Made by a program: the position numbers and the translations under genes. From NCBI RefSeq assembly GCF_016772475.1, contig NZ_CP068595.1, positions 5,518,001 to 5,582,000 of the forward strand: DNA of 64,000 nt, read 5' to 3'. Source of the DNA: Paenibacillus sonchi (GTDB lineage Bacteria; Bacillota; Bacilli; Paenibacillales; Paenibacillaceae). Under the pieces are notes generated by a model that did not search any database, had not been told where the DNA came from, and was given only the letters and a program-made list of their open reading frames with translations. Every line of letters starts with the position of its first letter. The first letter of the stretch is position 1. Of this stretch, positions 1 to 64,000 are shown in pieces.

Positions 1-112
1 TGAGCTGAGTAGTATTGCTGGTAAATAAGGTATACCAGATGAACTTGGAAAATGATTAAAAAAGGCGAAGAGACGGAGGAGAAGTTTGGAACTCTTTTAA
101 AGAGGTGATCTT

Positions 113-1171
113 ATGGATACTTCCGAAGAAGCGGCAACGAAGGCAGATTGGCAGGCGCGTGCGGACGGGTTCCAGCGAAGCCTTCAGAAGCATTTTTACA
201 ATGAAAAGACCGGAATTATGAATCAGTGGGTTCCCAGAGACTACACCCGGCCGGATGACAATTTCTACTATTGGTGGCATGCTCACGTGCTCGATGTCCT
301 TGTAGACGCTTATGAGCGTACGGAAGACCCTGCAATAGCCCGGCATATCCGGGAATACACCCACAGTCTGCGTATATATAATGGCGGGACCTTTCTCCAT
401 AATTATTATGATGATATGGAATGGACCGCGCTTGCGCTGCTGCGGGCGTACCAGGCAACCGGGGAAGAGGAGTATAAAGCCTCTGTATTGGAGCTGTGGG
501 TGGATATTCAAACGGCGTGGAATGACCATATCGGCGGCGGAATGGCTTGGAAGAAGGATCAGCTTGACTACAAGAATACCCCCTCGAATGCGCCTGCCGC
601 CATTCTGGCCGCCCGTTTGTATGGACTGCTGCAGAATCCGGAGGATTTGGAGTGGGCGGTCCGCATCTACGAATGGAATCAGGCCCATCTGGTTGATCCG
701 GCTTCAGGCTTCGTATGGGACGGAATCAACCGGCTGGGAGACGGCAGAATTGATGATGATTGGGAATTCACTTACTGCCAGGGCGTATTCCTGGGTGCAG
801 GCGTCGAATTGTTCCGTATTACGGGGGAGCGGAAATATGAAGCGGATGCTCTCCGCACAGCCCGAGCCTGCATCAACCGGCTGTGTCACCCGGATACTCT
901 GCTGCTGCCTGATGAAGGCATTGATGACACCGGTTTGTTCAAAGGCATTCTGATCCGCTATTTCGTTCAGTTGGAGAAGCAGTTTCCCGGAGCAATACCC
1001 ATCCGTGAGGTTATTCTGGCAAACGCCGATGCTTTATGGAACCAAGGGCTGGACCACCGATTGGGGTTATGCAGCCCCTCTTGGGAACAGAAGCCTGTAC
1101 TGCCGGTTCAGCTTAGTGTCCAGCTTAGCGGACTGATGCTGCTTGAAGGTGCAGCCGTTATACAAAACTAA
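113..1171 (+). CDS. Cytoplasmic GH76 glycoside hydrolase (alpha-1,6-mannanase family)
   Basis: Predicted GH76 enzyme of 352 residues with an (alpha/alpha)6-barrel, expected to act on alpha-1,6-linked mannose oligomers. The catalytic acidic pair of the family is visible as Asp100-Asp101 in NYYDDMEW, and other barrel signatures such as NFYYWWHAHVLD (about 50-61) and DDDWEFTYCQG are intact. There is no signal peptide, so it should work in the cytoplasm on imported oligosaccharides, unlike the secreted GH76 at 3310. The start is set by AGAGGTGATC just upstream of the ATG. It is the first complete gene of a same-strand set with a GH27 and a second GH76, and transcription may enter from before the window. 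The family call is firm; the exact substrate is inferred. Confidence 0.88.
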   Translation: MDTSEEAATKADWQARADGFQRSLQKHFYNEKTGIMNQWVPRDYTRPDDNFYYWWHAHVLDVLVDAYERTEDPAIARHIREYTHSLRIYNGGTFLHNYYDDMEWTALALLRAYQATGEEEYKASVLELWVDIQTAWNDHIGGGMAWKKDQLDYKNTPSNAPAAILAARLYGLLQNPEDLEWAVRIYEWNQAHLVDPASGFVWDGINRLGDGRIDDDWEFTYCQGVFLGAGVELFRITGERKYEADALRTARACINRLCHPDTLLLPDEGIDDTGLFKGILIRYFVQLEKQFPGAIPIREVILANADALWNQGLDHRLGLCSPSWEQKPVLPVQLSVQLSGLMLLEGAAVIQN

Positions 1172-1236
1172 GATTTGCCACATCACGGATTCACACAGAC
1201 GGTGTCTAGCTCTGGAAATAAATCCAAGGGGATGGT

Positions 1237-3294
1237 GTGATGAGGAAAAGAGTAAACGGCAGAGCCGGATTCGGCTTAAGATGCTTGCTGGCTTTCCTGC
1301 TGGTCTGGCCGCTAATGATGGACACATTCAATGTGCCAGAGGCATCCGCGTTAAACAATGGTCTGGCACAGACTCCGCCAATGGGCTGGAACAGTTGGAA
1401 CTATTATGCTTGCAATGTGGATGAAAACAAGATTAAGGCAGCGGCTGATCTGCTGGTCAGCACAGGAATGAAGGAGGCCGGCTATCAATATGTCGTGATT
1501 GACGACTGCTGGCAGACCGGCCGCGACGCGAACGGAAATATTCTGGCCGATCCGGTCAAGTTCCCCAGCGGCATGAAGGCGCTTGCGGATTATATTCACA
1601 GCAAGGGGCTGCTGTTCGGGCTTTATACTGATGCAGGTTATACGACCTGCGCAGGAAGGCCGGGGATGTACAACCACGAGGTTCAGGATGCCCTCACATT
1701 TGCGTCATGGGGTGTGGATTACGTGAAGGTGGACTGGTGCGACAACGGAGGAATGGACCCGCAGACGCGATATACGCTGATCCGGGATGCGCTTTTGAAT
1801 TCGGGGCGCGATATTCTGTTCAGCATCTGCAACTGGGGCATTAACAAACCTTGGGTATGGGGCGCGGAAACGGGAAACATGTGGAGAACTACAGATGATA
1901 TCTTTGATTTCTGGCAGCGGGTGACCTGGATTATCGATCAGAACTATCCGCTCGCCAACTTCGCCGGACCAGGCAGGTGGAATGATCCCGATATGCTGAT
2001 GGTAGGCAATTATGGAACAGGCGCTGTGTTTGGTGAGGGAATGACGGATACCGAATACCGCTCCCACTTTTCTATGTGGGCGATTATGGCTGCGCCGCTG
2101 ATTGCCGGGAACAATCTCTCCAGTATGACCGCATACACCCAGGCTACACTGATGAATTCCGAGGTGATTGCTGTAGATCAGGATCCGCTCGGCAGACAAG
2201 GCGTGCTGGTCAGCGATGTCGACGGCAAACAGGTATATTCCAAGCTGCTGCAGACACCGGGAACCAGAGCAGTAGTCCTGTTCAACCGGTCGGACACGGC
2301 TGCCTCCATGACCGTAAATTTCACAAGTCTAGGACTCGGCTCATCAGCTGCTGTCCGGGATTTGTGGCAGAAGACGAATCTCGGCACCTCTAACGGCAGC
2401 TATTCGGCAACCGTACCTGCACACGGTACAGTGATGCTTAAGCTGACCGGCACGGAAGCAGCGACGAGCCCGGTAGTTTCCGGCAAAACCTACCGCATCA
2501 TACCCAAATCAACCGGCCTCTCAGCGGCGGTCGAAGCTTCCTCCAAGCAGAATGGAGCCAAGGTGCTGCAATGGGATTACGGCATCTCGCAAAATGATAA
2601 ATGGACCGTTACAGCAACCAGCGGAGGTTTTTATAAGCTCATAAACATGAACAGCGGCAAAGCCCTGGCAGTTGAGAACGGGGATCTCACAGACAATGCA
2701 AAAGTTCTTCAATGGGATTATGGCACCACCGGCAATGACCAGTGGCAGATTCAAGGCCTCGGCCAGGGATATTACAAGATCATTAACAAGCTCTCCGGCA
2801 AATCCCTCAACGTAGCGGATAACTCGCTGGTCAGCGGTGGCGGATTCATTCAATGGACCTATGGGGCGGAGGACAATATGACCTTCCAGATGGTAGAAAC
2901 CGATGTGACCTATGAAGCGGAAGCGGCTGTGCTGCATTCTCTCTCTACGGAGTCTGTTCATCAGGGGTATACAGGGAAAGGCTATATCTCGGGCTGGAAC
3001 GCAAGCGGGAAATGGGTGGATTTCAGCGTCATTACTGATACGGTCGGCGTCTATAACTTGACTTTCCGTTATTCCGGCGGAGCGGGTACAGCAGGGCGTT
3101 ACTTGTATGTCAACGGGGCAGGGGTTGTCAATAACGTGGTTTTTAATGGAACGGGAAGCTGGGATTCTTATAACACCGTTACTATACCAAATGTCACCCT
3201 GAACAGCGGGAGCAACACGATTTCATTAATCTACGACACCGGCAAAGGAAGTACGAACTATCTGAATCTCGATCATTTGAAAGTATCCCACTGA
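1237..3294 (+). CDS. Secreted GH27 alpha-galactosidase with ricin-type lectin (CBM13) and CBM6/35-like module
   Basis: Secreted retaining alpha-galactosidase or related GH27 enzyme (family also includes beta-L-arabinopyranosidases). Residues 1-38 form a signal peptide ending ASA. The GH27 barrel starts at TPPMGWNSWN (about 46-55); the nucleophile is Asp166 in YVKVDWCDN and the acid/base should be Asp221 in MWRTTDDIF. A C-terminal beta-sandwich follows, then a ricin B-type trefoil (about 420-550) with repeated QW motifs, then a CBM6/35-like domain (about 555-685) beginning TYEAEAAV. The start is GTG at 1237 or ATG at 1240, both behind AAGGGG. It lies 66 bp after the first GH76 and only 15 bp before the next gene's start, so the three form an operon for galactomannan or side-chain-bearing alpha-mannan. 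Confidence 0.92.
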   Translation: MMRKRVNGRAGFGLRCLLAFLLVWPLMMDTFNVPEASALNNGLAQTPPMGWNSWNYYACNVDENKIKAAADLLVSTGMKEAGYQYVVIDDCWQTGRDANGNILADPVKFPSGMKALADYIHSKGLLFGLYTDAGYTTCAGRPGMYNHEVQDALTFASWGVDYVKVDWCDNGGMDPQTRYTLIRDALLNSGRDILFSICNWGINKPWVWGAETGNMWRTTDDIFDFWQRVTWIIDQNYPLANFAGPGRWNDPDMLMVGNYGTGAVFGEGMTDTEYRSHFSMWAIMAAPLIAGNNLSSMTAYTQATLMNSEVIAVDQDPLGRQGVLVSDVDGKQVYSKLLQTPGTRAVVLFNRSDTAASMTVNFTSLGLGSSAAVRDLWQKTNLGTSNGSYSATVPAHGTVMLKLTGTEAATSPVVSGKTYRIIPKSTGLSAAVEASSKQNGAKVLQWDYGISQNDKWTVTATSGGFYKLINMNSGKALAVENGDLTDNAKVLQWDYGTTGNDQWQIQGLGQGYYKIINKLSGKSLNVADNSLVSGGGFIQWTYGAEDNMTFQMVETDVTYEAEAAVLHSLSTESVHQGYTGKGYISGWNASGKWVDFSVITDTVGVYNLTFRYSGGAGTAGRYLYVNGAGVVNNVVFNGTGSWDSYNTVTIPNVTLNSGSNTISLIYDTGKGSTNYLNLDHLKVSH

Positions 3295-3309
3295 TAAATG
3301 GAAGGGGAA

Positions 3310-4872
3310 ATGAATGTGATCATCTGGAAAAAGCTGTGTTCCGCCGCTTTACCCGCTGTGCTGGCTTTATCCCTGCTGGCTCCTGTCGGGAGCCCAAAGG
3401 CGGAGGCCTTCACTACTTCGAATGCTGACGATGCCATGGCAGCACTCGTGAATGTGTTCTACGACTCGTCGGCGAAATACTTCTATGTCAACAGCGACCA
3501 TCAAATTCATTCCGAACATGCGCATGGGCCGGATGGAGGCCTATATACGGATTTCTGGTGGGAAGCCCAGCTGTGGGAAACGGTAATGGATGCTTACGAA
3601 CGCACGAGCAGTCCGGTATACCGGACAATGATCGATGATATCTATACAGGCTTCAACAACAAATATCCTGATATGATGGTGAACCCCTTCAATGACGATC
3701 TGGGCTGGTGGGCACTGGCCTGCATGAGGGCTTACGAACTAACCGGCACTGCTGAGTACCGTAACCGCGGAAGCTTTCTGTTCAACCAAATCTATTCGGA
3801 ATGGGACGCGGCTTATGGCGGAGGCATTTGGTGGAGAAGGGACGCACATACACCGGGCCAAGCGAATGCCCAGAAAAACATGGCGACGAACGCCCCGATG
3901 GTCATGACCGCCGTCAAGCTCCGCAATGCCTATAATGATCCTGCCTATCTGACCAAAGCTGCACAAATCTACAACTGGTCCAAGACAACCCTGGTGAACG
4001 GCAGCAAGGTTAACGATCATATTGAAGGCACCGGCAGCGGCGTAGTCAAGGATTGGGACTTCACCTATAATTATGGAACCTTTCTGGGTGCCGCCGTCTC
4101 CATGTACCAGGCTACAGGAACTGCTTCCTACCTAACAGATGCTAATACTGCCGCACAGTACGTTGTGAATAAAATGGTATCTGCCCAAAGCCTCATGTAT
4201 GAAGGGGAAAATGATGCCGCCGGCTTCAAAATGGTCTTCGTCCGCAATCTGAACCGCCTGCGTGTCCAAGGCGGACAATCGCAATATTTAAGTTTTCTTC
4301 AGCAAAACGCCACGCAAGCCTGGAATCACCGCCGGGCTTCCGATCAGATCATCGGCAGCGACTGGCTCTACCCGACAGGGACGGGCTACGTGCAAAGCCT
4401 GGCTGCTGCTGCGGGCGCTTCTATTCTGCAGCTTGTACCGGCTGACGGCTACACCGGCTATATTGCCGGCAATGGCGCATATGAAGCGGAGAATGCCCGG
4501 CGGACCCTGGCCTCAGGCGGTGGCATGATTAATGAGAGCACCAATGCCGGCTTCACCGGAAGAGGTTATGTGGGGGGCTGGAACACGAACGGAACATCGC
4601 TTGATTTCTATGTCAACCAGAATACAGCAGGCACCAAAAAAGTAACTTTCCGTTATGCCGCTGCTGCCGGCAATGCTTCGCGTTATGTAAAAGTGAATGG
4701 GGTTGTTGTATCGGCCAATCTGGTGTTCACTTCAACTTCAAGCTGGAGTACCTACGGAACCGTATCCGTATCAATACCGCTGAATGCAGGCTCCAATACG
4801 ATTCAACTGGGGTATGACAGCACTCTGGGGAACTCGAATTATTTGAATGTGGATTTGCTGAGCGGTTTGTAG
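3310..4872 (+). CDS. Secreted GH76 endo-alpha-1,6-mannanase-like enzyme with C-terminal CBM6/35-like domain
   Basis: Secreted GH76 enzyme of 520 residues. ATG at 3310 is preferred over the in-frame 3298 because GAAGGGGA lies just ahead of it; it opens a clear signal peptide ending PKAEA. The GH76 catalytic pair is Asp129-Asp130 in NPFNDDLGWW. Family blocks GGGIWWRRD and KDWDFTYNYGTFLGA are present. The last ~130 residues (YEAENARRTL onward) form a CBM6/35-like sandwich closely similar in sequence to the end of the preceding GH27, which suggests a shared module spread by duplication. Extracellular cleavage of alpha-mannan backbone by this enzyme, debranching by the GH27 and intracellular processing by the first GH76 would form one pathway. 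Confidence 0.9.
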   Translation: MNVIIWKKLCSAALPAVLALSLLAPVGSPKAEAFTTSNADDAMAALVNVFYDSSAKYFYVNSDHQIHSEHAHGPDGGLYTDFWWEAQLWETVMDAYERTSSPVYRTMIDDIYTGFNNKYPDMMVNPFNDDLGWWALACMRAYELTGTAEYRNRGSFLFNQIYSEWDAAYGGGIWWRRDAHTPGQANAQKNMATNAPMVMTAVKLRNAYNDPAYLTKAAQIYNWSKTTLVNGSKVNDHIEGTGSGVVKDWDFTYNYGTFLGAAVSMYQATGTASYLTDANTAAQYVVNKMVSAQSLMYEGENDAAGFKMVFVRNLNRLRVQGGQSQYLSFLQQNATQAWNHRRASDQIIGSDWLYPTGTGYVQSLAAAAGASILQLVPADGYTGYIAGNGAYEAENARRTLASGGGMINESTNAGFTGRGYVGGWNTNGTSLDFYVNQNTAGTKKVTFRYAAAAGNASRYVKVNGVVVSANLVFTSTSSWSTYGTVSVSIPLNAGSNTIQLGYDSTLGNSNYLNVDLLSGL

Positions 4873-4893
4873 ACAGTTAAGCTGCATCGTCTG

Positions 4894-4945
4894 AGGGTGA
4901 CCTGGAGCCTTGCAAACAGGCAGCACGGGTCACCCTATTATACTT
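4894..4945 (+). terminator. Rho-independent terminator of the mannan operon
   Basis: AGGGTGACC at 4894-4902 pairs with GGTCACCCT at 4927-4935 and is followed by a T-rich tract. It sits 22 bp after the GH76 stop codon. Confidence 0.6.
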
Positions 4946-5133
4946 TTAATCCAGCGCGCCATTCCATCTTTCATTGCCTATCCTGGCCTGTATTTCATCC
5001 AAAGCGGTTTTGGTTTAACCATTCAATAGACAAGTGGAAGGGGGGAGCTTTTACAGCTTCTTCCTTTTCCTGTTGTGCGATCTGTTCTGCGGGTATATCA
5101 TACAGGTAATAGAACATAAGGAAGGTGAGACTC

Positions 5134-5490
5134 ATGGGGGAGCATCCTTCAACCTCGCATATCGCAATATTGAAACAAAAGTACACCGAACTCTACCCGC
5201 AAGCTGAAGCGCTGGTGAATGCCTGGGACCCGGTTGGACTTATCGGAGGAGGCGCACCTCGGGATGAATATGACTGTATCACGGTTCAACTGCTGGAACT
5301 GCTCGATCAGGGGAAAAACGCCGCCGAAATCTATCAATTTATCCTTCAGGAGCTTTATGACCATTTTGGAATGGGACTAAATACGGTAAAGGAAGAAAAT
5401 CTGGGGCCTTACATCAGGAAACACAAAGACTTCAGTTCAGCGATCGTACATTGGTACGAAGAACTTAATCTCACCGTTGATCTGGACTAA
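5134..5490 (+). CDS. Small protein of unknown function (DUF1871-like)
   Basis: Protein of 118 residues with no signal peptide or membrane segment; acidic and predicted mostly helical. ATG at 5134 is chosen because AAGGAAGGTG lies at the right distance; an in-frame GTG at 5125 overlaps that site. The central part (VNAWDPVGLI, then a helix DEYDCITVQLLELLDQG) recalls the small DUF1871-type proteins of Bacillales, but this is only a resemblance seen by eye. It stands alone between two terminators, so it is probably its own transcription unit. No function is proposed. Confidence 0.6.
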   Translation: MGEHPSTSHIAILKQKYTELYPQAEALVNAWDPVGLIGGGAPRDEYDCITVQLLELLDQGKNAAEIYQFILQELYDHFGMGLNTVKEENLGPYIRKHKDFSSAIVHWYEELNLTVDLD

Positions 5491-5515
5491 CCCTTCAAGG
5501 TTCAAGCCGGTACAT

Positions 5516-5555
5516 AAGGACCAAAATCCGCTGCATGCGGGGGTTGGTCCTTTTT
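5516..5555 (+). terminator. Rho-independent terminator
   Basis: AAGGACCAA (5516-5524) pairs with TTGGTCCTT (5544-5552), with a T run after it, directly downstream of the small gene ending at 5490. Confidence 0.75.
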
Positions 5556-5682
5556 GCTGTTGATTGCTTTTACAGCTGAACGGACAGCGGAATGACTAAA
5601 AATTGCTGTTTTTTGGCACACTTAAAGCACGGCTTGCCGCCCTTGACATCTGGGCAAAACTATAAATTAAGGAATGAGCACC

Positions 5683-7338
5683 ATGTGGCCGACTATTGTA
5701 TCCTACATCCCCGGATGGGTCATATTTATGCAGGCTGCAATTACATTGCTCTGTCCGCTGGGAATTTATTTTATATATAAAAAACTGTATGCATTCGTCA
5801 GCAGTGCTGGACCGAAGATGAAGGCTATTGCTCAACCTAATGCAGAGTCAACAGCGGACAGCCTGGTCAGCGGGCAGTACGAAGCGGATTTGTCGAATCT
5901 TCAGCAGGCAATCGGCGGGAACAGTGATGTGAATTTTCGTGAGTTTGTGGTACAGGGGTATGAGCTTCGGGCTGTACTTGTTTTTGTTAATGGGATGCAG
6001 GATGAAGAATTGATCAATAAGCATGTCATGCAGCAGCTTATGTTCAGAAACAGTTGGATGAAGGAAGAGCAGGAAGATTCACAGAAAACTTTAACCCTGT
6101 CCGCCCTAAAAGCAAACCTGCTGCCGCTGACAGAGCTTGAGGAAGTTAAAGAGCTGGACAAGCTCCAGGAGCGGATTCTTTTCGGCTATACGGCACTGCT
6201 GATTGAAGGGATACCAGCAGGACTTCTGGTCGGACAGCCGAACGGGTCAATCCGTGCTATTACAGAACCGACTTCGGAAGCGCTGCTTCGCGGACCAAGA
6301 ATCGCCTTTTCGGAAGTGTTAAGTGAGAACACTTCTATGCTGCGCAGACAAGGTTTGAATAAGAACCTGGAGATGAAGCTATACGAGGTGGGCAGTCTTG
6401 TGAAACGCAAGCTGGTGATTGCGTACATGAAGGATATTGTCAATCCCGATTTGCTGGAGGAAGTCCATAAGAGAGTATCAAGGATCGATATGGATTTTAT
6501 TGCTGAATCGGGTTATGTGGAGCAACTGATAGAGGATAACGTGCTAAGCCCTTTTCAGCAAATCCAAAATACCGAGCGGCCTGACCGGGTAATCAACGCC
6601 TTGCTTGAAGGGCGGGTTGCTCTTCTTCTGGACGGGACACCCTTTGCATTGATTGTGCCCGTAACCTTCAGCATGCTGCTTCAATCACCGGAGGATTACT
6701 TTGAACGGTGGCTGCCTGGAACTTTGCTGCGGATGCTGAGGTTTTTCGCTGCATTCATGGCGCTGATGGCACCGGCTTTGTATATTTCCTTCATCTCGTT
6801 TCATCCCGGATTGATTCCGACTGAGCTGGTGATCAGCATCATCGAGACCCGCCAGGGGGTGCCTTTTCCATCTGTTATTGAAGTTCTGATTCTGGAGGTA
6901 TCCATTGAAATCCTGCGTGAAGCGGGAATCCGGCTGCCCAAACCGATCGGACCTGCGATGGGCATCGTAGGCGGTCTGATTATAGGCGATGCCGCAGTAA
7001 ATGCGGGAATCGTCAGCCCTTTTCTAGTCATCGTGGTGGCCGTCACTGCGATTTCATCCTTTTCGATCCCCATGTACAGTGCAGGCATCACGCTCCGTAT
7101 TTTAAGGTTTGTTGGCATGATGTTCGCAGCCGTACTTGGCATGCTTGGCACGATTCTGTTTATGCTGCTGATCTTTATCCATTTGACCAAGCTGAAGAGC
7201 TTTGGAGTGCCCTATGTCACTCCCTTCTCCCCTCTGCGCTTGAGCGATTGGAAGGATCTCTATATTCGTGCACCGCTGCCCTTAATGAAGCGCAGACCTG
7301 AAATGATGAAGACACAGAAGAAAAAACGCCGCACCTAG
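5683..7338 (+). CDS. gerKA: Spore germination receptor A subunit (GerA family)
   Basis: A subunit of a GerA-type nutrient germinant receptor in the inner spore membrane. The protein has the usual two-part plan: a soluble N-terminal portion (about residues 45-340), then a membrane bundle with the conserved stretches ERWLPGTLLRMLRF, PTELVISIIETRQGVPFP and GPAMGIVGGLIIGDAAV. It carries an extra N-terminal hydrophobic segment (WVIFMQAAITLLCPLGIYFI), which not every family member has. AAGGA at 5669-5673 fits ATG 5683 better than ATG 5674. It is followed by the B and C subunits in canonical order. The germinant cannot be read from sequence, so the K suffix is only the commonly used name. Confidence 0.9.
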   Translation: MWPTIVSYIPGWVIFMQAAITLLCPLGIYFIYKKLYAFVSSAGPKMKAIAQPNAESTADSLVSGQYEADLSNLQQAIGGNSDVNFREFVVQGYELRAVLVFVNGMQDEELINKHVMQQLMFRNSWMKEEQEDSQKTLTLSALKANLLPLTELEEVKELDKLQERILFGYTALLIEGIPAGLLVGQPNGSIRAITEPTSEALLRGPRIAFSEVLSENTSMLRRQGLNKNLEMKLYEVGSLVKRKLVIAYMKDIVNPDLLEEVHKRVSRIDMDFIAESGYVEQLIEDNVLSPFQQIQNTERPDRVINALLEGRVALLLDGTPFALIVPVTFSMLLQSPEDYFERWLPGTLLRMLRFFAAFMALMAPALYISFISFHPGLIPTELVISIIETRQGVPFPSVIEVLILEVSIEILREAGIRLPKPIGPAMGIVGGLIIGDAAVNAGIVSPFLVIVVAVTAISSFSIPMYSAGITLRILRFVGMMFAAVLGMLGTILFMLLIFIHLTKLKSFGVPYVTPFSPLRLSDWKDLYIRAPLPLMKRRPEMMKTQKKKRRT

Positions 7339-7366
7339 CCGGAAACCTGCAGAAGGAGGAAGTTAT

Positions 7367-8470
7367 GTGTTTGTACGCTCTGACCAAAAAATCACATCCA
7401 CACAGGCTGCTATATTCTTGACAAACACTGTTCTCGGAGCCGGAATATTGACGCTGCCCAGATCGGTTACCGAGTCCGCCAAAACTCCGGATGCCTGGTT
7501 GTCGGTCCTGCTGGGAGGCGGGATTATCATGCTGGTTATCGTGCTGATGGTTAAGCTCAGCCAGCAGTTCCCGGGGAAAACGGTCTATCAATACTCCAGA
7601 CAAATTGCAGGCAGCATTCCAGGGAGCTTCCTTTCCATGCTGCTGATCGTTTACTTCATTGTAATCGCAGGGTTTGAGATTCGTGTGTTTGCCGAGATCA
7701 CCATGTTTTTTTTACTTGAAGGCACACCGATCTGGGCCATTGTCATCCCGTTTATCTGGGTGGGGGCGTACCTGGTCTTCGGCGGGATTAATTCCATTGC
7801 CAGAGTGTATCAGATTATTTTTCCGGTCAGCATATTCGTTTTTCTGCTGTGCTATTTCTTTAGCGGGAGACTGTTTGATATCAATCATTTGCGGCCGTTT
7901 CTGGGTGATGGAATAATGCCGGTCATCAGGGGACTAAAATCAACAATCCTGGTGTACACCGGTTGTGAGGTTGTCATGACATTAACAGCATTTATGCAGC
8001 ACCCTCAGCAAGCTGTCAAAGCCATGCTAGCCGGAATTGGGATTCCGATGGTGCTGTACTTGATTACTGTGGTCATGTCCATTGGCGGACTGTCGATAGA
8101 TTCAGTGATTACAAGCACATGGCCTACGATTGACCTGATCCGCAGCTTTGAAATTTCAGGCTTCTTTTTTGAACGTCTGGAATTCCCGCTGCTCGTCATT
8201 TGGATGATGCAGATGTTTTGCAACTTCTGCAGCTTCTTCTTCAACGCATCACTGGGAATCTCCCAGTTGTTTAAACTAAAGATGGCTCCGATTATTTTCG
8301 GACTGATGCCGCTCATTTTCCTGGCAACTATGGTTCCTGTACGCATCAACGATGTATTTGCTCTTGGCGACGCGATCGGATTCATAGGTATAGGCTTATT
8401 TATCCTGCTGCCGGTTCTGCTGTCCCTGATTCTGATCGTTCGGAGAAAGGGGCTGAAGCAGAATGTATAA
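7367..8470 (+). CDS. gerKB: Spore germination receptor B subunit (GerB, amino-acid permease superfamily)
   Basis: Integral membrane subunit with about ten hydrophobic helices, member of the APC-related GerB family that is thought to bind the germinant. It opens with TSTQAAIFLTNTVLGAGILTLP, split across the first helix in the way typical of the family, and ends with a short basic tail. GTG at 7367 is the start: a perfect AGAAGGAGG precedes it by about 7 nt and no in-frame ATG lies nearby. It begins 28 bp after the A subunit and overlaps the C subunit by 8 nt. Confidence 0.9.
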   Translation: MFVRSDQKITSTQAAIFLTNTVLGAGILTLPRSVTESAKTPDAWLSVLLGGGIIMLVIVLMVKLSQQFPGKTVYQYSRQIAGSIPGSFLSMLLIVYFIVIAGFEIRVFAEITMFFLLEGTPIWAIVIPFIWVGAYLVFGGINSIARVYQIIFPVSIFVFLLCYFFSGRLFDINHLRPFLGDGIMPVIRGLKSTILVYTGCEVVMTLTAFMQHPQQAVKAMLAGIGIPMVLYLITVVMSIGGLSIDSVITSTWPTIDLIRSFEISGFFFERLEFPLLVIWMMQMFCNFCSFFFNASLGISQLFKLKMAPIIFGLMPLIFLATMVPVRINDVFALGDAIGFIGIGLFILLPVLLSLILIVRRKGLKQNV

Positions 8471-9662
8471 ACGCAGATTATGTCTTACCTTCTTGGCCGC
8501 TGCACTGCTGCTGGCAGAGACCGGCTGCTGGAGCAGCAATGAGATTGAAGATCTGAGCATGTACACTGCGCTAACTATAGATACCGGGCAGCCAAGCCAG
8601 ACGGAGCAGACCTTCGAGAAAGAGGGAGGAAGCTATTTAAAAGACAATAAAATTACAGTAACGATTGAGGTTGTCCCGAAACAGTCCTATGGGAAATCCA
8701 ACAAAACATCGGATACCGGCGCCAAAGCGCCTAACTATGTCAATATTTCGGAAACAGGCGATTCAGTGCTGGAAATTTTGCGCCAGTTCGCCATTCGTCT
8801 CGATCACCCGGTGATTGGACATCATCTGAAGGTTATTGTGATTTCCAGGCAGCTGCTGCAGGAGCAGCGAATACAGGATTTAATGGATTTTGTGCTGCGG
8901 GATAATGACATTCGCCCCAGCAGCTTAATTTTAATGAGTGAAGGGCGGGCTGCGGATACACTCAAAACGAAATATGGCGATGAGATACCGGCTTTTCACC
9001 TTAGAGGCATGACGCGGAACCGTTTTAGAAACAACAGAATTATGAAGGGCATCGTCACATCTGAACTTGATGCGCTGATGTATGCCAAAAAAAGCTTTGT
9101 ATTGCAGAATATCGTTGAAGCGAACCAGGAATTGGAGTTCTCAGGCGGAGGGGTGATTAAGGGGGACACCGGCAGGTGGATTGGAAATCTGGATCAGCAG
9201 GATATTGAGAGCATCGCATGGATAAAGGGGGAAGTAAAAGGCGGAACGCTCAAGACCTACAACCCGGATCATCAAACCGTGACCTATGAGATTAAGTCGG
9301 CGAAGAGCAAAATATCGGCTGAAGTGAACAAGGATCACGAGCCGGAGTTTCACGTGAGTATTGAATCCGAAGGGCGGTTAATTGAAAAGTGGAACAACCC
9401 GGGGCTCCCTTCTAAAAAAGAATATCTTGAAAAAATGCAGGGGGTATTCAAAGAGAGGCTCACCGAGATGATTCAATCGCTCATGCATAAAATGCAGTCG
9501 GAATACAAAGTAGAGGTAGCCGGATTCGGGGAACGGCTAAACGTGGAAGAGCCGCAGGAATGGAAGAAGCTGAAGGATCATTGGGATGAAACCTTCAGCC
9601 GCACTCCAGTCACCTTTGATATCAAGCTAACAATTACAGATTATGGCTCATTCACGGAATAA
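8463..9662 (+). CDS. gerKC: Spore germination receptor C subunit (GerC lipoprotein)
   Basis: Membrane-anchored lipoprotein subunit of the germination receptor, 399 residues. The signal sequence ends LAETGCWSSNEIEDL; the Cys-Trp after the hydrophobic stretch is the family hallmark, although Glu and Thr at -3 and -2 make a weaker lipobox than usual. The Ger(x)C C-terminal domain follows (about 210-395). The start overlaps the gerKB stop by 8 nt, implying translational coupling. Its stop lies 15 bp from the stop of the converging BtrH-like gene and I see no strong terminator between them. Confidence 0.9.
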   Translation: MYKRRLCLTFLAAALLLAETGCWSSNEIEDLSMYTALTIDTGQPSQTEQTFEKEGGSYLKDNKITVTIEVVPKQSYGKSNKTSDTGAKAPNYVNISETGDSVLEILRQFAIRLDHPVIGHHLKVIVISRQLLQEQRIQDLMDFVLRDNDIRPSSLILMSEGRAADTLKTKYGDEIPAFHLRGMTRNRFRNNRIMKGIVTSELDALMYAKKSFVLQNIVEANQELEFSGGGVIKGDTGRWIGNLDQQDIESIAWIKGEVKGGTLKTYNPDHQTVTYEIKSAKSKISAEVNKDHEPEFHVSIESEGRLIEKWNNPGLPSKKEYLEKMQGVFKERLTEMIQSLMHKMQSEYKVEVAGFGERLNVEEPQEWKKLKDHWDETFSRTPVTFDIKLTITDYGSFTE

Positions 9663-9677
9663 TGCAGCTCAGAAAGC

Positions 9678-10664
9678 TTACTGGACCAATCCGCTCTGCA
9701 TCGTTAAGTGTGCCAATTCCTCCAGGAGCTGTTCTTCGAGGCGGATCATTTCATGCATTTTTTTGTGAATCTTCCGCCGCTGAGATAGCTTATTGCCTGA
9801 ACACATCACTTTGATCATGAATTGATTAATAAGATTCCACTGCTCTCCTGAAAGCTGATAGCCCTCAGCAGCTTGGGAGAGTGCGCTCAGGTCGGCCTCA
9901 CGGTTAAGCAGACGCAGGAACAGGCTGAACCGGATCCGGTGGATGGGCAGGGTGTTGGCAGCCAGCATGAAGCTGGAGCTGTATTCAGCAGGACAATCGG
10001 CGGTGATCCCCGTATTCAGATAGGCGTCGGCATAGGCTCTGAGGTGAGCGGCAACCTGGCCCGGCTGAACCTGATTGAAAGGGCTGCTCAGCATTCCTTG
10101 AAGCGTAGTCTGCCAATCTGTGTATGAACGCGAAGAATCGCAAAGCTCAAATAATGCATAGAAATGGCAGGCTTGCTGGAAGACATCGAAATCCACAGGT
10201 TCAAGCGGTTTGCCATAGTAGGCATCCGTTAAATAAATGAGGTGGCTTGAACGGTCCAGCCCAACGGCGAGACAGGCATGGCTGGTATGCAGCTTGCGGA
10301 AGGCCACACACCAGGGGCAGTCATAAGAATCAAATCCGACCAGGACCGGCATTCCCGAAGACAACCGGCTCTCCAGCATGTCGAGCATGAAGGTCTTATC
10401 CATTTCCGGCTCCTTCCGTTCAATATAACTGAACACAAGGCCATGGTACGCTGACAGAGCTTCTGTACTGATCCGCGGCAGGGCTAACCGCTCAATCAAC
10501 GGCTGATCCGGGAACTGCTGTTCTTCAAAGGACACCTGCCAGGCGTTCCCGTACATGCACTTGCTGTCCTTTCCCAGCCATTCAGCCACAGAATGAATGC
10601 AGTCATCGATACAGCTGCGGAGCGTGGGGTAGGGGGTGCTCTTAACGGGAACAATGTTCAGCAC
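9678..10664 (-). CDS. BtrH-like acyltransferase (butirosin biosynthesis protein H N-terminal domain)
   Basis: Protein of 328 residues resembling BtrH, the transferase that moves the aminoacyl chain from an acyl carrier protein onto an aminoglycoside amine in butirosin biosynthesis. The BtrH N-terminal, cysteine-protease-like fold is suggested by Cys18/Cys22 near the start (TLRSCIDDCIHS), a GMPVLVGFDSYDCPWC strand, and candidate His and Asp in HTSHACLAVGLD and YLTDAYYG. The C-terminal ~150 residues are helical. GTG at 10664 is the start, with AAGGAGAT 9 nt upstream; it overlaps the end of the AraC gene by 23 nt, so the two are one transcript. A carrier-protein gene lies just across the divergent promoter region, which strengthens the acyl-transfer assignment. 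Family by resemblance; substrate unknown. Confidence 0.75.
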   Translation of the reverse strand: MLNIVPVKSTPYPTLRSCIDDCIHSVAEWLGKDSKCMYGNAWQVSFEEQQFPDQPLIERLALPRISTEALSAYHGLVFSYIERKEPEMDKTFMLDMLESRLSSGMPVLVGFDSYDCPWCVAFRKLHTSHACLAVGLDRSSHLIYLTDAYYGKPLEPVDFDVFQQACHFYALFELCDSSRSYTDWQTTLQGMLSSPFNQVQPGQVAAHLRAYADAYLNTGITADCPAEYSSSFMLAANTLPIHRIRFSLFLRLLNREADLSALSQAAEGYQLSGEQWNLINQFMIKVMCSGNKLSQRRKIHKKMHEMIRLEEQLLEELAHLTMQSGLVQ

Positions 10665-11562
10665 TGCTCATCATCTCCTTCGCCGACAAAAAATGACTAA
10701 GAAACCGGTTTCGATAACAGGCAGGAGTCATACCGCTGTACTCGCGGAACAGCCGGTAGAAATATTTCATATCGTAAATTCCGACCTCCAGCGCAATAGC
10801 CTGTATCCCAAGCTTCGTGAACATCAGCAGCATGCAGCTGTATTTCATGCGGATTTCCTGGAGCATCTGGATGTAGGATCTGCCGGTTTTTATTTTGAAT
10901 AATCGCTGAAACTGGCGGGAGCTCATCGCAATCTGCCGGCTGATCTCCTTCAGTGTGATTTTTTCGCTGAAATTGCTGATCATATACAGAATGACATCAT
11001 GCAGCGGATCTTCGTTAATCTGCGGCTGCTGAGTGAAGGGAACGGATGCAGCGGGCAGAATGAGCTTCGCCAGCTCGAACAGCAGCGGGTATAGCTGCTG
11101 TTGATCCTCAGCGGAACCATTGTTATGTATCCCCTGCATACGGCGGAGTAAAATGGACAGCTCCACGTTGTTCTCCCTGTATCCGAACCATTGCTTCAAC
11201 TCCAGAAGCTTCAGCAATGGAACCATGTCCTCTTCAGAGAACTGTCCTGACAGTTCGCCGGGAATCCTGCAAAGCTCCGGCCTGAGCATACAATTGAGGA
11301 TGATAAGCGGCTCGGAACCGGTCAGATCCTGCGGCTGAAAGACATGGGAAACCCCGGGCGGTATAACCAGCAAATCCCCCTGCACAACCTGCATTTTATC
11401 CTCAGCTGCCAGATGGATTCCTTCCCCCTGAACCACATAAGCGAGCTCCAAAAAATCGTGCTGATGACGTACAGAAGTGACCGTTTCGTGAGTCAGGAGC
11501 ATTTGAACCGGTGAACAGGAGTCAAATAGATATTCCCCCGTAAATACCGGAAAAACTTCCAT
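10642..11562 (-). CDS. AraC-family transcriptional regulator of the biosynthetic cluster
   Basis: AraC/XylS-type regulator with an N-terminal cupin sensor (SVRHQHDFLELAYV, about 25-40; GDLLVIPPGVSHVF) and a C-terminal pair of helix-turn-helix motifs (ITLKEISRQIAMSSRQFQRL and AIALEVGIYDMKYFYRLF). The start at 11562 is chosen because GGAGG lies 7 nt upstream; the frame stays open to 11643 but lacks a ribosome site. It is co-transcribed with the BtrH-like gene and divergent from the carrier-protein operon, so it probably controls both from the 11563-11718 region. The effector is unknown. Confidence 0.88.
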   Translation of the reverse strand: MEVFPVFTGEYLFDSCSPVQMLLTHETVTSVRHQHDFLELAYVVQGEGIHLAAEDKMQVVQGDLLVIPPGVSHVFQPQDLTGSEPLIILNCMLRPELCRIPGELSGQFSEEDMVPLLKLLELKQWFGYRENNVELSILLRRMQGIHNNGSAEDQQQLYPLLFELAKLILPAASVPFTQQPQINEDPLHDVILYMISNFSEKITLKEISRQIAMSSRQFQRLFKIKTGRSYIQMLQEIRMKYSCMLLMFTKLGIQAIALEVGIYDMKYFYRLFREYSGMTPACYRNRFLSHFLSAKEMMSSAEHCSR

Positions 11563-11614
11563 AGACAAACCTCCGTTTCCAATTTCCTTAAGATATACAC
11601 CTGGAATCCATCCT

Positions 11615-11643
11615 AGTATAGCTGAATATTTTGGCGTATTCAA
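11615..11643 (-). promoter_or_regulatory. SigA-type promoter of the araC-btrH-like operon
   Basis: On the minus strand TTGAAT (11643-11638) and TATACT (11620-11615) are 17 nt apart, which would start transcription about 45 nt before the AraC start codon. In the opposite direction no good -35/-10 pair is seen before the carrier-protein gene, as expected if that promoter needs the activator. Confidence 0.55.
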
Positions 11644-11718
11644 CCATATATTAACATCCGGGTTTTTGGTATATTCATTTCATTCATTCCTAATATGCTC
11701 ACTGAAAGGGGTATAGAC

Positions 11719-11961
11719 ATGCAGCAGAAAGTCATTGAGATTATCGCTGAAATCAAGGAGGATCCGGGCCTGCTTCAGACGCTGAACGGGGCTTCCGATC
11801 TGACTCTGGATGCCGCACTTGATTCGCTGCAAATCATCAACTTTATTCTGAGAATCGAAGACGAATTCGATATCGAAGTAGATTTCGATACCTTTGATCT
11901 TGAACATTTGAAATCGGTAGACCGTTTCTCCGCTTATGTTGCCGGGCTTGCCGTACGATGA
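11719..11961 (+). CDS. Stand-alone acyl carrier protein
   Basis: Small acidic carrier protein of 80 residues. The phosphopantetheine attachment serine is Ser36 in LDAALDSLQIINF, followed by the usual acidic recognition helix (RIEDEFDIEVDFDTFD). Start at 11719 fits GAAAGGGG upstream; an in-frame ATG at 11695 has no ribosome site. It overlaps the ATP-grasp gene by 4 nt (ATGA). It is not the housekeeping fatty-acid ACP, because it lies in a dedicated operon with a ligase rather than with fab genes. By analogy with BtrI it would hold an amino acid or other acid as a thioester while tailoring takes place. Confidence 0.85.
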   Translation: MQQKVIEIIAEIKEDPGLLQTLNGASDLTLDAALDSLQIINFILRIEDEFDIEVDFDTFDLEHLKSVDRFSAYVAGLAVR

Positions 11962-13307
11962 AGAACGCTGTGCACTGCGGCAGCTTGGAGTCGGAACGGT
12001 ACTGGCGGGAGGAAGATTTAGCCACTTTGCCATCCATTCCTGATGCGAGGGCTCTGGCTATCGTTCAGGCGATGGATGAAATGCTGTTTGTCTTTTGCAG
12101 GAGCGGGGATATTCTATTAACCCGTCATGGCATGGACCCGGCACAATATGACTATCTGCAATCTCTCAATTATTCATTCAAGACGAATATGAATCCATTA
12201 ACATTGGGAGTCCGGGAATCCGGCACAACACAGAACGCACTGAATGTATTTGAATTGCTGGGCAGGCTGGACCCCGGGCAGGAAACGGAAAGGTTAATAC
12301 CGGAAGGTTCAGTGCTTGAACCTTTTGCCGTGCTTCCCGGAACGCAGGAGGCGGTTAGACGCTATAAGCTTCTGCCCGGACTCCCGGATGAACAGACCGT
12401 GAGCAAAGTGAACACCAAAACCTACTCTGCTGCCATGCGGGACAGGCTGTCGTTGCCGAATATCGCCCAGATTGTCCACAGCGTAGAGGAGCTGCTGCAA
12501 TCAGGACAGGAGCTGCTGGAGAAGGGGCCTTTTCTGATCAAGGATGAGTACGGTGTATCCGGCAAAGGAAATCAGCTCGTGGACTCTGACCGCATGCTGA
12601 GCAGAATTGCCGGGTACCTGGAATCCAGCCGGAACAAGGATAAAAGAATCCGCTTTGTGCTTGAACCCCTGTTGAACCGGGAGACAGACTTCTCCAGTCA
12701 ATTTCACATCGATTCTGAAGGCCAAATCTCGATCTTGTCCGTTCAGCAGCTGGTCAACCACGGCTTTGCCTTCGGAGAATCACATTCGCCCGGGCCGCCT
12801 CTGCTCGTAAGGCTGGAACGGGAAGGATATTGGGAAATCATGCACAATATTGGACGGGAGCTGTATGCAGACGGTTATTATGGCGATGTATGCGTGGACT
12901 CCATGCTGCTGCGCGACGGAAGCCTCGCACCTCTGGTGGAGATCAATGCCCGCAAGTCGATGAGTCTGATTAAGCATAATGTGGACCGCCATCTCAAGCA
13001 GGAGGGGATGCACACCTGTCTAATACAGGTACCGTTAGCAACTATGGGTGAGGTCCGTTATGAAGAGCTGCTGCAGCGGCTGGAGCAGGCCGGCATATTA
13101 TTTTCGCCGGAAGAGGGAGAAGGGGTGATTCCTCTGTCATCAGGTACACTCCAGCCTCCGGACCCGTCCCGTTCCGCAGGTTCCACCGGTTCCGCCAAGG
13201 GTAAGCTGTATGCCGCGTTGGCCTACCGGAATGAAGACCGCAAAGACGGACTCACCCGCAAACTGGACGAATCGCTTCTGCGCACTGGCTATACTATACT
13301 GCGTTAA
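11958..13307 (+). CDS. ATP-grasp ligase, probable carboxylate/amino acid-ACP ligase (BtrJ-like role)
   Basis: ATP-grasp enzyme of 449 residues, expected to activate a carboxylate as acyl phosphate and join it to a nucleophile. The ATP-grasp core spans about residues 170-345: FLIKDEYGVSGKGNQ (lysine and glycine-rich loop), RFVLEPLLNRETDFSSQF, and PLVEINARKSMSLIKHN with the metal-binding Glu/Asn. The start codon overlaps the ACP stop (ATGA), so the two proteins are made in step, as expected for a ligase that loads this ACP. In butirosin BtrJ plays this part with glutamate. An ACP-independent peptide-type ligase is the alternative. The region before 170 is not recognised. Confidence 0.72.
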   Translation: MKNAVHCGSLESERYWREEDLATLPSIPDARALAIVQAMDEMLFVFCRSGDILLTRHGMDPAQYDYLQSLNYSFKTNMNPLTLGVRESGTTQNALNVFELLGRLDPGQETERLIPEGSVLEPFAVLPGTQEAVRRYKLLPGLPDEQTVSKVNTKTYSAAMRDRLSLPNIAQIVHSVEELLQSGQELLEKGPFLIKDEYGVSGKGNQLVDSDRMLSRIAGYLESSRNKDKRIRFVLEPLLNRETDFSSQFHIDSEGQISILSVQQLVNHGFAFGESHSPGPPLLVRLEREGYWEIMHNIGRELYADGYYGDVCVDSMLLRDGSLAPLVEINARKSMSLIKHNVDRHLKQEGMHTCLIQVPLATMGEVRYEELLQRLEQAGILFSPEEGEGVIPLSSGTLQPPDPSRSAGSTGSAKGKLYAALAYRNEDRKDGLTRKLDESLLRTGYTILR

Positions 13308-13323
13308 TGAAAGGAACCCTCCA

Positions 13324-14445
13324 ATGAACAATACCGTGACAGTTCTATGTTCTGGTTTTGGTCTGGGCTTTTATGTCCCCGGCCTGCTGATTGAGCGGAA
13401 GCTCAAGGCGCTTGGCATCGAGGCGGAGATTGAGGTTTTTGAAACCTTAATGTCTGACAGCAAAAAAAAGCTGACGGATGACAGCCGCAAAGCGTACCAG
13501 AAAAATTTTGCCGTCGCACTGACCTCGCAGAAAATACCCGCGGATATCCGAAACAGCCTTGATTCTGCTGCCGTTGAACGGATATTCCGGCAATGGCGGC
13601 AGGAAGAAAGGCAGCACTTCATAACATTATCCGGGCACTGGGTTCATGTTATGGACAGATACCGTGAAACTGCAGGTTTTCCTGTATATGCCGATTTGCT
13701 CTATATTGATGCTGATCTTTCGCCATCTTGGAAGAATCTCCGCAGGCTGAACCCCGGTTACGCGGAAGGCTACCACGAAGTAAGCATGTATGATCCCGGG
13801 AAGCGGCAGATCCTCTGCAGCATTGATGCCGGGGCCCAGCAAGCGCTGCCCGCTTCGGCAAGAAACGGGAGATTGGTTGTGCATGGCGGCGGCTGGGGAA
13901 TCGGAACATTCCGCGAGAAGTTTGCTGCCCTGGAATCAGCAGGGTATGAGCTGGATATTGCCGCTTACAGTTCTGAGGAGATTGGAGAGGCCATCCGCGG
14001 AAGACGTTATTTTATGAATGACCCGGAGTGGCGGACCTGGCTCCGCGACAGCAGCGGACAGTATACCTTTCCGCCTTTTGCAGAGGTAACCGGCAACCGG
14101 GATAACCACTTTCCGCCCTGCCGTCACTATCAGGAGGGGATGTACGGTGTCATCCGGCAGGCATCTGCTGTAATCAGCAAGCCGGGAGGCGGGGCTTTGA
14201 TTGATTCATTGGCTTCAGGCACTCCGCTGGTGCTGCTGGACCCTTTTGGCCCGCATGAGAAGATTAACAGTGATCTGTGGGTGGAGCTTGGTTACGGTAT
14301 CCGTTACGGGGAGTGGGCCGAGATTGGTTTTGACCGTGAAGAATTGCGTAAGCTGTCGGACAACCTCCAGTCGGCCATAGGCCGGTACCCCGATTATGCA
14401 GCAAGTTATGCGGAACAACTATCCGCAGCGGAAGGGAGAAGCTAA
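13324..14445 (+). CDS. GT-B glycosyltransferase (MurG/GT28- or GT1-like)
   Basis: Cytoplasmic glycosyltransferase of 373 residues with the two-domain GT-B plan. The N-terminal domain begins VTVLCSGFGLGFYVPG, a glycine-rich acceptor-side loop. The C-terminal donor-binding domain carries SKPGGGALIDSLASG followed by PLVLLDPFGPHEKIN, the nucleotide-sugar signature of GT1/GT28 enzymes. No membrane segment is seen. The start at 13324 has AAAGGAA upstream; the frame extends to 13210 inside the previous gene without a site. It ends in TAATG, sharing one base with the radical SAM start. It probably glycosylates the cluster's small-molecule product. Confidence 0.75.
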   Translation: MNNTVTVLCSGFGLGFYVPGLLIERKLKALGIEAEIEVFETLMSDSKKKLTDDSRKAYQKNFAVALTSQKIPADIRNSLDSAAVERIFRQWRQEERQHFITLSGHWVHVMDRYRETAGFPVYADLLYIDADLSPSWKNLRRLNPGYAEGYHEVSMYDPGKRQILCSIDAGAQQALPASARNGRLVVHGGGWGIGTFREKFAALESAGYELDIAAYSSEEIGEAIRGRRYFMNDPEWRTWLRDSSGQYTFPPFAEVTGNRDNHFPPCRHYQEGMYGVIRQASAVISKPGGGALIDSLASGTPLVLLDPFGPHEKINSDLWVELGYGIRYGEWAEIGFDREELRKLSDNLQSAIGRYPDYAASYAEQLSAAEGRS

Positions 14446-15637
14446 TGCAGCCTACCAGCAGAGTTAATCTGGATGCCAAGTCCTTTGAGGCTTTGAAACG
14501 CACGATCAGGAATGTCGTCATTCCGCACAGAGAACGCAAGCATGATCCCGGCTTCAAAACCGTTATGCCAGAAATTATGTCACTTAAGCTGACCAACCGC
14601 TGTAATCTCCGCTGCAAGCATTGCTACCAATGGAATGAATCCGGCTACCATCATGATATGGACACAGCCGAGCAGAACCTGGATATGGATTTGGAGATGA
14701 TCCGCAAGCTTTTGCAGGAAACAGATGAAGCAAAGTCCCGTCTGTATTTATGGGGCGGCGAGCCGCTGTTTCACCGGGATACGAAACCAATTCTGGAGCT
14801 TCTGAAAGAGCATCCCCGGATACAACGATCTGTACCAATGCATATCTGATTCATAAGTATGAAGAGGAGCTGTGTGCAATCTCGGACAATCTGGAGCTGC
14901 TGATACCGATAGAGGGGTTCGAGGATGAGCATGATTTTCTCCGCGGCAAAGGATCCTTTCACAAAGTGATCGAGAACGTGGAACGGCTGCTTGAACTGCG
15001 CGAGCAGGGCCGCTTCCGCGGCCGCATCTCCGTGCATAATGTGATTAATGACAATATGATCGGCAGGTTGTATGAACTGGTGGAATTTTTTGAGCAAAAG
15101 GGCGTCGATCTGGTACTGCTCTGCTTCCCCTGGTATATTTCTGCGGAAACCAGTCTGGAAATGGACCGCTTCTACGATGAACACTTCCAGTGGCTGGCGG
15201 AGCTTCCGCCGGATCACCGGAGCAGCTGGCATGCCTTCAAATACCATATTAAGCCAGGCAATGTCCCCAAGCTAACCGAAGACCTGAAACGGATCAACAG
15301 CAACACTTGGCATAATACAAGAATCCGTTACCAGCCGGGGCTCGACTTTGATGAAATAGAAGATTTTGTGGCCGGCAGGCCGATGGCATCCCGCAGCACG
15401 TCGAAATGTCTGGCGCTCAGTACGAGGGTTGATATTGCCCCGAACGGCATGGTGAGTGCATGTAAATTTTTTGGCGAGCTGGCGATTGGCAATGTGAATG
15501 AGCAGTCACTGACGGAAATATGGAACTCGGACCGCTACGACCGGCTGCGGCGGATTCTGGATGAAGGCTTGTCGCCGGCCTGCTCCAAATGCAATGTGCT
15601 GTACTTGAATACCTCTGCTGCGCTGTCCCATGTATGA
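14445..15637 (+). pseudogene. Radical SAM/SPASM enzyme, interrupted by one frameshift
   Basis: Radical S-adenosylmethionine enzyme. The 4Fe-4S/SAM motif CxxxCxxC is intact at Cys53, Cys57 and Cys60 (RCNLRCKHCYQW), as is LWGGEPLF. The C-terminal part has SPASM/twitch-type cysteines (SKCLALS, MVSACKFFG, ACSKCNVLY) for auxiliary clusters and the IWNSDRYDRLR helix. The frame that starts at 14445 stops at 14847, whereas the rest of the enzyme is read in another frame from before 14830 to 15637. Adding one C to CCCC at 14814-14817 restores KEHP-PDTTICTNAY and a 398-residue protein. Whether the break is real or a sequencing error is open. In butirosin the radical SAM enzyme BtrN oxidises a sugar alcohol; a similar dehydrogenase or an epimerase is possible here. 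Confidence 0.78.
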
Positions 15638-16674
15638 AGAACGGCCGTGGACAAACCGGTTATAGGCTCGGTATCTTGGGTGCCTCGAATATTGCTGTTC
15701 CAGCTTTGCTGGAGCCTGCGCGGCATGTCGAGACGGTTAGTATAGCCGCAATCGCAAACCGGACCTTTGAAAAAGCGGCAAAGCTGGCGGAAACTTACCA
15801 GATTCCTTATGTGGCGGGCAGTCTGGAGGAGTTGTTGCAGCTAAGCGGTCTGGATGGCGTATATATTGCACTCAGCAATGAGCTTCATACAGAGTGGGCA
15901 GTCCGGGCCTTGAATGCAGGTAAGCATGTATTGGCAGAGAAGCCGATTGCCTTGAATGCCGAAGAAGCTGAACGGCTAAGGATGGCCAAGGAAAAACCCG
16001 GCTCCCCGAAGCTCGCCGAAGGTCTGATGATCGCGTTTCATCCCTGGCAGCAGGCACTGAAATCTATTGTCGATTCCGGACAATTTGGCCAGCTGCACAG
16101 AATCAGGACACGTATTACCGTACCTGCCAAGGACAGGCATGCCGGAAATTACCGCAGTGTCAAAGCTAAGGGCGGAGGCGCTTTTGCCGATCTGGGCTGC
16201 TACTGGCTGCAGTTCCTGCAGGCCCTTGTGGGTCTTCAGCCCAGGGAGATTGCGGCGCAGTCGGCGTTTGACGGGCCGGAAGGCTGCGACTGGACCTTTC
16301 AGGCAGCGTTAAAATATGCGGATGGACTGGAAGCCGAATGTCTCACTTCCTTTGAGCAGCCATTCCGGGCTTCGCATACCCTGTATTTTGATCACACCGT
16401 GCTGACGATCCCGGATTTTTTCCGCCCGGTCAAAGGGTTCTACAAAATCAAAATACGGCATGACCTTCCGGATAACCGCAGCACCCTTTGCGAATTCGAG
16501 CCGATGAACTATTATGTCAGCCAGCTGGAGGCTTTTGCGGAAATCATGAGCGGGCAAAGGACGGAAAAGCTGGAAGCTGTATGGGAACGGGTACACATTC
16601 AATCCCTAATAATGGCTGAGGCCCGGCAGCACCGGGTTTATCGTGAAGCAAATCGTAATTGGCTTAAAAGTTAA
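15634..16674 (+). CDS. Gfo/Idh/MocA-family NAD(P)-dependent oxidoreductase
   Basis: Two-domain dehydrogenase of 346 residues. The Rossmann domain begins YRLGILGASNIAVPAL, and the family lysine lies in VLAEKPIALN; the C-terminal alpha/beta domain includes GGGAFADLGCYWLQ with the usual catalytic-region histidine position replaced by cysteine-tyrosine, so catalysis could differ. The ATG at 15634 overlaps the radical SAM stop by 4 nt, making it the last gene of the coupled operon; a longer in-frame start at 15589 would lie inside the upstream gene. It probably oxidises or reduces a sugar hydroxyl. A strong terminator follows. Confidence 0.85.
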   Translation: MKNGRGQTGYRLGILGASNIAVPALLEPARHVETVSIAAIANRTFEKAAKLAETYQIPYVAGSLEELLQLSGLDGVYIALSNELHTEWAVRALNAGKHVLAEKPIALNAEEAERLRMAKEKPGSPKLAEGLMIAFHPWQQALKSIVDSGQFGQLHRIRTRITVPAKDRHAGNYRSVKAKGGGAFADLGCYWLQFLQALVGLQPREIAAQSAFDGPEGCDWTFQAALKYADGLEAECLTSFEQPFRASHTLYFDHTVLTIPDFFRPVKGFYKIKIRHDLPDNRSTLCEFEPMNYYVSQLEAFAEIMSGQRTEKLEAVWERVHIQSLIMAEARQHRVYREANRNWLKS

Positions 16675-16748
16675 AAACAGCGTGTCAATTTGTAATTTAT
16701 ATTGCACCATTTTTAAAACTTATTTTGCGTAAGAATACACAAATAGAC

Positions 16749-16782
16749 AAGAGCTTGTATCCCTTAGATACAAGCTCTTTTT
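16749..16782 (+). terminator. Terminator of the ACP/radical SAM operon
   Basis: A perfect 13-bp stem (AAGAGCTTGTATC with GATACAAGCTCTT) and a T5 tail. The remaining AT-rich stretch to 16978 holds no open frame that I can support; it contains only a short dyad TGATAA-N6-TTATCA near 16919. Confidence 0.85.
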
Positions 16783-16978
16783 GTACTAAAGCCCCCTTTA
16801 TTGAATTAACTCTGTGTGATCTTATGTGACGTTGGCATGAGATGTTTCATTTCCAAAATTGTATAATTTTAGCTTCTTTTTCTTGGTTAAGTCTGTTGAT
16901 AGGTTTGTTTTTCAATGGTGATAACACCGCTTATCATCTCAAATAGAAAACAATGCCATCAGCAACCTCTCGGTTATG

Positions 16979-18124
16979 TCACTTGTTGCTGGTCTTCTTG
17001 ATCAAGTCCACGCCATCGTATGCCAGACTTTCCACACTTGCAGCCTTCTGCAGTATGTAATGATCAAAAAAGTTCTTCGTATAGTCTGTAACAAGATTTC
17101 GCATCTCCATAGCATCCCGTTCGCCTCTGAGTTCCTCATTAACACTGGTAAACACGATGTCGCAGTAATCTAAATGCGCAACACGATCAACAGAGAAATA
17201 ATAGGTTTCCATGCTATTGTTAGCGCCAATTATCGCATTCATGTTATAGTTAGGTTCACAAAACAGCAGCAAGAAGGGTTTCTTAAGGTCGCTGCCCTGA
17301 AGGCCGAACGCACCGCTATCCAAGCCAATCCCGCAGGCGAACCGGTCGTCGTCCCGGCAAACAATCGCCGTCGTAGACCCTCCAAAAGAATGTCCGAATA
17401 TGCCCATGCCGATGTCAAGCAACAATCTGCCCTTAAAGATGGAATTCAGCTCTCCAGAGTCCAGTTTGTAAAGATAATCGGCTACATATCTTACATCTTC
17501 TGCCTGTAATTCACTATACTCTGTGAACTTGGCAAGTATCGGCAGTGTAAGCATGTTACGGCACATCTCAATGGCAGTTTCATCGTCAGGCCGCATCTCC
17601 ATCTTACCAGCCAACGCCAGCCTCTCCGGATCTTCAGAAAACGCCATAATGACATCCGAAAAATCCTTTGATGCATTAAACAGGCGCCCATCTTTACGCT
17701 TATACATCGTGCTATTCTGATGGCCGATGCTTACCACAACATATCCCGTGCTTGCCAAGTCTGTACAGATCACTGTACCCCATTCTGGAGAACCGCCCCC
17801 GCCGCAAACATAGAATAACACCGGATAGCGCTTTTCCTTCCCGGAGAGAGCAAGGTCATCGTAACACCGGGTCTTGATATCTATAGAGAAAACATCCTTC
17901 CCTTTAAGATATTGAGTGTTAACTGGCTGCTCATTAAACATCTCATAGACTTCAGGAAACATGTACGTTGATGTAGTCTTACCTTCGCTACTGTCGGACG
18001 GATAGTACACAAACGCCGTCAGTTCTCTTTTTGAGTGATCTGATGCCGTGTACTCAAAATCCATCTGGGTTCGACCGACAGTATAGCGGCCAATTGGTTC
18101 CGGAAATACGTCATAAGTTTTCAT
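16979..18124 (-). CDS. Alpha/beta hydrolase, PAF-acetylhydrolase/carboxylesterase-like
   Basis: Hydrolase of 381 residues without signal peptide. The nucleophile elbow is GHSFGGST; likely triad partners are Asp in GIGLDSGAFG and His in DRVAHLDYCD. YPVLFYVCGGGGSPEW is the oxyanion-hole strand, as in the platelet-activating-factor acetylhydrolase II-like group. GGAGG precedes the ATG at 18124. It is 53 bp downstream of, and co-directional with, a tetR gene, and the pair is more AT-rich than its neighbours, in line with acquisition from another low-GC genome. Substrate unknown; an ester of foreign origin is the usual guess for such TetR-controlled pairs. Confidence 0.8.
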   Translation of the reverse strand: MKTYDVFPEPIGRYTVGRTQMDFEYTASDHSKRELTAFVYYPSDSSEGKTTSTYMFPEVYEMFNEQPVNTQYLKGKDVFSIDIKTRCYDDLALSGKEKRYPVLFYVCGGGGSPEWGTVICTDLASTGYVVVSIGHQNSTMYKRKDGRLFNASKDFSDVIMAFSEDPERLALAGKMEMRPDDETAIEMCRNMLTLPILAKFTEYSELQAEDVRYVADYLYKLDSGELNSIFKGRLLLDIGMGIFGHSFGGSTTAIVCRDDDRFACGIGLDSGAFGLQGSDLKKPFLLLFCEPNYNMNAIIGANNSMETYYFSVDRVAHLDYCDIVFTSVNEELRGERDAMEMRNLVTDYTKNFFDHYILQKAASVESLAYDGVDLIKKTSNK

Positions 18125-18177
18125 TTTCTTGTTCCTCCTTAATTAATAAAAGTGGCGAATGTGAAATACATACATAT

Positions 18178-18837
18178 CTACTCCTTGGCTTTCTTGAGAT
18201 CGCTAACAATTTCAGAATATTTATGATCTTCAAGCAGCCCATGACTCATAAAGTCAGCAAAGTACTTGCCAATCTTATGTTGAAGTTTAGAGTCCTTAAT
18301 ATCGAATTCCCTAAAAAACATGACTAAATTAAACTGCATGGACTCAAACATAAAAGAAATCAGGTCGTCGTCAATATCAGGCCGGAGATATCCATCAACC
18401 CTCATCCGGCGTAAAATGTCCTTGATTAAGGGGAATGACTCGCCCTTTAGGACATTCAGATATATTTTAAGCAAAATGTTCTCAGGAATGTATAAAAATG
18501 TTTTAGTGAGTTTAATTTCCAACTCATTCAGCGGCTCGGTCACAATGCCATTAACGTTACCAAATAAGCCAGAAAGGAAAAACTGGAAAAGGGGATCTTC
18601 ATTACTGTTATTAAAATACGCAGCTCTTTTCTGGACCACATTACGTATTAAGAGACAATAAAGGTCATCTTTGTCTTCAAAATACCGATAAAATGTTCCG
18701 GGGTGCATGGACAAACTATCCAAAACCATCTTCATAGTGATATCCTCGTAAAGATTATCAACAAAAAGATGCATAGCGCTATCAGATATTTCCTCACGCT
18801 TTGCTTCATCTAAACGAAAGAAAGTATTTTTTGGCAT
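18178..18837 (-). CDS. TetR-family transcriptional repressor
   Basis: TetR-type regulator of about 219 residues with an N-terminal helix-turn-helix (ISDSAMHLFVDNLYEDI; MKMVLDSLSMHPGTFYRYF) and a ligand-binding C-terminal helical bundle. The start MPKNTFF at 18837 has AAGGAG 7 nt upstream; the frame remains open to 18873 but that extension covers the operator. It is the first gene of an operon with the hydrolase downstream and has a near-perfect 20-bp palindrome directly upstream, so autorepression and repression of the hydrolase are likely. Confidence 0.85.
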   Translation of the reverse strand: MPKNTFFRLDEAKREEISDSAMHLFVDNLYEDITMKMVLDSLSMHPGTFYRYFEDKDDLYCLLIRNVVQKRAAYFNNSNEDPLFQFFLSGLFGNVNGIVTEPLNELEIKLTKTFLYIPENILLKIYLNVLKGESFPLIKDILRRMRVDGYLRPDIDDDLISFMFESMQFNLVMFFREFDIKDSKLQHKIGKYFADFMSHGLLEDHKYSEIVSDLKKAKE

Positions 18838-18856
18838 AGAATACTCCTTATTTTGA

Positions 18857-18876
18857 AGTGTGAATTGATTCACACT
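18857..18876. promoter_or_regulatory. TetR operator candidate
   Basis: AGTGTGAAT-TG-ATTCACACT: 9-bp perfect arms around a 2-bp centre, 20 bp before the tetR start codon. A further half-site ATTCACAT follows at about 18889. Confidence 0.6.
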
Positions 18877-18979
18877 ATAACGATAATATATTCACATGTC
18901 AAGTAGTATTGAAATATTAATATCATGATAAAAGATTAAAACCATTGCATGGTGTGAAGAAGAAAAGACTCGAACTGAC

Positions 18980-19015
18980 AAACAGCGATTCCCACTACCT
19001 CGAGAGCCGCTGTTT
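18980..19015 (-). terminator. Weak terminator after the nucleotidyltransferase gene
   Basis: AAACAGCG (18980-18987) pairs with CGCTGTTT (19008-19015). T tracts are short on both strands, so it could serve either direction poorly. Confidence 0.4.
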
Positions 19016-19019
19016 TGTA

Positions 19020-19808
19020 TTATCGGTCCTGCAATGAAGGAGGCTGCTCTGCCCAGGCTCGCTCATTGTTCAGCACATAAATTCCCAGCGCCTGCTCGAA
19101 GGAAAGACCGTGATTGTAAAAAGCCAGCATCTTCGCAGCAAAGCGCATGCTCTTATCTGCACCGGGCGCCTGCAGCAGTTCTGCAGCCAGCCTCCGGAAG
19201 TCCTTCGGCTTATGTTCCGCAGCATCTACGGCATCCAGCAGTGCCTTGTGGCTTGGAAAAAGCATCCGGTTATACGCCAGGATCATCCTCCCGCTGTAGA
19301 ACACCAGATTGCTGGCGGTGTGGGCAAGCAGATAGGCGTCATTCGTTTTGGCCGCCTCTTTGGCAAAATAGAAAGCGTAGAGGAAGATCTGGGCACAAAA
19401 ATCCCGCAGATTGCGCTCCCGGTTCTCCTCAGGATAGACGGGAATCCGGGCTACCAGCTCACCCAGCCCCGGGATTCTGGAGAACAAAACCTCCGAACCG
19501 GTGAAAGCATACCTCGTCGGCTCATTGCCCCGCTCGGCCGCAAGCTCCAGAAACCGGAGGTTGATGACTTTTATATCGGCGTATCCGCCTTCATACGTGC
19601 TGACTTCACGGTCCACATAGGACAGAGTATTGTTCCGGTTATAGGCTTCATAGGCTTCATCGGTTAACAGCAGGTGAACATCCACATCGGAGGTTTCCTT
19701 AGCTGTTCCCTGAGCTACCGAACCACTGGTGATTACAGCCAGACAGGAAGGGTCCTTTTCAAGCTTCCCCGCCAGCTTCTCCAGAGTCTGTCTGTGATGT
19801 GTATACAT
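19020..19808 (-). CDS. Nucleotidyltransferase-domain protein (Pol beta superfamily)
   Basis: Protein of 262 residues with the Pol beta-type nucleotidyltransferase motif: TSGSVAQGTAKETSDVDVHL gives the GS...DxD arrangement, with a third acidic residue in GYADIKVINL. The C-terminal half is helical, like substrate-binding domains of kanamycin/lincosamide-type nucleotidyltransferases, but no antibiotic class can be assigned. The second methionine (19808) is preferred since AAGGGAGG abuts the first ATG at 19817 and is 9 nt from the second. It is divergent from the glycosyltransferase gene. A housekeeping tRNA- or sugar-modifying role is equally possible. Confidence 0.7.
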   Translation of the reverse strand: MYTHHRQTLEKLAGKLEKDPSCLAVITSGSVAQGTAKETSDVDVHLLLTDEAYEAYNRNNTLSYVDREVSTYEGGYADIKVINLRFLELAAERGNEPTRYAFTGSEVLFSRIPGLGELVARIPVYPEENRERNLRDFCAQIFLYAFYFAKEAAKTNDAYLLAHTASNLVFYSGRMILAYNRMLFPSHKALLDAVDAAEHKPKDFRRLAAELLQAPGADKSMRFAAKMLAFYNHGLSFEQALGIYVLNNERAWAEQPPSLQDR

Positions 19809-19931
19809 CTTTTTCATCCTCCCTTAAAGAACTCTTAGACCTTAAGCGTACCGGTTGGACAGCTCAACGGCTATGGTCAATCCGGTCAATCCGGTCATAT
19901 CCGGTTGAGAGATCCATTTGTTGTTTTGTGA

Positions 19932-19964
19932 TTGACAAACATGAAATATAATGTAGATACATTA
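19932..19964 (+). promoter_or_regulatory. Promoter with overlapping palindromic operator before the glycosyltransferase
   Basis: TTGACA (19932) and TATAAT/TAGATA boxes lie here, overlapped by the perfect palindrome TAATGTA-GA-TACATTA (19949-19964). ATGTA-N-TACAT dyads are typical of PadR-, MarR- or TetR-type sites. The exact -35/-10 pair is uncertain. Confidence 0.45.
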
Positions 19965-20075
19965 AGTCTATGATTACCCGTGCATCACCTTTGACAAGGC
20001 TGGTTTAATTTGAGTTTAAAAATGAGGTGTACATTAGATTCAGCCTCAACCACTATAAACTCAATAAGGAGTGTA

Positions 20076-21287
20076 ATGATGATGTCAAACGTACTGTTTT
20101 TGAGTGTTTCGGCTCATGGTCATGTCAATCCGACTGTTGGACTTGTGCATGAATTAATTCAGCGGGGAGAAACGGTCACCTATTTCGGGTTCGAAAAATT
20201 TAGAGCTAAAATCGAACAAACAGGAGCGGTATTCAAAACGTATAAAGAAAATCTGCTGCTCTTTCAAGACGACTTTGCAGAGAATAATGAAGATGTGCTG
20301 GAAGCAAGTGCTGAGGATTTTCTGGAAATGCTGACGGATACGCTCCGGCCCGGCAAGCGGATTATTGAGGATGTATTGGACCAGATCAGAGGCTTGCAGT
20401 TTGATTATGTGGTCTATACAGCCGCTTTTCCATTTGGAAATGCAATTGCCCAAATTCTAAACATTCCTGCGGTTGCCTCGATGGCTATCTTAGCGACACC
20501 GGCAGAATTCATGCCTACAGGCGAAGAATCTTCAAAAGCCTCTAGTCTGGACAGTTATCAGGCAATCGTACAGGAGCTGAAGGAAACCTTTGATGTGGAG
20601 ATGCCGCCGGACATACTGGACTGCTTCTATTGCAAGGGCGATATTAGTATCATTTATACCTCCAAAACTTTTATCGCCCATCCCGAATACTACGATGACA
20701 GCTTCAAGTTCATAGGCCCGCCTATTTTTGACAGACAAGAGAAGGTGGATTTTCCGTTTGAGCAATTGGAAGGAAAAACAGTCATCTATATTTCCATGGG
20801 AACCCGTGTGAGCACCATAATGGAATTATATGACCTTTTCTTCAAAAGCTTTGCCGGTTTCGATGCCGTTGTGGTCATGACTGCTTACGATGTGGACATT
20901 TCCCAGTTCTCCATTCCTGATAACTTTATTGTCCGCAACTATGTTCCGCAACTGGAGGTATTAAAATATACGGATGTAGCTGTTACTCATGCAGGAATGA
21001 ACAGCACCAGTGACTTGATGTACAGCAATGTGCCTTTTGTAGCGATTCCGATTACCGCGGACCAGCCTTATATGGCCAGAAGAGCTCAAGAATTAGGGGC
21101 GGCTATTGCTCTGGATTTCATGACGGTTACCCCTGAGCTGCTAAGAGCTTCCGTGGAAAAGGTTCTTGCCGATCCCGGCTACCGTGAACATATCCAGCAG
21201 ATTAGCAAGTCCTTTAAAGAGGCAGGGGGGTATCCAAAAGCCGTTGATGAGATTTTCAAATTAAAAGAGGAAAAGGAACGGTTATAA
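20076..21287 (+). CDS. MGT-family (GT1) glycosyltransferase, macrolide glycosyltransferase-like
   Basis: UDP-sugar-dependent glycosyltransferase of about 403 residues, similar in plan to Bacillus YjiC and macrolide-inactivating Mgt enzymes. The catalytic His is in SVSAHGHVNPTVG; the donor-binding block is ISMGTRVST and VTHAGMNSTSDLMYSNVP followed by PITADQPYMARRAQELG. No signal or membrane segment. Start at 20076 (or 20079/20082) follows AAGGAG at 20066-20071; the frame from 20010 has no site. The acceptor is probably a small hydrophobic compound. It could inactivate a xenobiotic, which fits control by a ligand-responsive repressor at the dyad upstream. Confidence 0.88.
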   Translation: MMMSNVLFLSVSAHGHVNPTVGLVHELIQRGETVTYFGFEKFRAKIEQTGAVFKTYKENLLLFQDDFAENNEDVLEASAEDFLEMLTDTLRPGKRIIEDVLDQIRGLQFDYVVYTAAFPFGNAIAQILNIPAVASMAILATPAEFMPTGEESSKASSLDSYQAIVQELKETFDVEMPPDILDCFYCKGDISIIYTSKTFIAHPEYYDDSFKFIGPPIFDRQEKVDFPFEQLEGKTVIYISMGTRVSTIMELYDLFFKSFAGFDAVVVMTAYDVDISQFSIPDNFIVRNYVPQLEVLKYTDVAVTHAGMNSTSDLMYSNVPFVAIPITADQPYMARRAQELGAAIALDFMTVTPELLRASVEKVLADPGYREHIQQISKSFKEAGGYPKAVDEIFKLKEEKERL

Positions 21288-21512
21288 ACAGTCCTACCCG
21301 GCCTTCGGACAGATAGGCAAGTCCTAAGCTTCCCTAACTTTAAACGGCTACGCTGTTCAGTGGAGGACGGCGCAGCCATTATGTTCTTGTATAGGAAACG
21401 ATCCAGTGTAAAAAAATGTGGATATGTTGGTCCTTAATGGGCTGCGGAAAGATCGTGAAGATACTACGATCCGTCTTCAGCCTGACCCCGTTGATTTTGG
21501 AGTGGTTGGGAA

Positions 21513-23168
21513 TTAAGGTTCAATCCCGTAAATCAGCTTCCCTTTATAATAAACGGTGATATGATCATTCGCAGCATAGCTGGTGCTGGCCGGCTGAAAG
21601 GAGTAGTCATCGGCCTGATTGTAATTCGACCAATCCTTGTTGTGAATGCGGAACTGGATGTCTCCGGTTGAACCGGAAGCTGCGAGCGGGCCTGCACCTG
21701 CCGTAAAACCGATCTCCGCATAGGTATCTGCACCTGCCAACGGCGTTGTCAGGGGGAATATCGCTGTCAGCAGTTTTTCTTTTCCTAACGCAGCATAATC
21801 AAACTCCAGGGTCTGCTCCGCACTTCCATCCCTTGTGTACCAATAACGTATCGTGAGTTCATTTAGCGGAATAGGGCTGCCGGTCTCGTTCCTGAGCTGC
21901 AGGCTGGCCCTGATCGAGTTGACGGCGGTCCCCGTTTCACCTGCAAGGTAGAGTGGCGTTACTTGAGGGTCTCCCGGATCTGGTCCTTCCCCGGGACCGC
22001 CGGCAGGCGGAAAGGTGACCGGCTTCATAATAAGGTCCAGCATAGCCTGCTTTGGTTCATTCCAAGATGTCCAGTCGTCCAGTAATAGCCCTCCGGTATC
22101 CCCGCTATTCGGATTAAGACTCCAGTACGTCCAGTAAAGATTATTCTGGCCGATGTAGCTTACGAGCGCATGCTGCCATTTTCCTTCCACCGAGAGGGTA
22201 TCCACGCTGCGTCCGCCGAATTCCCCTGCAAGGATGGGGGCAATCTGTTCCTTGCTGATGTATCCCCAGGTATCATCCCACAGCTTCGGCAGATTGTCCG
22301 GGAAATCGGCGGCACTGAACCAAGGCTGTGAAGCGACGCCAGGACCGTAATCATGCGGGGAATAGACCACCCTATCCGGTACTGTAAGCGTAACCGGATT
22401 ATTGCGCACGCCTGTCAGATTACCGCCCCACCAATAGCTGCTGGAGTTGCCTTGGACGTTCGTTTCAATGCCTTCAACTATGATCAGCCAGTTCGGATTC
22501 ACGGCGAGAATCGCATTTCCGGCCCGTTCGCTGGCCAGCCGCCAGTCTGTGGCGGGATTACCTGTTCCCCAGCTTGCCGTACCGTGCGGTTCATTATGCA
22601 GATCGGCTCCAATGACTGTAGGGTTATCCGCATATCGCTGGGCAAGCATCACCCAGTCACTGATCCAGCGGGTTTCGGGATAGGCCGCAGTGTACCAGAG
22701 TGCCGATTGGCCGCCGGAATCCGGCCGGTGCCGGTCGAGGAAGATCCGAATGCCGCGCTTTCCGGCTTTTTCAATCAGCTTATCCATGATCTGAACCGGC
22801 TTCAGACCGGCAAGATCGGGGTTTTTGGCATAGTCGATACTATTGGCCGCAGAGCCTGAATCGAACATTTGGTTGCAGTACGGCAGCCGGATCAGGTTAT
22901 AGCCCTCCGCTTTGATTTGATCAAGTACATTATCCATGGAACGAGTCCACAACCCGTGCGGAGAGTAATTCGCGGTTTCGAAGCCGAACCAGTTGAGCCC
23001 GTTGAATACGGCAGGGTTGCCTGCGGCATCCACGATTCTGTTACCTGAGGTGTGATAATAGCCTGCTGCACCTTCAGCCTTCACTTCATTACCCGGATAC
23101 GAATAAGCACCTGCCAGCAATACAAAAGCAACGAACAATACTCCCAGTTTCCTGAAACCAAACGACAT
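21513..23168 (-). CDS. Secreted GH5 endoglucanase with C-terminal CBM3
   Basis: Extracellular cellulase of 551 residues. A signal peptide (about 1-31) is followed by a GH5 (beta/alpha)8 barrel with acid/base Glu193 in DLHNEPHG and nucleophile Glu316 in LAGEFGG. A Pro/Gly-rich linker (PPAGGPGEGPDPGDP, about 393-408) leads to a CBM3 cellulose-binding domain (about 410-551; ELTIRYWYTRDG, DDYSFQPAS). AGAGGAGG precedes the ATG. It is monocistronic between converging and diverging neighbours. The 225 bp between it and the glycosyltransferase (21288-21512) contain nothing I can assign. Confidence 0.92.
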   Translation of the reverse strand: MSFGFRKLGVLFVAFVLLAGAYSYPGNEVKAEGAAGYYHTSGNRIVDAAGNPAVFNGLNWFGFETANYSPHGLWTRSMDNVLDQIKAEGYNLIRLPYCNQMFDSGSAANSIDYAKNPDLAGLKPVQIMDKLIEKAGKRGIRIFLDRHRPDSGGQSALWYTAAYPETRWISDWVMLAQRYADNPTVIGADLHNEPHGTASWGTGNPATDWRLASERAGNAILAVNPNWLIIVEGIETNVQGNSSSYWWGGNLTGVRNNPVTLTVPDRVVYSPHDYGPGVASQPWFSAADFPDNLPKLWDDTWGYISKEQIAPILAGEFGGRSVDTLSVEGKWQHALVSYIGQNNLYWTYWSLNPNSGDTGGLLLDDWTSWNEPKQAMLDLIMKPVTFPPAGGPGEGPDPGDPQVTPLYLAGETGTAVNSIRASLQLRNETGSPIPLNELTIRYWYTRDGSAEQTLEFDYAALGKEKLLTAIFPLTTPLAGADTYAEIGFTAGAGPLAASGSTGDIQFRIHNKDWSNYNQADDYSFQPASTSYAANDHITVYYKGKLIYGIEP

Positions 23169-23301
23169 TCATTTTCCTCCTCTTAGTGATTTCAATGAGG
23201 TCAGACTTTATAGCATACGATCGGGATGTTAACGTATTCGTATGAGCCAGGCTGCAAATATGGAGAATCAGCAACATCATTATGACTTTCAGCTTAATTA
23301 A

Positions 23302-23412
23302 TGGATCACCCTAAGCTATATGCGTTCTGATGCAGATGCGCTGGAAATGGTGCAGGAGGCTTCCTGCCGGGCATGGATGAAACGGAAAAAGCTGAGAAAC
23401 TATCCGCAATAA
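23302..23412 (+). pseudogene. Remnant of an ECF-type RNA polymerase sigma factor gene
   Basis: A 36-codon frame, closed by TAA just upstream and at 23410-23412, reads SYMRSDADALEMVQEASCRAW then MKRKKLRNYPQ. This matches the start of sigma region 2 of ECF factors (the DA(L/E)DxxQE(A/T) block followed by AW-KRKKL). Nothing of region 4 is seen downstream, where the chemoreceptor gene begins 75 bp later. It is probably the residue of a lost sigma gene; a chance match cannot be excluded by eye. Confidence 0.45.
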
Positions 23413-23487
23413 ACTTCTCTCTCTTAATTTATGGCTGGATTGTGACGATAATAATCAAAAACATGCATGAATTAGGAGAGCGACATC

Positions 23488-24309
23488 ATGGACAATTTAG
23501 ATGCATTAGTGTTAGCTGCACCATTCTTCAAACAAATTCATTCCCAGGATATTATGATTGGAGTTACAGACAAGGAAATATTCCATTACTATGCGCCCAG
23601 CAAGGTGCTGGATTTCGGACTGACCAAAGGAAGCCCTATTCCTCCGGATGACCCTTCCTTGAGCAATGCGCTCGCCGGACGCGCCACGACCAACCGGCTG
23701 GCGCCCGAGCTATATGGAGCGACAGTCATCTCCTCGGCAGTGCCGGTTTATGATGCTGCCGGAGAAATTATCGGCGCATTTGCGATTGCCTACACCCTGG
23801 AAAACGAGGATAAAATGGAACAGTTGACGAGCAGCATTGAACAGATCAGCGGCCAGCTGGTTGATATGGTCCAGAATGTCGCTGCCCAGTCCGAAGAGCT
23901 GTCGGCTACCACAGCCCAGATTCTTGATAATTCACGCAAAACGGTAGAAGAGTCCACTCGAGTAAGCAAAGTGACCGGGTTCATCCGGGAAATCTCCGAA
24001 CAGACGAATCTGCTCGGCTTGAATGCAGCTATTGAAGCAGCACGCGTTGGGCAGGAAGGCGCAGGCTTCGGCGTAGTGGCCACGGAAGTGCGCAAGCTGT
24101 CCGTGCACACCAGGGAAGCGACTAAATCAATCGAAGATTCGTTGAACACGGTTCAGCGCTCTATCCGGCAGATGGAAAAAGAAATCGAGGCCATTGCCGC
24201 GTCTTCCTCCGAGCAGGCCGAACTGGTCACCGAGTTCAGTGATGTCATCGAACGGCTGAACCAGACCAGCGGTGAGATGGCTAAATTCATCAATTCCATT
24301 ATTCAATAA
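23488..24309 (+). CDS. Soluble methyl-accepting chemotaxis-type receptor
   Basis: Cytoplasmic chemoreceptor of 273 residues with no membrane segment. Residues 1-105 form a small PAS/Cache-like sensor ([22 protein letters not shown], split by a glycine-rich turn; [21 protein letters not shown]). The rest is a coiled-coil signalling hairpin whose conserved tip is [20 protein letters not shown], which contacts CheA/CheW. The hairpin is short, so it belongs to the truncated cytosolic group. AGGAG lies 9 nt before the ATG. It may read an internal metabolic or redox cue. It has its own terminator. Confidence 0.85.
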
Positions 24310-24324
24310 CGCCAAATCCATCCC

Positions 24325-24370
24325 AAAAATCTGCAGACAGGACACCATCGTCCTTGTTCTGCGGATTTTT
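24325..24370. terminator. Bidirectional terminator between chemoreceptor and RNase J genes
   Basis: AAAAATCTGCAGA at 24325 pairs with TCTGCGGATTTTT ending 24370, giving A and T tracts on both sides; it serves the converging genes on either side. Confidence 0.75.
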
Positions 24371-24378
24371 CATTCGCT

Positions 24379-26046
24379 CTAGACCTCAATGATGATAGGA
24401 AGAATCATCGGTCTGCGCTTCGTGCGTTCGTATAAAAACTTACCCAGTGTTTCCTTGATCGTCTCCTTGATGATATTCCATTGGCCCAGGTCAGCCGCAC
24501 TCATCTTCTGCAGGGTAGAGGTAATCAGCTGGTTGATCTCTTCCATCAGTGTGTCGGAGTTGCGCACATATACAAATCCGCGGGAGATGGTATCGGGGTC
24601 GTTCAGGATTCGTCCGTCATTTTGGCTTAATGTAATCACCGTAATGAGAATTCCGTCTGCAGACAGCTGCCTCCGGTCACGCAGTACTACATTGCCGATA
24701 TCGCCAATGCCGAGTCCATCGACGTAGATTTGTCCGGCCGTAATCCGTCCGCTTTGGCGAACATCCCCGGCATTCGATTCCACGATATCGCCGTTTTTCA
24801 AGATAAAGATGTTCTCATTCTTGACCCCCACGGCTTCGGCCAGCATGGAGTGGTGATGAAGCATCCGGTATTCCCCGTGAATCGGGATGAAATATTCAGG
24901 CTTCATCAAGGTAAGCATCAGCTTCAGCTCTTCCTGGCTGCCATGCCCCGATACATGAAGCTCACTGCGGGAACCATAGATTACACGTGCCCCCAGCATA
25001 TACAGATTGTCGACAATTCTGGAAACGTTCCGCTCATTGCCTGGGATTGGATTCGCTGCGAGCAGGACCGTATCGCCTTCACTGATCTCAAGCTGTCTAT
25101 GGCTGGAATTGGCCAGCCGGGATAAAGCCGCCATGGGTTCGCCCTGGCTGCCGGTGCATAACACAGCGATCCTGCCGCGCTCCATTTTGCCCGCTTCCGC
25201 AGGTTCTACCAGCATGCCTTCGGGGATGTTCAGATAGCCCAGTTCCTGGGCAACCCCGACGACATTGACCATGCTCCTGCCCAGCAGGGCGAGCTTGCGG
25301 CCGGTATGCCCGGCAGCGTCCACGATCTGCTGCAGGCGGTGTACATTCGACGCAAAGGTGGAGATAAAAATCCTGTTCTCCGCCTTATGAAAGGCTTCCT
25401 CCAGATGGGAGCCTACAAGCCTTTCAGAAGGGGTGAAGCCCGGCCGCTCGGCATTCGTGCTCTCGGACAACAGAAACTTGACTCCTTTTTCACCGATCGC
25501 CGCCATTTTATGTATATCGGGATACTGCTTGTTGACTGGGGTCATATCGAACTTGAAATCGCCGGTATGAACCACAGTCCCCTCAGGGGTATCGAATACA
25601 ATGCCCAGGCAATCCGGAATGCTGTGGTTTGTCCGGAAAAAGGTAATCGCAATAGAGCCGAAATTCAGCGTGGAATCTGGATCAATGCAGTGCAGCTGGG
25701 TCTGGCGCAAAAGGCCGTGTTCCTTCAGTTTGGTCTCAATTAACCCGAGGGTCAGGCGGGAGGCATATACCGGAATGTTCAGCTGTTTGAGAAAATAGGG
25801 AATTCCCCCAATGTGATCTTCATGTCCATGCGTCACCACAAGGGCTTTGACTTTGTCAGTATTGCTGAGCAGGTAGGAAATATCAGGAATGATAAGGTCA
25901 ATCCCCAGTAAACTCTCGTCCGGAAATTTGGATCCGCAATCTATAACGATGATGTCATCGGCGTATTGCAGAAGATACATATTTTTGCCAATTTCATACA
26001 CCCCTCCCAAAGCTGCAATCCATAGGCGCTCACCAGTCATCTTCAT
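24379..26046 (-). CDS. Ribonuclease J-family exo/endoribonuclease
   Basis: RNase J of 555 residues: metallo-beta-lactamase plus beta-CASP nuclease. The zinc motif THGHEDHIGG and Asp in VVHTGDFKFD are intact; the beta-CASP block is ISTFASNVHRLQQI, and IPIHGEYRMLHHH supplies the C-terminal metal histidine. The C-terminal domain (about 450-555) is present. The third codon methionine (26046) is preferred, since AAAGGAGGA abuts the first ATG. The sequence is full-length; whether it is the J1, J2 or an additional paralogue cannot be told without the genome, because the usual neighbours of rnjA or rnjB are absent. Confidence 0.88.
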   Translation of the reverse strand: MKMTGERLWIAALGGVYEIGKNMYLLQYADDIIVIDCGSKFPDESLLGIDLIIPDISYLLSNTDKVKALVVTHGHEDHIGGIPYFLKQLNIPVYASRLTLGLIETKLKEHGLLRQTQLHCIDPDSTLNFGSIAITFFRTNHSIPDCLGIVFDTPEGTVVHTGDFKFDMTPVNKQYPDIHKMAAIGEKGVKFLLSESTNAERPGFTPSERLVGSHLEEAFHKAENRIFISTFASNVHRLQQIVDAAGHTGRKLALLGRSMVNVVGVAQELGYLNIPEGMLVEPAEAGKMERGRIAVLCTGSQGEPMAALSRLANSSHRQLEISEGDTVLLAANPIPGNERNVSRIVDNLYMLGARVIYGSRSELHVSGHGSQEELKLMLTLMKPEYFIPIHGEYRMLHHHSMLAEAVGVKNENIFILKNGDIVESNAGDVRQSGRITAGQIYVDGLGIGDIGNVVLRDRRQLSADGILITVITLSQNDGRILNDPDTISRGFVYVRNSDTLMEEINQLITSTLQKMSAADLGQWNIIKETIKETLGKFLYERTKRRPMILPIIIEV

Positions 26047-26313
26047 GCTCATTCCTCCTTTTTTTGATTACGCATATTATGCATATCACAACATGGGTTT
26101 ATCCAGAGAGATGTAATTTTATTCTTGGAAAAAGCAATACCCGATGAAGGCTTTCTGAGATCTGCCCGCCTGTTCGTCAAAGAGCCTCATGACACACTTT
26201 ATCTATTTCAGTGTTAGTTACCATCAAATATAGTTTAAGTAAGTGACGTAACAGCTTTTTCCAAGACCAGTTTAGATTTGCAAGAATACGAGTGGAACAA
26301 GGAATTTTTCGGT

Positions 26314-26363
26314 TTGACAACCTGTATATACAAGTGTAAAATCCATACTTGTATATACAGGTT
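26314..26363 (+). promoter_or_regulatory. Trehalose operon promoter with two TreR operators
   Basis: TTGACA (26314-26319) and TAAAAT (26337-26342) are 17 nt apart. The spacer is filled by AACCTGTATATACAAGT (26319-26335), and the exact reverse complement, ACTTGTATATACAGGTT, lies at 26347-26363. Each holds the dyad TGTATATACA, the core of known TreR sites, and their centres are 28 bp apart. The rest of the 26053-26408 gap shows nothing else that I can assign. Confidence 0.85.
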
Positions 26364-26408
26364 AAACGAATAGATAAATAGATGCCGCATACGGGGAGGG
26401 ACTAACAC

Positions 26409-28112
26409 ATGGAAACAACACCGCAAGCTGACTGGTGGCGCAAGTCTACGGTATATCAGGTTTATCCCAAGAGCTTCAAGGACAGTACAGGCAGCGGGAC
26501 AGGTGACATCAAGGGGCTAACCGGCAAGCTTGATTATTTGCAGGAGCTGGGGATTGACATTGTGTGGCTGCAGCCGGTTTACGTATCTCCACAAAATGAT
26601 AACGGTTACGATGTCGCTGATTACCGGCAAATTGACCCCGCCTTTGGAACTATGGAGGATTTTGAAGAATTGATCCGGGAGCTGAAGAAACGCGGCATGC
26701 ATCTGATGACCGATATCGTTGTCAACCATTCTTCTACAGAGCATCCGTGGTTTCAAGAGGCGAGGAAATCCAAGGACAACCCTTACAGGAATTATTACAT
26801 CTGGCGGGACCCTGCACCGGACGGAGGGGTACCCAATAACTGGCAGTCGAAGTTCGGCGGACCGGCTTGGCAATTCGATGAGACTACCGGCCAGTATTTC
26901 CTCACCCTGTTTGACAAGACACAGGCAGACCTAAACTGGGAAAATGAGCAGGTTAGACAGGAAGTCGCTGACCTGATGATTTTTTGGGCGGAAAAAGGGG
27001 TGGATGGCTTCCGAATGGACGTCATCAATCTGATCTCCAAAGATCAGAGCTTTCCTGACGATGATCCAGCGACCGTTCCGGGGGATGGGCGACAATTCTA
27101 TACCGATGGCCCCCGGGTCCATGAATATATCAAAGAACTTTATGCTAAGGTCTTTGGTCCTTACAATCTGGTGACCGTGGGCGAGATGTCCTCAACCACC
27201 CTGGAGCACTGCATCCGCTATTCCACACCCGAAGAACGGGAGTTTTCCATGACCTTCAATTTCCATCACCTCAAGGTTGATTATAAGAACGGTCAGAAGT
27301 GGGAACTGCAGCCCTATGATTTTGCCGAACTGAAAGAGCTGTTCACCCGGTGGCAAACCGGAATGCAGCAGGCCGGCGGGTGGAATGCCCTCTTTTGGAA
27401 TAATCATGACCAGCCCCGTGCCTTGTCCCGCTTCGCAGATGATGGTAAGTACCGCAAGGAAAGCGCTAAAATGCTGGCTACAACGCTTCACGGCATGCAG
27501 GGCACACCCTATGTCTACCAGGGTGAAGAGCTGGGAATGCCCAATCCCGACTGGCATGATATCTCGGAATTCAATGACATTGAATCGAAGAACATGTACC
27601 GGATTCTGCAAGAGCGGGGATTGTCAGGGGAGCAGGCGCTGGACATTATACGGGAACGCTCCCGGGATAATTCGCGGACACCGATGCAGTGGGATGCTTC
27701 CGGGCATGCCGGATTCACCTGCGGGACCCCCTGGCTGAAAGTGGACAGACGATACAAAGAAATTAATGTCCAATCCGAGCAAAATGATCCAGACTCCATT
27801 TTTGCCCATTACAAGCAGTTAATTCGCCTGCGGAAGCAAGAACCGGTCATAACAGACGGAATATTTCAAAGATTGGATGAAGGACACCCGCAGATTTTTG
27901 CCTATGCCAGAGCGGGTAAGACGGAGACGCTTATCGTCGTGTCCAGCTTCAGCGGTACGCAGACCGGCTTTACTTTTGCAGACGAATTCTGGTCCAGCCG
28001 TATCAACAGTCAAGCCGCGGAACTGCTGATCGGCAATACTGTACAGACACCTGTGTGGGGCCAGACCCTTGAGCTTCCGCCCTATGGCTCTTATATGTGG
28101 ATCATCCGCTAA
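26409..28112 (+). CDS. treC: Trehalose-6-phosphate hydrolase (GH13)
   Basis: Cytoplasmic alpha,alpha-phosphotrehalase of 567 residues, which splits trehalose 6-phosphate into glucose and glucose 6-phosphate. GH13 regions are visible: DIVVNHSSTEHPWF, GFRMDVINLIS (nucleophile Asp), TVGEMSSTT (acid/base Glu) and FWNNHDQPRALSRF (transition-state Asp). The start STVYQVYPKSFKDS is typical of the oligo-1,6-glucosidase/TreC group; position before a trehalose PTS gene decides for TreC (called treA in Bacillus). GGGAGG precedes the ATG. Confidence 0.93.
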   Translation: METTPQADWWRKSTVYQVYPKSFKDSTGSGTGDIKGLTGKLDYLQELGIDIVWLQPVYVSPQNDNGYDVADYRQIDPAFGTMEDFEELIRELKKRGMHLMTDIVVNHSSTEHPWFQEARKSKDNPYRNYYIWRDPAPDGGVPNNWQSKFGGPAWQFDETTGQYFLTLFDKTQADLNWENEQVRQEVADLMIFWAEKGVDGFRMDVINLISKDQSFPDDDPATVPGDGRQFYTDGPRVHEYIKELYAKVFGPYNLVTVGEMSSTTLEHCIRYSTPEEREFSMTFNFHHLKVDYKNGQKWELQPYDFAELKELFTRWQTGMQQAGGWNALFWNNHDQPRALSRFADDGKYRKESAKMLATTLHGMQGTPYVYQGEELGMPNPDWHDISEFNDIESKNMYRILQERGLSGEQALDIIRERSRDNSRTPMQWDASGHAGFTCGTPWLKVDRRYKEINVQSEQNDPDSIFAHYKQLIRLRKQEPVITDGIFQRLDEGHPQIFAYARAGKTETLIVVSSFSGTQTGFTFADEFWSSRINSQAAELLIGNTVQTPVWGQTLELPPYGSYMWIIR

Positions 28113-28139
28113 TATAATTATGAATAAGGGAGAGCAGAT

Positions 28140-30158
28140 ATGGCTATTAACAGACAGAATGTAGAAGAGATCGTAAAGGCCGTCGGAGGAAAAGAAAATA
28201 TTGAAGCCGCTACACACTGTGTAACACGGCTGCGCTTTGCCTTGAATGATGAGAGCCAAGTGGATACAGACGCACTGGAAAAGAACGATCTGGTCAAAGG
28301 CCATTTCTCCTCGCAAGGGCAATTCCAGGTGATCATCGGCCCGGGGCTGGTGGACAAGGTATACGACGAAATGCTCAGCATCACTGGAGGGAGCAGGGCA
28401 ACCAAGGACGAAGTGAAAACGGCGGCCAGCAAAAAGCAAAACCCGCTGCAGCAGGCAATCAAGATGCTGGCTGATATTTTCATCCCGATTCTGCCGGCCA
28501 TCGTGATGGCGGGTCTGCTGCTGGGGATTAATAATATTCTTACGGGTCCCGGCATCTTTTTTGACAGCAAGTCTCTGGTGGAGGTCTATCCGCAGTGGAA
28601 GGATTTCGCTTCCATTATTAATACGATTGCCAGCACCGCCTTCACCTTCCTTCCGGCTCTAATCGGCTGGTCGGCGGTAACACGCTTCGGAGGCAGTCCG
28701 CTGCTGGGGATCGTTCTCGGACTTATCCTCGTTCATCCTGATTTGCTTAGCGCTTATGGTTATGCGGATGCTAAAGTGGAAGGCACCGTCCCAATATGGG
28801 ATCTGTTCGGCTGGCATGTCAACAAAATCGGCTATCAGGGGCAGGTGCTGCCCGTGCTGGTGTCCGCTTATTTACTCGCCCGCCTGGAACGGTGGCTGAA
28901 TCAAAAGGTGCCCGACTCCTTCAAGCTGCTGATTGTAGCTCCAGTGGCCCTGCTGATTACCGGATTCCTGGCCTTTACGGTTATTGGTCCCGTCACCTTC
29001 ATTATTGCCAATGCCATCACCTCGGGACTGGTCAGCATCTTTGGCGGTTTCCCGGCGCTGGGCGGCTTGATCTATGGAGGATTGTACGCGCTTCTGGTTA
29101 TCACAGGGATGCACCATACTTTCCTGGCCGTCGATATCCAGCTGATCGGTTCGGAAGGCGGGACATTTTTGTGGCCGATGCTTGCATTGTCGAACATTGC
29201 CCAGGGGGCTGCCGCACTCGGGATGATGTTTGTCGCCAAACAGGAAAAAACTAAAGGGCTGGCCGTCACCTCCTCCATCTCCGCTTTCCTGGGAGTTACG
29301 GAGCCTGCCATCTTCGGGGTGAATGTGCGCTTCAAATATCCTTTTATCTTCGGAATGCTGGGTTCAGCTATTGCCGGTGTGCTGCTGGCCATGAATAATG
29401 TGCTCGCTTCTTCCATCGGGGTAGGCGGAATTCCCGGATTCTTATCCATCTTCCCGAACCAGTGGGGGGTGTTCTTCATCGGCATGGCGATAGTGCTGAT
29501 TGTGCCTTTCACAGCTACCGTGCTGTACGGGAAAATCCGCAGCCGCGGAACGGATGAGGCTGACGGTACGGACGATACTACTGCAAAAACCTCCCCAACG
29601 GACAATGCTTCCAGTAAAATTGAGCCAGCGGCTCCATCACGCGCACAGGTTCAGACTGCTTCCTTTCCGGTATCCAGTCCCGCTACAGCCGTTAATGTAC
29701 TGGAAGTCCGGTCACCTGTCCGGGGCAGAATTGTGCCCTTGGAGCAAGTGCCTGACCCGGCCTTCGCGGAGCGGCAGATGGGGAAAGGCGTAGCTGTGGA
29801 GCCATCCGAAGGAAAGGTAACCGCACCTTTTGATGCTACTGTTGCCCATGTGATCAAGAGCAAACATGCCGTCATTCTGGAGCATGCCTCCGGTGTGCAG
29901 CTGCTGATCCATATTGGAATCAATACCGTATCCCTTAAGGGCAACGGATTCACTGCACATGTCGCCGCAGGTGATAAGGTGAAAGCCGGGCAGCTATTGC
30001 TCGAATTTGACCGCGACGCCATATCGTCAGCTGGTTACCCGTTGATCTCACCGATTATTGTCCCGGACGGACAGGATGTCATTGAGCGGGTGGAAGAACT
30101 CACCGCCGGAGATGAGGCTCACCGGGATGCCGTATTAAAGATCTATCTGCAAGGATAA
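28140..30158 (+). CDS. treP: Trehalose-specific PTS permease EIIBC with fused EIIA
   Basis: Sugar permease of the glucose superfamily, which takes up and phosphorylates trehalose. Order: EIIB (about 1-85, phosphorylated Cys27 in HCVTRLRFAL), EIIC membrane domain (about 110-465, with ITGMHHTFLAVD), a low-complexity linker (about 470-515), then a complete EIIA-Glc-like domain (about 520-672, active His591 in LLIHIGINTV). Bacillus subtilis TreP lacks the EIIA part, so this version needs no separate EIIA. It begins 27 bp after treC. Confidence 0.93.
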   Translation: MAINRQNVEEIVKAVGGKENIEAATHCVTRLRFALNDESQVDTDALEKNDLVKGHFSSQGQFQVIIGPGLVDKVYDEMLSITGGSRATKDEVKTAASKKQNPLQQAIKMLADIFIPILPAIVMAGLLLGINNILTGPGIFFDSKSLVEVYPQWKDFASIINTIASTAFTFLPALIGWSAVTRFGGSPLLGIVLGLILVHPDLLSAYGYADAKVEGTVPIWDLFGWHVNKIGYQGQVLPVLVSAYLLARLERWLNQKVPDSFKLLIVAPVALLITGFLAFTVIGPVTFIIANAITSGLVSIFGGFPALGGLIYGGLYALLVITGMHHTFLAVDIQLIGSEGGTFLWPMLALSNIAQGAAALGMMFVAKQEKTKGLAVTSSISAFLGVTEPAIFGVNVRFKYPFIFGMLGSAIAGVLLAMNNVLASSIGVGGIPGFLSIFPNQWGVFFIGMAIVLIVPFTATVLYGKIRSRGTDEADGTDDTTAKTSPTDNASSKIEPAAPSRAQVQTASFPVSSPATAVNVLEVRSPVRGRIVPLEQVPDPAFAERQMGKGVAVEPSEGKVTAPFDATVAHVIKSKHAVILEHASGVQLLIHIGINTVSLKGNGFTAHVAAGDKVKAGQLLLEFDRDAISSAGYPLISPIIVPDGQDVIERVEELTAGDEAHRDAVLKIYLQG

Positions 30159-30171
30159 CTTTCATGATAAG

Positions 30172-30924
30172 ATGAGCATGGTGATTCTAGTGAACAAAAA
30201 TATTTATTCGCATATCTATAATGATTACTCCGCACGGATTCAATCGGGACAGCTTCAGGCGGGGAAGAAAATCCCTTCCGAAAGCCAGCTTGCCGCCGCT
30301 TACAGCACTTCAAGAGAAACGGTGCGCAAAGCGCTGCAAATGCTCTCGGAGAACGGATACATTCACAAGATCAAAGGCAAGGGATCGTTTGTGCTGGATA
30401 CGCAGCGCCTGAACTTTCCGGTCTCCGGCCTGATCAGCTTCAAGGAGGTTGCAGATCAGCTGGGGCGTTCGATCCGCACCATTGTCTATGAGAACAGCCT
30501 TGTTCCTTGTTCAAGCAGTGTGTCACAGCGACTGCTCATCAGGGAGAATGAACCTGTGTGGAAAGTGGTCCGGGCAAGGGAGATCGAAGGCGAGAAGATT
30601 ATCCTCGACAAGGATTATTTCCTGCCGTCCGTCGTTCCTTCCATACCGGCTGCTGCCGCTGAGGATTCCATCTATGAATACCTGGAAGGCCAGCTGCATC
30701 TGCGGATCAGCTACGCCAAAAAGGAAATTTCGGTAGAAGAAGTGACCTCCGAAGATAGGCTGCTGCTCGACCTGCATGATTACCAGCATATCGTCGTTGT
30801 GCGCAACTATGTGCATCTCGTCGATACCCAGCTGTTTCAGTATACCGAATCCCGCCACCGGCTGGATAAATTTCAGTTCGTAGATTTTGCCCGCCGGGCG
30901 CAAATTGAAGGGAATCCGTTATAA
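30172..30924 (+). CDS. treR: GntR-family trehalose operon repressor
   Basis: Repressor of about 250 residues with an N-terminal GntR winged helix (KKIPSESQLAAAYSTSRETV, KIKGKGSFVL) and a C-terminal UTRA effector domain (SIRTIVYENSL ... DFARRAQ). It closes the treC-treP operon, 13 bp after treP, and is expected to bind the paired TGTATATACA sites at 26319-26363 and release them on binding trehalose 6-phosphate. The precise start is unsure: ATG 30172 or 30178, with only a weak ribosome site. Confidence 0.9.
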   Translation: MSMVILVNKNIYSHIYNDYSARIQSGQLQAGKKIPSESQLAAAYSTSRETVRKALQMLSENGYIHKIKGKGSFVLDTQRLNFPVSGLISFKEVADQLGRSIRTIVYENSLVPCSSSVSQRLLIRENEPVWKVVRAREIEGEKIILDKDYFLPSVVPSIPAAAAEDSIYEYLEGQLHLRISYAKKEISVEEVTSEDRLLLDLHDYQHIVVVRNYVHLVDTQLFQYTESRHRLDKFQFVDFARRAQIEGNPL

Positions 30925-30977
30925 CAGCAGCTCTAGTCCAGTACATCGCAGGAATCGGCATACACTAAGGTATAGAG

Positions 30978-31006
30978 TTGTTTTTATTTAACCGGTATGA
31001 TAAAAT
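30978..31006 (+). promoter_or_regulatory. Promoter of the ABC-F leader transcript
   Basis: TTGTTT (30978-30983) and TAAAAT (31001-31006) are 17 nt apart, about 250 nt before the ABC-F start codon. Confidence 0.5.
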
Positions 31007-31012
31007 GCACTT

Positions 31013-31260
31013 AATTTAATGAATGGGGTTGAAAAGGATAATGTAGGATTTTCTTGCTGATCTTGAAACGAATAAAACGTTACAATGCGATAGTTTTCGC
31101 ATGTTTTATTATGTTTTAAGCAAGAAAGTTCCATTTTCTTTTCTCTCATACGATAGGTCCTTAATCTGCCCTCATGGGGGCTTGATTTGCTGTATCTATT
31201 TGAGCTGCGAGAAATGAACTTTCTTGCGGCTTTTATTTTTGTATACAGGAGGACCACGCA
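31013..31260 (+). promoter_or_regulatory. Attenuator leader of the ABC-F resistance gene
   Basis: Untranslated leader with alternative pairings. A terminator is at 31203-31240. Its right arm (AACTTTCTTGC, 31217-31227) is also exactly complementary to GCAAGAAAGTT at 31120-31130, so an anti-terminator can form instead. An early hairpin ATGCGA/TCGCAT lies at about 31086-31103. A possible short reading frame starts at ATG 31101 and ends inside the terminator stem, without a good ribosome site. Ribosome-stall-controlled attenuation of this kind is established for several ABC-F genes; its use here is inferred. Confidence 0.65.
31203..31240 (+). terminator. Leader terminator hairpin of the ABC-F gene
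   Basis: AGCTGCGAGAAA (31203-31214) pairs with TTTCTTGCGGCT (31220-31231), with two G-U pairs, a 5-nt loop and a T-rich tail; AGGAGG of the gene follows immediately at 31248. Confidence 0.75.
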
Positions 31261-32739
31261 ATGTCATTAATTAATGTTACCGGCCTTACTTTTGCCTATG
31301 AGGGCACCTACGATAACATCTTCGAGAACGTGAATTTTCAGATCGATACCGATTGGAAATTGGGGTTTACGGGAAGGAACGGAAGGGGAAAGACTACTTT
31401 TCTTCAGCTGCTTCTCGGCAAACATGAATATAGCGGAACCATTTCGGCTAAGGTTAACTTTGAATATTTTCCGTATCCGGTGCCTAACAAAGAGTACCAT
31501 ACGCTTGATGTGATCAGCGACATGTTTCCAGACTATGTTCACTGGCAATTCATGCGTGAGCTGTCGCTATTGCAGGTGGACGAAGACGTTCTGTACCGGC
31601 CCTTTGCCTCCTTATCCAATGGGGAGCAGACGAAGGTGCTGCTGGCTGCATTGTTCATTAAGGAAAACAGCTTTCTGTTGATCGATGAGCCCACGAACCA
31701 TTTGGACATGCATGCCCGGACGCTGGTCAGTGAATATCTGAATACCAAAAGCGGATATATTCTGGTCTCTCACGACCGATCCTTTCTGGATCACTGTGTA
31801 GACCACATTCTGTCCATCAACAAAACCAACATCGAGATTCAAAAAGGCAATTTTTCCAGCTGGTGGGAGAATAAGCGGAGACAGGATAACTTCGAGCTTG
31901 CCCAAAATGAGAAGCTTAGAAAAGACATCAAACGGCTGTCGGACTCTTCCAAACGCACGGGGAACTGGTCCCATGAAGTGGAGAAATCCAAAAACGGCAC
32001 CCGGAATTCCGGCTCCAAGGTAGACAAGGGCTACATTGGCCATAAGGCCGCCAAAATGATGAAGCGCTCCAAATCTATTGAGCAAAGACAGCAGTCGGCC
32101 ATTACCGAAAAGTCCAAGCTGCTGAAAAATATTGAGAGCTCGGACACCCTGGAGATAACGCAGCTGGCTTACCATAAGAACATACTGGCGGAGCTGGAAC
32201 AGGTCTCTATTTTGTATGGAGAGAAGCAGGTTTGTGCTAATGTGAATTTTACGATTGAACAAGGGGAGCGGATCGCGCTTTCGGGTAAAAACGGCTCCGG
32301 AAAATCAAGCATCCTCAAATTAATCTGCGGCGAGGATATCCCTTATACGGGCAGCTTCATTAAGGATAGCCAATTGAAAATATCCTATGTGTCCCAAGAT
32401 ACTTCGCATTTGCAGGGCAGCTTAGCTGATTACATCCGGGACAACGGTATTGACGAGACCCTGTTCAAATCGATATTGCGTAAGCTTGATTTTTCCAGAA
32501 ATCAATTTGAGAAGGAGCTGTCCACTTACAGTGGCGGTCAGAAGAAGAAGGTGTTGATTGCCAAAAGCCTGAGTGAACAGGTGCATCTGCACATTTGGGA
32601 TGAGCCGCTGAATTTTATCGATGTCATTTCCCGGATGCAGATTGAAGAGCTGCTGCTGGAATATACGCCGACTATCCTTTTTGTGGAGCATGACCGCGAG
32701 TTCTGCAACAATGTAGCTACGAAGACCATTGAACTTTGA
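31261..32739 (+). CDS. ABC-F ribosome protection protein, Lsa/Vga-like
   Basis: Antibiotic-resistance ABC-F ATPase of 492 residues, which would enter the ribosomal E site and dislodge lincosamide, streptogramin A or pleuromutilin drugs. There are two ATPase domains and no membrane segments. Domain 1: Walker A GRNGRGKTT, signature SNGEQTK, Walker B LLIDEPTNHLD. The linker (about 190-300) is long and basic, as in the Lsa group. Domain 2: GKNGSGKSS, YSGGQKKK, and HIWDEPLNFID, where the usual TNHLD is altered, as in Lsa/Vga proteins. AGGAGG is 8 nt from the ATG. The leader attenuator upstream supports drug-induced expression. Subfamily by length and motifs only; the drug range is not predicted. 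Confidence 0.85.
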   Translation: MSLINVTGLTFAYEGTYDNIFENVNFQIDTDWKLGFTGRNGRGKTTFLQLLLGKHEYSGTISAKVNFEYFPYPVPNKEYHTLDVISDMFPDYVHWQFMRELSLLQVDEDVLYRPFASLSNGEQTKVLLAALFIKENSFLLIDEPTNHLDMHARTLVSEYLNTKSGYILVSHDRSFLDHCVDHILSINKTNIEIQKGNFSSWWENKRRQDNFELAQNEKLRKDIKRLSDSSKRTGNWSHEVEKSKNGTRNSGSKVDKGYIGHKAAKMMKRSKSIEQRQQSAITEKSKLLKNIESSDTLEITQLAYHKNILAELEQVSILYGEKQVCANVNFTIEQGERIALSGKNGSGKSSILKLICGEDIPYTGSFIKDSQLKISYVSQDTSHLQGSLADYIRDNGIDETLFKSILRKLDFSRNQFEKELSTYSGGQKKKVLIAKSLSEQVHLHIWDEPLNFIDVISRMQIEELLLEYTPTILFVEHDREFCNNVATKTIEL

Positions 32740-32764
32740 ACCCGTTGAGGAAAGGGAAGCTTTC

Positions 32765-33892
32765 ATGAAGAAAGTCATTGTCATCGGATCAGGAATTCTC
32801 GGGGCATCAACCGCTTATCACTTAGCCAAAGCAGGTGCAGATGTCCTTGTGGTAGACCGCAAGGATATAGGGCAAGCAACCGATGCCGCTGCCGGAATCA
32901 TCTGCCCTTGGCTGTCCCAGCGGCGCAATCAGGCTTGGTATCGCCTCGCCACAGCGGGGGCCCGTTATTACCCTGAATTGATTGCACAGCTTCAAGAAGA
33001 AGGAGAAACCGAAACCGGATATGCTCAAGTAGGTGCCTTAAGTGTTCATCATGATCCGGTAAAAATCGGGCAGATGAAGGAACGGGCCGCGCTGCGCAAG
33101 ACGGATGCCCCGGAAATTGGTGAAATTACAGGGCTTACGGAATCACAGACCCGCAGGCGTTTCCCGCTGCTGGCCGAAGGATGGTCTTCCGTTCGCATCA
33201 GCGGTGCCGCCAGGGTAGACGGGCGCGCGCTGCGTGATGCGCTCATCCGGTCCGCACAGCGGAGCGGGGCTGTCGTAATCCACGGGGAGGCGTCGCTTCA
33301 GTATCATGCCAACCGTGTAACCGGCGTAACTGCCGGGAACACAACCTTTTCGGCTGACAGCATCATTGTATGTGCGGGTGCATGGGCAAGTGCGCTGCTG
33401 CAGCCATTAGGCATTGATTTTAAAGTGCGTTTCCAAAAGGCGCAAATCATCCATTTGGAGATTTCGGACCGCCAAGACGCAGACGTCTGGCCTGTAGTTA
33501 TTCCGCCTAATGATCAATATCTGCTGGCATTGGATCAGCAAAGGATCGTTATCGGCTCGACTCACGAAAATGAAATTACGGGCTACGATACGCGAGTCAC
33601 TGCCGGCGGGATGCAGGAGGTTCTTCATAAAGGGATAGACCTGGCACCTGGCTTAGCGAACTGTACGTTTCTGGAGACAAGAGTGGGCTTCCGTCCCTTT
33701 ACACCCGGATTTCTTCCAGTAATGGGGGCTGTCCCCGGCTGGGAAGGGCTGATTGCGGCAAATGGACTCGGCGCGTCAGGATTGACGATGGGCCCGTATA
33801 TAGGAAGGCAGCTGGCACAACTGGCCCTGGGAATGGAATTGGAAATAGATATTACTGATTATGATATCCGGAATGCAGTTGATGAAGGCTGA
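32765..33892 (+). CDS. FAD-dependent amino acid oxidoreductase (DAO family)
   Basis: Flavoenzyme of 375 residues, related to D-amino acid dehydrogenase and glycine/sarcosine oxidase. The FAD-binding Rossmann motif VIGSGILGASTAYHLAKAG opens the protein, and the C-terminal FAD block RVGFRPFTPGFLPVMG and NGLGASGLTMGPYIGRQLA is complete. ATG 32765 is preferred with AAAGGGAA upstream; an in-frame TTG at 32729 lies inside the ABC-F gene. It begins 25 bp after that gene and may be read through from it, though the functions appear unrelated. Substrate unknown. Confidence 0.88.
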   Translation: MKKVIVIGSGILGASTAYHLAKAGADVLVVDRKDIGQATDAAAGIICPWLSQRRNQAWYRLATAGARYYPELIAQLQEEGETETGYAQVGALSVHHDPVKIGQMKERAALRKTDAPEIGEITGLTESQTRRRFPLLAEGWSSVRISGAARVDGRALRDALIRSAQRSGAVVIHGEASLQYHANRVTGVTAGNTTFSADSIIVCAGAWASALLQPLGIDFKVRFQKAQIIHLEISDRQDADVWPVVIPPNDQYLLALDQQRIVIGSTHENEITGYDTRVTAGGMQEVLHKGIDLAPGLANCTFLETRVGFRPFTPGFLPVMGAVPGWEGLIAANGLGASGLTMGPYIGRQLAQLALGMELEIDITDYDIRNAVDEG

Positions 33893-33933
33893 TGCTTGCA
33901 GAAATCAGATATAAACAAGGAACCTGCCAATTA

Positions 33934-33962
33934 TTGCACCTTTCCGGTGTTCCTGCTATACT
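33934..33962 (+). promoter_or_regulatory. Promoter of the fusB-like gene
   Basis: TTGCAC (33934-33939) and TATACT (33957-33962) with a 17-nt spacer, 208 nt before the start codon, leaving a long leader. Confidence 0.5.
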
Positions 33963-33996
33963 TTTTTCATGTTCATCTTGATAGGGGGTTTTACTG

Positions 33997-34047
33997 ATGG
34001 CAATGCCGAATTGCTCATTAGCTAGGAAGTCCTCATGCAAAGCCTGA
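33997..34047 (+). CDS. Possible 16-residue leader peptide before the fusB-like gene
   Basis: A short frame beginning ATGGCAATGCCG with AGGGGG 7 nt upstream, encoding 16 residues (MAMPNCSLARKSSCKA). It lies inside the leader RNA. Its last codons overlap TGCAAAGCC (34036-34044), which can pair either with CTTTGC at 34061-34066 or with GGCTTTGCA at 34124-34132. Leader-peptide control has been described for staphylococcal fusB, which makes a similar role plausible; the peptide itself is not recognised. Confidence 0.4.
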   Translation: MAMPNCSLARKSSCKA

Positions 34048-34170
34048 CCTAGGGGCGATACTTTGCGTGAGGGCGGGAGAGTGGATTCAATCGCCCATGC
34101 TTGACAATATCGTTTCTAATAATGGCTTTGCACCTTATGTTTTTTTATATTAAATAAGGGGCTGAAAGCT

Positions 34171-34818
34171 ATGAATACACCATTTATTAGAAACCATCAA
34201 TACAATGTAATTAAGAAACAAACGGAATTTCTCCAGAAGACACTGCGGTCCGTTGCGGATCAGAGCGTCTTGAAGACGGTAAGATACCGTACAGCTGTGA
34301 ATATCATCGAAGCGTTCCCTTCTCTGACAATAGAGCAGGAACGGATGCTGGAACAAGTATCGGGCTTAGAGACAGCACATGAATTCCAGAGTTATCTTTA
34401 CGCGTTAGAACCATACCTGGAGCCATTTCCGCCGATTTCTCCGAAGCAGATCCAGAAGCTGTTCCCGAAGAATAAAAAGCTCAAAATGCCTGATCTGCAA
34501 TCGATTGACTTCAGATATGTGACCTATCTGAGCTGGGTAGATATAGCTACGAACAAATTGTTCATAGTCTATCCGTCCGAAGGACAATTCATCGGCATCG
34601 AGGGAAGAATCACGCCGACCCACAAAAAAGGGTACTGCATGTTCTGCAACCGGCATCAGGAGCTTGCGTTCATAACCGTCAAGACCAAGCCTGCTAATGC
34701 GTTGCCTGATCAATATTCTTCCATTGGCCAATACGTATGTATGGACGGCCATGCTTGTAATCAGAGCATTACCAATACAACCTCGCTGGAGAAGTTCATT
34801 GACTCCGTTCGTAAATAA
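34171..34818 (+). CDS. FusB-family EF-G binding protein (fusidic acid resistance type)
   Basis: Protein of 215 residues in the FusB/FusC/FusF family, which binds elongation factor G and frees ribosomes stalled by fusidic acid. Matching features are the N-terminal helical part starting with FIRNHQYNVIKKQ and, in the C-terminal domain, a four-cysteine zinc site (KGYCMFCNRHQ and YVCMDGHACNQ). LSWVDIATNKLFIVYPSEG matches the conserved core strand. AAGGGG precedes the ATG. Chromosomal members in Bacillales can be intrinsic factors rather than acquired resistance, so the phenotype is not certain. Confidence 0.83.
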   Translation: MNTPFIRNHQYNVIKKQTEFLQKTLRSVADQSVLKTVRYRTAVNIIEAFPSLTIEQERMLEQVSGLETAHEFQSYLYALEPYLEPFPPISPKQIQKLFPKNKKLKMPDLQSIDFRYVTYLSWVDIATNKLFIVYPSEGQFIGIEGRITPTHKKGYCMFCNRHQELAFITVKTKPANALPDQYSSIGQYVCMDGHACNQSITNTTSLEKFIDSVRK

Positions 34819-34828
34819 CAATAACTGT

Positions 34829-34858
34829 AACAGGCTGCCTCTAGGGGCAGCCTGTTTT
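34829..34858 (+). terminator. Terminator of the fusB-like gene
   Basis: AACAGGCTGCC pairs with GGCAGCCTGTT and a T4 tail; it stands between converging genes. Confidence 0.85.
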
Positions 34859-34894
34859 GCTGAAGACCCGATTCTATACTATCTATTCGATTGT

Positions 34895-35905
34895 TCAATT
34901 TAATGCGCTTTCATAGTTTTGGGAATCGGAATTCCAATAATTGTGATACCACTCCACCGTTTTTCTGATTCCTTCTTCGAGAGAAGTCTCTGCAGACCAA
35001 TTGAGCGTGGATTTTGCTTTTTCCGTTGACAGGTATTGATGCAAGATTTCACTGTTTTTTTGATGTTCATAAAGCGGTTCAATATGTTCAAGGTTCATGG
35101 CACGTTGAATGATTTCAATAACTTTTTTTATGTCCCACAGCTTGCCTGTTCCAAAATTAAAAACATTACCCGTCCCCTCATTATTTACATAATGGTACAT
35201 AGCCATATAGGCGGCCATTAAGTCTTGAATATATAGGAAATCTCTCATGTATATCCCGTTGGAAGGGATTCTAATAATTGGCGGAAGTTGTGCATACAAC
35301 CGCTGTATGGTTCCTGGAATTAACCGGCGGAAATTCAAGTCACCTCCCCCGAAAATATTGCCGAAACGGCCGATCACTATAGGCAAATTAAAGCTATGTC
35401 GATAACTCTGAGAAATAAGATCGGAACAAGACTTGGAGGCATCATAGGGATTTCTGCCTTGAATGGGCATCCCTTCATCATAAGGGAGATCGGGACTGTC
35501 ACCGTAAACCTTGTCACTGGACGCGACTATTATTTTCGATATCTGGTCCTGGTGAATACGGCAAACCTCCAGCAGATTATATGTACCTTTTACATTTGTT
35601 TCAAAAGTTTGCCAGGGGATCTGGTAGGCTAAATCTTGAAGGGAAACAGCAGCGAGGTGAAAGATAGTGTTGATTTTCCCGTCTGTAATTGCACGTTCAA
35701 TCAAGTTGTAATCGGCAATCGAACCATAATAGCAGCGAATCTCCTTGTCCAATCCCAGTTTTGCAAACTGGCTTCGCGGGTTGAACTCACTCAAGACAGA
35801 GGTTACTTCAGCACCTTGTTCAATGAGATGATGAGTTAGCCAGGCACCTACAAATCCCGAAGCTCCTGTAACTAAAGCGCGGCAATCCGATAAAGAGCTT
35901 TTCAT
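34895..35905 (-). CDS. NAD-dependent sugar-nucleotide epimerase/dehydratase (CDP-glucose 4,6-dehydratase-like SDR)
   Basis: Extended short-chain dehydrogenase of 336 residues. NAD-binding TGASGFVGAWL, the catalytic Ser/Tyr/Lys set (IVASSDKVYG and NPYDASKS) and a long C-terminal substrate domain are present. The combination of SSDKVYGD, YDASKSCSDL and FGNIFGGGDLNF is most like CDP-glucose 4,6-dehydratases, the first step to branched or deoxy sugars, but UDP/dTDP-sugar relatives are possible. The start MKSSLSD at 35905 has GGGAGG upstream. It stands alone; no other sugar-pathway gene adjoins it. Confidence 0.8.
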   Translation of the reverse strand: MKSSLSDCRALVTGASGFVGAWLTHHLIEQGAEVTSVLSEFNPRSQFAKLGLDKEIRCYYGSIADYNLIERAITDGKINTIFHLAAVSLQDLAYQIPWQTFETNVKGTYNLLEVCRIHQDQISKIIVASSDKVYGDSPDLPYDEGMPIQGRNPYDASKSCSDLISQSYRHSFNLPIVIGRFGNIFGGGDLNFRRLIPGTIQRLYAQLPPIIRIPSNGIYMRDFLYIQDLMAAYMAMYHYVNNEGTGNVFNFGTGKLWDIKKVIEIIQRAMNLEHIEPLYEHQKNSEILHQYLSTEKAKSTLNWSAETSLEEGIRKTVEWYHNYWNSDSQNYESALN

Positions 35906-36065
35906 CGTGATAACCTCCCAAAGTATTATGGTCAAGACGAAAGCGAAGGTTGAAATATCCATTTTTGCCGATGATATACCAGTCTCTAAATAATTACAAT
36001 ATATTTTTTTCTTTTATGGCTTTTATCACAAAAAGTACAGTTAAGAGAGAAGAATATAGCCCAAC

Positions 36066-36093
36066 AAAAAAGCCGCTATGCAGGCGGTTTTTT
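36066..36093. terminator. Terminator between epoxide hydrolase and SDR genes
   Basis: AAAAAAGCCGC pairs with GCGGTTTTTT around a short loop, with A and T tracts at both sides. Confidence 0.7.
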
Positions 36094-36105
36094 GGAGAGG
36101 AGATG

Positions 36106-37254
36106 TTATTGTCTAAAAGATCTGTAGAATGCACGAATGTCATTGGCCAGCGCTTCCGGTTCTTCCATAGCGGTAAAATGCCCGCCGGCGGGCATGGTGG
36201 CCCAGCGGGTTACATTCAGATTGCGCACCGCCCAGGATTTAGGAGGCTGTAATACATCCCGGGGAAAGATGGCTATTCCTGTCGGAACTTCTATGCGGCC
36301 CAATGGCGGCAAGGAATGCGTATTTTCATAATACATATGTGCTGTTGAGCCTATGGTGTTAGTCACCCAGTAAATCATAATATGAGTCAACAACTCGTCC
36401 ATGCTGTATTTCTGGCTGAGGTCCCCCTTACAATCGCTCCAGGTACGGAATTTCTCGATGATCCAGGCTGCCAAACCTACCGGCGAATCGGAAAGTCCAT
36501 AAGCAAGCGTCTGGGGTTTTGTCGATTGGATGGCCATATAGCCCCCCTCCTGGGAGATCCATTCAGAAGCGTTATTCTTATATTGCCGTTCTTCTTCCGT
36601 ACATTCCGACTCGTCCTGTAGAGTTAAGAGACTTCTTATAATACCAACATCCGTTAGATGGATTCCATATAAAAGTTCAGGACGGTTTGCGGCCAAATAC
36701 CGCGTAACACCGGAGCCCATATCTCCGCCTGCAGCGGCAAATTTGGGGTACCCCAATTCTTTTGTCATCAGTTCGGCCCACATCCGGGAGACAATAAAAT
36801 TGTTGACGCCAGCCCGACTAGGGTGTCCGGAAAATCCGAATCCCGGCAAGGAAGGGACAATGACGTCAAAGGAGTCCTCCGGATTGCCTCCATAACTGGC
36901 AGGGTCCGAAAGGAGAGGAATAATTTTTTGATAACGAAGGTAACTGTCGGGCCAGCCATGGGTAAGGATAATGGGGAGAGGGTTAGGTCCTTTGCCGCGC
37001 TCGTGTACGAAGTGCACATCTATCCCATCAATATTGGAACGAAACTGGGAAAAGCGGTTCAGCATGGATTCTTGGGCGCGCCAGTCGTAATGATCCCTCC
37101 AGTAGGAAACTAGTGATTTTAAAAAACTTAAATCCGTTCCTCTGTCCCAGCCTGAGTGTTCCAGTTCATCGGGCCAACGGATATGGTGCAGCTTATATTG
37201 CAGATCGTCAAGAATCTCATTGGAGACATGAATATGAAACGGTTCAACAGCCAT
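36106..37254 (-). CDS. Epoxide hydrolase with EHN domain
   Basis: Alpha/beta hydrolase of 382 residues of the microsomal/juvenile-hormone-type epoxide hydrolase group. The N-terminal EHN region (about 1-110, FHIHVSNEILDDLQYKL) is followed by the hydrolase core: oxyanion block THGWPDSYLRY, nucleophile Asp in AAGGDMGSGV, and the C-terminal His in PAGGHFTAMEEP. GGAGG precedes the ATG at 37254. It is divergent from an AraC gene 106 bp away, the likely regulator. Such pairs usually handle foreign epoxides. Confidence 0.88.
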   Translation of the reverse strand: MAVEPFHIHVSNEILDDLQYKLHHIRWPDELEHSGWDRGTDLSFLKSLVSYWRDHYDWRAQESMLNRFSQFRSNIDGIDVHFVHERGKGPNPLPIILTHGWPDSYLRYQKIIPLLSDPASYGGNPEDSFDVIVPSLPGFGFSGHPSRAGVNNFIVSRMWAELMTKELGYPKFAAAGGDMGSGVTRYLAANRPELLYGIHLTDVGIIRSLLTLQDESECTEEERQYKNNASEWISQEGGYMAIQSTKPQTLAYGLSDSPVGLAAWIIEKFRTWSDCKGDLSQKYSMDELLTHIMIYWVTNTIGSTAHMYYENTHSLPPLGRIEVPTGIAIFPRDVLQPPKSWAVRNLNVTRWATMPAGGHFTAMEEPEALANDIRAFYRSFRQ

Positions 37255-37360
37255 TATGGTTCCTCCTTTTTCTTTTTACAACATAATTATATACATTGAG
37301 CTTGTATGTTACACTGAATGAAGTGAAGCAATCAACTATACTATTTGACAGGTGATCCTT

Positions 37361-38206
37361 ATGCCACAAGCAGACCGGCACAAAAAACGAACCGTGAATA
37401 TAGAATTTGCAGCAGTGGAGGATTTTAGTATTCTTCCATATCCAGAACGGTTTACGCTGATTTTTATAACGTCTGGAAGTATAAAGGGGATGCTGAACCA
37501 ACGTCCAATCTCTGTCAGTGCTCCTGGTGTCCTTTGTTTGGCTGAAGACGCTCAAGTGCAAGTGGTTGAAAAGATTAACGTATCGGCACAATCCTTTCAT
37601 TTTCACCGCGAATTTCTTAAAAGCGTTAAGCTTTCCGAAGCAAAGGATTATTTTCCTGCACAGCCTAGAATCCAAACAGGGCTTTCCCTTTTTTACAGTA
37701 ACGAAGTACCTCGTGTAACGGAAAAAGCATATCCGCTATTGCTCGAATGGTTTTTTATACTGGGTATGGAAGTGAAGGCGCAAAGTGATGAACTTTGGGT
37801 GTGCAGAATAAAAAAGTACCTCATTCAAATTTTGGGGGTGTTGGAGGAACTGAACCGGACCCGTGAACACTCGCCTGTCGATGCAGTGCTGGACTATATT
37901 CACACGAATTATCCGCAAAAGATTTCCTTGGAGGATTTAACAAAATGCGGCCATTTGAACCGTGTGACTCTAAATAAGAGATTTCAGGAAAGGTGCGGGA
38001 AGACAGCGATGGGTTACCTGCTTTCACATCGTTTAAAAGTTGCGGGTGACCTTCTCGTACATACAGATATGAGCCTCAATGAAATTGCGCGTGCTACTGG
38101 ATTTGAGTATGATACCTATTTTATCAAACAGTTTACCGCCAGAAAAGGGATGTCACCGACGACCTATCGGACAGCTTCCCGTAAGTTGGCCAGTGTCAGC
38201 AGCTAA
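37361..38206 (+). CDS. AraC-family transcriptional regulator
   Basis: Regulator of 281 residues: an N-terminal cupin-like sensor (about 15-100) and a C-terminal two-HTH AraC domain (KISLEDLTKCGHLNRVTLNK; SLNEIARATGFEYDTYFIKQ). ATG 37361 has AGGTGATC upstream; an in-frame GTG lies at 37352. Divergent from the epoxide hydrolase gene, which it probably controls. It is unlike the AraC protein at 10642 in its sensor part. Confidence 0.85.
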   Translation: MPQADRHKKRTVNIEFAAVEDFSILPYPERFTLIFITSGSIKGMLNQRPISVSAPGVLCLAEDAQVQVVEKINVSAQSFHFHREFLKSVKLSEAKDYFPAQPRIQTGLSLFYSNEVPRVTEKAYPLLLEWFFILGMEVKAQSDELWVCRIKKYLIQILGVLEELNRTREHSPVDAVLDYIHTNYPQKISLEDLTKCGHLNRVTLNKRFQERCGKTAMGYLLSHRLKVAGDLLVHTDMSLNEIARATGFEYDTYFIKQFTARKGMSPTTYRTASRKLASVSS

Positions 38207-38267
38207 TCTAATTCTATTGCTGAACACTGCCCGTCCTATGCGGCGGCTTAATCGTTAGCGACCGGAC

Positions 38268-38857
38268 TTATCCCAGCAGTTCTTTGGCTCCGTTCATCAA
38301 TAAGGGCATAGTCTGTTTAACGAATGATTCCGCACTTATTAGACATCCCTCATTGTTCCAAACGTAAGCCGCCCCATACATCCCCCAGCTTAACATAATA
38401 GAAGCTGTATTTATTAAGAATTGCGCATTTGGACCCGATTGCATCTTGTCTTTATCTATAAAGTAAAGAATTAGGGTTTGAATTTTTTCCTTTATTTGAT
38501 TTTCGAAAGCAAGTCCAAGGGATGTATACCTTCTCTTGCACATAGTGCTTAGACCCTTATGAAAATCGCATACCCCAGAAAAATACTCTGAATGGTTTCC
38601 TCATTTAATACTTCGTGACCGCTTATTCTACGATTGATGATTGTCATAAATGATTCCATTAGTTTGGCCTCAAGCATTTCGAATTTATCTGCAAAGTGCG
38701 CGTAAAAGGTCGTCCTGTTAACAGTAGCCCGCTCCGCAATATCCCTAACGGTTATCGATTCAAAGTCTTTTTCTTGAAGTAATGCAGCAAAAGCGTCTTG
38801 AAGGAGCCGCCGTGTACGAATTACACGAGGATCTGCTTCATTCTTTTTAATTGTCAT
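38268..38857 (-). pseudogene. TetR-family regulator split by one frameshift
   Basis: The N-terminal half (to 38549) holds a clean TetR helix-turn-helix (SITVRDIAERATVNRTTFYAHF) and then stops; the C-terminal half continues in another frame to 38268. Adding one base to CCCC at 38573-38576 gives a continuous protein of about 196 residues through LGVCDFHKGLSTMCKRR. It is divergent from a nitroreductase, and TetR-type dyads lie between them. Real loss of the repressor would leave the nitroreductase constitutive; a sequencing error is equally possible. Confidence 0.75.
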
Positions 38858-38894
38858 AGTTAGATCTCCTCAACAAAAAAGACATTATAGAGAT

Positions 38895-38989
38895 GGTGTT
38901 GTCTATCCAACGCCTTATGGTTATTGATGATTGTGAATCAACCGGTTGTTATTATAACATACAAATACAGCAGGTGTTGTTCAAACAAC
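38895..38989. promoter_or_regulatory. Candidate TetR operators between tetR and the nitroreductase gene
   Basis: GGTGTTG-N5-CCAACGCC at 38895-38914 and GTTGTTCAAACAAC at 38976-38989 share GGTGTTGT half-sites; one lies near each divergent start. Confidence 0.4.
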
Positions 38990-39045
38990 TAGTGTTGCAT
39001 TGAAACAAAATGCTGAATGCAGCATTTCCCAAAGGAGAGAGGACC

Positions 39046-39708
39046 ATGTCGGTTTCACAACGGCCAAAAACGACGGAGCACCAACTTTTTTTCGATGTTA
39101 TTCAAGAACGCCGGTCGGTTCGCAGCTTTGATCCCGGGATCATAATTTCGCGGGAGGAATTGACCGAAACGTTGCGGCAAGCCACGCTGGCTCCTTCAGC
39201 CGCTAACCTGCAGCCGTGGCGGTTTCTCGTGATCGACTCGCCGGAGCTGAAACAGAAGCTGCTTCCGATCGCATTCAATCAACAGCAAGTGGTCGAGGCT
39301 TCGGCTGTCATTGCGGTACTCGGAGATGTAGAGTGTTATAAATGGGCAGAGAAAATTTACGGAATGGCGGTCGATGCGGATTTCATGCCTGCAGAGACGG
39401 CTAAATCGTTCGTGGAACGCTATACCGGCATGTATTCGAACATGTCTTCCGAGGCCATCCACCAAAAAGTTTATACCGACGGCGGACTAGTATCGATGCA
39501 ACTTATGCTTGTCGCCCGCGCTAAAGGCTACGACACGGTACCGATGGGCGGCTACGACAAACAAAAGTTCATGGAAGCTTTCCGTATTTCAGAACGCTAC
39601 GTTCCGATTATGCTGATTGCCATCGGCAAGGCGGCGAAATCCGGTCATCCGACAGTGAGGCTGGCAGTCGATGATGTAACTTTCTTTAACGAGATGCCTG
39701 AGGAATAA
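39046..39708 (+). CDS. Nitroreductase-family FMN oxidoreductase
   Basis: NAD(P)H-dependent flavoenzyme of 220 residues. FMN-binding residues are in QERRSVRSFDP and APSAANLQPWRF; the conserved C-terminal part GYDTVPMGGYD and IAIGKAA is present. AAAGGAGAG lies upstream of ATG 39046; the frame from 39010 lacks a site. Divergent from a (frameshifted) TetR gene, as is usual for inducible nitro- or quinone reductases. Confidence 0.88.
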   Translation: MSVSQRPKTTEHQLFFDVIQERRSVRSFDPGIIISREELTETLRQATLAPSAANLQPWRFLVIDSPELKQKLLPIAFNQQQVVEASAVIAVLGDVECYKWAEKIYGMAVDADFMPAETAKSFVERYTGMYSNMSSEAIHQKVYTDGGLVSMQLMLVARAKGYDTVPMGGYDKQKFMEAFRISERYVPIMLIAIGKAAKSGHPTVRLAVDDVTFFNEMPEE

Positions 39709-39717
39709 CAAAATGAT

Positions 39718-39763
39718 AAAGACCTTGGCGCCGCATAAACAAAGGCGGGCTAAGGTCTCTTTT
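39718..39763. terminator. Terminator after the nitroreductase gene
   Basis: AAAGACCTT pairs with AAGGTCTCTTTT; it reaches into the end of the converging histidine kinase remnant. Confidence 0.65.
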
Positions 39764-40476
39764 ACAGGTTCTGCATCTCAGATTCTAACAAGGCGTCGCA
39801 ATCTTTAATTGGTATTGTGAGCCGAAACGTAAACACGTCATTCACATGATCCAGCGTCAGAGTACCCCCATGTCGTTCAGCGATGTTTCTCGCAATGGAA
39901 AGACCCAGTCCGGCACCGGTTTGAATGCCTTCGCTGCTTCTGGAGTGGTCAACTTTATAAAAACGTTCAAACAACTTTTCCTGTTGTTCACGGGTTAGAG
40001 GAATTCCCCTGTTTTCAACCTCGATTGCGGCCTGTTTAGGATCTGTTATCATTCGAACGTGGATCGCTCCGGGTTTAATTGAATATTTCAGAGCGTTCAT
40101 CAGCAAATTATCAATCGCTCTGGCGATTTTATCACTGTCCACAAAAATTAACACAGGAGAGCTGCCCAATATCCTTTATAATATGAATCGCATTATCATG
40201 AGCGATCGGTTCAAATTCAAAAAGCAATTGCTTCAGAAGCTGGAACAAATCAATCCGGTGTACATTTTTCCGGGTGTCCATGGAATTGAGCCTAGTGTAC
40301 TCGAATAGATCATCCAGCAGTTTCTTCAGATGAATGGATTTGTTGTACGTATTTTGCACAAAGCGGGTGTATTCCTCCTGATCCTGGAACGATTTTGTTC
40401 TTAAGAGCTCAATGTATCCGATGATACTGGTAAGTGGAGTGCGCAGGTCATGCGAAATTCCGGTAATCAGCTCCAT
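39762..40476 (-). pseudogene. Histidine kinase core, 5'-truncated and frameshifted
   Basis: Kinase region of a VanS/PhoR-like sensor. The H box is ELITGISHDLRTPLTSI and the ATPase half has NLLMNALKYS, GAGLGLSIARNIAERHGG. The sensor and membrane parts that should precede the H box are missing: the frame opens 4 codons upstream of the H box right after the DedA remnant. The two halves lie in different frames; removing one base from the CCC at 40165-40167 joins them (IIKDIG-SSPVLIFVDSDK). No response regulator is adjacent. It is best read as a decayed gene rather than a soluble kinase. Confidence 0.75.
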
Positions 40477-40487
40477 CTTGGATCTTT

Positions 40488-40897
40488 TTAATCAAGCAGA
40501 GAAAGAAGGTGATGGCCGAAGCCTGTACCGGCGGTAAAAAACATTACCGTCCAGACGAAAGCACTGGAATAGGAAATAATGATGAATTTTTTGACAGAAC
40601 CTCTTGCAGTAGCTTCTCCGCTTTTTGAAAGTGGGGTTTAGGGTAAAGCCGGTGCTTAAACCGTTGTCCAAACCATCTCCCTGCAAAATGGAATAAGGTG
40701 ATGGCGGTAAGAAATCCGGAGAGAATAGAAAGGTAGGTTATCCCGGAATTCAATACACCAGTGCGGCTCAGAATGGCAGCAGTAAGAACCATAATTTCAT
40801 TGGGAATGGGGACACCCAAAGGCCCCAAAGAAAAAGCAACATAGAAAAACCAATAACCATACTGGTCAATTAGTGCTAAGAGTGTGTTACTGATCAC
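40488..40897 (-). pseudogene. DedA-family membrane protein with internal deletion and frameshift
   Basis: The N-terminal part is clearly DedA/SNARE-associated-like (SLGPLGVPIPNEIMVLTAA, then FHFAGRWFGQRF). After AEKLLQ the frame shifts near 40602-40606 and resumes as KKFIIISYSSAFVWTVMFF to a stop at 40488. The region that normally lies between, with the GRFIPGxR motif (about 35 residues), is absent, so this is a true deletion and not only a sequencing slip. Total remaining length is about 137 residues against the usual 200. Confidence 0.7.
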
Positions 40898-41162
40898 TTA
40901 TCGCCCCTTATTATTTGTCTGATACAGAAACTTTAATGAAAAAAGCTGAGGAAATTAAGGGGATAATTCTGAAGAAAATCTGAAGGTTTGGTATATGGTT
41001 AAAATATCAACCTTAACGTGCTGATTTCTTCAATTGAGTAGGGATTTACCACATGAATTAAGTGAGTGTAGACCTTTAAGCAAGTATTATAATTACGTAA
41101 AATAATAATTTGACGAATAAATATCAATAAGTTATATTGTAATCATGGAGGATTGTACATAT

Positions 41163-42233
41163 ATGGATAAACAAATGAAAATGCACTATATGCAACGAAT
41201 TGATGAAAAACTGTCTGATTTACCTTGGTATGTAACAGAATTTATCGATAGCAAAAAACGAAAGTTATCTCTAACGACACTTCTTAACTACTGCCATGAT
41301 TACATTATCTTTTTCGATTGGCTGATCGCTGAGAATCTAACTTCATCAATCCGGAAAGAAATACACTTAGAAACGCTGGAACGGTTAACCATTCGTGAAG
41401 TGGAAAATTTCCTGTCATTCCTGGATTATCAGCTTGGAAACAAGAAGCTTACGATTAACCGCAAATTATCCTCGCTGAAATCGTTGTTTGATTACCTTCA
41501 GAACAAGGCTGAAACCAGCGACCTTAAACCATATATTCAACGAAATGTAATGGCCAAAATGGATTTAAATGCCGTCAAAGAAAGCCAGGAAACCATTGCA
41601 AACCGTATTGAAGGTAAAATTCTCAGAGAAGATGATTTTGAATTATTCAGGCAATTTGTAGCGTATGATTTTGGCGAAAAGTATAAGGATAACAAGCGGA
41701 TTTATACGTTTCATCAGTTTAATCGTGAGCGCGATACAGCAATCGTTTCGCTGATATTAGGCTCAGGACTCCGATTGTCCGAGGTTGCAGGCATTAATAT
41801 GGATGATCTGGATATGAATAAAGCTCTGGTACGCGTAATACGTAAAGGCGATAAAGAACAATATGTTTATTTTAGCAAACAGGCTTTACTGGATTTAGAA
41901 AGTTATCTGCAGATCAGAGAAACCAGATATGTACCAGAAAAACTTGAAAACTATCTGTTTATTGCAGCTCCTGTAGGCCGTAAAGGCAAAAGCCGGCGTT
42001 TGACACAGCGCTCAATTGAAAAACTGATTGAAAAGTATGCCACAGCTTTTGGGAAACCTTCACTTACAGTACATTCCCTGAGGCATTCTTTTGCAACACG
42101 ATATCATTTAGAGAATAACGATGTCCCGAAACTGAAAAATCAATTAGGGCATTCATCCATACAAACAACAATGATATACACACACTTAACAGATGAAGAG
42201 ATGCGTAACGCTGTAAATAATATGGATCGTTAA
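41163..42233 (+). CDS. Tyrosine recombinase, XerS-like
   Basis: Site-specific recombinase of 356 residues. It has an N-terminal SAM-like core-binding domain (about 1-130) and a catalytic domain with the full set: Arg in SGLRLSEVAG, Lys in RKGDKEQ, HxxR in HSLRHSFATR, His in LGHSSIQ and Tyr nucleophile in MIYTHL. Length and the plan of the N-terminal domain fit XerS, the single-recombinase chromosome-dimer system of streptococci and relatives, but an integrase of a lost element is as likely given the decayed surroundings. ATG 41163 is chosen from GGAGG 11 nt upstream; 41145 is in frame. AT-richer than the flanking core genes. Confidence 0.85.
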   Translation: MDKQMKMHYMQRIDEKLSDLPWYVTEFIDSKKRKLSLTTLLNYCHDYIIFFDWLIAENLTSSIRKEIHLETLERLTIREVENFLSFLDYQLGNKKLTINRKLSSLKSLFDYLQNKAETSDLKPYIQRNVMAKMDLNAVKESQETIANRIEGKILREDDFELFRQFVAYDFGEKYKDNKRIYTFHQFNRERDTAIVSLILGSGLRLSEVAGINMDDLDMNKALVRVIRKGDKEQYVYFSKQALLDLESYLQIRETRYVPEKLENYLFIAAPVGRKGKSRRLTQRSIEKLIEKYATAFGKPSLTVHSLRHSFATRYHLENNDVPKLKNQLGHSSIQTTMIYTHLTDEEMRNAVNNMDR

Positions 42234-42347
42234 ACCCGCAGTGTTACGCGGTTTCTTAAAGATATATACACAAAACCCGTATTTTGTACATATGTATGTA
42301 GAGAGGCATTATCATCATCACAACAAAAAATATCTCTTGTTGTTGAT

Positions 42348-42524
42348 TGACACAAAGTTCCCCACCTTTTTGACACAAAGTCCCCTCATTTAGGCTTTCC
42401 AAGGGAAAATCTTTGGAGTTTGGTTTTACATAGTGTAATTCGTTTCTTTGTAAATAGGTAATTCACATAACTAATAGGGAACTTTGTGTCATCGACTCCT
42501 ATTGTTGTAGGGAACTTTATGTCA
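42348..42524. mobile_element. Small IS-derived element with repeated subterminal motifs, no transposase
   Basis: TGACACAAAGTTCCCC (42348) and TGACACAAAGTCCCC (42371) face inverted copies GGGAACTTTGTGTCA (42477) and GGGAACTTTATGTCA (42510). Doubled motifs at both ends are a feature of IS21-like ends. The ~90 bp between contain no open frame, so this is an internally deleted or MITE-like remnant. The 42234-42347 stretch before it shows only a weak hairpin after the recombinase stop. Confidence 0.5.
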
Positions 42525-42567
42525 TTTTTCTTGCTTATTTAGCATCTTTTAATGGTATTGATCCATT

Positions 42568-42660
42568 TTATTTGTCAGCAACTCTCATCTCTTCGTTACT
42601 TAAATGAGTATAAATCATCGTAGTTTGAATAGATGAATGTCCTAATTGATTTCGTAATTT
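42568..42660 (-). pseudogene. 3' fragment of a second tyrosine recombinase gene, inverted
   Basis: Reads KLRNQLGHSSIQTTMIYTHL then SNEEMRVADK and a stop: the last ~30 residues, including the catalytic His and Tyr, of a recombinase nearly identical there to the XerS-like protein but on the opposite strand. At DNA level the two differ at many third positions, so this is not a recent local inversion duplicate but the end of a related gene. Confidence 0.75.
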
Positions 42661-42772
42661 AATTTGCCTATAGTGATAGGCCGTTTCGGCAATACATATT
42701 ATCCCGGGGCCATTCGCATTATCTTCTGATAACATCAAACTATAATAACCAATATAAGCCCTATATGTAACC

Positions 42773-42839
42773 AATAGTGACGTCTCATTTCTGGCACATT
42801 AATAGTTTTAATTAAATACCAGAGGGAGACGTCACTATT
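42773..42839. repeat. Inverted repeat with 14-bp perfect arms
   Basis: AATAGTGACGTCTC (42773-42786) and GAGACGTCACTATT (42826-42839) around a 39-bp AT-rich loop that also has CTGG/CCAG pairing. It could be a terminator, a recombination site or the ends of a tiny element; the right end runs into TTTTATTG. Confidence 0.6.
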
Positions 42840-42919
42840 TTATTGCCGATTTTGTTAAAAGCTGTCTCTATTTTATGGCTGGCGTGAATAAATGCTTTAC
42901 GCCACCTCCTTACCTTGGG

Positions 42920-44178
42920 CTAACCGTTATAATCTAGGACTTCGTCCAAGAAATCGAACTGCACCTGGAACCGCAACGCCAGATTGTTGATTTGGCAATG
43001 GAAATCGGCACCATCCTCTGCTTTCCCTATCCACAAAGCCTTCTTCTTGGAGGACGCTTTTTCATAACACTCCGTTGCCTGCCTCACAACCTCCGGACCC
43101 TCAGATTCCGCACGAATAGACAGGAAAGCACACTTGAGATCTCGCGGATCGAACTCCATATTATTTTCTGTTGCAGGCAGCCATTCTACAATGCTGTCGA
43201 AGCCATGCATCCAACATACTCGATGAAGTGTTACTCGGGAGAGCCAAGGCAAACTATTTATGATCTTCTTCGACTCTTCTGGATCCCCCATAACGAACGG
43301 AGGCATAACACCATTTTTAATCACGAGTGGCCAAGAGTATAGTGGCGCACTAGCAACTAACGCGGCAAAACGATCATCATTAGCCGCATTTAACGTACTC
43401 TTCATGCCACCATAACTATCGCCGCATACTACCAGCCGTTTAGCATCTACGTCAGGACGAGCAACGAGAAAATCAGTGGCTGCATGATAGGCGCCTAACA
43501 GATCGGCTTTGGGGAAGTTCTTTGCTGTGACCTCAGGGTCATAGGACCTTGGTTGTACATCATAAGGCAGATCCACAAGCAATGCATTATACCCTCGCTC
43601 GATGGCCTCTTTCCCCCAAGGAAAAAGGTGTCCTCCTTGTGTGATTCGCCACCGTTGTGGAAAAGGATCGTCGGCTTTGGCTTGTTACTGTTCTCAGCCT
43701 TCAGAAAGATACCCGGGAACTTATAGCCTTTGTATTCTATTTCCACAAACTCATGGTTAATCGTTTTAGACATAGCGTCAAGATATTTCTTGAAGCACTC
43801 TACAGTCTTGAAATAGACTGGAAAGAAATCCGCATCCGCCGGATCTATCGCGCAGTAGGCTGCTCGGTAGTACCCGAAGGCTCGCAAGAACGCTTGGCCG
43901 GCGCTGATCCTATGTCCTTTTTTCAGGCAGTCTTCACCGATTGCTTCAATCTTTCTTGCCTCTTTCTCAAACTCCTCCTTCCAGCTCACAGCAGACTTCG
44001 CATCAACTTTGCGAGCGACTTTGAACAGCTCACCTGGCGTGCAGGCACCGTAAGCTATCCAACCAACAAACCATTGAAATATGAAATCCAGGTCTTCGTC
44101 TTCGGGGTCCATGAAGAAGAGTCTGCTTTCCGGATTCATCCGTTCTGCTAATATCTCACCATTTTGTACTGATGACAT
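42920..44178 (-). pseudogene. Alpha/beta hydrolase (FrsA/acyl-peptidase-like esterase) with one frameshift
   Basis: Hydrolase that would be about 419 residues. The N-terminal helical lid (about 1-150) leads to EFVEIEYKGYKFPG and PTILFHNGGESHKEDT; after that the frame stops, and the core continues in another frame with NALLVDLPYDVQPR, nucleophile Ser in VVCGDSYGGMKS, and His in DGADFHCQ. Adding one base to CCCCC at 43613-43617 restores LGGKEAIERGYNALL. The start MSSVQNGE at 44178 follows AAAGGAGA. All catalytic residues are intact apart from the break, so a sequencing error is possible. Confidence 0.78.
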
Positions 44179-44183
44179 TTCTC

Positions 44184-44369
44184 TCATCTCCTTTTTTGTA
44201 ATCGTTCTTTGATCATCCCCTGCATGAGTTCTTCCAGGATCAATCCTTGCTCTCGAAATAATAATAAATGAAAGCCTAATTTACCTCCTTCCCGGCAGGC
44301 GGTTTCATTTACCCGGCTCCCGCCATAACTCTTTTCTGCAAAGACTGTCATAGCCGAATCAAATATCAA
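44184..44369 (-). pseudogene. TetR DNA-binding-domain fragment
   Basis: Begins LIFDSAMTVFAEKSYGGSRV, a standard TetR first helix. The recognition helix is garbled in frame but the neighbouring frame reads AFIYYYFESKD, the normal TetR continuation, so one inserted and one deleted base flank it. The frame then returns to ILEELMQGMIKERLQKR and ends after 61 codons, with the C-terminal ligand domain missing. TTG 44369 overlaps the MarR stop. Non-functional as a TetR repressor. Confidence 0.6.
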
Positions 44370-44838
44370 TTGTTTAGACGGCGTTCCCCTTGAGCAATCA
44401 TCTGCGTTATACCTTTGATTACCATTTCCAGAAAATCAGAAACCAACTGTGTTTCTTTCTGATCCAAGCCTGCCATAAACTCCTGCCAAACCTCCCACAT
44501 GCATTCATGGTGCTTTTGATGCCCATCACAGATTCGTTCTCCTAAGGGGGTAAGCCGGGAAAAAACTTCCTTGCGGTTACCCTTTTTTTGTAAGACTCAA
44601 TCAGCTCTTTATCCAGCAGTTTCTTCGTACCTTGGCTAACCGCTCCGCTAGTCATTTCCGAATACGCGGCCAGTTCACTTACATTTGCTCCCTCCTGGGA
44701 CTTTACAGCCTCCAGCAGGTGGATCTCTGAATGGGACAGCAGGAAATCAACCCCATAGGACCAAGGCGTCTGTATCTCCTGAAGGAGTAGGTTCGCCATC
44801 TGATAAAATTTTTCCACTAAAATCTCATTATTTTCCAT
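44366..44838 (-). pseudogene. MarR-family regulator with one frameshift
   Basis: MarR winged helix: LLSHSEIHLLEAVKSQEGAN, SELAAYSEMTSGAVSQGTKK, then the wing is broken. Adding one base to the seven-T run at 44583-44589 restores ESYKKKGNRKEVFSRLTPLG and a full protein ending RRLNN at 44366. The promoter TTGACA/TATTAT with 17-nt spacing (44876-44848) places the transcript start only a few bases before ATG 44838, so the mRNA may be leaderless. It heads a MarR, TetR fragment, esterase operon. Confidence 0.72.
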
Positions 44839-44847
44839 AGTATCTAA

Positions 44848-44876
44848 ATAATATAGCAACTAAATGATTTTGTCAA
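44848..44876 (-). promoter_or_regulatory. Promoter of the marR-like operon
   Basis: On the minus strand TTGACA (44876-44871), 17-nt spacer, TATTAT (44853-44848). Confidence 0.65.
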
Positions 44877-45058
44877 TTAGTTTGGTCCTCCTTTGCGGGA
44901 AGTAATCTGTCTTCTAGCTTACATTTATCCAGTACGGTATGGATGTAAATTTGATCGTCTTCGCTTAAAACAAAATCGTTTGTAATATCTATAGCGAATT
45001 CAGTAGCAAGTAAATAGGTGAATGGAGTTAACTCGAAGACTGTCCTCATATCCCGCAT
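44873..45058 (-). CDS. Unrecognised 61-residue open frame
   Basis: An acidic 61-residue frame (ITNDFVLSEDDQIYIHTVLD is its most ordered stretch, followed by KCKLEDRLLPAKED). No ribosome site of note and no family recognised. It may be the tail of a lost gene. The stretch 45059-45213 beyond it has nothing to report. Confidence 0.25.
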   Translation of the reverse strand: MRDMRTVFELTPFTYLLATEFAIDITNDFVLSEDDQIYIHTVLDKCKLEDRLLPAKEDQTN

Positions 45059-45213
45059 ACCTGGCCGGATATCTTGGTGTGGCTCTCATGACGGGTTCAG
45101 ATCCTCCAAGCCACTATACTGTGGGTGATGCAATCCCCGCGGCGGGCAATTTCATAGCCCGCACTCCACCGCTCCTACTGAATATCCATTTTATTATATT
45201 TCCTGGAATTTAT

Positions 45214-45579
45214 TCAGCTCCGCTCCGGCTTCCATTCCAAGGCTAGTCGTCGCAAACGGACATTCCTTCGGAGGTGAAGCACATTTGGACGCCGCCCCCC
45301 TGCTGCTGCATAAGCGCTGGCCCCGAAGCCGATGGCTACTACGGAGAAGTCCGGGCTTGTATCCAACAGCTTCACTCCGAAGCCGTCGTATTGCAGCTCC
45401 TTGACGATGGCACCGTCCAGCCCCACCACCAGCTGCGGTGTCCCCACCGCGTCGGTGATCATATAGTAGCGCCGGTCCCCTTGTTCCAGACCCACGAGCA
45501 GACCATTCTCATCATAGAGATACGCTGTCGCTTCCCCCGATGGAGCGATGACCGTTGTAGGTAACAACGGAGCCAGCAT
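45214..45579 (-). pseudogene. RHS/YD-repeat protein fragment
   Basis: Reads YLYDENGLLVGLEQGDRRYY and TDAVGTPQLVVGLDGAIVKE then LQYDGFG, the classic RHS core just before the hypervariable C-terminal end. Both ends are lost: the left side has no upstream RHS sequence, and after DFSVV the expected IGFAGGLYD...GRWTARDP block is garbled. It is a remnant of a large wall- or toxin-associated RHS gene. Confidence 0.6.
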
Positions 45580-45808
45580 GTTGCGGGGGTGGTCCCTAAC
45601 TTATCCTCCCGTGCAATTCTTCGGCCCCCATGGACACCGTACACGAAAGCATCCTCTCCCTGCCGATTCAGATATGCGCCTCGCCCGGGAGCTCCAACTA
45701 CCCTTCACAGCCATATCCCACAGGACCCCAAGCGAAATCGCGGAGGAAGCCATTAAGCGCGGAGTGGTTTTATATGCCGTTTGGCAGCTATTAAACTATA
45801 ATCCTTAT

Positions 45809-46486
45809 TCAAAATCCCAAAGATTCACCAACGAGGATAACCTTTATTCTCCCCGCCGGTTTACACATTCTTGTTTGGACGATGTAAGAACAGATACAAT
45901 CATCTGTTTTACAATCTCCGCAAGCACCATTGATCAGGCAGGGCGTTTTTTGCGGCGAATGTAAAAATGGGTTGGACGAACACGAACAGCGGTATACATT
46001 AATGGGGGCCGCATATGTTCTGGCTCTTATAACTGCGTCTTCAGCGGTCTTGCAAACCTTATTCATCCCAACGACAGCAATAACACTTTTCGGTCCAAAG
46101 GTAATCGCCGCTGTTCGATTGCCCACACTATCTATATTGACCAATATGCCATCTTCGCTAACGGCGTTAAAGCTCGTTAAATAGGTGTCGCACAAAAGAG
46201 ATTGGCGCATGAGGTCATAACGTTCCTCCATTGTTTGCGCTTTATCACGATCAGTGATCATATAGCTGCCTTGATGTACTCGATTAAGAAGCCCGATTTC
46301 CTCAAGCGTAACTGACCCACCCCATGATACCGAAGAATGCTCCGGAATAAATGATAGTGCCTTTTCTACAGCTTCTATGGCGTTATCACAGTAATAAGCC
46401 TCAAACTTTCTGCTTTGCAGATTTTTAATAACCTTTGAGGCTAAAAGTCGATTTCTCGCTTTTATTGAATTTTCTTTCCCTTGCAT
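45809..46486 (-). CDS. LUD-domain protein (LutC/YkgG-like) with Cys-rich tail
   Basis: LUD (lactate utilisation, DUF162) domain protein of 225 residues: SSVSWGGSVTLEEIGLL, SVGNRTAAITFGPKSV and GMNKVCKTAEDAVIRART are characteristic. The C-terminal ~45 residues are cysteine-rich (CSCSSNPF, CGDCKTDDCIC) and may hold a metal cluster, as in stand-alone LUD proteins of anaerobes. GGAGGG precedes the ATG. It is divergent from a Crp/Fnr regulator. A part in lactate or related redox metabolism is suggested by family only. Confidence 0.82.
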   Translation of the reverse strand: MQGKENSIKARNRLLASKVIKNLQSRKFEAYYCDNAIEAVEKALSFIPEHSSVSWGGSVTLEEIGLLNRVHQGSYMITDRDKAQTMEERYDLMRQSLLCDTYLTSFNAVSEDGILVNIDSVGNRTAAITFGPKSVIAVVGMNKVCKTAEDAVIRARTYAAPINVYRCSCSSNPFLHSPQKTPCLINGACGDCKTDDCICSYIVQTRMCKPAGRIKVILVGESLGF

Positions 46487-46572
46487 TGTTTTCCCTCCAT
46501 TCTGACGTTAGAAAAGGTGACTAACTTCTTTTGTATTTACGATTAATATAGTATAGTAAAAAGAAAAAATAT

Positions 46573-46586
46573 GTTGCACATGCAAC
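46573..46586. promoter_or_regulatory. Palindromic operator candidate before the Crp/Fnr gene
   Basis: GTTGCA-CA-TGCAAC, a perfect 14-bp palindrome just upstream of the ribosome site of the regulator gene and downstream of its TATAGT box, fitting autoregulation. Confidence 0.5.
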
Positions 46587-46598
46587 GAGGAGCCTCTC

Positions 46599-47270
46599 AT
46601 GAACAACTTAGTTTCCCTATGTCAATCACGTTTATTTTCGGGGATTTCCCCAAATGATATTCCCAAAATGCTTAAATGTCTGTCAGCCACACGGAAAGAA
46701 TATGCAAAAGATGAGATGGTTGTCCGTGAGGGCGATTTAGTTGATGATGTCGGCATCATATTGCAGGGTAGCGCTCAAAGTACGAAATTGAGCGTCACGG
46801 GAAAACAAATTATTGTATCCCTCCATTATCCGGGTGGATATACCGCAGTTTTAACAGCGGCTAGCCGTGGAAGAAGATGCCCTATGTCAGTACAGGCAAT
46901 AGAACCACTTGAAGTTCTGTTTATTCCTATCAAAAGCATATTGAGCCGTTGTACGAAGTTATGTATGGCACACGAACAATTACTTGGCAATCTTTTTGAT
47001 AGTATTGCAGAACGAGCGTTAGAACTGCATGACCGAAATGATTGTCTGATTATGCCTACTATTCGGGATAAGGTCTTAACTTATTTAACAAGAGTTATGC
47101 GTGAAACTGGAACAGAAACTTTTACTATTCCTTTTGATAGAGAAGCGATGGCCGAGTATTTAGATGTAGATCGAAGTGCTTTATCCAGAGAGCTTTCATG
47201 GATGAAGCGGGACGGCTTGATTGACTTTTATAGAAACGAATTTAAGCTATTGCAAAAAGCAGTAGAATAA
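46599..47270 (+). CDS. Crp/Fnr-family transcriptional regulator
   Basis: Regulator of 223 residues with an N-terminal cyclic-nucleotide-binding-type beta-barrel (GDLVDDVGIILQGSAQ, about 47-62) and a C-terminal Crp helix-turn-helix (REAMAEYLDVDRSALSRELS). The cAMP-binding signature is not conserved, and several cysteines (Cys9, Cys27, Cys93, Cys118, Cys122) lie in the sensor part, so a redox or metal cue is possible. Divergent from the LUD gene, its likely target. Confidence 0.87.
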   Translation: MNNLVSLCQSRLFSGISPNDIPKMLKCLSATRKEYAKDEMVVREGDLVDDVGIILQGSAQSTKLSVTGKQIIVSLHYPGGYTAVLTAASRGRRCPMSVQAIEPLEVLFIPIKSILSRCTKLCMAHEQLLGNLFDSIAERALELHDRNDCLIMPTIRDKVLTYLTRVMRETGTETFTIPFDREAMAEYLDVDRSALSRELSWMKRDGLIDFYRNEFKLLQKAVE

Positions 47271-47520
47271 GCCTGCAGTTGTGGACCTAAAGACCTCCCG
47301 TTCACGCGCAATCGAGATTTACGGCCTCCTGCTCAAGTCCAGATACCCCATTTTTGCATGGATATCCCAGGTAATTCGAATCGATAGACCCATCGCTCCG
47401 GGGCTATGCCTTTTGTTATACTTCCAAGTGAGGTTTCAAACCTTCTAGAATCAGGAATTTAATCGCAGCAACCTTCATTTCGCACGTAAATTCAAAACCC
47501 GCACAGAGGAGCGCAAAGAC

Positions 47521-48264
47521 ATGAACTTTTTCAAAAAACTGTTTGGCGGCAATGAAATGGGCAAATCGGAAGACGGTACCACAATTTACGGCTATGACGC
47601 TCCGGATGAGCGGCAGGTTACGCCTCCCTCCGAAATTTTGTACATGGAAGAATTAAACGAACATTTTAATAAAGTCTTTCCAAACCGAGAAACCGGCGTG
47701 TTCCATGAACTGATTTCAGACATCGTACATATTGATGTGAACATTATGGAAGCTACACCTGATGAGCCATACCGAGTGCTGTACACCAATGGGATGAGCG
47801 ATCTGCCGATGACACTCCCACAGGAGATCCGTAAAGAGTACAAGCATCTTGAACGCACGGAGCTGATGATGTTTTTGCCGGCGGACTGGCCGCTTACGCA
47901 GAAGGATTTTGAAGCGGAGGAGAACTACTGGCCGATCCGGCTGATGAAGATGCTTGCCCGGTTCCCGCATATGTATCAGACGTGGCTTGGATACGGCCAT
48001 ACCATCCCCAACACGGAGGATTACGAGCCATATGCGCCTAACACTGAGCTGTCCGGCGCGATCCTGTTTGCTCTGCCGGAAGAGGTTAGCACAGTCCATA
48101 CGAAAGATGGCAATCAGGTTCAGGTTTATTTCCTGGTTCCGCTTTACCGGGAGGAAATGGAATTCAAACTGGAGTCCGGTATCGATGAACTGGTTGCCAA
48201 GCTGTCCGAGCTGCCCGGTGATTTCCTCGTTCTGAATCCGAATAGACCCAATGCTTGTAAATAA
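47521..48264 (+). CDS. Suppressor-of-fused (SUFU) domain protein
   Basis: Protein of 247 residues. The SUFU-like fold covers about 30-245 (VFHELISDIVHIDVNIM, RVLYTNGMSDLPM, LMMFLPADWPL, FLVPLYREEMEFKL). Bacterial SUFU proteins such as YqcF serve as immunity proteins to polymorphic toxins, or are orphan. GAGGAG precedes the ATG. No toxin gene adjoins it, though an RHS fragment lies about 2 kb upstream. The 47271-47520 gap before it holds nothing identifiable. Confidence 0.8.
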   Translation: MNFFKKLFGGNEMGKSEDGTTIYGYDAPDERQVTPPSEILYMEELNEHFNKVFPNRETGVFHELISDIVHIDVNIMEATPDEPYRVLYTNGMSDLPMTLPQEIRKEYKHLERTELMMFLPADWPLTQKDFEAEENYWPIRLMKMLARFPHMYQTWLGYGHTIPNTEDYEPYAPNTELSGAILFALPEEVSTVHTKDGNQVQVYFLVPLYREEMEFKLESGIDELVAKLSELPGDFLVLNPNRPNACK

Positions 48265-48295
48265 CTGCCCGGATTAACGGGTTTGAAACAGCTTT

Positions 48296-48345
48296 AAAAG
48301 GCTGAGCCTAAGTAATGGATATGACTTTGGGTTCAGCCTTTTTAT
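48296..48345 (+). terminator. Terminator of the SUFU gene
   Basis: AAAAGGCTGAGCCTA pairs with TGGGTTCAGCCTTTTT across a 17-nt loop. From here to 48580 nothing else is seen. Confidence 0.75.
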
Positions 48346-48580
48346 TAGAATGTAAATCCCACGTGTAGCTCTAGTGTATCAGAGCAGTCACTGCGGCAAA
48401 TTTGGACTTCCGGCAATGCTCTGTTCATAAGAAACCGCCCCTTTTCGATTTCCGTTACTCAGTGACTGAAAAGTATCTCTCCTCTAAAGATATTCGACTT
48501 CTCCCCTAGCTCACTAACTCCTTTGATCAGCTCTTCTACGCGCTTGGCTTAGTTTTAGATGATTATCTAATCGGCAATGG

Positions 48581-48620
48581 GACCAAGTTCTTGTCTTGAG
48601 AAAAGGACAAGAACTTGGTC
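48581..48620. repeat. Perfect 15-bp inverted repeat
   Basis: GACCAAGTTCTTGTC (48581-48595) and GACAAGAACTTGGTC (48606-48620) with a 10-bp loop. No T run on either side, so it is not a standard terminator. Confidence 0.6.
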
Positions 48621-48628
48621 CGTTAAAA

Positions 48629-48670
48629 CAGAAAACCCACGCTGGGCGCGGATTCTAATGGGATTATGTT
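48629..48670 (-). terminator. Terminator unit of the YesN operon, copy 1 of a dispersed repeat
   Basis: On the minus strand a GC stem (AATCCGCGC / ACGCTGGGTT-like, imperfect) runs into TTTTCTG, 75 bp after the yesN-like stop. The 42-bp unit recurs at 59439-59480 with about five differences, including the non-stem flank TTCTAATGGGANTATGTTC. Confidence 0.6.
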
Positions 48671-48744
48671 CATTAATAGATCTTTACCTTCTGCTTTGAC
48701 TGGAACATTGAAAAAAATTAATCGAAAAAGCTAAATATCAGGTG

Positions 48745-50283
48745 TTATCTCCGGTGGATCTTGATGAAATCACTAGTGGAAAGACCCGTCACCTCTTTGA
48801 ACACCTTGTAGAAATACTTGGGATCCGTGAACCCCAGCAGTGACGAAATTTCATATCCGCTCAATTCGCTCTGCATCAGCAACTCTTTGGCCCGGTTCAT
48901 CTTCTTCTCCCGGACATAAGCATTGAAGTTGTTGCCGACCTCCTTGGCAAACAGCAGGCTTAAGTACTCTGGGGTAATACGAAGCTTATCCGCCACCTCC
49001 AATTGTGTAATCCGCTCATGCAGGTGCAGATCAACGTAATGGATCACCCGCTTAATTACAGGGCTATATTCAAGCTTATAATCACGGACTGAATCCTGCA
49101 TTTCTGCATGCAGCTCCAGCAGGGTGCTGCTTAATTCGGACCAGGTCAGAGAATCCATCAGCTTGAGATATACCCTCCTGAGATTCAGCGTCTGTTCCCA
49201 CTTGAGAGAAGCTTTGTGAGCTGCGTTGACTATCGCGGAGCAGAACTGCACGAATGCATGAATGACATCTTCCGGATGGTATAGCTTTGATCTCCAGTAA
49301 TGCAGAAACTCCTGGCAAGTGGAGTACATTGTATTTAAATCTATAGCATGGATCTCCAGAATGATCTGTCGCTCAAGCTCAACCGGATAGCGGACAATCT
49401 GCGTCACCAGTGTCTGGATGCGCTCATGATCAATTACGATTTGATCGCCCAGCACAATCGACCATTGGAGGTCATTCTTCAGCTCAGTTAGCTGCATCCT
49501 GAAGCTTGTCATGTCCTCGCACTTAATAAATCCGCTGGCCATATTCGGCGGCGTCTGTTCTGCCATTAACATCTGCTTGATTACTCTGTAGAATTGATCA
49601 ATACTCTGCTGATCTGTTAATAACAGTAGATGCAGATGATCAGCTGGCAAAGCAAAAGTATAAACCGGCCCCTTCATCGTCTTATCCAGTTGGCTGTTCA
49701 GCAGTTTCTCCCACGATTGTTCAGCCTCATTACGCTTCTCATGCAAATATATAGCTGCAAGGTAGAACGGCTGGCGGATATTTAGGTTGTATTCCTTGAG
49801 CAGTCGTTCTGCAAGGACTTCCAGATTCACAGGGGCTCCGAGCAGAAGGCTGTTGAAGTAATAATCGAAGGGTGCGGCTCCCTCCTTTTGGGCTGTATCG
49901 AGGCTTCTCTGCAATTCGATGGACAACGAAAGTTCTGCCAGCACTCTGCGCAGCTCATTTTCCGTAAACGGTTTCAATAAATACTCCTGAACACCTGCAC
50001 TGATTGCCCGCTTTGCGTACTCGAACTCCGAATAGCCGCTTAGAATGACAGAGCGGTACTCGAAATGCTGCGCCTTCAGCTTCTCGAGCATTTCCAGACC
50101 GCTCATATCCGGCATCTTAATGTCGGTAATAATTAAGTCCGGCTGCAGTTCCAGAATGGTCCGCTCCCCGTCCGTGCCATTTTCCGCTTCGCCGACCACT
50201 TGATACCGCTCATTCATCTGTTCGATGAATTGAATAATTCCCCTGCGAAGGGTCGCCTCATCCTCAACAACAACAATCCTCAT
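48745..50283 (-). CDS. YesN-like response regulator with AraC output domain
   Basis: Response regulator of 512 residues. The receiver (about 1-120) has the acidic start VVVEDEATLRRG, phospho-acceptor Asp in DLIITDIKMPDMSG and Lys in YLLKPFTENE. A middle linker (about 130-390) resembles that of YesN. The AraC-type two-HTH domain ends the protein (RITQLEVADKLRITPEYLSL; YEISSLLGFTDPKYFYKVF). It lies 4 bp after the sensor kinase and should activate the sugar operon of which it is the last gene. Confidence 0.92.
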   Translation of the reverse strand: MRIVVVEDEATLRRGIIQFIEQMNERYQVVGEAENGTDGERTILELQPDLIITDIKMPDMSGLEMLEKLKAQHFEYRSVILSGYSEFEYAKRAISAGVQEYLLKPFTENELRRVLAELSLSIELQRSLDTAQKEGAAPFDYYFNSLLLGAPVNLEVLAERLLKEYNLNIRQPFYLAAIYLHEKRNEAEQSWEKLLNSQLDKTMKGPVYTFALPADHLHLLLLTDQQSIDQFYRVIKQMLMAEQTPPNMASGFIKCEDMTSFRMQLTELKNDLQWSIVLGDQIVIDHERIQTLVTQIVRYPVELERQIILEIHAIDLNTMYSTCQEFLHYWRSKLYHPEDVIHAFVQFCSAIVNAAHKASLKWEQTLNLRRVYLKLMDSLTWSELSSTLLELHAEMQDSVRDYKLEYSPVIKRVIHYVDLHLHERITQLEVADKLRITPEYLSLLFAKEVGNNFNAYVREKKMNRAKELLMQSELSGYEISSLLGFTDPKYFYKVFKEVTGLSTSDFIKIHRR

Positions 50284-50287
50284 TTCG

Positions 50288-52144
50288 TTAGTCCTCCCTC
50301 TTCAGGACATTGGGGATTTCTAACAGAACTTGCGTTCCTTCCCCTAATTGACTGGTAATATTCCAGCGGCAGTCCTGCCCGTAATAGAGTCTTAGACGGG
50401 TAAACACATTATGTATTCCCAGCCCGCCACCCTTCTTTTTTACCGTCTGTTCTTTGCAATTCAAGACTTGGGCAAGCTGCTCAGGAGTCATCCCCCGGCC
50501 ATTGTCTGTGATTCGAATCTGGATGCAGCTACTCTTGTAACCGCCGACAGTGACCGTAATAAGCCCACCGGTACGGCAGCCCTCCAGTCCATGCAGTATG
50601 GCATTCTCAATAAAGGGCTGAAGCAGCAGCTTGTAGATTTTGCAATCCACCACTGCCTCCTCTACTTCCAGGACACATTCGAAGGAATGCTCAAAGCGAA
50701 TTTGTTGTAAGTAAATATATTGCCGCAGCCACTCCATTTCCTTCCGTATAGGGACGATTTCATTGCTTGGGCTAATCGTGTATCGGAGTATTTGCGCCAG
50801 ATTCTTGAGCATGTGGCTGATCTTATATTGCTCATTCTCAATGGCGATCCAGTTAATCGTATCCAGAGTGTTGTACAGGAAATGAGGATTAATCTGCGCC
50901 TCTAGCGCTTTAATCTCAGCTTCTTTCTGCTGCCTTGCTGCAATCTTGACATCTTCCACCAATTCCTTAATCTGGCCGATCATGCTGTTAAAGCTAGAGG
51001 AGATTATGGCGATTTCGTCCTCCGTATGGAAGTTAAGCTGAATATCCAGATTCCCCCTTTTGGCAGAAGTCATGGCACGGACAATCGTTCGGAGCGAATG
51101 AGTGAATTTTCCGGAGAAATAGACGGCCAGCAGCAGCGAGAATACAATCGTCAGCACACCGATCATCAGATACAGACGCTGGTGGGATTGCATTTCACGG
51201 AACATCTCCTTTTTATCGGTAACGTTGACAAAGCTCCAGCCAAGTGTGCTGTCCATTTGTTTGTTCACCAGCACAGGTTTTTTGTTCCAGCGCTCAGCCC
51301 ATACACTTGATACGGTACTTCCGCTGGTGAGTTTAATGGCATGTTGATTCAAGAAATTTGTCTCCGGCTCACCGATCAATGTTTTCTCCGGGAAGGAGAT
51401 TACGGTCTGATTGTGGTCAACAATGTAATTGAATCCGCTGCCATTTAGATGCATATTCGCATAATTTACACCCTCGGACAGTACTTCTTCTTTCAGGCTA
51501 ATCACGATTACGCCGATTGTATTCTTATTCTGCCTTCCTATATCAAACATTCTTTTAGCCAGATGGAATAAATGTGTGGACTTCTCCCCGTACTGGTCAG
51601 CATATTCGGTCGGGAGGATCACCGTTTGATCGGTCTGCCCCGCCTGCTTATAGAATACCGTGTCCGTAATCTGCCCTCCGAATTTGGCCCAATAGTGCTG
51701 AGTGGCAAGTCCGGTTATCTTGTCATAGCATACGACTAACTCATTCGGCATGAGAATGGAAATGTTCGAGATTCCATCCTTGGAATTGGCCAGTATCCCC
51801 AGTTTTTCCCGCAGCTTGCCAAATGAGATGATCTGTTCATTGTCTGAACCATGTGTCATCTTCAGAGTCAGCTGAGTGATATCCTCGTCTGTGAAAATTT
51901 GATATAGCAGGTCATTATACGAGGCAATCTCCCATTCTACACTGCGGGCGGCCTGAATCAGATTTCCTTCCAGCAGCTCATTTATTTTGTGCTGCATCGA
52001 TCTGGCAGTGCTGGTGTATACAATAAACTGCACCACCATGAGCGGCAGGATGGCTGTGAACAGGAAGGAGAGAATCAGTTTACCTTTCAGACTCCGCTTG
52101 TAGCCTTTGAACATGCTTCTTATTAAACCAATCATTCTATTCAT
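50288..52144 (-). CDS. YesM-like sensor histidine kinase
   Basis: Membrane sensor kinase of 618 residues. TM1 (about 21-43) and TM2 (about 325-345) flank a ~280-residue extracellular dCache-like domain; HAMP (about 350-400) follows, then the His_kinase motif EAQINPHFLYNTLDTINW with the phosphorylated His, and an ATPase domain (ITDNGRGMTPEQL, GGGLGIHNVFTRL). The whole is typical of YesM/LytS-type kinases that read extracellular sugars or sugar-bound binding proteins. Encoded between the secreted hydrolase and the regulator. Confidence 0.92.
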   Translation of the reverse strand: MNRMIGLIRSMFKGYKRSLKGKLILSFLFTAILPLMVVQFIVYTSTARSMQHKINELLEGNLIQAARSVEWEIASYNDLLYQIFTDEDITQLTLKMTHGSDNEQIISFGKLREKLGILANSKDGISNISILMPNELVVCYDKITGLATQHYWAKFGGQITDTVFYKQAGQTDQTVILPTEYADQYGEKSTHLFHLAKRMFDIGRQNKNTIGVIVISLKEEVLSEGVNYANMHLNGSGFNYIVDHNQTVISFPEKTLIGEPETNFLNQHAIKLTSGSTVSSVWAERWNKKPVLVNKQMDSTLGWSFVNVTDKKEMFREMQSHQRLYLMIGVLTIVFSLLLAVYFSGKFTHSLRTIVRAMTSAKRGNLDIQLNFHTEDEIAIISSSFNSMIGQIKELVEDVKIAARQQKEAEIKALEAQINPHFLYNTLDTINWIAIENEQYKISHMLKNLAQILRYTISPSNEIVPIRKEMEWLRQYIYLQQIRFEHSFECVLEVEEAVVDCKIYKLLLQPFIENAILHGLEGCRTGGLITVTVGGYKSSCIQIRITDNGRGMTPEQLAQVLNCKEQTVKKKGGGLGIHNVFTRLRLYYGQDCRWNITSQLGEGTQVLLEIPNVLKRED

Positions 52145-52259
52145 TAATATCCCTCAGCGCGGTATCGTAATATTAGTCCGAATACAAATGATAGTAGACC
52201 ATATGTATGTTTGAACATACATATAGTCTACTCAACCTGAATGTTGATTAACTATGAAG

Positions 52260-54251
52260 TTAGTTGCTTCTTTCCAGATAAAACTTCTGGTTGTCTGCAG
52301 TTACTTCAGTGTATTGGGTCAGTCTGGCTTCATTGTTGCGTGAGAACTCCTCGATATCCCAGGCCTTATTGGAATGCTTGAAGAACAGCTTAAAGCTCCC
52401 GTCCTGCTGCGGCACCAGTCTTACCTGCTGATTCCCTGCATTCACATCATCCCACAAATGCACTTTGGCACCATCAGCTGTAGAAACGTTCGATGCGTCA
52501 GCCACCTTATTGGGGGCGTGCAAATTGAACACTTTATAATAACCTTCACCCGTACTCTCAAATCTCCATTTAAACCAGATATTGTTCTCGAAAGTAAACT
52601 GGATCACTGGAGTTTCATTAGCCGTCCCGGCACCACCCGCATTCAAATATTTGCCGCTATGCTCTGCTTGAATATAATAGTCACCCTGTGGCTGGATTCT
52701 CCAGTACTGGCACTCGGCATCGGTCCAGGCCCACTGCTGCATTTTGGCCTCATTAGCCAGCGAGTTCTTGTCTACATCAAGCACCTTTCCGCTGCCAACA
52801 TTGACAATCTTGAACCAGCCGTTGCCGGCGTCGACAAAGTCCCATTGCTGGAAGGCATTCCCTTCCTCATATGGGGCACTGACAAGCTGTGCTCCATCGC
52901 TCGTTGAATTGCCCTGCACCGCTGCATATTTACCGCTGACGCTGCTCGCAATCCGGAAATGACCGTTTCCGGCAGGAATGACTGACCATCTCTGGTTAGG
53001 CCCGTTGTAATCATAGGCCCACTGGTTAATCACAGCGCCGTTATTCTGATTTCCCCCGATCAAATCCATTGCTTTCCCGTTCTTATTGACCAGCATCATC
53101 TGGTTGTCGCTGTAATTGTTGCTAGCCGGGACGATATCGCTGGTTCCAGCCATAACATCGCTATTGCCGATTGAGGCATTCTTGACTGTAGAGATGATAA
53201 AAAGCTTATTGTTGCTCACAGGAACCAGGCTTCGGCTATATCCCAAAGTAATTACGCTATCCTGCGTTGTCCAATGACCTTGCCCGTAATTATAATTCAG
53301 GAACAGCTTATCCGACCGTCCTCCGGAGATGATAACCGTTCCGTTCGGGCTTCCGCCAGGAACCCAGACCACATACGGCTGCGAACCCGGGGTCTGGCCT
53401 TTATAATAGTTAACCTTCATGCCTGCATCGGCGGTATTGCCCCAATTCTCGGGGTCATTGGATATCTTATAGTGAATCTGGTCGTCGTACATATTGACGA
53501 TTTCATATACCAGCATATACTGTCCATTGCCCATTTTCGTAACCGTCGGCATGCCCGGCCGGGAATTCCCGAGCGCTACATCCACCTTGGTCTGACTCCA
53601 GGTTACGCCGTCTGCTGACGAGCGGTGGACAATCATCTGATTGTGATTCGCGTCCTGCTCATCCGCATAGAAGCACAGCAGCTTGCCGCTGGCTACGAGG
53701 AGGAACGGCTCCCAGATTCCCTGGCTCTCCCAGTTCATGCCTCCTCCATAAGCCCCTCCGGTGGCGATGGTTGCGACATAGGTCCAGGATCTGCCCAGAT
53801 TGTTGCTCTTATAGAGTTCGATGTTATGCACCAGCTCGCCTTCAGGAAAAGCATTTACTGCGAGTAGCATCGTCCCCTTAGGCATATTGCCGATCTGCTG
53901 GGGAAGCTCATAGAGGAAGCCTTGTTCTCTTAGTCCTTCTCCCGGATGAATATCGGCAACTTCCCCTACCTTTGTCCAGTTTTGTCCGCCATTGGTGCTT
54001 TCATAGATTGGAAAATTAGGACCCGCCGGATGCGGCAGCTGATTGGCGGTCCATGTCTCATGCGTAGCGTACATCTTGCCGTTGTCCGCTCCGCTATTCT
54101 GGAGAATCAGTGCCCGGGCGTAGCTCGCACTCTGCGTTGCACTGCTCCCCCAGAGGGTTACCGGACCAAAGGCGAACGCCTGGTTAAAGACTGCCGTGAA
54201 CAGAAACAGAGCCATAAGAGAAGCCGTAATCATTTTTCGGGAAAATTTCAT
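52260..54251 (-). CDS. Secreted BNR beta-propeller hydrolase (sialidase/GH93-like) with ricin-type lectin repeats
   Basis: Extracellular protein of 663 residues. A signal peptide (1-27, ending AFA) precedes a propeller (about 30-375) with Asp-box repeats (YESTNGGQNWTKVG, YKSNNLGRSWTYVA, HRSSADGVTWSQTK). The fold is that of sialidases and exo-arabinanases (GH33/GH93); the sialidase arginine triad is not evident, so GH93-like arabinan or an unclassified substrate is favoured. Residues 380-663 form two ricin B-like trefoils with QxW repeats (NQRWSVIP, FQQWDFVD, CQYWRIQP). Located between the ABC permease and the YesM kinase of the same operon, so its product is presumably the imported sugar. Confidence 0.75.
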   Translation of the reverse strand: MKFSRKMITASLMALFLFTAVFNQAFAFGPVTLWGSSATQSASYARALILQNSGADNGKMYATHETWTANQLPHPAGPNFPIYESTNGGQNWTKVGEVADIHPGEGLREQGFLYELPQQIGNMPKGTMLLAVNAFPEGELVHNIELYKSNNLGRSWTYVATIATGGAYGGGMNWESQGIWEPFLLVASGKLLCFYADEQDANHNQMIVHRSSADGVTWSQTKVDVALGNSRPGMPTVTKMGNGQYMLVYEIVNMYDDQIHYKISNDPENWGNTADAGMKVNYYKGQTPGSQPYVVWVPGGSPNGTVIISGGRSDKLFLNYNYGQGHWTTQDSVITLGYSRSLVPVSNNKLFIISTVKNASIGNSDVMAGTSDIVPASNNYSDNQMMLVNKNGKAMDLIGGNQNNGAVINQWAYDYNGPNQRWSVIPAGNGHFRIASSVSGKYAAVQGNSTSDGAQLVSAPYEEGNAFQQWDFVDAGNGWFKIVNVGSGKVLDVDKNSLANEAKMQQWAWTDAECQYWRIQPQGDYYIQAEHSGKYLNAGGAGTANETPVIQFTFENNIWFKWRFESTGEGYYKVFNLHAPNKVADASNVSTADGAKVHLWDDVNAGNQQVRLVPQQDGSFKLFFKHSNKAWDIEEFSRNNEARLTQYTEVTADNQKFYLERSN

Positions 54252-54295
54252 CGGTTATCAACCTTTCTACTCAAAATTTTCTTAGAGCAGTAATA

Positions 54296-55141
54296 TCAGC
54301 CTTTGATTGCACCGTTTGTTAAACCGCTAATAATGTACTTTTGCAGAAACGTAAATAGAAGAATGATCGGTAGCACGGAAACTACGCCGAAGGCCATGAC
54401 GTTATTCCACTGTGTCCCGTAGCGCTGCATGAAATTGAACACCCCTGAAGTGACCGGCCACATATTCTGTTTATTAATGAATGTGAAGGCGTACATCAGG
54501 TCCGCCCAGGCAAATAGGGTTGAGAAAATAATGCTGACAACGACACCGGAAATCGAGATCGGAATCATAATCCGGACAAAAGCGGTGAACACATTGCATC
54601 CGTCAACCTTGGCTGCTTCGTCCAGCTCCCGCGGAATGGTAACAAAGTATGTCCGCAAGATCAGAACAGAGAACGGGATCGCAATCGTTGCATCAGCAAT
54701 TGCCGGGGCCAGATACGTATTATACAGCCCCATATTTTTGAAAATAATAAATAATGGCGTTAACGTTAGCGAGGTGGGAAGCATCTGGGTGATCAGGAAC
54801 GACAAAATGACCAGCTTCCTGCCCTTAAACCTGAATCTCGCCAGTGCGTAGGCAGCAGGAATACTTAGTGCCACTGCAATGACCATTGCCGCGCCTGAAA
54901 TGATGATACTGTTCAGGAAGTTCCGGAAAATGTTATAATCCTCTCTCACCTGCTCGAAATAGGCATTGAAATTGATACTCTTCGGAAAGAATGAAATCGG
55001 TGTCTGGAAAATCTCCAGCTCGGTCTTGAACGAAGTGATGATCATCCAGTACAACGGAAAGAGAAAGACGATACAGATCAGTGCAGCCGCAATGTTATAT
55101 AACATTCGTCCTCTTAAGCTTCGGGTCTCACTCACCTTCAC
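54296..55141 (-). CDS. Sugar ABC transporter permease (MalG/CUT1 type)
   Basis: Inner membrane permease of 281 residues with six predicted helices and the cytoplasmic EAA loop [20 protein letters not shown] near 185-205, which contacts the ATPase. It overlaps the partner permease gene by 4 nt. No ATPase gene is present, as is usual for CUT1 systems that share MsmX/MsmK. Confidence 0.93.
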
Positions 55142-56037
55142 ATCACCTCATCTTCCTTCACAAGCTTCAGGTAGGCAAGACTGACTACGAACAAGATCGC
55201 GAATAGAATATTGGCCACAGCCGCACCCTGGCTGAAATTGAATTCAGAGAAGGAAAGCTTGTATGAAAGTGTCGATAACGTTTCTGTTGCATCTACAGGT
55301 CCGCCCTTCGTCATTACATAGACGAGATCGAACACCTTGAAGGTGGAGATAAATCCAAGAATAAGTACTGCCTCAATGGAAGGCCGCAGAAGAGGAAGCG
55401 TGATATGCCGCAGCTTCCCCCACCGGCTGGCCCCATCAATGGACGCGCTCTCATAAAGCTCACTTGGAATCGTCGTTAAACCGGTTAGCAGCATAATCAT
55501 CGTGAACGGAACGCCAATCCAGGAGTTGGTCAAAATCAAAGACCACATGGCACTGACGGGATGTAGCAACCACTCAACCGGCCCGCCCGTAATGTGCAGA
55601 TCCATAAGAATCTGATCGACGATTCCCCCGGAAGCACTGAACATGTATTTGAAGACAAGGGCGGTTATGGTTGCCGGGATCATCCATGGGATGAGAATCA
55701 GCCCTCTTACTTTCTTCGACAGTACAAAGTTCTTGTTGAAGAACAGCGCCAGCATGAAGCCGATTACGAACTGGATTGCAATACTGAATACCGTGTAATA
55801 CAGGGTGTTATACAAAGACGTACCAAGCAGAGGATCAGCGAACAGCCCCTTATAGTTGCCCAGTCCAACAAATTCTTTGTGCGGAAGATTTAAGGTCATA
55901 ACATCAATGTTCTGAAAACTCATGATAATGTTCCGGATTATCGGGTACCCGGTAAAGAATAACATGAAGGCAACTGCCGGTAATACAAAGAGCAGGCCTA
56001 CACGATCCCCTTTCATGAGCCGGGAAGCAAATTTCAT
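55138..56037 (-). CDS. Sugar ABC transporter permease (MalF/CUT1 type)
   Basis: Permease of 299 residues, six helices, EAA loop [20 protein letters not shown]. The start [12 protein letters not shown] at 56037 fits AAGGTGG upstream; GTG 56049 overlaps that site. Functions with the following MalG-type gene and the binding protein encoded just upstream. Confidence 0.92.
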
Positions 56038-56083
56038 CAATAAGACCACCTTATGTTAGTAGGGAGTTGCAGAGGCGGAACGT

Positions 56084-57352
56084 TTATTTCATGATCTCAT
56101 CGACAGTGGCCTGGGCTTCGGCGAGGGCATCAGTGGTCGAGGCTGCTCCTGTCAGTACTGCCTGTACGGCAGTAGACAGAGCAGTAGACAATTCCGGCCA
56201 TTTCGCATGCGGACCTCTTGGCATCGCAGACTCCATCTGTTCCATCCAGACTTTGAGCGACGGGTCTTCAGTATATTTCTTGTCGGCAGCGACATCTTTC
56301 CTTGGCGGGAATGCTCCCGATACTTCCTCATACGATCTGACAGAGTCAGCGCTAAGCGCCCAAGAGATGAATTTCCATGCGGCTTCCTTGTTCTTGCCCT
56401 GGATCATTCCGATGTTCTCTCCGCCTAATACGGAGGCATTCTGCTTGCCTTGTGGAATTAGAGCGATTCCAAAATCGAGTTCAGGGTTATCCTTCTCAAT
56501 GGATGTTGTCTGCCAAGGACCGTTCACCATCATCGCTACTTTGCCGGCGGCAAATTGCTTTTCAATGTCCGACATCCCGATGTTGATCACTTCCTTGCTC
56601 ATCGAGCCGTCTTCCAGCAGTCCGGATAAGAAATCTACGGCGCTTGCAGCCTCTGGACTATTCAGCTTCTCGGGGCTTCCGCCGGCGGCGATTAACCATG
56701 GATAGAAATTGAAGGTGCCTTCTTCCCCTTTGAGCAGCGAGGTTGCAAAGCCGTGTACACCATCCTTGGTTAATACCTTCGCTGTAGTCTTAAGTTCATC
56801 CCAGGTTTGCGGCGGGTTCACACCAGCTTGGTCCAGCAGCTCTTTGTTATAGAATAAGCCCAGGCAATTGCTCACGAACGGGAGCGAATAGTTCTTGCCT
56901 TCATAAATCCCAGACTTCATCGGGCCTTCGAAGAATTGATCCTTGTCCGCCCAGGCGTTTACCTTATCAGTGATGTCTTCAAACAGGCCCATTGCGGCAA
57001 AAGCGGCCACATCCGAATTATCGACTAGCACCAGATCCGGCAGATTACCTGCCGAAAGTCCGATGGTCAGCTGCTTCTTGAAATCACTGAACGGAACGAA
57101 ATTCGGCGTAACCTCCACTTCATCCTGAGATTCATTGAATTTTTTAACGAAGTCTTCGATATCCTTCTCATAATAATGCCATAATACTAGCTTGACCTTC
57201 TGCGCTCCCGCAGACGCTGAAGCGTTATTCTTTACTACATTCGGAAGATCCGTTGCAGCGCTTCCATTTCCATCCGTATTATCCGACCCGCAGCCTGACA
57301 CGATGGTCATGGTCATAACACAAGCCAGCAGTAACGTCCATCCTTTTCTCAT
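56084..57352 (-). CDS. Sugar-binding lipoprotein of the ABC importer
   Basis: Extracellular solute-binding protein family 1, 422 residues. The lipobox TIVSGCGSD places the lipid-modified Cys at 21. The two-lobed binding domain includes KLVLWHYYEKDIEDFVKKFN and MVNGPWQTTSIEKDN (the family 1 block). First gene of the operon; the sugar is unknown, but the arabinan-like enzymes nearby (propeller hydrolase and GH127 at 59535) suggest an arabinose-containing oligosaccharide. Confidence 0.93.
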   Translation of the reverse strand: MRKGWTLLLACVMTMTIVSGCGSDNTDGNGSAATDLPNVVKNNASASAGAQKVKLVLWHYYEKDIEDFVKKFNESQDEVEVTPNFVPFSDFKKQLTIGLSAGNLPDLVLVDNSDVAAFAAMGLFEDITDKVNAWADKDQFFEGPMKSGIYEGKNYSLPFVSNCLGLFYNKELLDQAGVNPPQTWDELKTTAKVLTKDGVHGFATSLLKGEEGTFNFYPWLIAAGGSPEKLNSPEAASAVDFLSGLLEDGSMSKEVINIGMSDIEKQFAAGKVAMMVNGPWQTTSIEKDNPELDFGIALIPQGKQNASVLGGENIGMIQGKNKEAAWKFISWALSADSVRSYEEVSGAFPPRKDVAADKKYTEDPSLKVWMEQMESAMPRGPHAKWPELSTALSTAVQAVLTGAASTTDALAEAQATVDEIMK

Positions 57353-57408
57353 CCAATTCTTCCGCCCTCTCGCTGATTTAAATGATTGCTATAAACTATT
57401 AAGATATT

Positions 57409-57420
57409 TGAAGCGCTTCA
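57409..57420. promoter_or_regulatory. LacI/CcpA-type palindrome upstream of the sugar operon
   Basis: TGAAGCGCTTCA, with the A-N-CG-N-T core of LacI-family sites, 57 bp before the binding-protein start. It differs from the 14-bp cre consensus in its outer bases, so it may belong to a specific LacI regulator or be a weak CcpA site. The remainder of 57353-57626 has nothing else to report. Confidence 0.4.
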
Positions 57421-57626
57421 TATTTATATGATAGTTTACAGGGGGGCGTGCTTAAACTCCAAAATCTAAAGACAGGTGTAAAAAATTAATGGGTTATATT
57501 AATGGAGATGAGCAGGGAGGTCTTTCGGGAAGAATGGGATATCAAGGTCAAGTGGAGACGTGCCGACTGCGAGAGTATCTAAAAACATTCAATATGTATT
57601 TTCTATTTCCTTTTATGACTGCTAAA

Positions 57627-57654
57627 ATACAGGCGCCATTTCTGGCGCCTGTAT
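57627..57654 (-). terminator. Terminator of the sigma/anti-sigma operon
   Basis: ATACAGGCGCCA pairs with TGGCGCCTGTAT; on the minus strand TTTTAGC follows. Confidence 0.75.
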
Positions 57655-57662
57655 TGCCCTCC

Positions 57663-58733
57663 CTACCAAGGCGTTTCGGTTTTGTGTTCAATCACTTTCA
57701 ATACTTTGGGTTCAAGAATCTGTTTCAATTGTTCCAGCGTACGATTGTCATTAGTAGCCCCACCATGCGGATCGGCTTGGATTTGTTTTTTTGCCTGCGT
57801 ACTTGCGATTATATCCATGACTTGTTGTTTGGAAATCTTTTTAGATGCTGCGATCTCGACGACAGATGCCCCCTTTGCCAATTCTTGTTTCAAGTCTGCT
57901 GGACTCATGCGAAGTAAAGAAAAGAGCTTTTCATCGTTTAAAAAAGCATCCGCAGTATAGTCAGGCTTGCCGTTTGTCGTGAAAAAGCCTTCCACGGATG
58001 GAGCAGGGCCGCCTCCGATCAGAGAAACGCTGATCGTATTCCCTTGAACGAACGCCTGATAAAACGGCGTTGCTGATCCCTTTTCGGTGTAGTTCAATAT
58101 AAACGTTTTTTGGTCCGAGTTCTCCATCAGCTCCATGTTACATTCGTACTTACTGGAGCTACCGTACAGTTTGTTAATGAGATCATCTACTTTCGATTTG
58201 ATTTCTTGATCGGTTAAGGAGATGACCGGTTTCTCCTGAGGCTCCCAATTCTCTTGGTTCACATGTTCGATTTCACCCGTGATACCGTTCAAATCAAGTC
58301 GGACCATTTTGCCGTGAGCTCCCTTTTCCTGCAGCACGATGCTTGTTTGAATGGCTTTCCCCTGACTTGCATTCGCCGGGTCTCCTCCAAGCTGGCTGGC
58401 GTCGATGATTTCAAACGACTTGGTTTCCGGATAAGAGCGGTACAACTTTTCAAGCGCTGCTTGGCCAACCGCATCCATCTTGACTTGTTTGGCTGTCATC
58501 GGTGTTCTCGTAATCATTTCAATCAGGGGAGGGGCCGCGAATGCCGCGGTTGGAATCATAATTACTGCAGCAACGAAGCTGCTGATCAATCGTTTTTTCA
58601 TCGTTTTTTTGCTCCTTTGCCGTTGTACGTATTGAGAATAGGATTGTTCGATTCGTTTGGAGACAGCCGGGGGACATTCCATGGTCTCTGCCTCTTGGTG
58701 CAGGTACTCGCTGATTTGACTTTCAATAGGCAT
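57663..58733 (-). CDS. Probable membrane anti-sigma factor
   Basis: Protein of 356 residues: a short N-terminal cytoplasmic part with a CPPAVSKRIEQSY helix (about 20-32), one membrane segment (about 49-66, SSFVAAVIMIPTAAFAA), and a large extracytoplasmic domain. It overlaps the ECF sigma gene by 11 nt, the usual arrangement for a sigma and its membrane-bound inhibitor. No zinc-type HxxxCxxC motif is seen, so it is closer to the DUF4179-like or RsiX-like group. Signal unknown. Confidence 0.7.
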   Translation of the reverse strand: MPIESQISEYLHQEAETMECPPAVSKRIEQSYSQYVQRQRSKKTMKKRLISSFVAAVIMIPTAAFAAPPLIEMITRTPMTAKQVKMDAVGQAALEKLYRSYPETKSFEIIDASQLGGDPANASQGKAIQTSIVLQEKGAHGKMVRLDLNGITGEIEHVNQENWEPQEKPVISLTDQEIKSKVDDLINKLYGSSSKYECNMELMENSDQKTFILNYTEKGSATPFYQAFVQGNTISVSLIGGGPAPSVEGFFTTNGKPDYTADAFLNDEKLFSLLRMSPADLKQELAKGASVVEIAASKKISKQQVMDIIASTQAKKQIQADPHGGATNDNRTLEQLKQILEPKVLKVIEHKTETPW

Positions 58734-59298
58734 TGTTCTTTTCCTTCCTTTCCAACGGGAGATTTACCAATTGTTTTCGAAGCAACTGCAGGCCGGCATG
58801 ATATCTGGACTTGACTGTACCCAGCGGAATATTGAGTAATGTCGCAATCTCCTCCAGCTTATAGTCGTGATAAAAGCGGAGGATGATCACCGTTCGCTGT
58901 TTATCGGTCAGCTTGTGCATGGCCCTCGATATCTCGGGGTCTGTCCCATCCGTCCTCAACGTGGGCTGATCCCAATGATGCTCTTGCCGGGAAAAGACAC
59001 GGATACGTTCGAAAATTCGGAATCTCCTCCAGCTTTTCACCCGGAACCTTTGCACTTGTCGGATGACCAAGCCGTGCAGCCAGAAGTGGAAAGGACGATT
59101 CGGATCGTAGTTGGGAAGCGAGGTCCACATTTGCATATAGATCTCATTCATAATATCTTCGCGATCCTGCGGATGATCCACCAGAAAAGAGACGGTCCGG
59201 TAGACATCCTTATAGGTGGCTTCATACAACGCATGAAACGCCTGCTGATCTCCTTCGATCATTTTTGTGAGCACGTGGTATATAGATTCACTTTGCAT
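58723..59298 (-). CDS. ECF-subfamily RNA polymerase sigma factor
   Basis: Sigma factor of 191 residues. Region 2 (about 15-85: FHALYEATYKDVYRTVSFLV, DREDIMNEIYMQMW) reads the -10 element and region 4 (about 125-180: LTDKQRTVIILRFYHDYKLE, EIATLLNIPLGTVKSRYHAG) the -35. It is followed by, and overlaps, its probable anti-sigma gene. Target genes are not evident, though an ECF factor often drives its own operon. Confidence 0.9.
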   Translation of the reverse strand: MQSESIYHVLTKMIEGDQQAFHALYEATYKDVYRTVSFLVDHPQDREDIMNEIYMQMWTSLPNYDPNRPFHFWLHGLVIRQVQRFRVKSWRRFRIFERIRVFSRQEHHWDQPTLRTDGTDPEISRAMHKLTDKQRTVIILRFYHDYKLEEIATLLNIPLGTVKSRYHAGLQLLRKQLVNLPLERKEKNNAY

Positions 59299-59438
59299 TC
59301 AGAGGGCCCTCCTGAGTAAGCAGCTTACACCCTATATTGTCGCTCGATGGAAAAAAGGTTCGTTTTTTTTATTTTCGGTTGGGGGCCTATGGATTGCGGG
59401 AAGGCGAGCAGCGGCAATTAAAATTGTTGGATTTGACA

Positions 59439-59480
59439 CAGAAAACCCGCGCGGGGCGCGGGTTCTAATGGGACTATGTT
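59439..59480 (-). terminator. Terminator of the GH127 gene, copy 2 of a dispersed repeat
   Basis: On the minus strand AACCCGCGC/GCGCGGGTT with TTTTCTG after it, 55 bp beyond the GH127 stop. Stem and flank match the unit at 48629-48670. Confidence 0.7.
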
Positions 59481-59534
59481 CTTGTCCTCCGACATTCAAG
59501 AACTGCATGCAGGCGATTATTACAATTTAAGTGC

Positions 59535-61397
59535 CTAAGCTTTTTTTACCGTGAAGTAAACTTGATAGGGTTCATAACCGATATCGCGAATTCTTCTCAG
59601 CTGAATTCCCGGATCCTGATTTGCCGTCTTGAAGAAATAGCGCCAGCTGCCCCACTCCCGTTCATTTTCCATAATCAATTCAGAGGCAACATCATCTTTT
59701 TGTGTAAAGAGAATTCTTTCATTCTCACAAATACCAGCCAGCACTTCAGGACCAAAACGAAACGCTCCTGTCTGTTCGTCGTCCGGCAGAGGAATGAAAC
59801 GGATGCCGACCGGCAGAATGATGCTGATCCGGTCGCCGTCCTGCCAATTCCGCAGTATGGTGTAGAATGCCGTGTGATCCGCTGATTTGCCGTGCAACTG
59901 ATCGTTCACATAGATGATGGCTTCCGACATGATCCAGTCCGGGATCCGGAAATGGATTGCAAACTCATTAGGAGCACCGATATGGACTACGAAATCATAC
60001 TTTTTATAATTGGGCAGATTCTCGTGAAGAGCTGTAATCTCATTCAATTCCTGCTGTCCTGCAGTATTCGAAGAGTTCAGCATGCTCCCACTCATATGAT
60101 CCTGAGATTGATTAATTCGGACGTTCTCTCCGTTGATCTCTGTTGTCAGCTCAGAATGGAAATACTGGCATACAAATACATCATTATGATCCTGATAATA
60201 AATGCCTCTGTTTAATGCAGCATTAGCTTGTACCATAGTTCCGTGACAGCAGAAGAAGCTATCGGTCTCCGAACTCCAATCCTTCCTGAGGCCTGCCTTC
60301 ATCGGCAGGAAATAAGTGAGCAGCCCTGATGAGGGGTTTCCGTGCTTATTTCCGGTCAGATGATATTCTTGATAGTAGGCCTGAGCCATTATACCGTTGT
60401 ACATATTATATTCGATATACTGCGCATATGCCGGATCTGATGTATGCCGGAAGAGAAACTCTGCCAGACGGATCATATTATATACAGTGCAATGCTCCTG
60501 GTTCTTGTCACCGAGGCGTGCCTTGATCTTCATTTTCGGCATCCACACTTCACCGGCAGTATTCCCGCCAGTTGCCAGAGTTCCTCGCTCTGTGACAGCA
60601 CATTTCCAGTAGGCAGTGACAATGTCCATCCATCTTTGTTCGCCGGTTACTTCGTAAGCTCTGGCACAACCGAGTACTTCAGGAATGGTTGTGTTGGCAT
60701 GCATGTTGGTCAGCGGATCTTTGTTCTCCAGTAAAGGATGGAAAAGTCTGCTGCGGTAATAACGCTCCAGCAAGGTAGAGTATTTATCATTCCCTGTAAT
60801 ATGGAGCAGGTCTGCCCAAGCTTCAAGCATTCCGCCTGTCTCCATGTCCAGAATGTCATCGAAGTTCTCTCTTGTGAAGGTACTGCTCCACTCGACGAAC
60901 CAGTCTGCAAAATGATCTGCCACATCGAGCGCCTTTTGACTGCCGGTAAAATGGTACATATCAACAAGTCCCATAAATAACTTATGAATATTATACTGTG
61001 GAGCCCAAATCCCTTTTCCTTTTGCGATCCAATGTAAATATTTCTCTGGAATAGGCCCAACCCATTGTCCGCCATTATCTTTCTGACATTCGGCAAGCTC
61101 GTCTAATATGAGATCCGCTTTTACCTTTAGTTCCAAATCATCAGTCTCATGAAACCGCATAGCCGCGGCAGACAGCCAATGTCCAAGGAAATGTCCCCGG
61201 ATCTGACAGACTGGCGTCTCCCATCCCCCATGTGCATCATGTGGAATATCTCTACCATGATATCTTCCTGCTTCTATTTTAAAGTTAAACAGGAGATTAT
61301 CATTCGTCAATTTCATTAAATACCGCCTGTTTGCTTCTTCCCTGCGTTTCAAATCACCGTCATGAAGAACGACATGTTTGCCCTTCAGTTCTATCAT
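59535..61397 (-). CDS. GH127 beta-L-arabinofuranosidase-like hydrolase
   Basis: Cytoplasmic enzyme of 620 residues of family GH127 (formerly DUF1680), which removes beta-L-arabinofuranose residues. The zinc/catalytic set known for the family is visible: Glu in GGNTAGEVW, Glu-x-Cys in NQEHCTVYNMIRLAEF and the Cys-Cys pair in SFFCCHGT. The (alpha/alpha)6 barrel (about 20-430) is followed by a beta-sandwich. No signal peptide. The start MIELKGKH at 61397 has AAGGGG upstream; ATG 61415 overlaps that site. It may process oligosaccharides imported by the ABC system at 54-57 kb. Confidence 0.88.
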   Translation of the reverse strand: MIELKGKHVVLHDGDLKRREEANRRYLMKLTNDNLLFNFKIEAGRYHGRDIPHDAHGGWETPVCQIRGHFLGHWLSAAAMRFHETDDLELKVKADLILDELAECQKDNGGQWVGPIPEKYLHWIAKGKGIWAPQYNIHKLFMGLVDMYHFTGSQKALDVADHFADWFVEWSSTFTRENFDDILDMETGGMLEAWADLLHITGNDKYSTLLERYYRSRLFHPLLENKDPLTNMHANTTIPEVLGCARAYEVTGEQRWMDIVTAYWKCAVTERGTLATGGNTAGEVWMPKMKIKARLGDKNQEHCTVYNMIRLAEFLFRHTSDPAYAQYIEYNMYNGIMAQAYYQEYHLTGNKHGNPSSGLLTYFLPMKAGLRKDWSSETDSFFCCHGTMVQANAALNRGIYYQDHNDVFVCQYFHSELTTEINGENVRINQSQDHMSGSMLNSSNTAGQQELNEITALHENLPNYKKYDFVVHIGAPNEFAIHFRIPDWIMSEAIIYVNDQLHGKSADHTAFYTILRNWQDGDRISIILPVGIRFIPLPDDEQTGAFRFGPEVLAGICENERILFTQKDDVASELIMENEREWGSWRYFFKTANQDPGIQLRRIRDIGYEPYQVYFTVKKA

Positions 61398-61654
61398 CGC
61401 CTGCAGCCCCTTCAATCTTACTCGGATTTATCTTCATTAGGTTGATCCTTCGTGCGCCTTAAGATCACTTTGATTTTACAATGAAATTATAAGACAGCGT
61501 TTCCTTCATTCCAATGATTAATACTAATATAAACTTGATCCATACTGAGCAAGCTATATTATAAGAAAAGCCGCTATTTAACTGACAAGCAAGGCGAACT
61601 ATTTTAAAGCTGAATGAACGGAGCATGAACAAAGTGATTTGCCAAGCTGAAAAC

Positions 61655-63982
61655 TTATTCCAAGCCTTTCAAGGATTCTATCATATTGATTCGGTTCACT
61701 TTATGTCTGAGCGGCAGGTTGGCCAACAGAGTGAGCGCAAAGGCAACCAGTGCCGACACCAATACAATCAATATATTTAACTGATCCGGGATTTGCTGAT
61801 GGGTGCTGGACAACGCTTCTACAACCATTTTATAGACATATCCGCAAACCGGTAAAGCTGCCAGCACAGCCAACGTTGTAATCATTATATTCTCAAAAAA
61901 GATAAGCCGGTTTATTTTGTTTTTGTAATACCCCAGCACTTTAAGCGTTGCAAGCTCGCGGTTCCTCTCGTAGATGATTATCGACGATATGGTGTAGATC
62001 GCGCCAAAGGAGAGAATGACGGAACAAATAATAAACATGATAAAGACAAAGCTGTTTTGCTGCAAAATGTATCGTGCCTCCTTCCGGAGATCCGCCTTAT
62101 CGTAAATGGCATCCACTCTATGATCTTGCTCAAAATAGCTCCGAATGCCGGCCTGATCTGCCGACGGATCGGTTTCCACCAAAAGTGAGGTTGGCTTGTA
62201 TCTCAGCCCAAAGCTGGTCAAATACTCCGGCGTGATGTAAAAAGACGGACTTGAATACTGCGTAGAGATGTTTAGCACCTTCATCTCCACCACCTTGTTG
62301 TCCATCCCGGAGCCAGTAAACGCAATTTGGACAGTATCCCCTTTCGCAATACCGTAGTGATCGGCATAAGATTTCGGCACTAGCACGCCATTATGGTCCA
62401 AATACAGCGGATTGTCTTTTTCGTCATAGAAATGAATGAGATTATTATCCTTTTCTGTTACCAGCAACGAAGCTTTTTCGGTAGTTTGGTTTTCGTTTTT
62501 CAATTCAATGGGCATTGCGGACAAGACATGATGGCTTTTAACGCCGGCCGGGAGTGTGATTTCATCCAAGGTTTCGCCAGACTTAAAATCAACCTTAAGA
62601 TCGTAGGTATACACCTGCTCGAACTGGCCCGCTACCTTTTGAAGGGATGCCTGGGTGCCAAAAGCCGTGATTAACAACACGGTGCTGACCATGACACCGA
62701 CTGAACTTGCCAACACTTTTTTCTTATTCAAAAAGATATTTCGCAAGATAAGCTTATAGTCAAACGGAATGCGGCTCCAGAGGCCGGGAATTCTTTCTAT
62801 GAATATGGCTTTCATCGATTTTGAAGGTTTGGGGCGCATTGCCTGGGCCGCGCGTTCCTTCAACAGATTTCTACCGCTCAAATAGCAGGCAAGCATCCCG
62901 AAAAGGCTGGAGACAATAACCGGAGGCAGAATTAAATCAATCGAGAGAGCGAATTGTATGCCCGGGAGCGAATAGGACCTTGCATTCGATACCGAGATCA
63001 AGGGAACAAACACAGCGACAGAAATCACATAACCCAGCAGCGCTCCCACAATGCCGATCAACACGGGATAACCCATATAATGTAACATGATGCTGTTATT
63101 TTTTATGCCCAAAGCCTTCATGATGCCGATTTGATTGCGTTGAGAATCAATTATTCTGGACATGGCCAGGAACAATATAATAGCTTCGATCAAGAAAAGA
63201 ACGAGAGGAATAACCTTGCTCATGAGCCTATTATTATGTAGCGTGGCCATCAGACGTGAATAGCTGAACGACCGTTCTTTGCTCTCCTGTCCCAGGTATG
63301 GAAGCCCTTTGGACTGTGCCTCAAGAGACTTCCCTATTTGCCCGGTATCATAGCCCTCTTTGGCATCCACCAACAGTTCATTAAAGAAAAAACTTCCTGC
63401 AATCTCCGGTATGGCCTCTTCTCCAACGTAAGCAATTCCATAGTTTTTATGATCCTGTGTTTCATTTTTTTTCGCATGCTCTACATTTTCACCCAAACCG
63501 CTGATTATTAACGCCAGCTCCTTGTTATTGACGCGGATGATAATTTTGTCGCCAACCGAATAGTGATGTTCTTTAGCATAGCTGGAATCCAATACTATCC
63601 CGTCTTTGGTAGAAGGAAGGCTGCCCTTCGTCATGGCGAGCCTGTTGATTTCATTGTTTTCAGGGATGGAGTGAATTTTCAATGCTGCACGATAACCGTC
63701 AAACGATTCCGTAGCGTCAAAGGTATACCGCCCTTCAAGTTTACGAATGCCTTCCACTTTGCTTAACTCTGCTATCTCCTTTTGAGTAAGCTGGCTGTAA
63801 TATATATTCAGGTCGCTTAAATTATACTCTTTGAAATAAGCCTCCGTATAAGTGCCCAAGTTATTGCTTAAGGCGGCCAGTCCCGTATAGAAAAAAGCCC
63901 CAACTGCGACAACCAGCACGAAGGAGAGAAACTGTCCTGCCGACTGTTTGATATCCCGCAATAGTTTGAATAAAAGCTTCAT
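61655..63982 (-). CDS. FtsX-like ABC transporter permease (two FtsX domains)
   Basis: Large permease of about 775 residues with an N-terminal membrane helix (FLSFVLVVAVGAFFYTGL), an extracytoplasmic domain, then two FtsX blocks of three to four helices each (about 250-385 and 650-770). QIGIMKALGIKNNSIMLHYM and ELATLKVLGYYKNKINRLIF are the conserved cytoplasmic coupling segments. It is the architecture of permeases that export or mechanically act on lipoproteins, lipids or peptides. An ATPase gene is expected upstream, beyond 64000. MKLLFKLLRD at 63982 is the likely start; the frame is also open three codons earlier. The 61398-61654 gap has no recognisable element. Confidence 0.85.
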   Translation of the reverse strand: MKLLFKLLRDIKQSAGQFLSFVLVVAVGAFFYTGLAALSNNLGTYTEAYFKEYNLSDLNIYYSQLTQKEIAELSKVEGIRKLEGRYTFDATESFDGYRAALKIHSIPENNEINRLAMTKGSLPSTKDGIVLDSSYAKEHHYSVGDKIIIRVNNKELALIISGLGENVEHAKKNETQDHKNYGIAYVGEEAIPEIAGSFFFNELLVDAKEGYDTGQIGKSLEAQSKGLPYLGQESKERSFSYSRLMATLHNNRLMSKVIPLVLFLIEAIILFLAMSRIIDSQRNQIGIMKALGIKNNSIMLHYMGYPVLIGIVGALLGYVISVAVFVPLISVSNARSYSLPGIQFALSIDLILPPVIVSSLFGMLACYLSGRNLLKERAAQAMRPKPSKSMKAIFIERIPGLWSRIPFDYKLILRNIFLNKKKVLASSVGVMVSTVLLITAFGTQASLQKVAGQFEQVYTYDLKVDFKSGETLDEITLPAGVKSHHVLSAMPIELKNENQTTEKASLLVTEKDNNLIHFYDEKDNPLYLDHNGVLVPKSYADHYGIAKGDTVQIAFTGSGMDNKVVEMKVLNISTQYSSPSFYITPEYLTSFGLRYKPTSLLVETDPSADQAGIRSYFEQDHRVDAIYDKADLRKEARYILQQNSFVFIMFIICSVILSFGAIYTISSIIIYERNRELATLKVLGYYKNKINRLIFFENIMITTLAVLAALPVCGYVYKMVVEALSSTHQQIPDQLNILIVLVSALVAFALTLLANLPLRHKVNRINMIESLKGLE

Positions 63983-64000
63983 GCTCACCACTCAATCCCT

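Follow-up and report, generated by a model that had tools for sequence, protein, structure and literature searches.

What would be made by a stand-alone carrier protein whose gene lies between a predicted acyltransferase gene and genes for a sugar transferase and a radical SAM enzyme? Seven genes of Paenibacillus sonchi raise this question, all of them within the 64-kb stretch of DNA analyzed here (the window). We read them, with a probability of about 0.65, as a carrier-protein pathway, independent of NRPS, whose product would be an amide containing a sugar.

Organization of the gene cluster

Two genes lie on the reverse strand. The BtrH-like gene (positions 9678 to 10664, GTG start), predicted to encode a carrier-protein-dependent acyltransferase or amide synthase, shares 23 nt in the open reading frame (ORF) listing with the gene of an AraC-family regulator (10642 to 11643), which may have an internal start. 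The regulator has cupin and helix-turn-helix domains (PF12833, PF02311) and occurs in all 21 close relatives. Divergent from this pair, on the forward strand, is a stand-alone ACP gene (11719 to 11961; PF00550, 28.5 bits against a cutoff of 20.8). Its ORF opens at 11695, and the internal ATG at 11719, preceded by AAAGGGG, was judged by eye to be the likelier start. An ATGA junction couples it to the gene of an ATP-grasp ligase, the predicted ACP loader (11958 to 13307), and 16 nt further on begins the gene of a predicted GT-B glycosyltransferase (GT; 13324 to 14445). The radical SAM gene opens at 14445 with a 1-nt overlap, and the last gene encodes a Gfo/Idh/MocA oxidoreductase (15634 to 16674; PF01408, E value of 2e-20, and PF22725) whose likely start, ATG 15634, gives a 4-nt overlap with the radical SAM gene. 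The top NCBIfam model for this oxidoreductase is inositol 2-dehydrogenase, at 80.7 bits far under its cutoff of 355, and no NCBIfam model scored above cutoff for the BtrH-like, ATP-grasp, or GT protein. NRPS, PKS, BtrK, and, by Pfam, DOI synthase and aminotransferase genes were not found among the seven. BtrK also had no profile match in the window and no match at 1e-70 in the source genome, and an ABC profile detected no exporter in the 64-kb window; exporters were found in only 2 of 21 close loci. A germination-type operon, so named by eye, adjoins the cluster and is found in just 4 of the 21 close loci.

This gene order, with its strands, ATGA coupling, short junctions, and AraC/BtrH-like overlap, had been described in a sequence-only reading that preceded our analysis, and both inspection and the ORF listing bear it out; the claimed lack of NRPS, PKS, BtrK, and DOI synthase genes among the seven is supported as well. 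That reading had, however, overlooked a one-nucleotide frame break that splits the radical SAM gene (14445 to 15637) in this assembly. The coding sequence departs from the conserved frame at about 14819; the first frame ends at 14849 and the other runs to 15637, so that an N-terminal piece with the CxxxCxxC core (14445 to 14849, forward strand; PF04055, 39.5 bits) and a C-terminal piece with a single auxiliary cluster of the twitch or BtrN type (14819 to 15637, forward strand; PF13186, 56.4 bits) are annotated separately. The gene is unbroken, at 397 amino acids, in all 21 close relatives. Because it is split here, the strain may lack a working pathway, barring an assembly error. Such an error is plausible, since 3 of 29 comparable window genes carry frame breaks of this kind, two of the three outside the cluster. 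It is unlikely that in this strain the whole locus is decaying into pseudogenes, as the break might suggest: each of the other six genes can be aligned end to end with its counterpart in the closest relative (L031), and the breaks outside the cluster suggest assembly indels.

Conservation and distribution

All seven genes occur together, with order and orientation kept, in 21 of 21 close relatives, so the grouping is more than chance; co-occurrence in other genomes, which the earlier reading had named as a check, was thus found. The more widely conserved unit is the four-gene core of ACP, ATP-grasp ligase, GT, and radical SAM enzyme. At least 38 of 100 genomes of the genus have this core. In three locus sets, which overlap in genomes, most members contain it: 17 of 19 among distant loci of the same genus, 42 of 49 among the named loci obtained with the radical SAM bait (L149 among the 42 in fragments), and 8 of 9 in a further set. 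None of the 31 loci around weaker radical SAM relatives showed an ACP, ATP-grasp, or GT gene. The window-type BtrH-like protein and the AraC gene form a shell of the close relatives, and the MocA gene is present in part of the distant loci. The profiles used detected no BtrH-like gene in 15 of the 49 named loci, some of them on short contigs, and the recognized BtrH-like families differ between clusters.

The GT family occurs in 95 of 295 sampled Paenibacillaceae genomes, some of which hold up to four GT copies. In the best-scoring 30 loci found with the GT bait, the neighboring gene is that of an ATP-grasp ligase (26 loci) or an ACP (4 loci); the GT gene lies beside neither in L110 and the Streptomyces locus L194. 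In eight rearranged clusters (L111, L112, L126, L120, L121, L123, L133, and L142) the radical SAM gene immediately follows that of the ACP. Related sets are found in Clostridium, on Streptomyces plasmids, and in MAGs of other phyla; beyond the Bacillota, Actinomycetota are represented by two plasmids and Cyanobacteriota, Bacteroidota, and Chlorobiota by one MAG contig each. Accessory genes in the relatives, for methyltransferases, PIG-L, KAS III-like proteins, AMP ligases, BtrK-like proteins, a condensation domain, and exporters, suggest a diversified compound family. An APH-fold kinase gene lies within the Streptomyces cluster, and beside the same gene set in L194, which is on a Streptomyces plasmid, lies the gene of an NRPS condensation-domain protein, as would be expected if the last step were acyl transfer from the carrier.

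Carrier protein and ATP-grasp ligase

The serine motif LDSLQ is present in 82 of 97 carrier proteins and the looser [DG]S[LI] in 93 of 97. A D-alanylation (Dlt) role was considered for the ACP and put aside, as its score against the DltC models of NCBIfam is far below cutoff and no other dlt-type gene was recognized among the seven. Pfam recognizes the ATP-grasp protein only by a sub-cutoff match to PGM1_C, and its family profile matches the ATP-grasp peptide ligase 8ynd (E value of 8.9e-14) and PGM1 (3wvq; 5.5e-6). Residues K195, E328, N330, and R332 are invariant in 85 of 85 aligned rows.

A relative with 85% identity has been automatically named "[Butirosin acyl-carrier protein]--L-glutamate ligase". 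In a midpoint-rooted tree of 96 sequences, shown without support values and with BtrK-linked ATP-grasps as the reference, the window protein falls in a clade associated with GT and radical SAM genes, and the ATP-grasps of most BtrK-linked clusters lie elsewhere; five clusters carry one ATP-grasp of the GT-linked clade and one of the BtrK-linked type. Since the window protein is outside the clades that travel with BtrK, the label "BtrJ-like" fits it only in the sense of the wider family. The BtrI/BtrJ-like pair that had been proposed therefore stands as a carrier protein with its phosphopantetheine serine and a member of the wider ATP-grasp family, but not as a member of the BtrK-partner clade, nor with BtrK itself. 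BtrK-like genes were found in 45 of 295 family genomes by the BtrK search, and none of these 45 holds a proven butirosin cluster. Four clusters without a detected ATP-grasp gene (L114, L145, L140, and L141, the last two on short contigs) have an AMP-forming ligase instead, as expected if the ATP-grasp protein is the loader. Replacement of one ligase by the other is not proven, because L116, L117, L143, and L052 have both.

Glycosyltransferase and radical SAM enzyme

Pfam gives no glycosyltransferase match for the GT, and its GT-B class comes from the structure search with its predicted fold (AF2 model, pLDDT of 90.2), in which Foldseek found CalG3 (E value of 6e-11), SnogD, and MurG. The family profile matches the processive diacylglycerol glucosyltransferase 9wde (9.1e-10), in the C-terminal donor part only, and also MGD1.

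The radical SAM family profile matches BtrN (4m7t; E value of 5.8e-9) in the auxiliary domain only. All seven cysteines and the glycine of the BtrN-type motif, C-X9-15-G-X4-C ... C-X2-C beside CxxxCxxC, which we take to denote one auxiliary 4Fe-4S site, are invariant in 92 of 92 main-type relatives, a count that excludes the split pieces of the window, where the same residues were seen by eye. A full seven-cysteine SPASM domain is ruled out, although the Pfam name is SPASM, as only four cysteines of that region are invariant. The proposed likeness to BtrN is supported for the auxiliary domain.

The BtrH-like protein

By itself, the window protein scores 19.6 bits against PF14399, below the cutoff of 29.7. 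Its family fares better: 18 of 18 aligned members match PF14399 at an E value of 0.01 or less (best, 2.6e-10), 3 of the 18 also match DUF4872, and hhalign aligns the family over 319 columns with one that has an above-cutoff PF14399 member (P of 91.6, E value of 8e-7). Kinship is also high with family H11 (P of 94.8) and low with H89, H26, and H29 (23.2, 2.7, and 0.3). Families F26 and F29, considered as transferases of other clusters, show weak hhalign kinship to the window family and are at best possible candidates. Neither phmmer with the protein nor the family profile matched any PDB sequence. The predicted fold matches AziU3 (the closest), CcbD, and CtaG in structure comparison, the CtaG match coming from realignment of Foldseek's top 1000 chains and lying outside its best 50 rows. 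The predicted structure has a papain-like catalytic set and a C-terminal helical domain, and Cys-His-Asp is invariant in the family. On sequence comparison the protein appears to be a remote PF14399 relative. The transferase assignment made earlier is supported by fold and catalytic residues, and in sequence more by the family than by the window protein alone.

Proposed pathway and alternative explanations

The carrier-protein logic of the sequence-only reading is supported. In the proposed pathway, the ATP-grasp ligase would use ATP to activate an amino or hydroxy acid and attach it in thioester linkage to the phosphopantetheine arm of the ACP. The GT, assigned to its class by predicted fold, would add a sugar from a nucleotide sugar, and the BtrN-type enzyme and the MocA protein, judging from their families, may oxidize or epimerize a sugar or alcohol. 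The BtrH-like protein would accept the ACP-borne acyl chain on its Cys18 and hand it to an amine, in a ping-pong mechanism as described for CcbD, and transcription from the divergent promoter region is probably under the control of the AraC protein. A small amide containing a sugar would result; we infer the loading, the glycosyl acceptor, the step order, and the product alike. Several observations weigh against this reading: the closest structural match of the BtrH-like protein, AziU3, is on record as an aziridine synthase and not an amide synthase, Asp stands in place of the third catalytic Glu of CcbD, some named loci gave no BtrH-like match, some clusters have both ligases, exporters were scarcely detected, and the radical SAM gene is broken here. 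More tentatively, at somewhat less than even odds, the GT and radical SAM enzyme work on an ACP-tethered amino or hydroxy acid, the sugar being built and oxidized on the carrier before papain-fold transfer to an amine. If so, the set would belong to a class of "on-carrier" assembly lines for glyco-amino acids, widespread in Paenibacillaceae and with relatives in other phyla.

The earlier model, a variant of the same explanation, instead assigns the ACP branch to an acyl side chain and the GT, radical SAM, and MocA enzymes to a free sugar scaffold, which the BtrH-like protein would join. Butirosin is a precedent for separate side chain and scaffold, CcbD couples a carrier-bound acid with a free amino sugar, and some relatives encode a PIG-L deacetylase, a type used on N-acetyl sugars, or, in the Streptomyces cluster, the APH-fold kinase. 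The placement of the GT gene beside the ATP-grasp or ACP gene in the best 30 GT-bait loci (not in L110 or L194), and of the radical SAM gene behind the ACP gene in the eight rearranged clusters, is tighter than two separate branches need, though linkage is not proof; the recognized BtrH-like families also vary. We regard this division of labor as possible, with the odds leaning against it. Other carrier-bound chemistry by the BtrH-like protein, hydrolytic release or ring closure as in AziU3, is unlikely; it would give a free or cyclized sugar acid and not an amide. Most doubtful is modification of the cell envelope or spore surface, in which the GT would make a glycolipid or glycan that the ACP/BtrH-like branch aminoacylates. 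The GT profile matches to the diacylglycerol glucosyltransferase and MGD1, the weak DltC scores, and the adjoining germination-type operon would fit, but the GT matches are limited to the donor part and that operon is rare in the close loci. The spread in the genus is also patchy, with up to four GT copies in some genomes, and diversified metabolites are suggested by the accessory genes for methyltransferases, AMP ligases, KAS III-like proteins, and exporters.

Comparison with known systems

The preferred carrier-protein pathway to a sugar-containing amide is, in its logic, best read as akin to butirosin, closthioamide, and the lincosamides. With the butirosin side-chain set (BtrI ACP, BtrJ ATP-grasp, BtrK, and BtrH, with the radical SAM enzyme BtrN) it shares a stand-alone ACP, an ATP-grasp protein, a putative PF14399-type transferase, and a radical SAM enzyme with a BtrN-matching auxiliary domain; some related clusters add a BtrK-like decarboxylase (L053, E value of 1.5e-100 to BtrK 7ru7). 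Unlike butirosin, the seven window genes include no BtrK-like or DOI synthase gene, the ATP-grasp belongs to another clade than the BtrK partners, the carrier operon has a dedicated GT, and the BtrH-like sequence is remote from PF14399. PGM1-type ligases, alike in profile, differ in that PGM1 builds peptides onto a peptide scaffold, whereas the ATP-grasp gene here is coupled to an ACP gene. In the lincosamides (CcbD/LmbD), the acid is activated by a stand-alone adenylation protein and not by an ATP-grasp; CcbD and LmbD share about 10% sequence identity with the BtrH-like protein, and CcbD has Glu as its third catalytic residue (Cys-His-Glu triad) where the BtrH-like family has Asp. For closthioamide (CtaE/CtaH PCPs, CtaD, and CtaG), it is predicted in a published account that CtaD, an ATP-grasp protein, and CtaG, a transferase, act on PCP-bound chains (PMC6772006); no thioamide synthetase was seen here, and a GT and a radical SAM enzyme are present instead.

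Among the matches listed in a literature search aimed at the gene set there was no described product, and yet its GT family reaches nearly a third of the sampled Paenibacillaceae genomes and has an ACP or ATP-grasp gene as neighbor in the best 30 loci. In this set, the butirosin, closthioamide, and lincosamide precedents are combined with a glycosyltransferase and a radical SAM protein.

Organization of the cluster

The 7.78-Mb Paenibacillus genome that holds the window carries seven genes at positions 9678 to 16674, all of them located where the sequence-only reading had placed them. They form two divergent units to which the region 11644 to 11718 is common. The minus-strand unit consists of the genes for an AraC-type regulator and a BtrH-like protein, which overlap by 23 nt. 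The plus-strand unit encodes, in order, an acyl carrier protein (ACP) that likely starts at 11719, an ATP-grasp protein, a GT-B glycosyltransferase (GT), a radical SAM enzyme, and a Gfo/Idh/MocA oxidoreductase (MocA), with successive junctions of a 4-nt overlap, a 16-nt gap, a 1-nt overlap, and a 4-nt overlap. The closest named relative of the ATP-grasp protein is from P. riograndensis (95%). A three-gene operon of the germination receptor type (5674 to 9662; GerKA/KB/KC-like by eye) adjoins the cluster; among the 21 close loci, only 4 (L031, L032, L033, and L049) have it as a neighbor.

The radical SAM gene was correctly located by the earlier reading but is split over two frames, one running from 14445 to about 14819 and the other from there to 15637; in the close relatives, 21 of 21, it is a single frame of 397 amino acids. 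The break consists of a single-nucleotide difference adjoining a short homopolymer. When 51 open reading frames of at least 150 amino acids from the syntenic stretch of one close relative (G048) were compared with the window, 29 had a match of >60% identity, of which 25 were full length in one frame, 1 differed at its start, and 3 were split over two frames. The other two splits lie outside homopolymers, on the minus strand at 38268 to 38857 and 39762 to 40476, in what appear by eye to be genes for a TetR-type regulator and a sensor kinase. Because 3 of the 29 compared genes are split, which hints at assembly indels, such an indel is a plausible cause of the radical SAM break, decay of the gene being a conceivable alternative.

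Distribution of the gene set

A search of 100 genomes of the genus with the ATP-grasp protein matched 45 of them, and in 22, including the window, the identity was 72% or higher. In all of the other 21 the seven genes are present and their order is unchanged, which answers in the affirmative the proposed check for co-occurrence in other Paenibacillus. The four-gene core (ACP, ATP-grasp, GT, and radical SAM) was present, within the stretch seen, in at least 38 of the 100 genomes, a count in which the window is included despite its split gene, G022 is cut by a contig end, and weak matches are left out. The core occurs in 17 of 19 distant loci of the same genus and in 42 of 49 named loci retrieved with the radical SAM protein as bait (in L149 in fragments); these sets are not to be summed, since some bait loci share genomes with the genus set. 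Holders among the bait loci include Clostridium sp. C8-1-8, Thermoflavimicrobium daqui, a Chlorobiaceae metagenome-assembled genome (MAG), and MAGs labeled Lachnospiraceae and Clostridia. A Cytophagales MAG and a Nostoc MAG encode ACP, GT, radical SAM, and an AMP ligase, and no ATP-grasp gene was detected on their short contigs. None of the 31 loci that surround weaker radical SAM relatives contained the ACP, ATP-grasp, or GT gene.

Four plasmid records were matched by the ATP-grasp protein, two of which were examined. A Streptomyces plasmid (L194, NZ_CP134205.1) encodes at 7578 to 14758, in order, radical SAM, ACP, ATP-grasp, MocA, an APH-fold kinase, a GT of the window family annotated as hypothetical, and a condensation domain protein; a second Streptomyces plasmid (L195) encodes radical SAM, ACP, ATP-grasp, MocA, and GT. 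As an independent bait, the GT was found in 95 of 295 Paenibacillaceae genomes and, phylum-wide, in only 4 of 398, one of them outside Paenibacillaceae. In the 30 Paenibacillaceae loci with the best scores, it was adjoined by ATP-grasp in 26 and by ACP in 4, and in the 1.5 kb seen to either side of it radical SAM occurred in 22 and MocA in 8. GT and ATP-grasp are apart in L110 and separated by two genes in L194.

A gene of a BtrH-like family was detected at 21 of 21 close loci, at 18 of 19 distant loci, and at 34 of 49 named loci. Further neighbors of the core, each type identified on one or two examples, include an ABC-2 exporter (PF00005, PF06182), methyltransferases (among them FkbM), PIG-L deacetylase, KAS III-like proteins, AMP ligases, nucleotidyltransferase, epimerase, UDP-sugar dehydrogenase, GH3, and a luciferase-like monooxygenase. 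We conclude that the cluster is a real, conserved biosynthetic gene family.

Core proteins

The ACP matches PF00550 and has a DSL serine. The ATP-grasp protein has no NCBIfam match and only a sub-cutoff Pfam match (PGM1_C); its family profile matches the ATP-grasp ligases 8ynd and PGM1, and K195, E328, N330, and R332 are invariant in 85 of 85 rows. The GT has no Pfam glycosyltransferase match, and its AF2 model (pLDDT, 90.2) groups in Foldseek with CalG3, SnogD, MurG, and other GT-B enzymes at 10 to 16% identity. The radical SAM protein contains the core CxxxCxxC motif together with C322-X12-G335-X4-C340 and C380-X2-C383, the pattern of one auxiliary cluster; these cysteines and the glycine are conserved throughout 92 of 92 relatives. 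By family profile, BtrN is the PDB sequence matching the auxiliary domain (E value, 5.8e-9), and the core domain best matches SkfB (9.2e-13). MocA belongs to GFO_IDH_MocA; its nearest NCBIfam model, inositol 2-dehydrogenase, matches far under its cutoff.

ATP-grasp branches

Five clusters with BtrK-like decarboxylases (L053, L108, L109, L112, and L126) each contain two ATP-grasp genes. In a midpoint-rooted tree of 96 ATP-grasp sequences, which has no support values and in which BtrJ is not placed, the copy adjoining the BtrK or PF14399 gene belongs to a BtrK-associated clade, and the copy adjoining GT groups with the window protein; the exceptions are the GT-linked ATP-grasps of L120, L121, L123, L127, and L142, which cluster with BtrK partners. 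Because of its position in this tree, the window protein is assigned to the GT-linked branch, yet as kin of the BtrK-associated ATP-grasps. Downstream of its core, L053 encodes at 15166 to 19202 a BtrK-like decarboxylase (E value to BtrK, 1.5e-100), the second ATP-grasp, and an above-cutoff PF14399 protein, possibly making it a hybrid of a butirosin-type side chain with GT and radical SAM chemistry. Ten BtrK-like matches (L085 to L088, L090, L091, L093, L095, L096, and L099) contain one internal TGA; nine lie in long open frames of 895 to 901 amino acids, possibly as the result of a fusion or of a neighboring reading frame.

Proposed pathway

The observed gene set, its co-occurrence, and the predicted folds and motifs are best explained by an NRPS-independent carrier protein pathway to a sugar-containing amide. 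The ATP-grasp protein would load an acid on the ACP, a role supported by the AMP-forming ligase in four clusters without a detected ATP-grasp (L114, L145, L140, and L141); L116, L117, L143, and L052 have both ligases, which leaves replacement of one by the other unproven. The substrate of GT and radical SAM would be either the group bound to ACP or a separate partner sugar, two versions that divide the probability of this best explanation between them. In the common order, that of the window included, the radical SAM gene stands behind GT; it lies instead directly behind the ACP gene in eight rearranged clusters (L111, L112, L126, L120, L121, L123, L133, and L142) and directly before it in L194. 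This adjacency to ACP leans toward chemistry on the carrier-bound group.

Among the matches listed in our search of open-license PMC papers the gene set was not described, and it is in this sense that the cluster is unassigned; the portions consulted of PMC4431377, PMC10318531, PMC12945683, PMC4351081, PMC12559475, PMC6772006, and PMC2922099 do not describe it either. What is new is a variant of known NRPS-independent carrier protein logic. BtrH-family papain-like transacylases have been noted near ACPs in other operons (PMC2922099). By analogy with CcbD, which forms an amide from carrier-bound proline and an amino sugar, the BtrH-like enzyme may form the final amide. The pathway is also reminiscent of closthioamide biosynthesis, in which CtaD is predicted to load the peptidyl carrier protein and CtaG to act as the transferase (PMC6772006).
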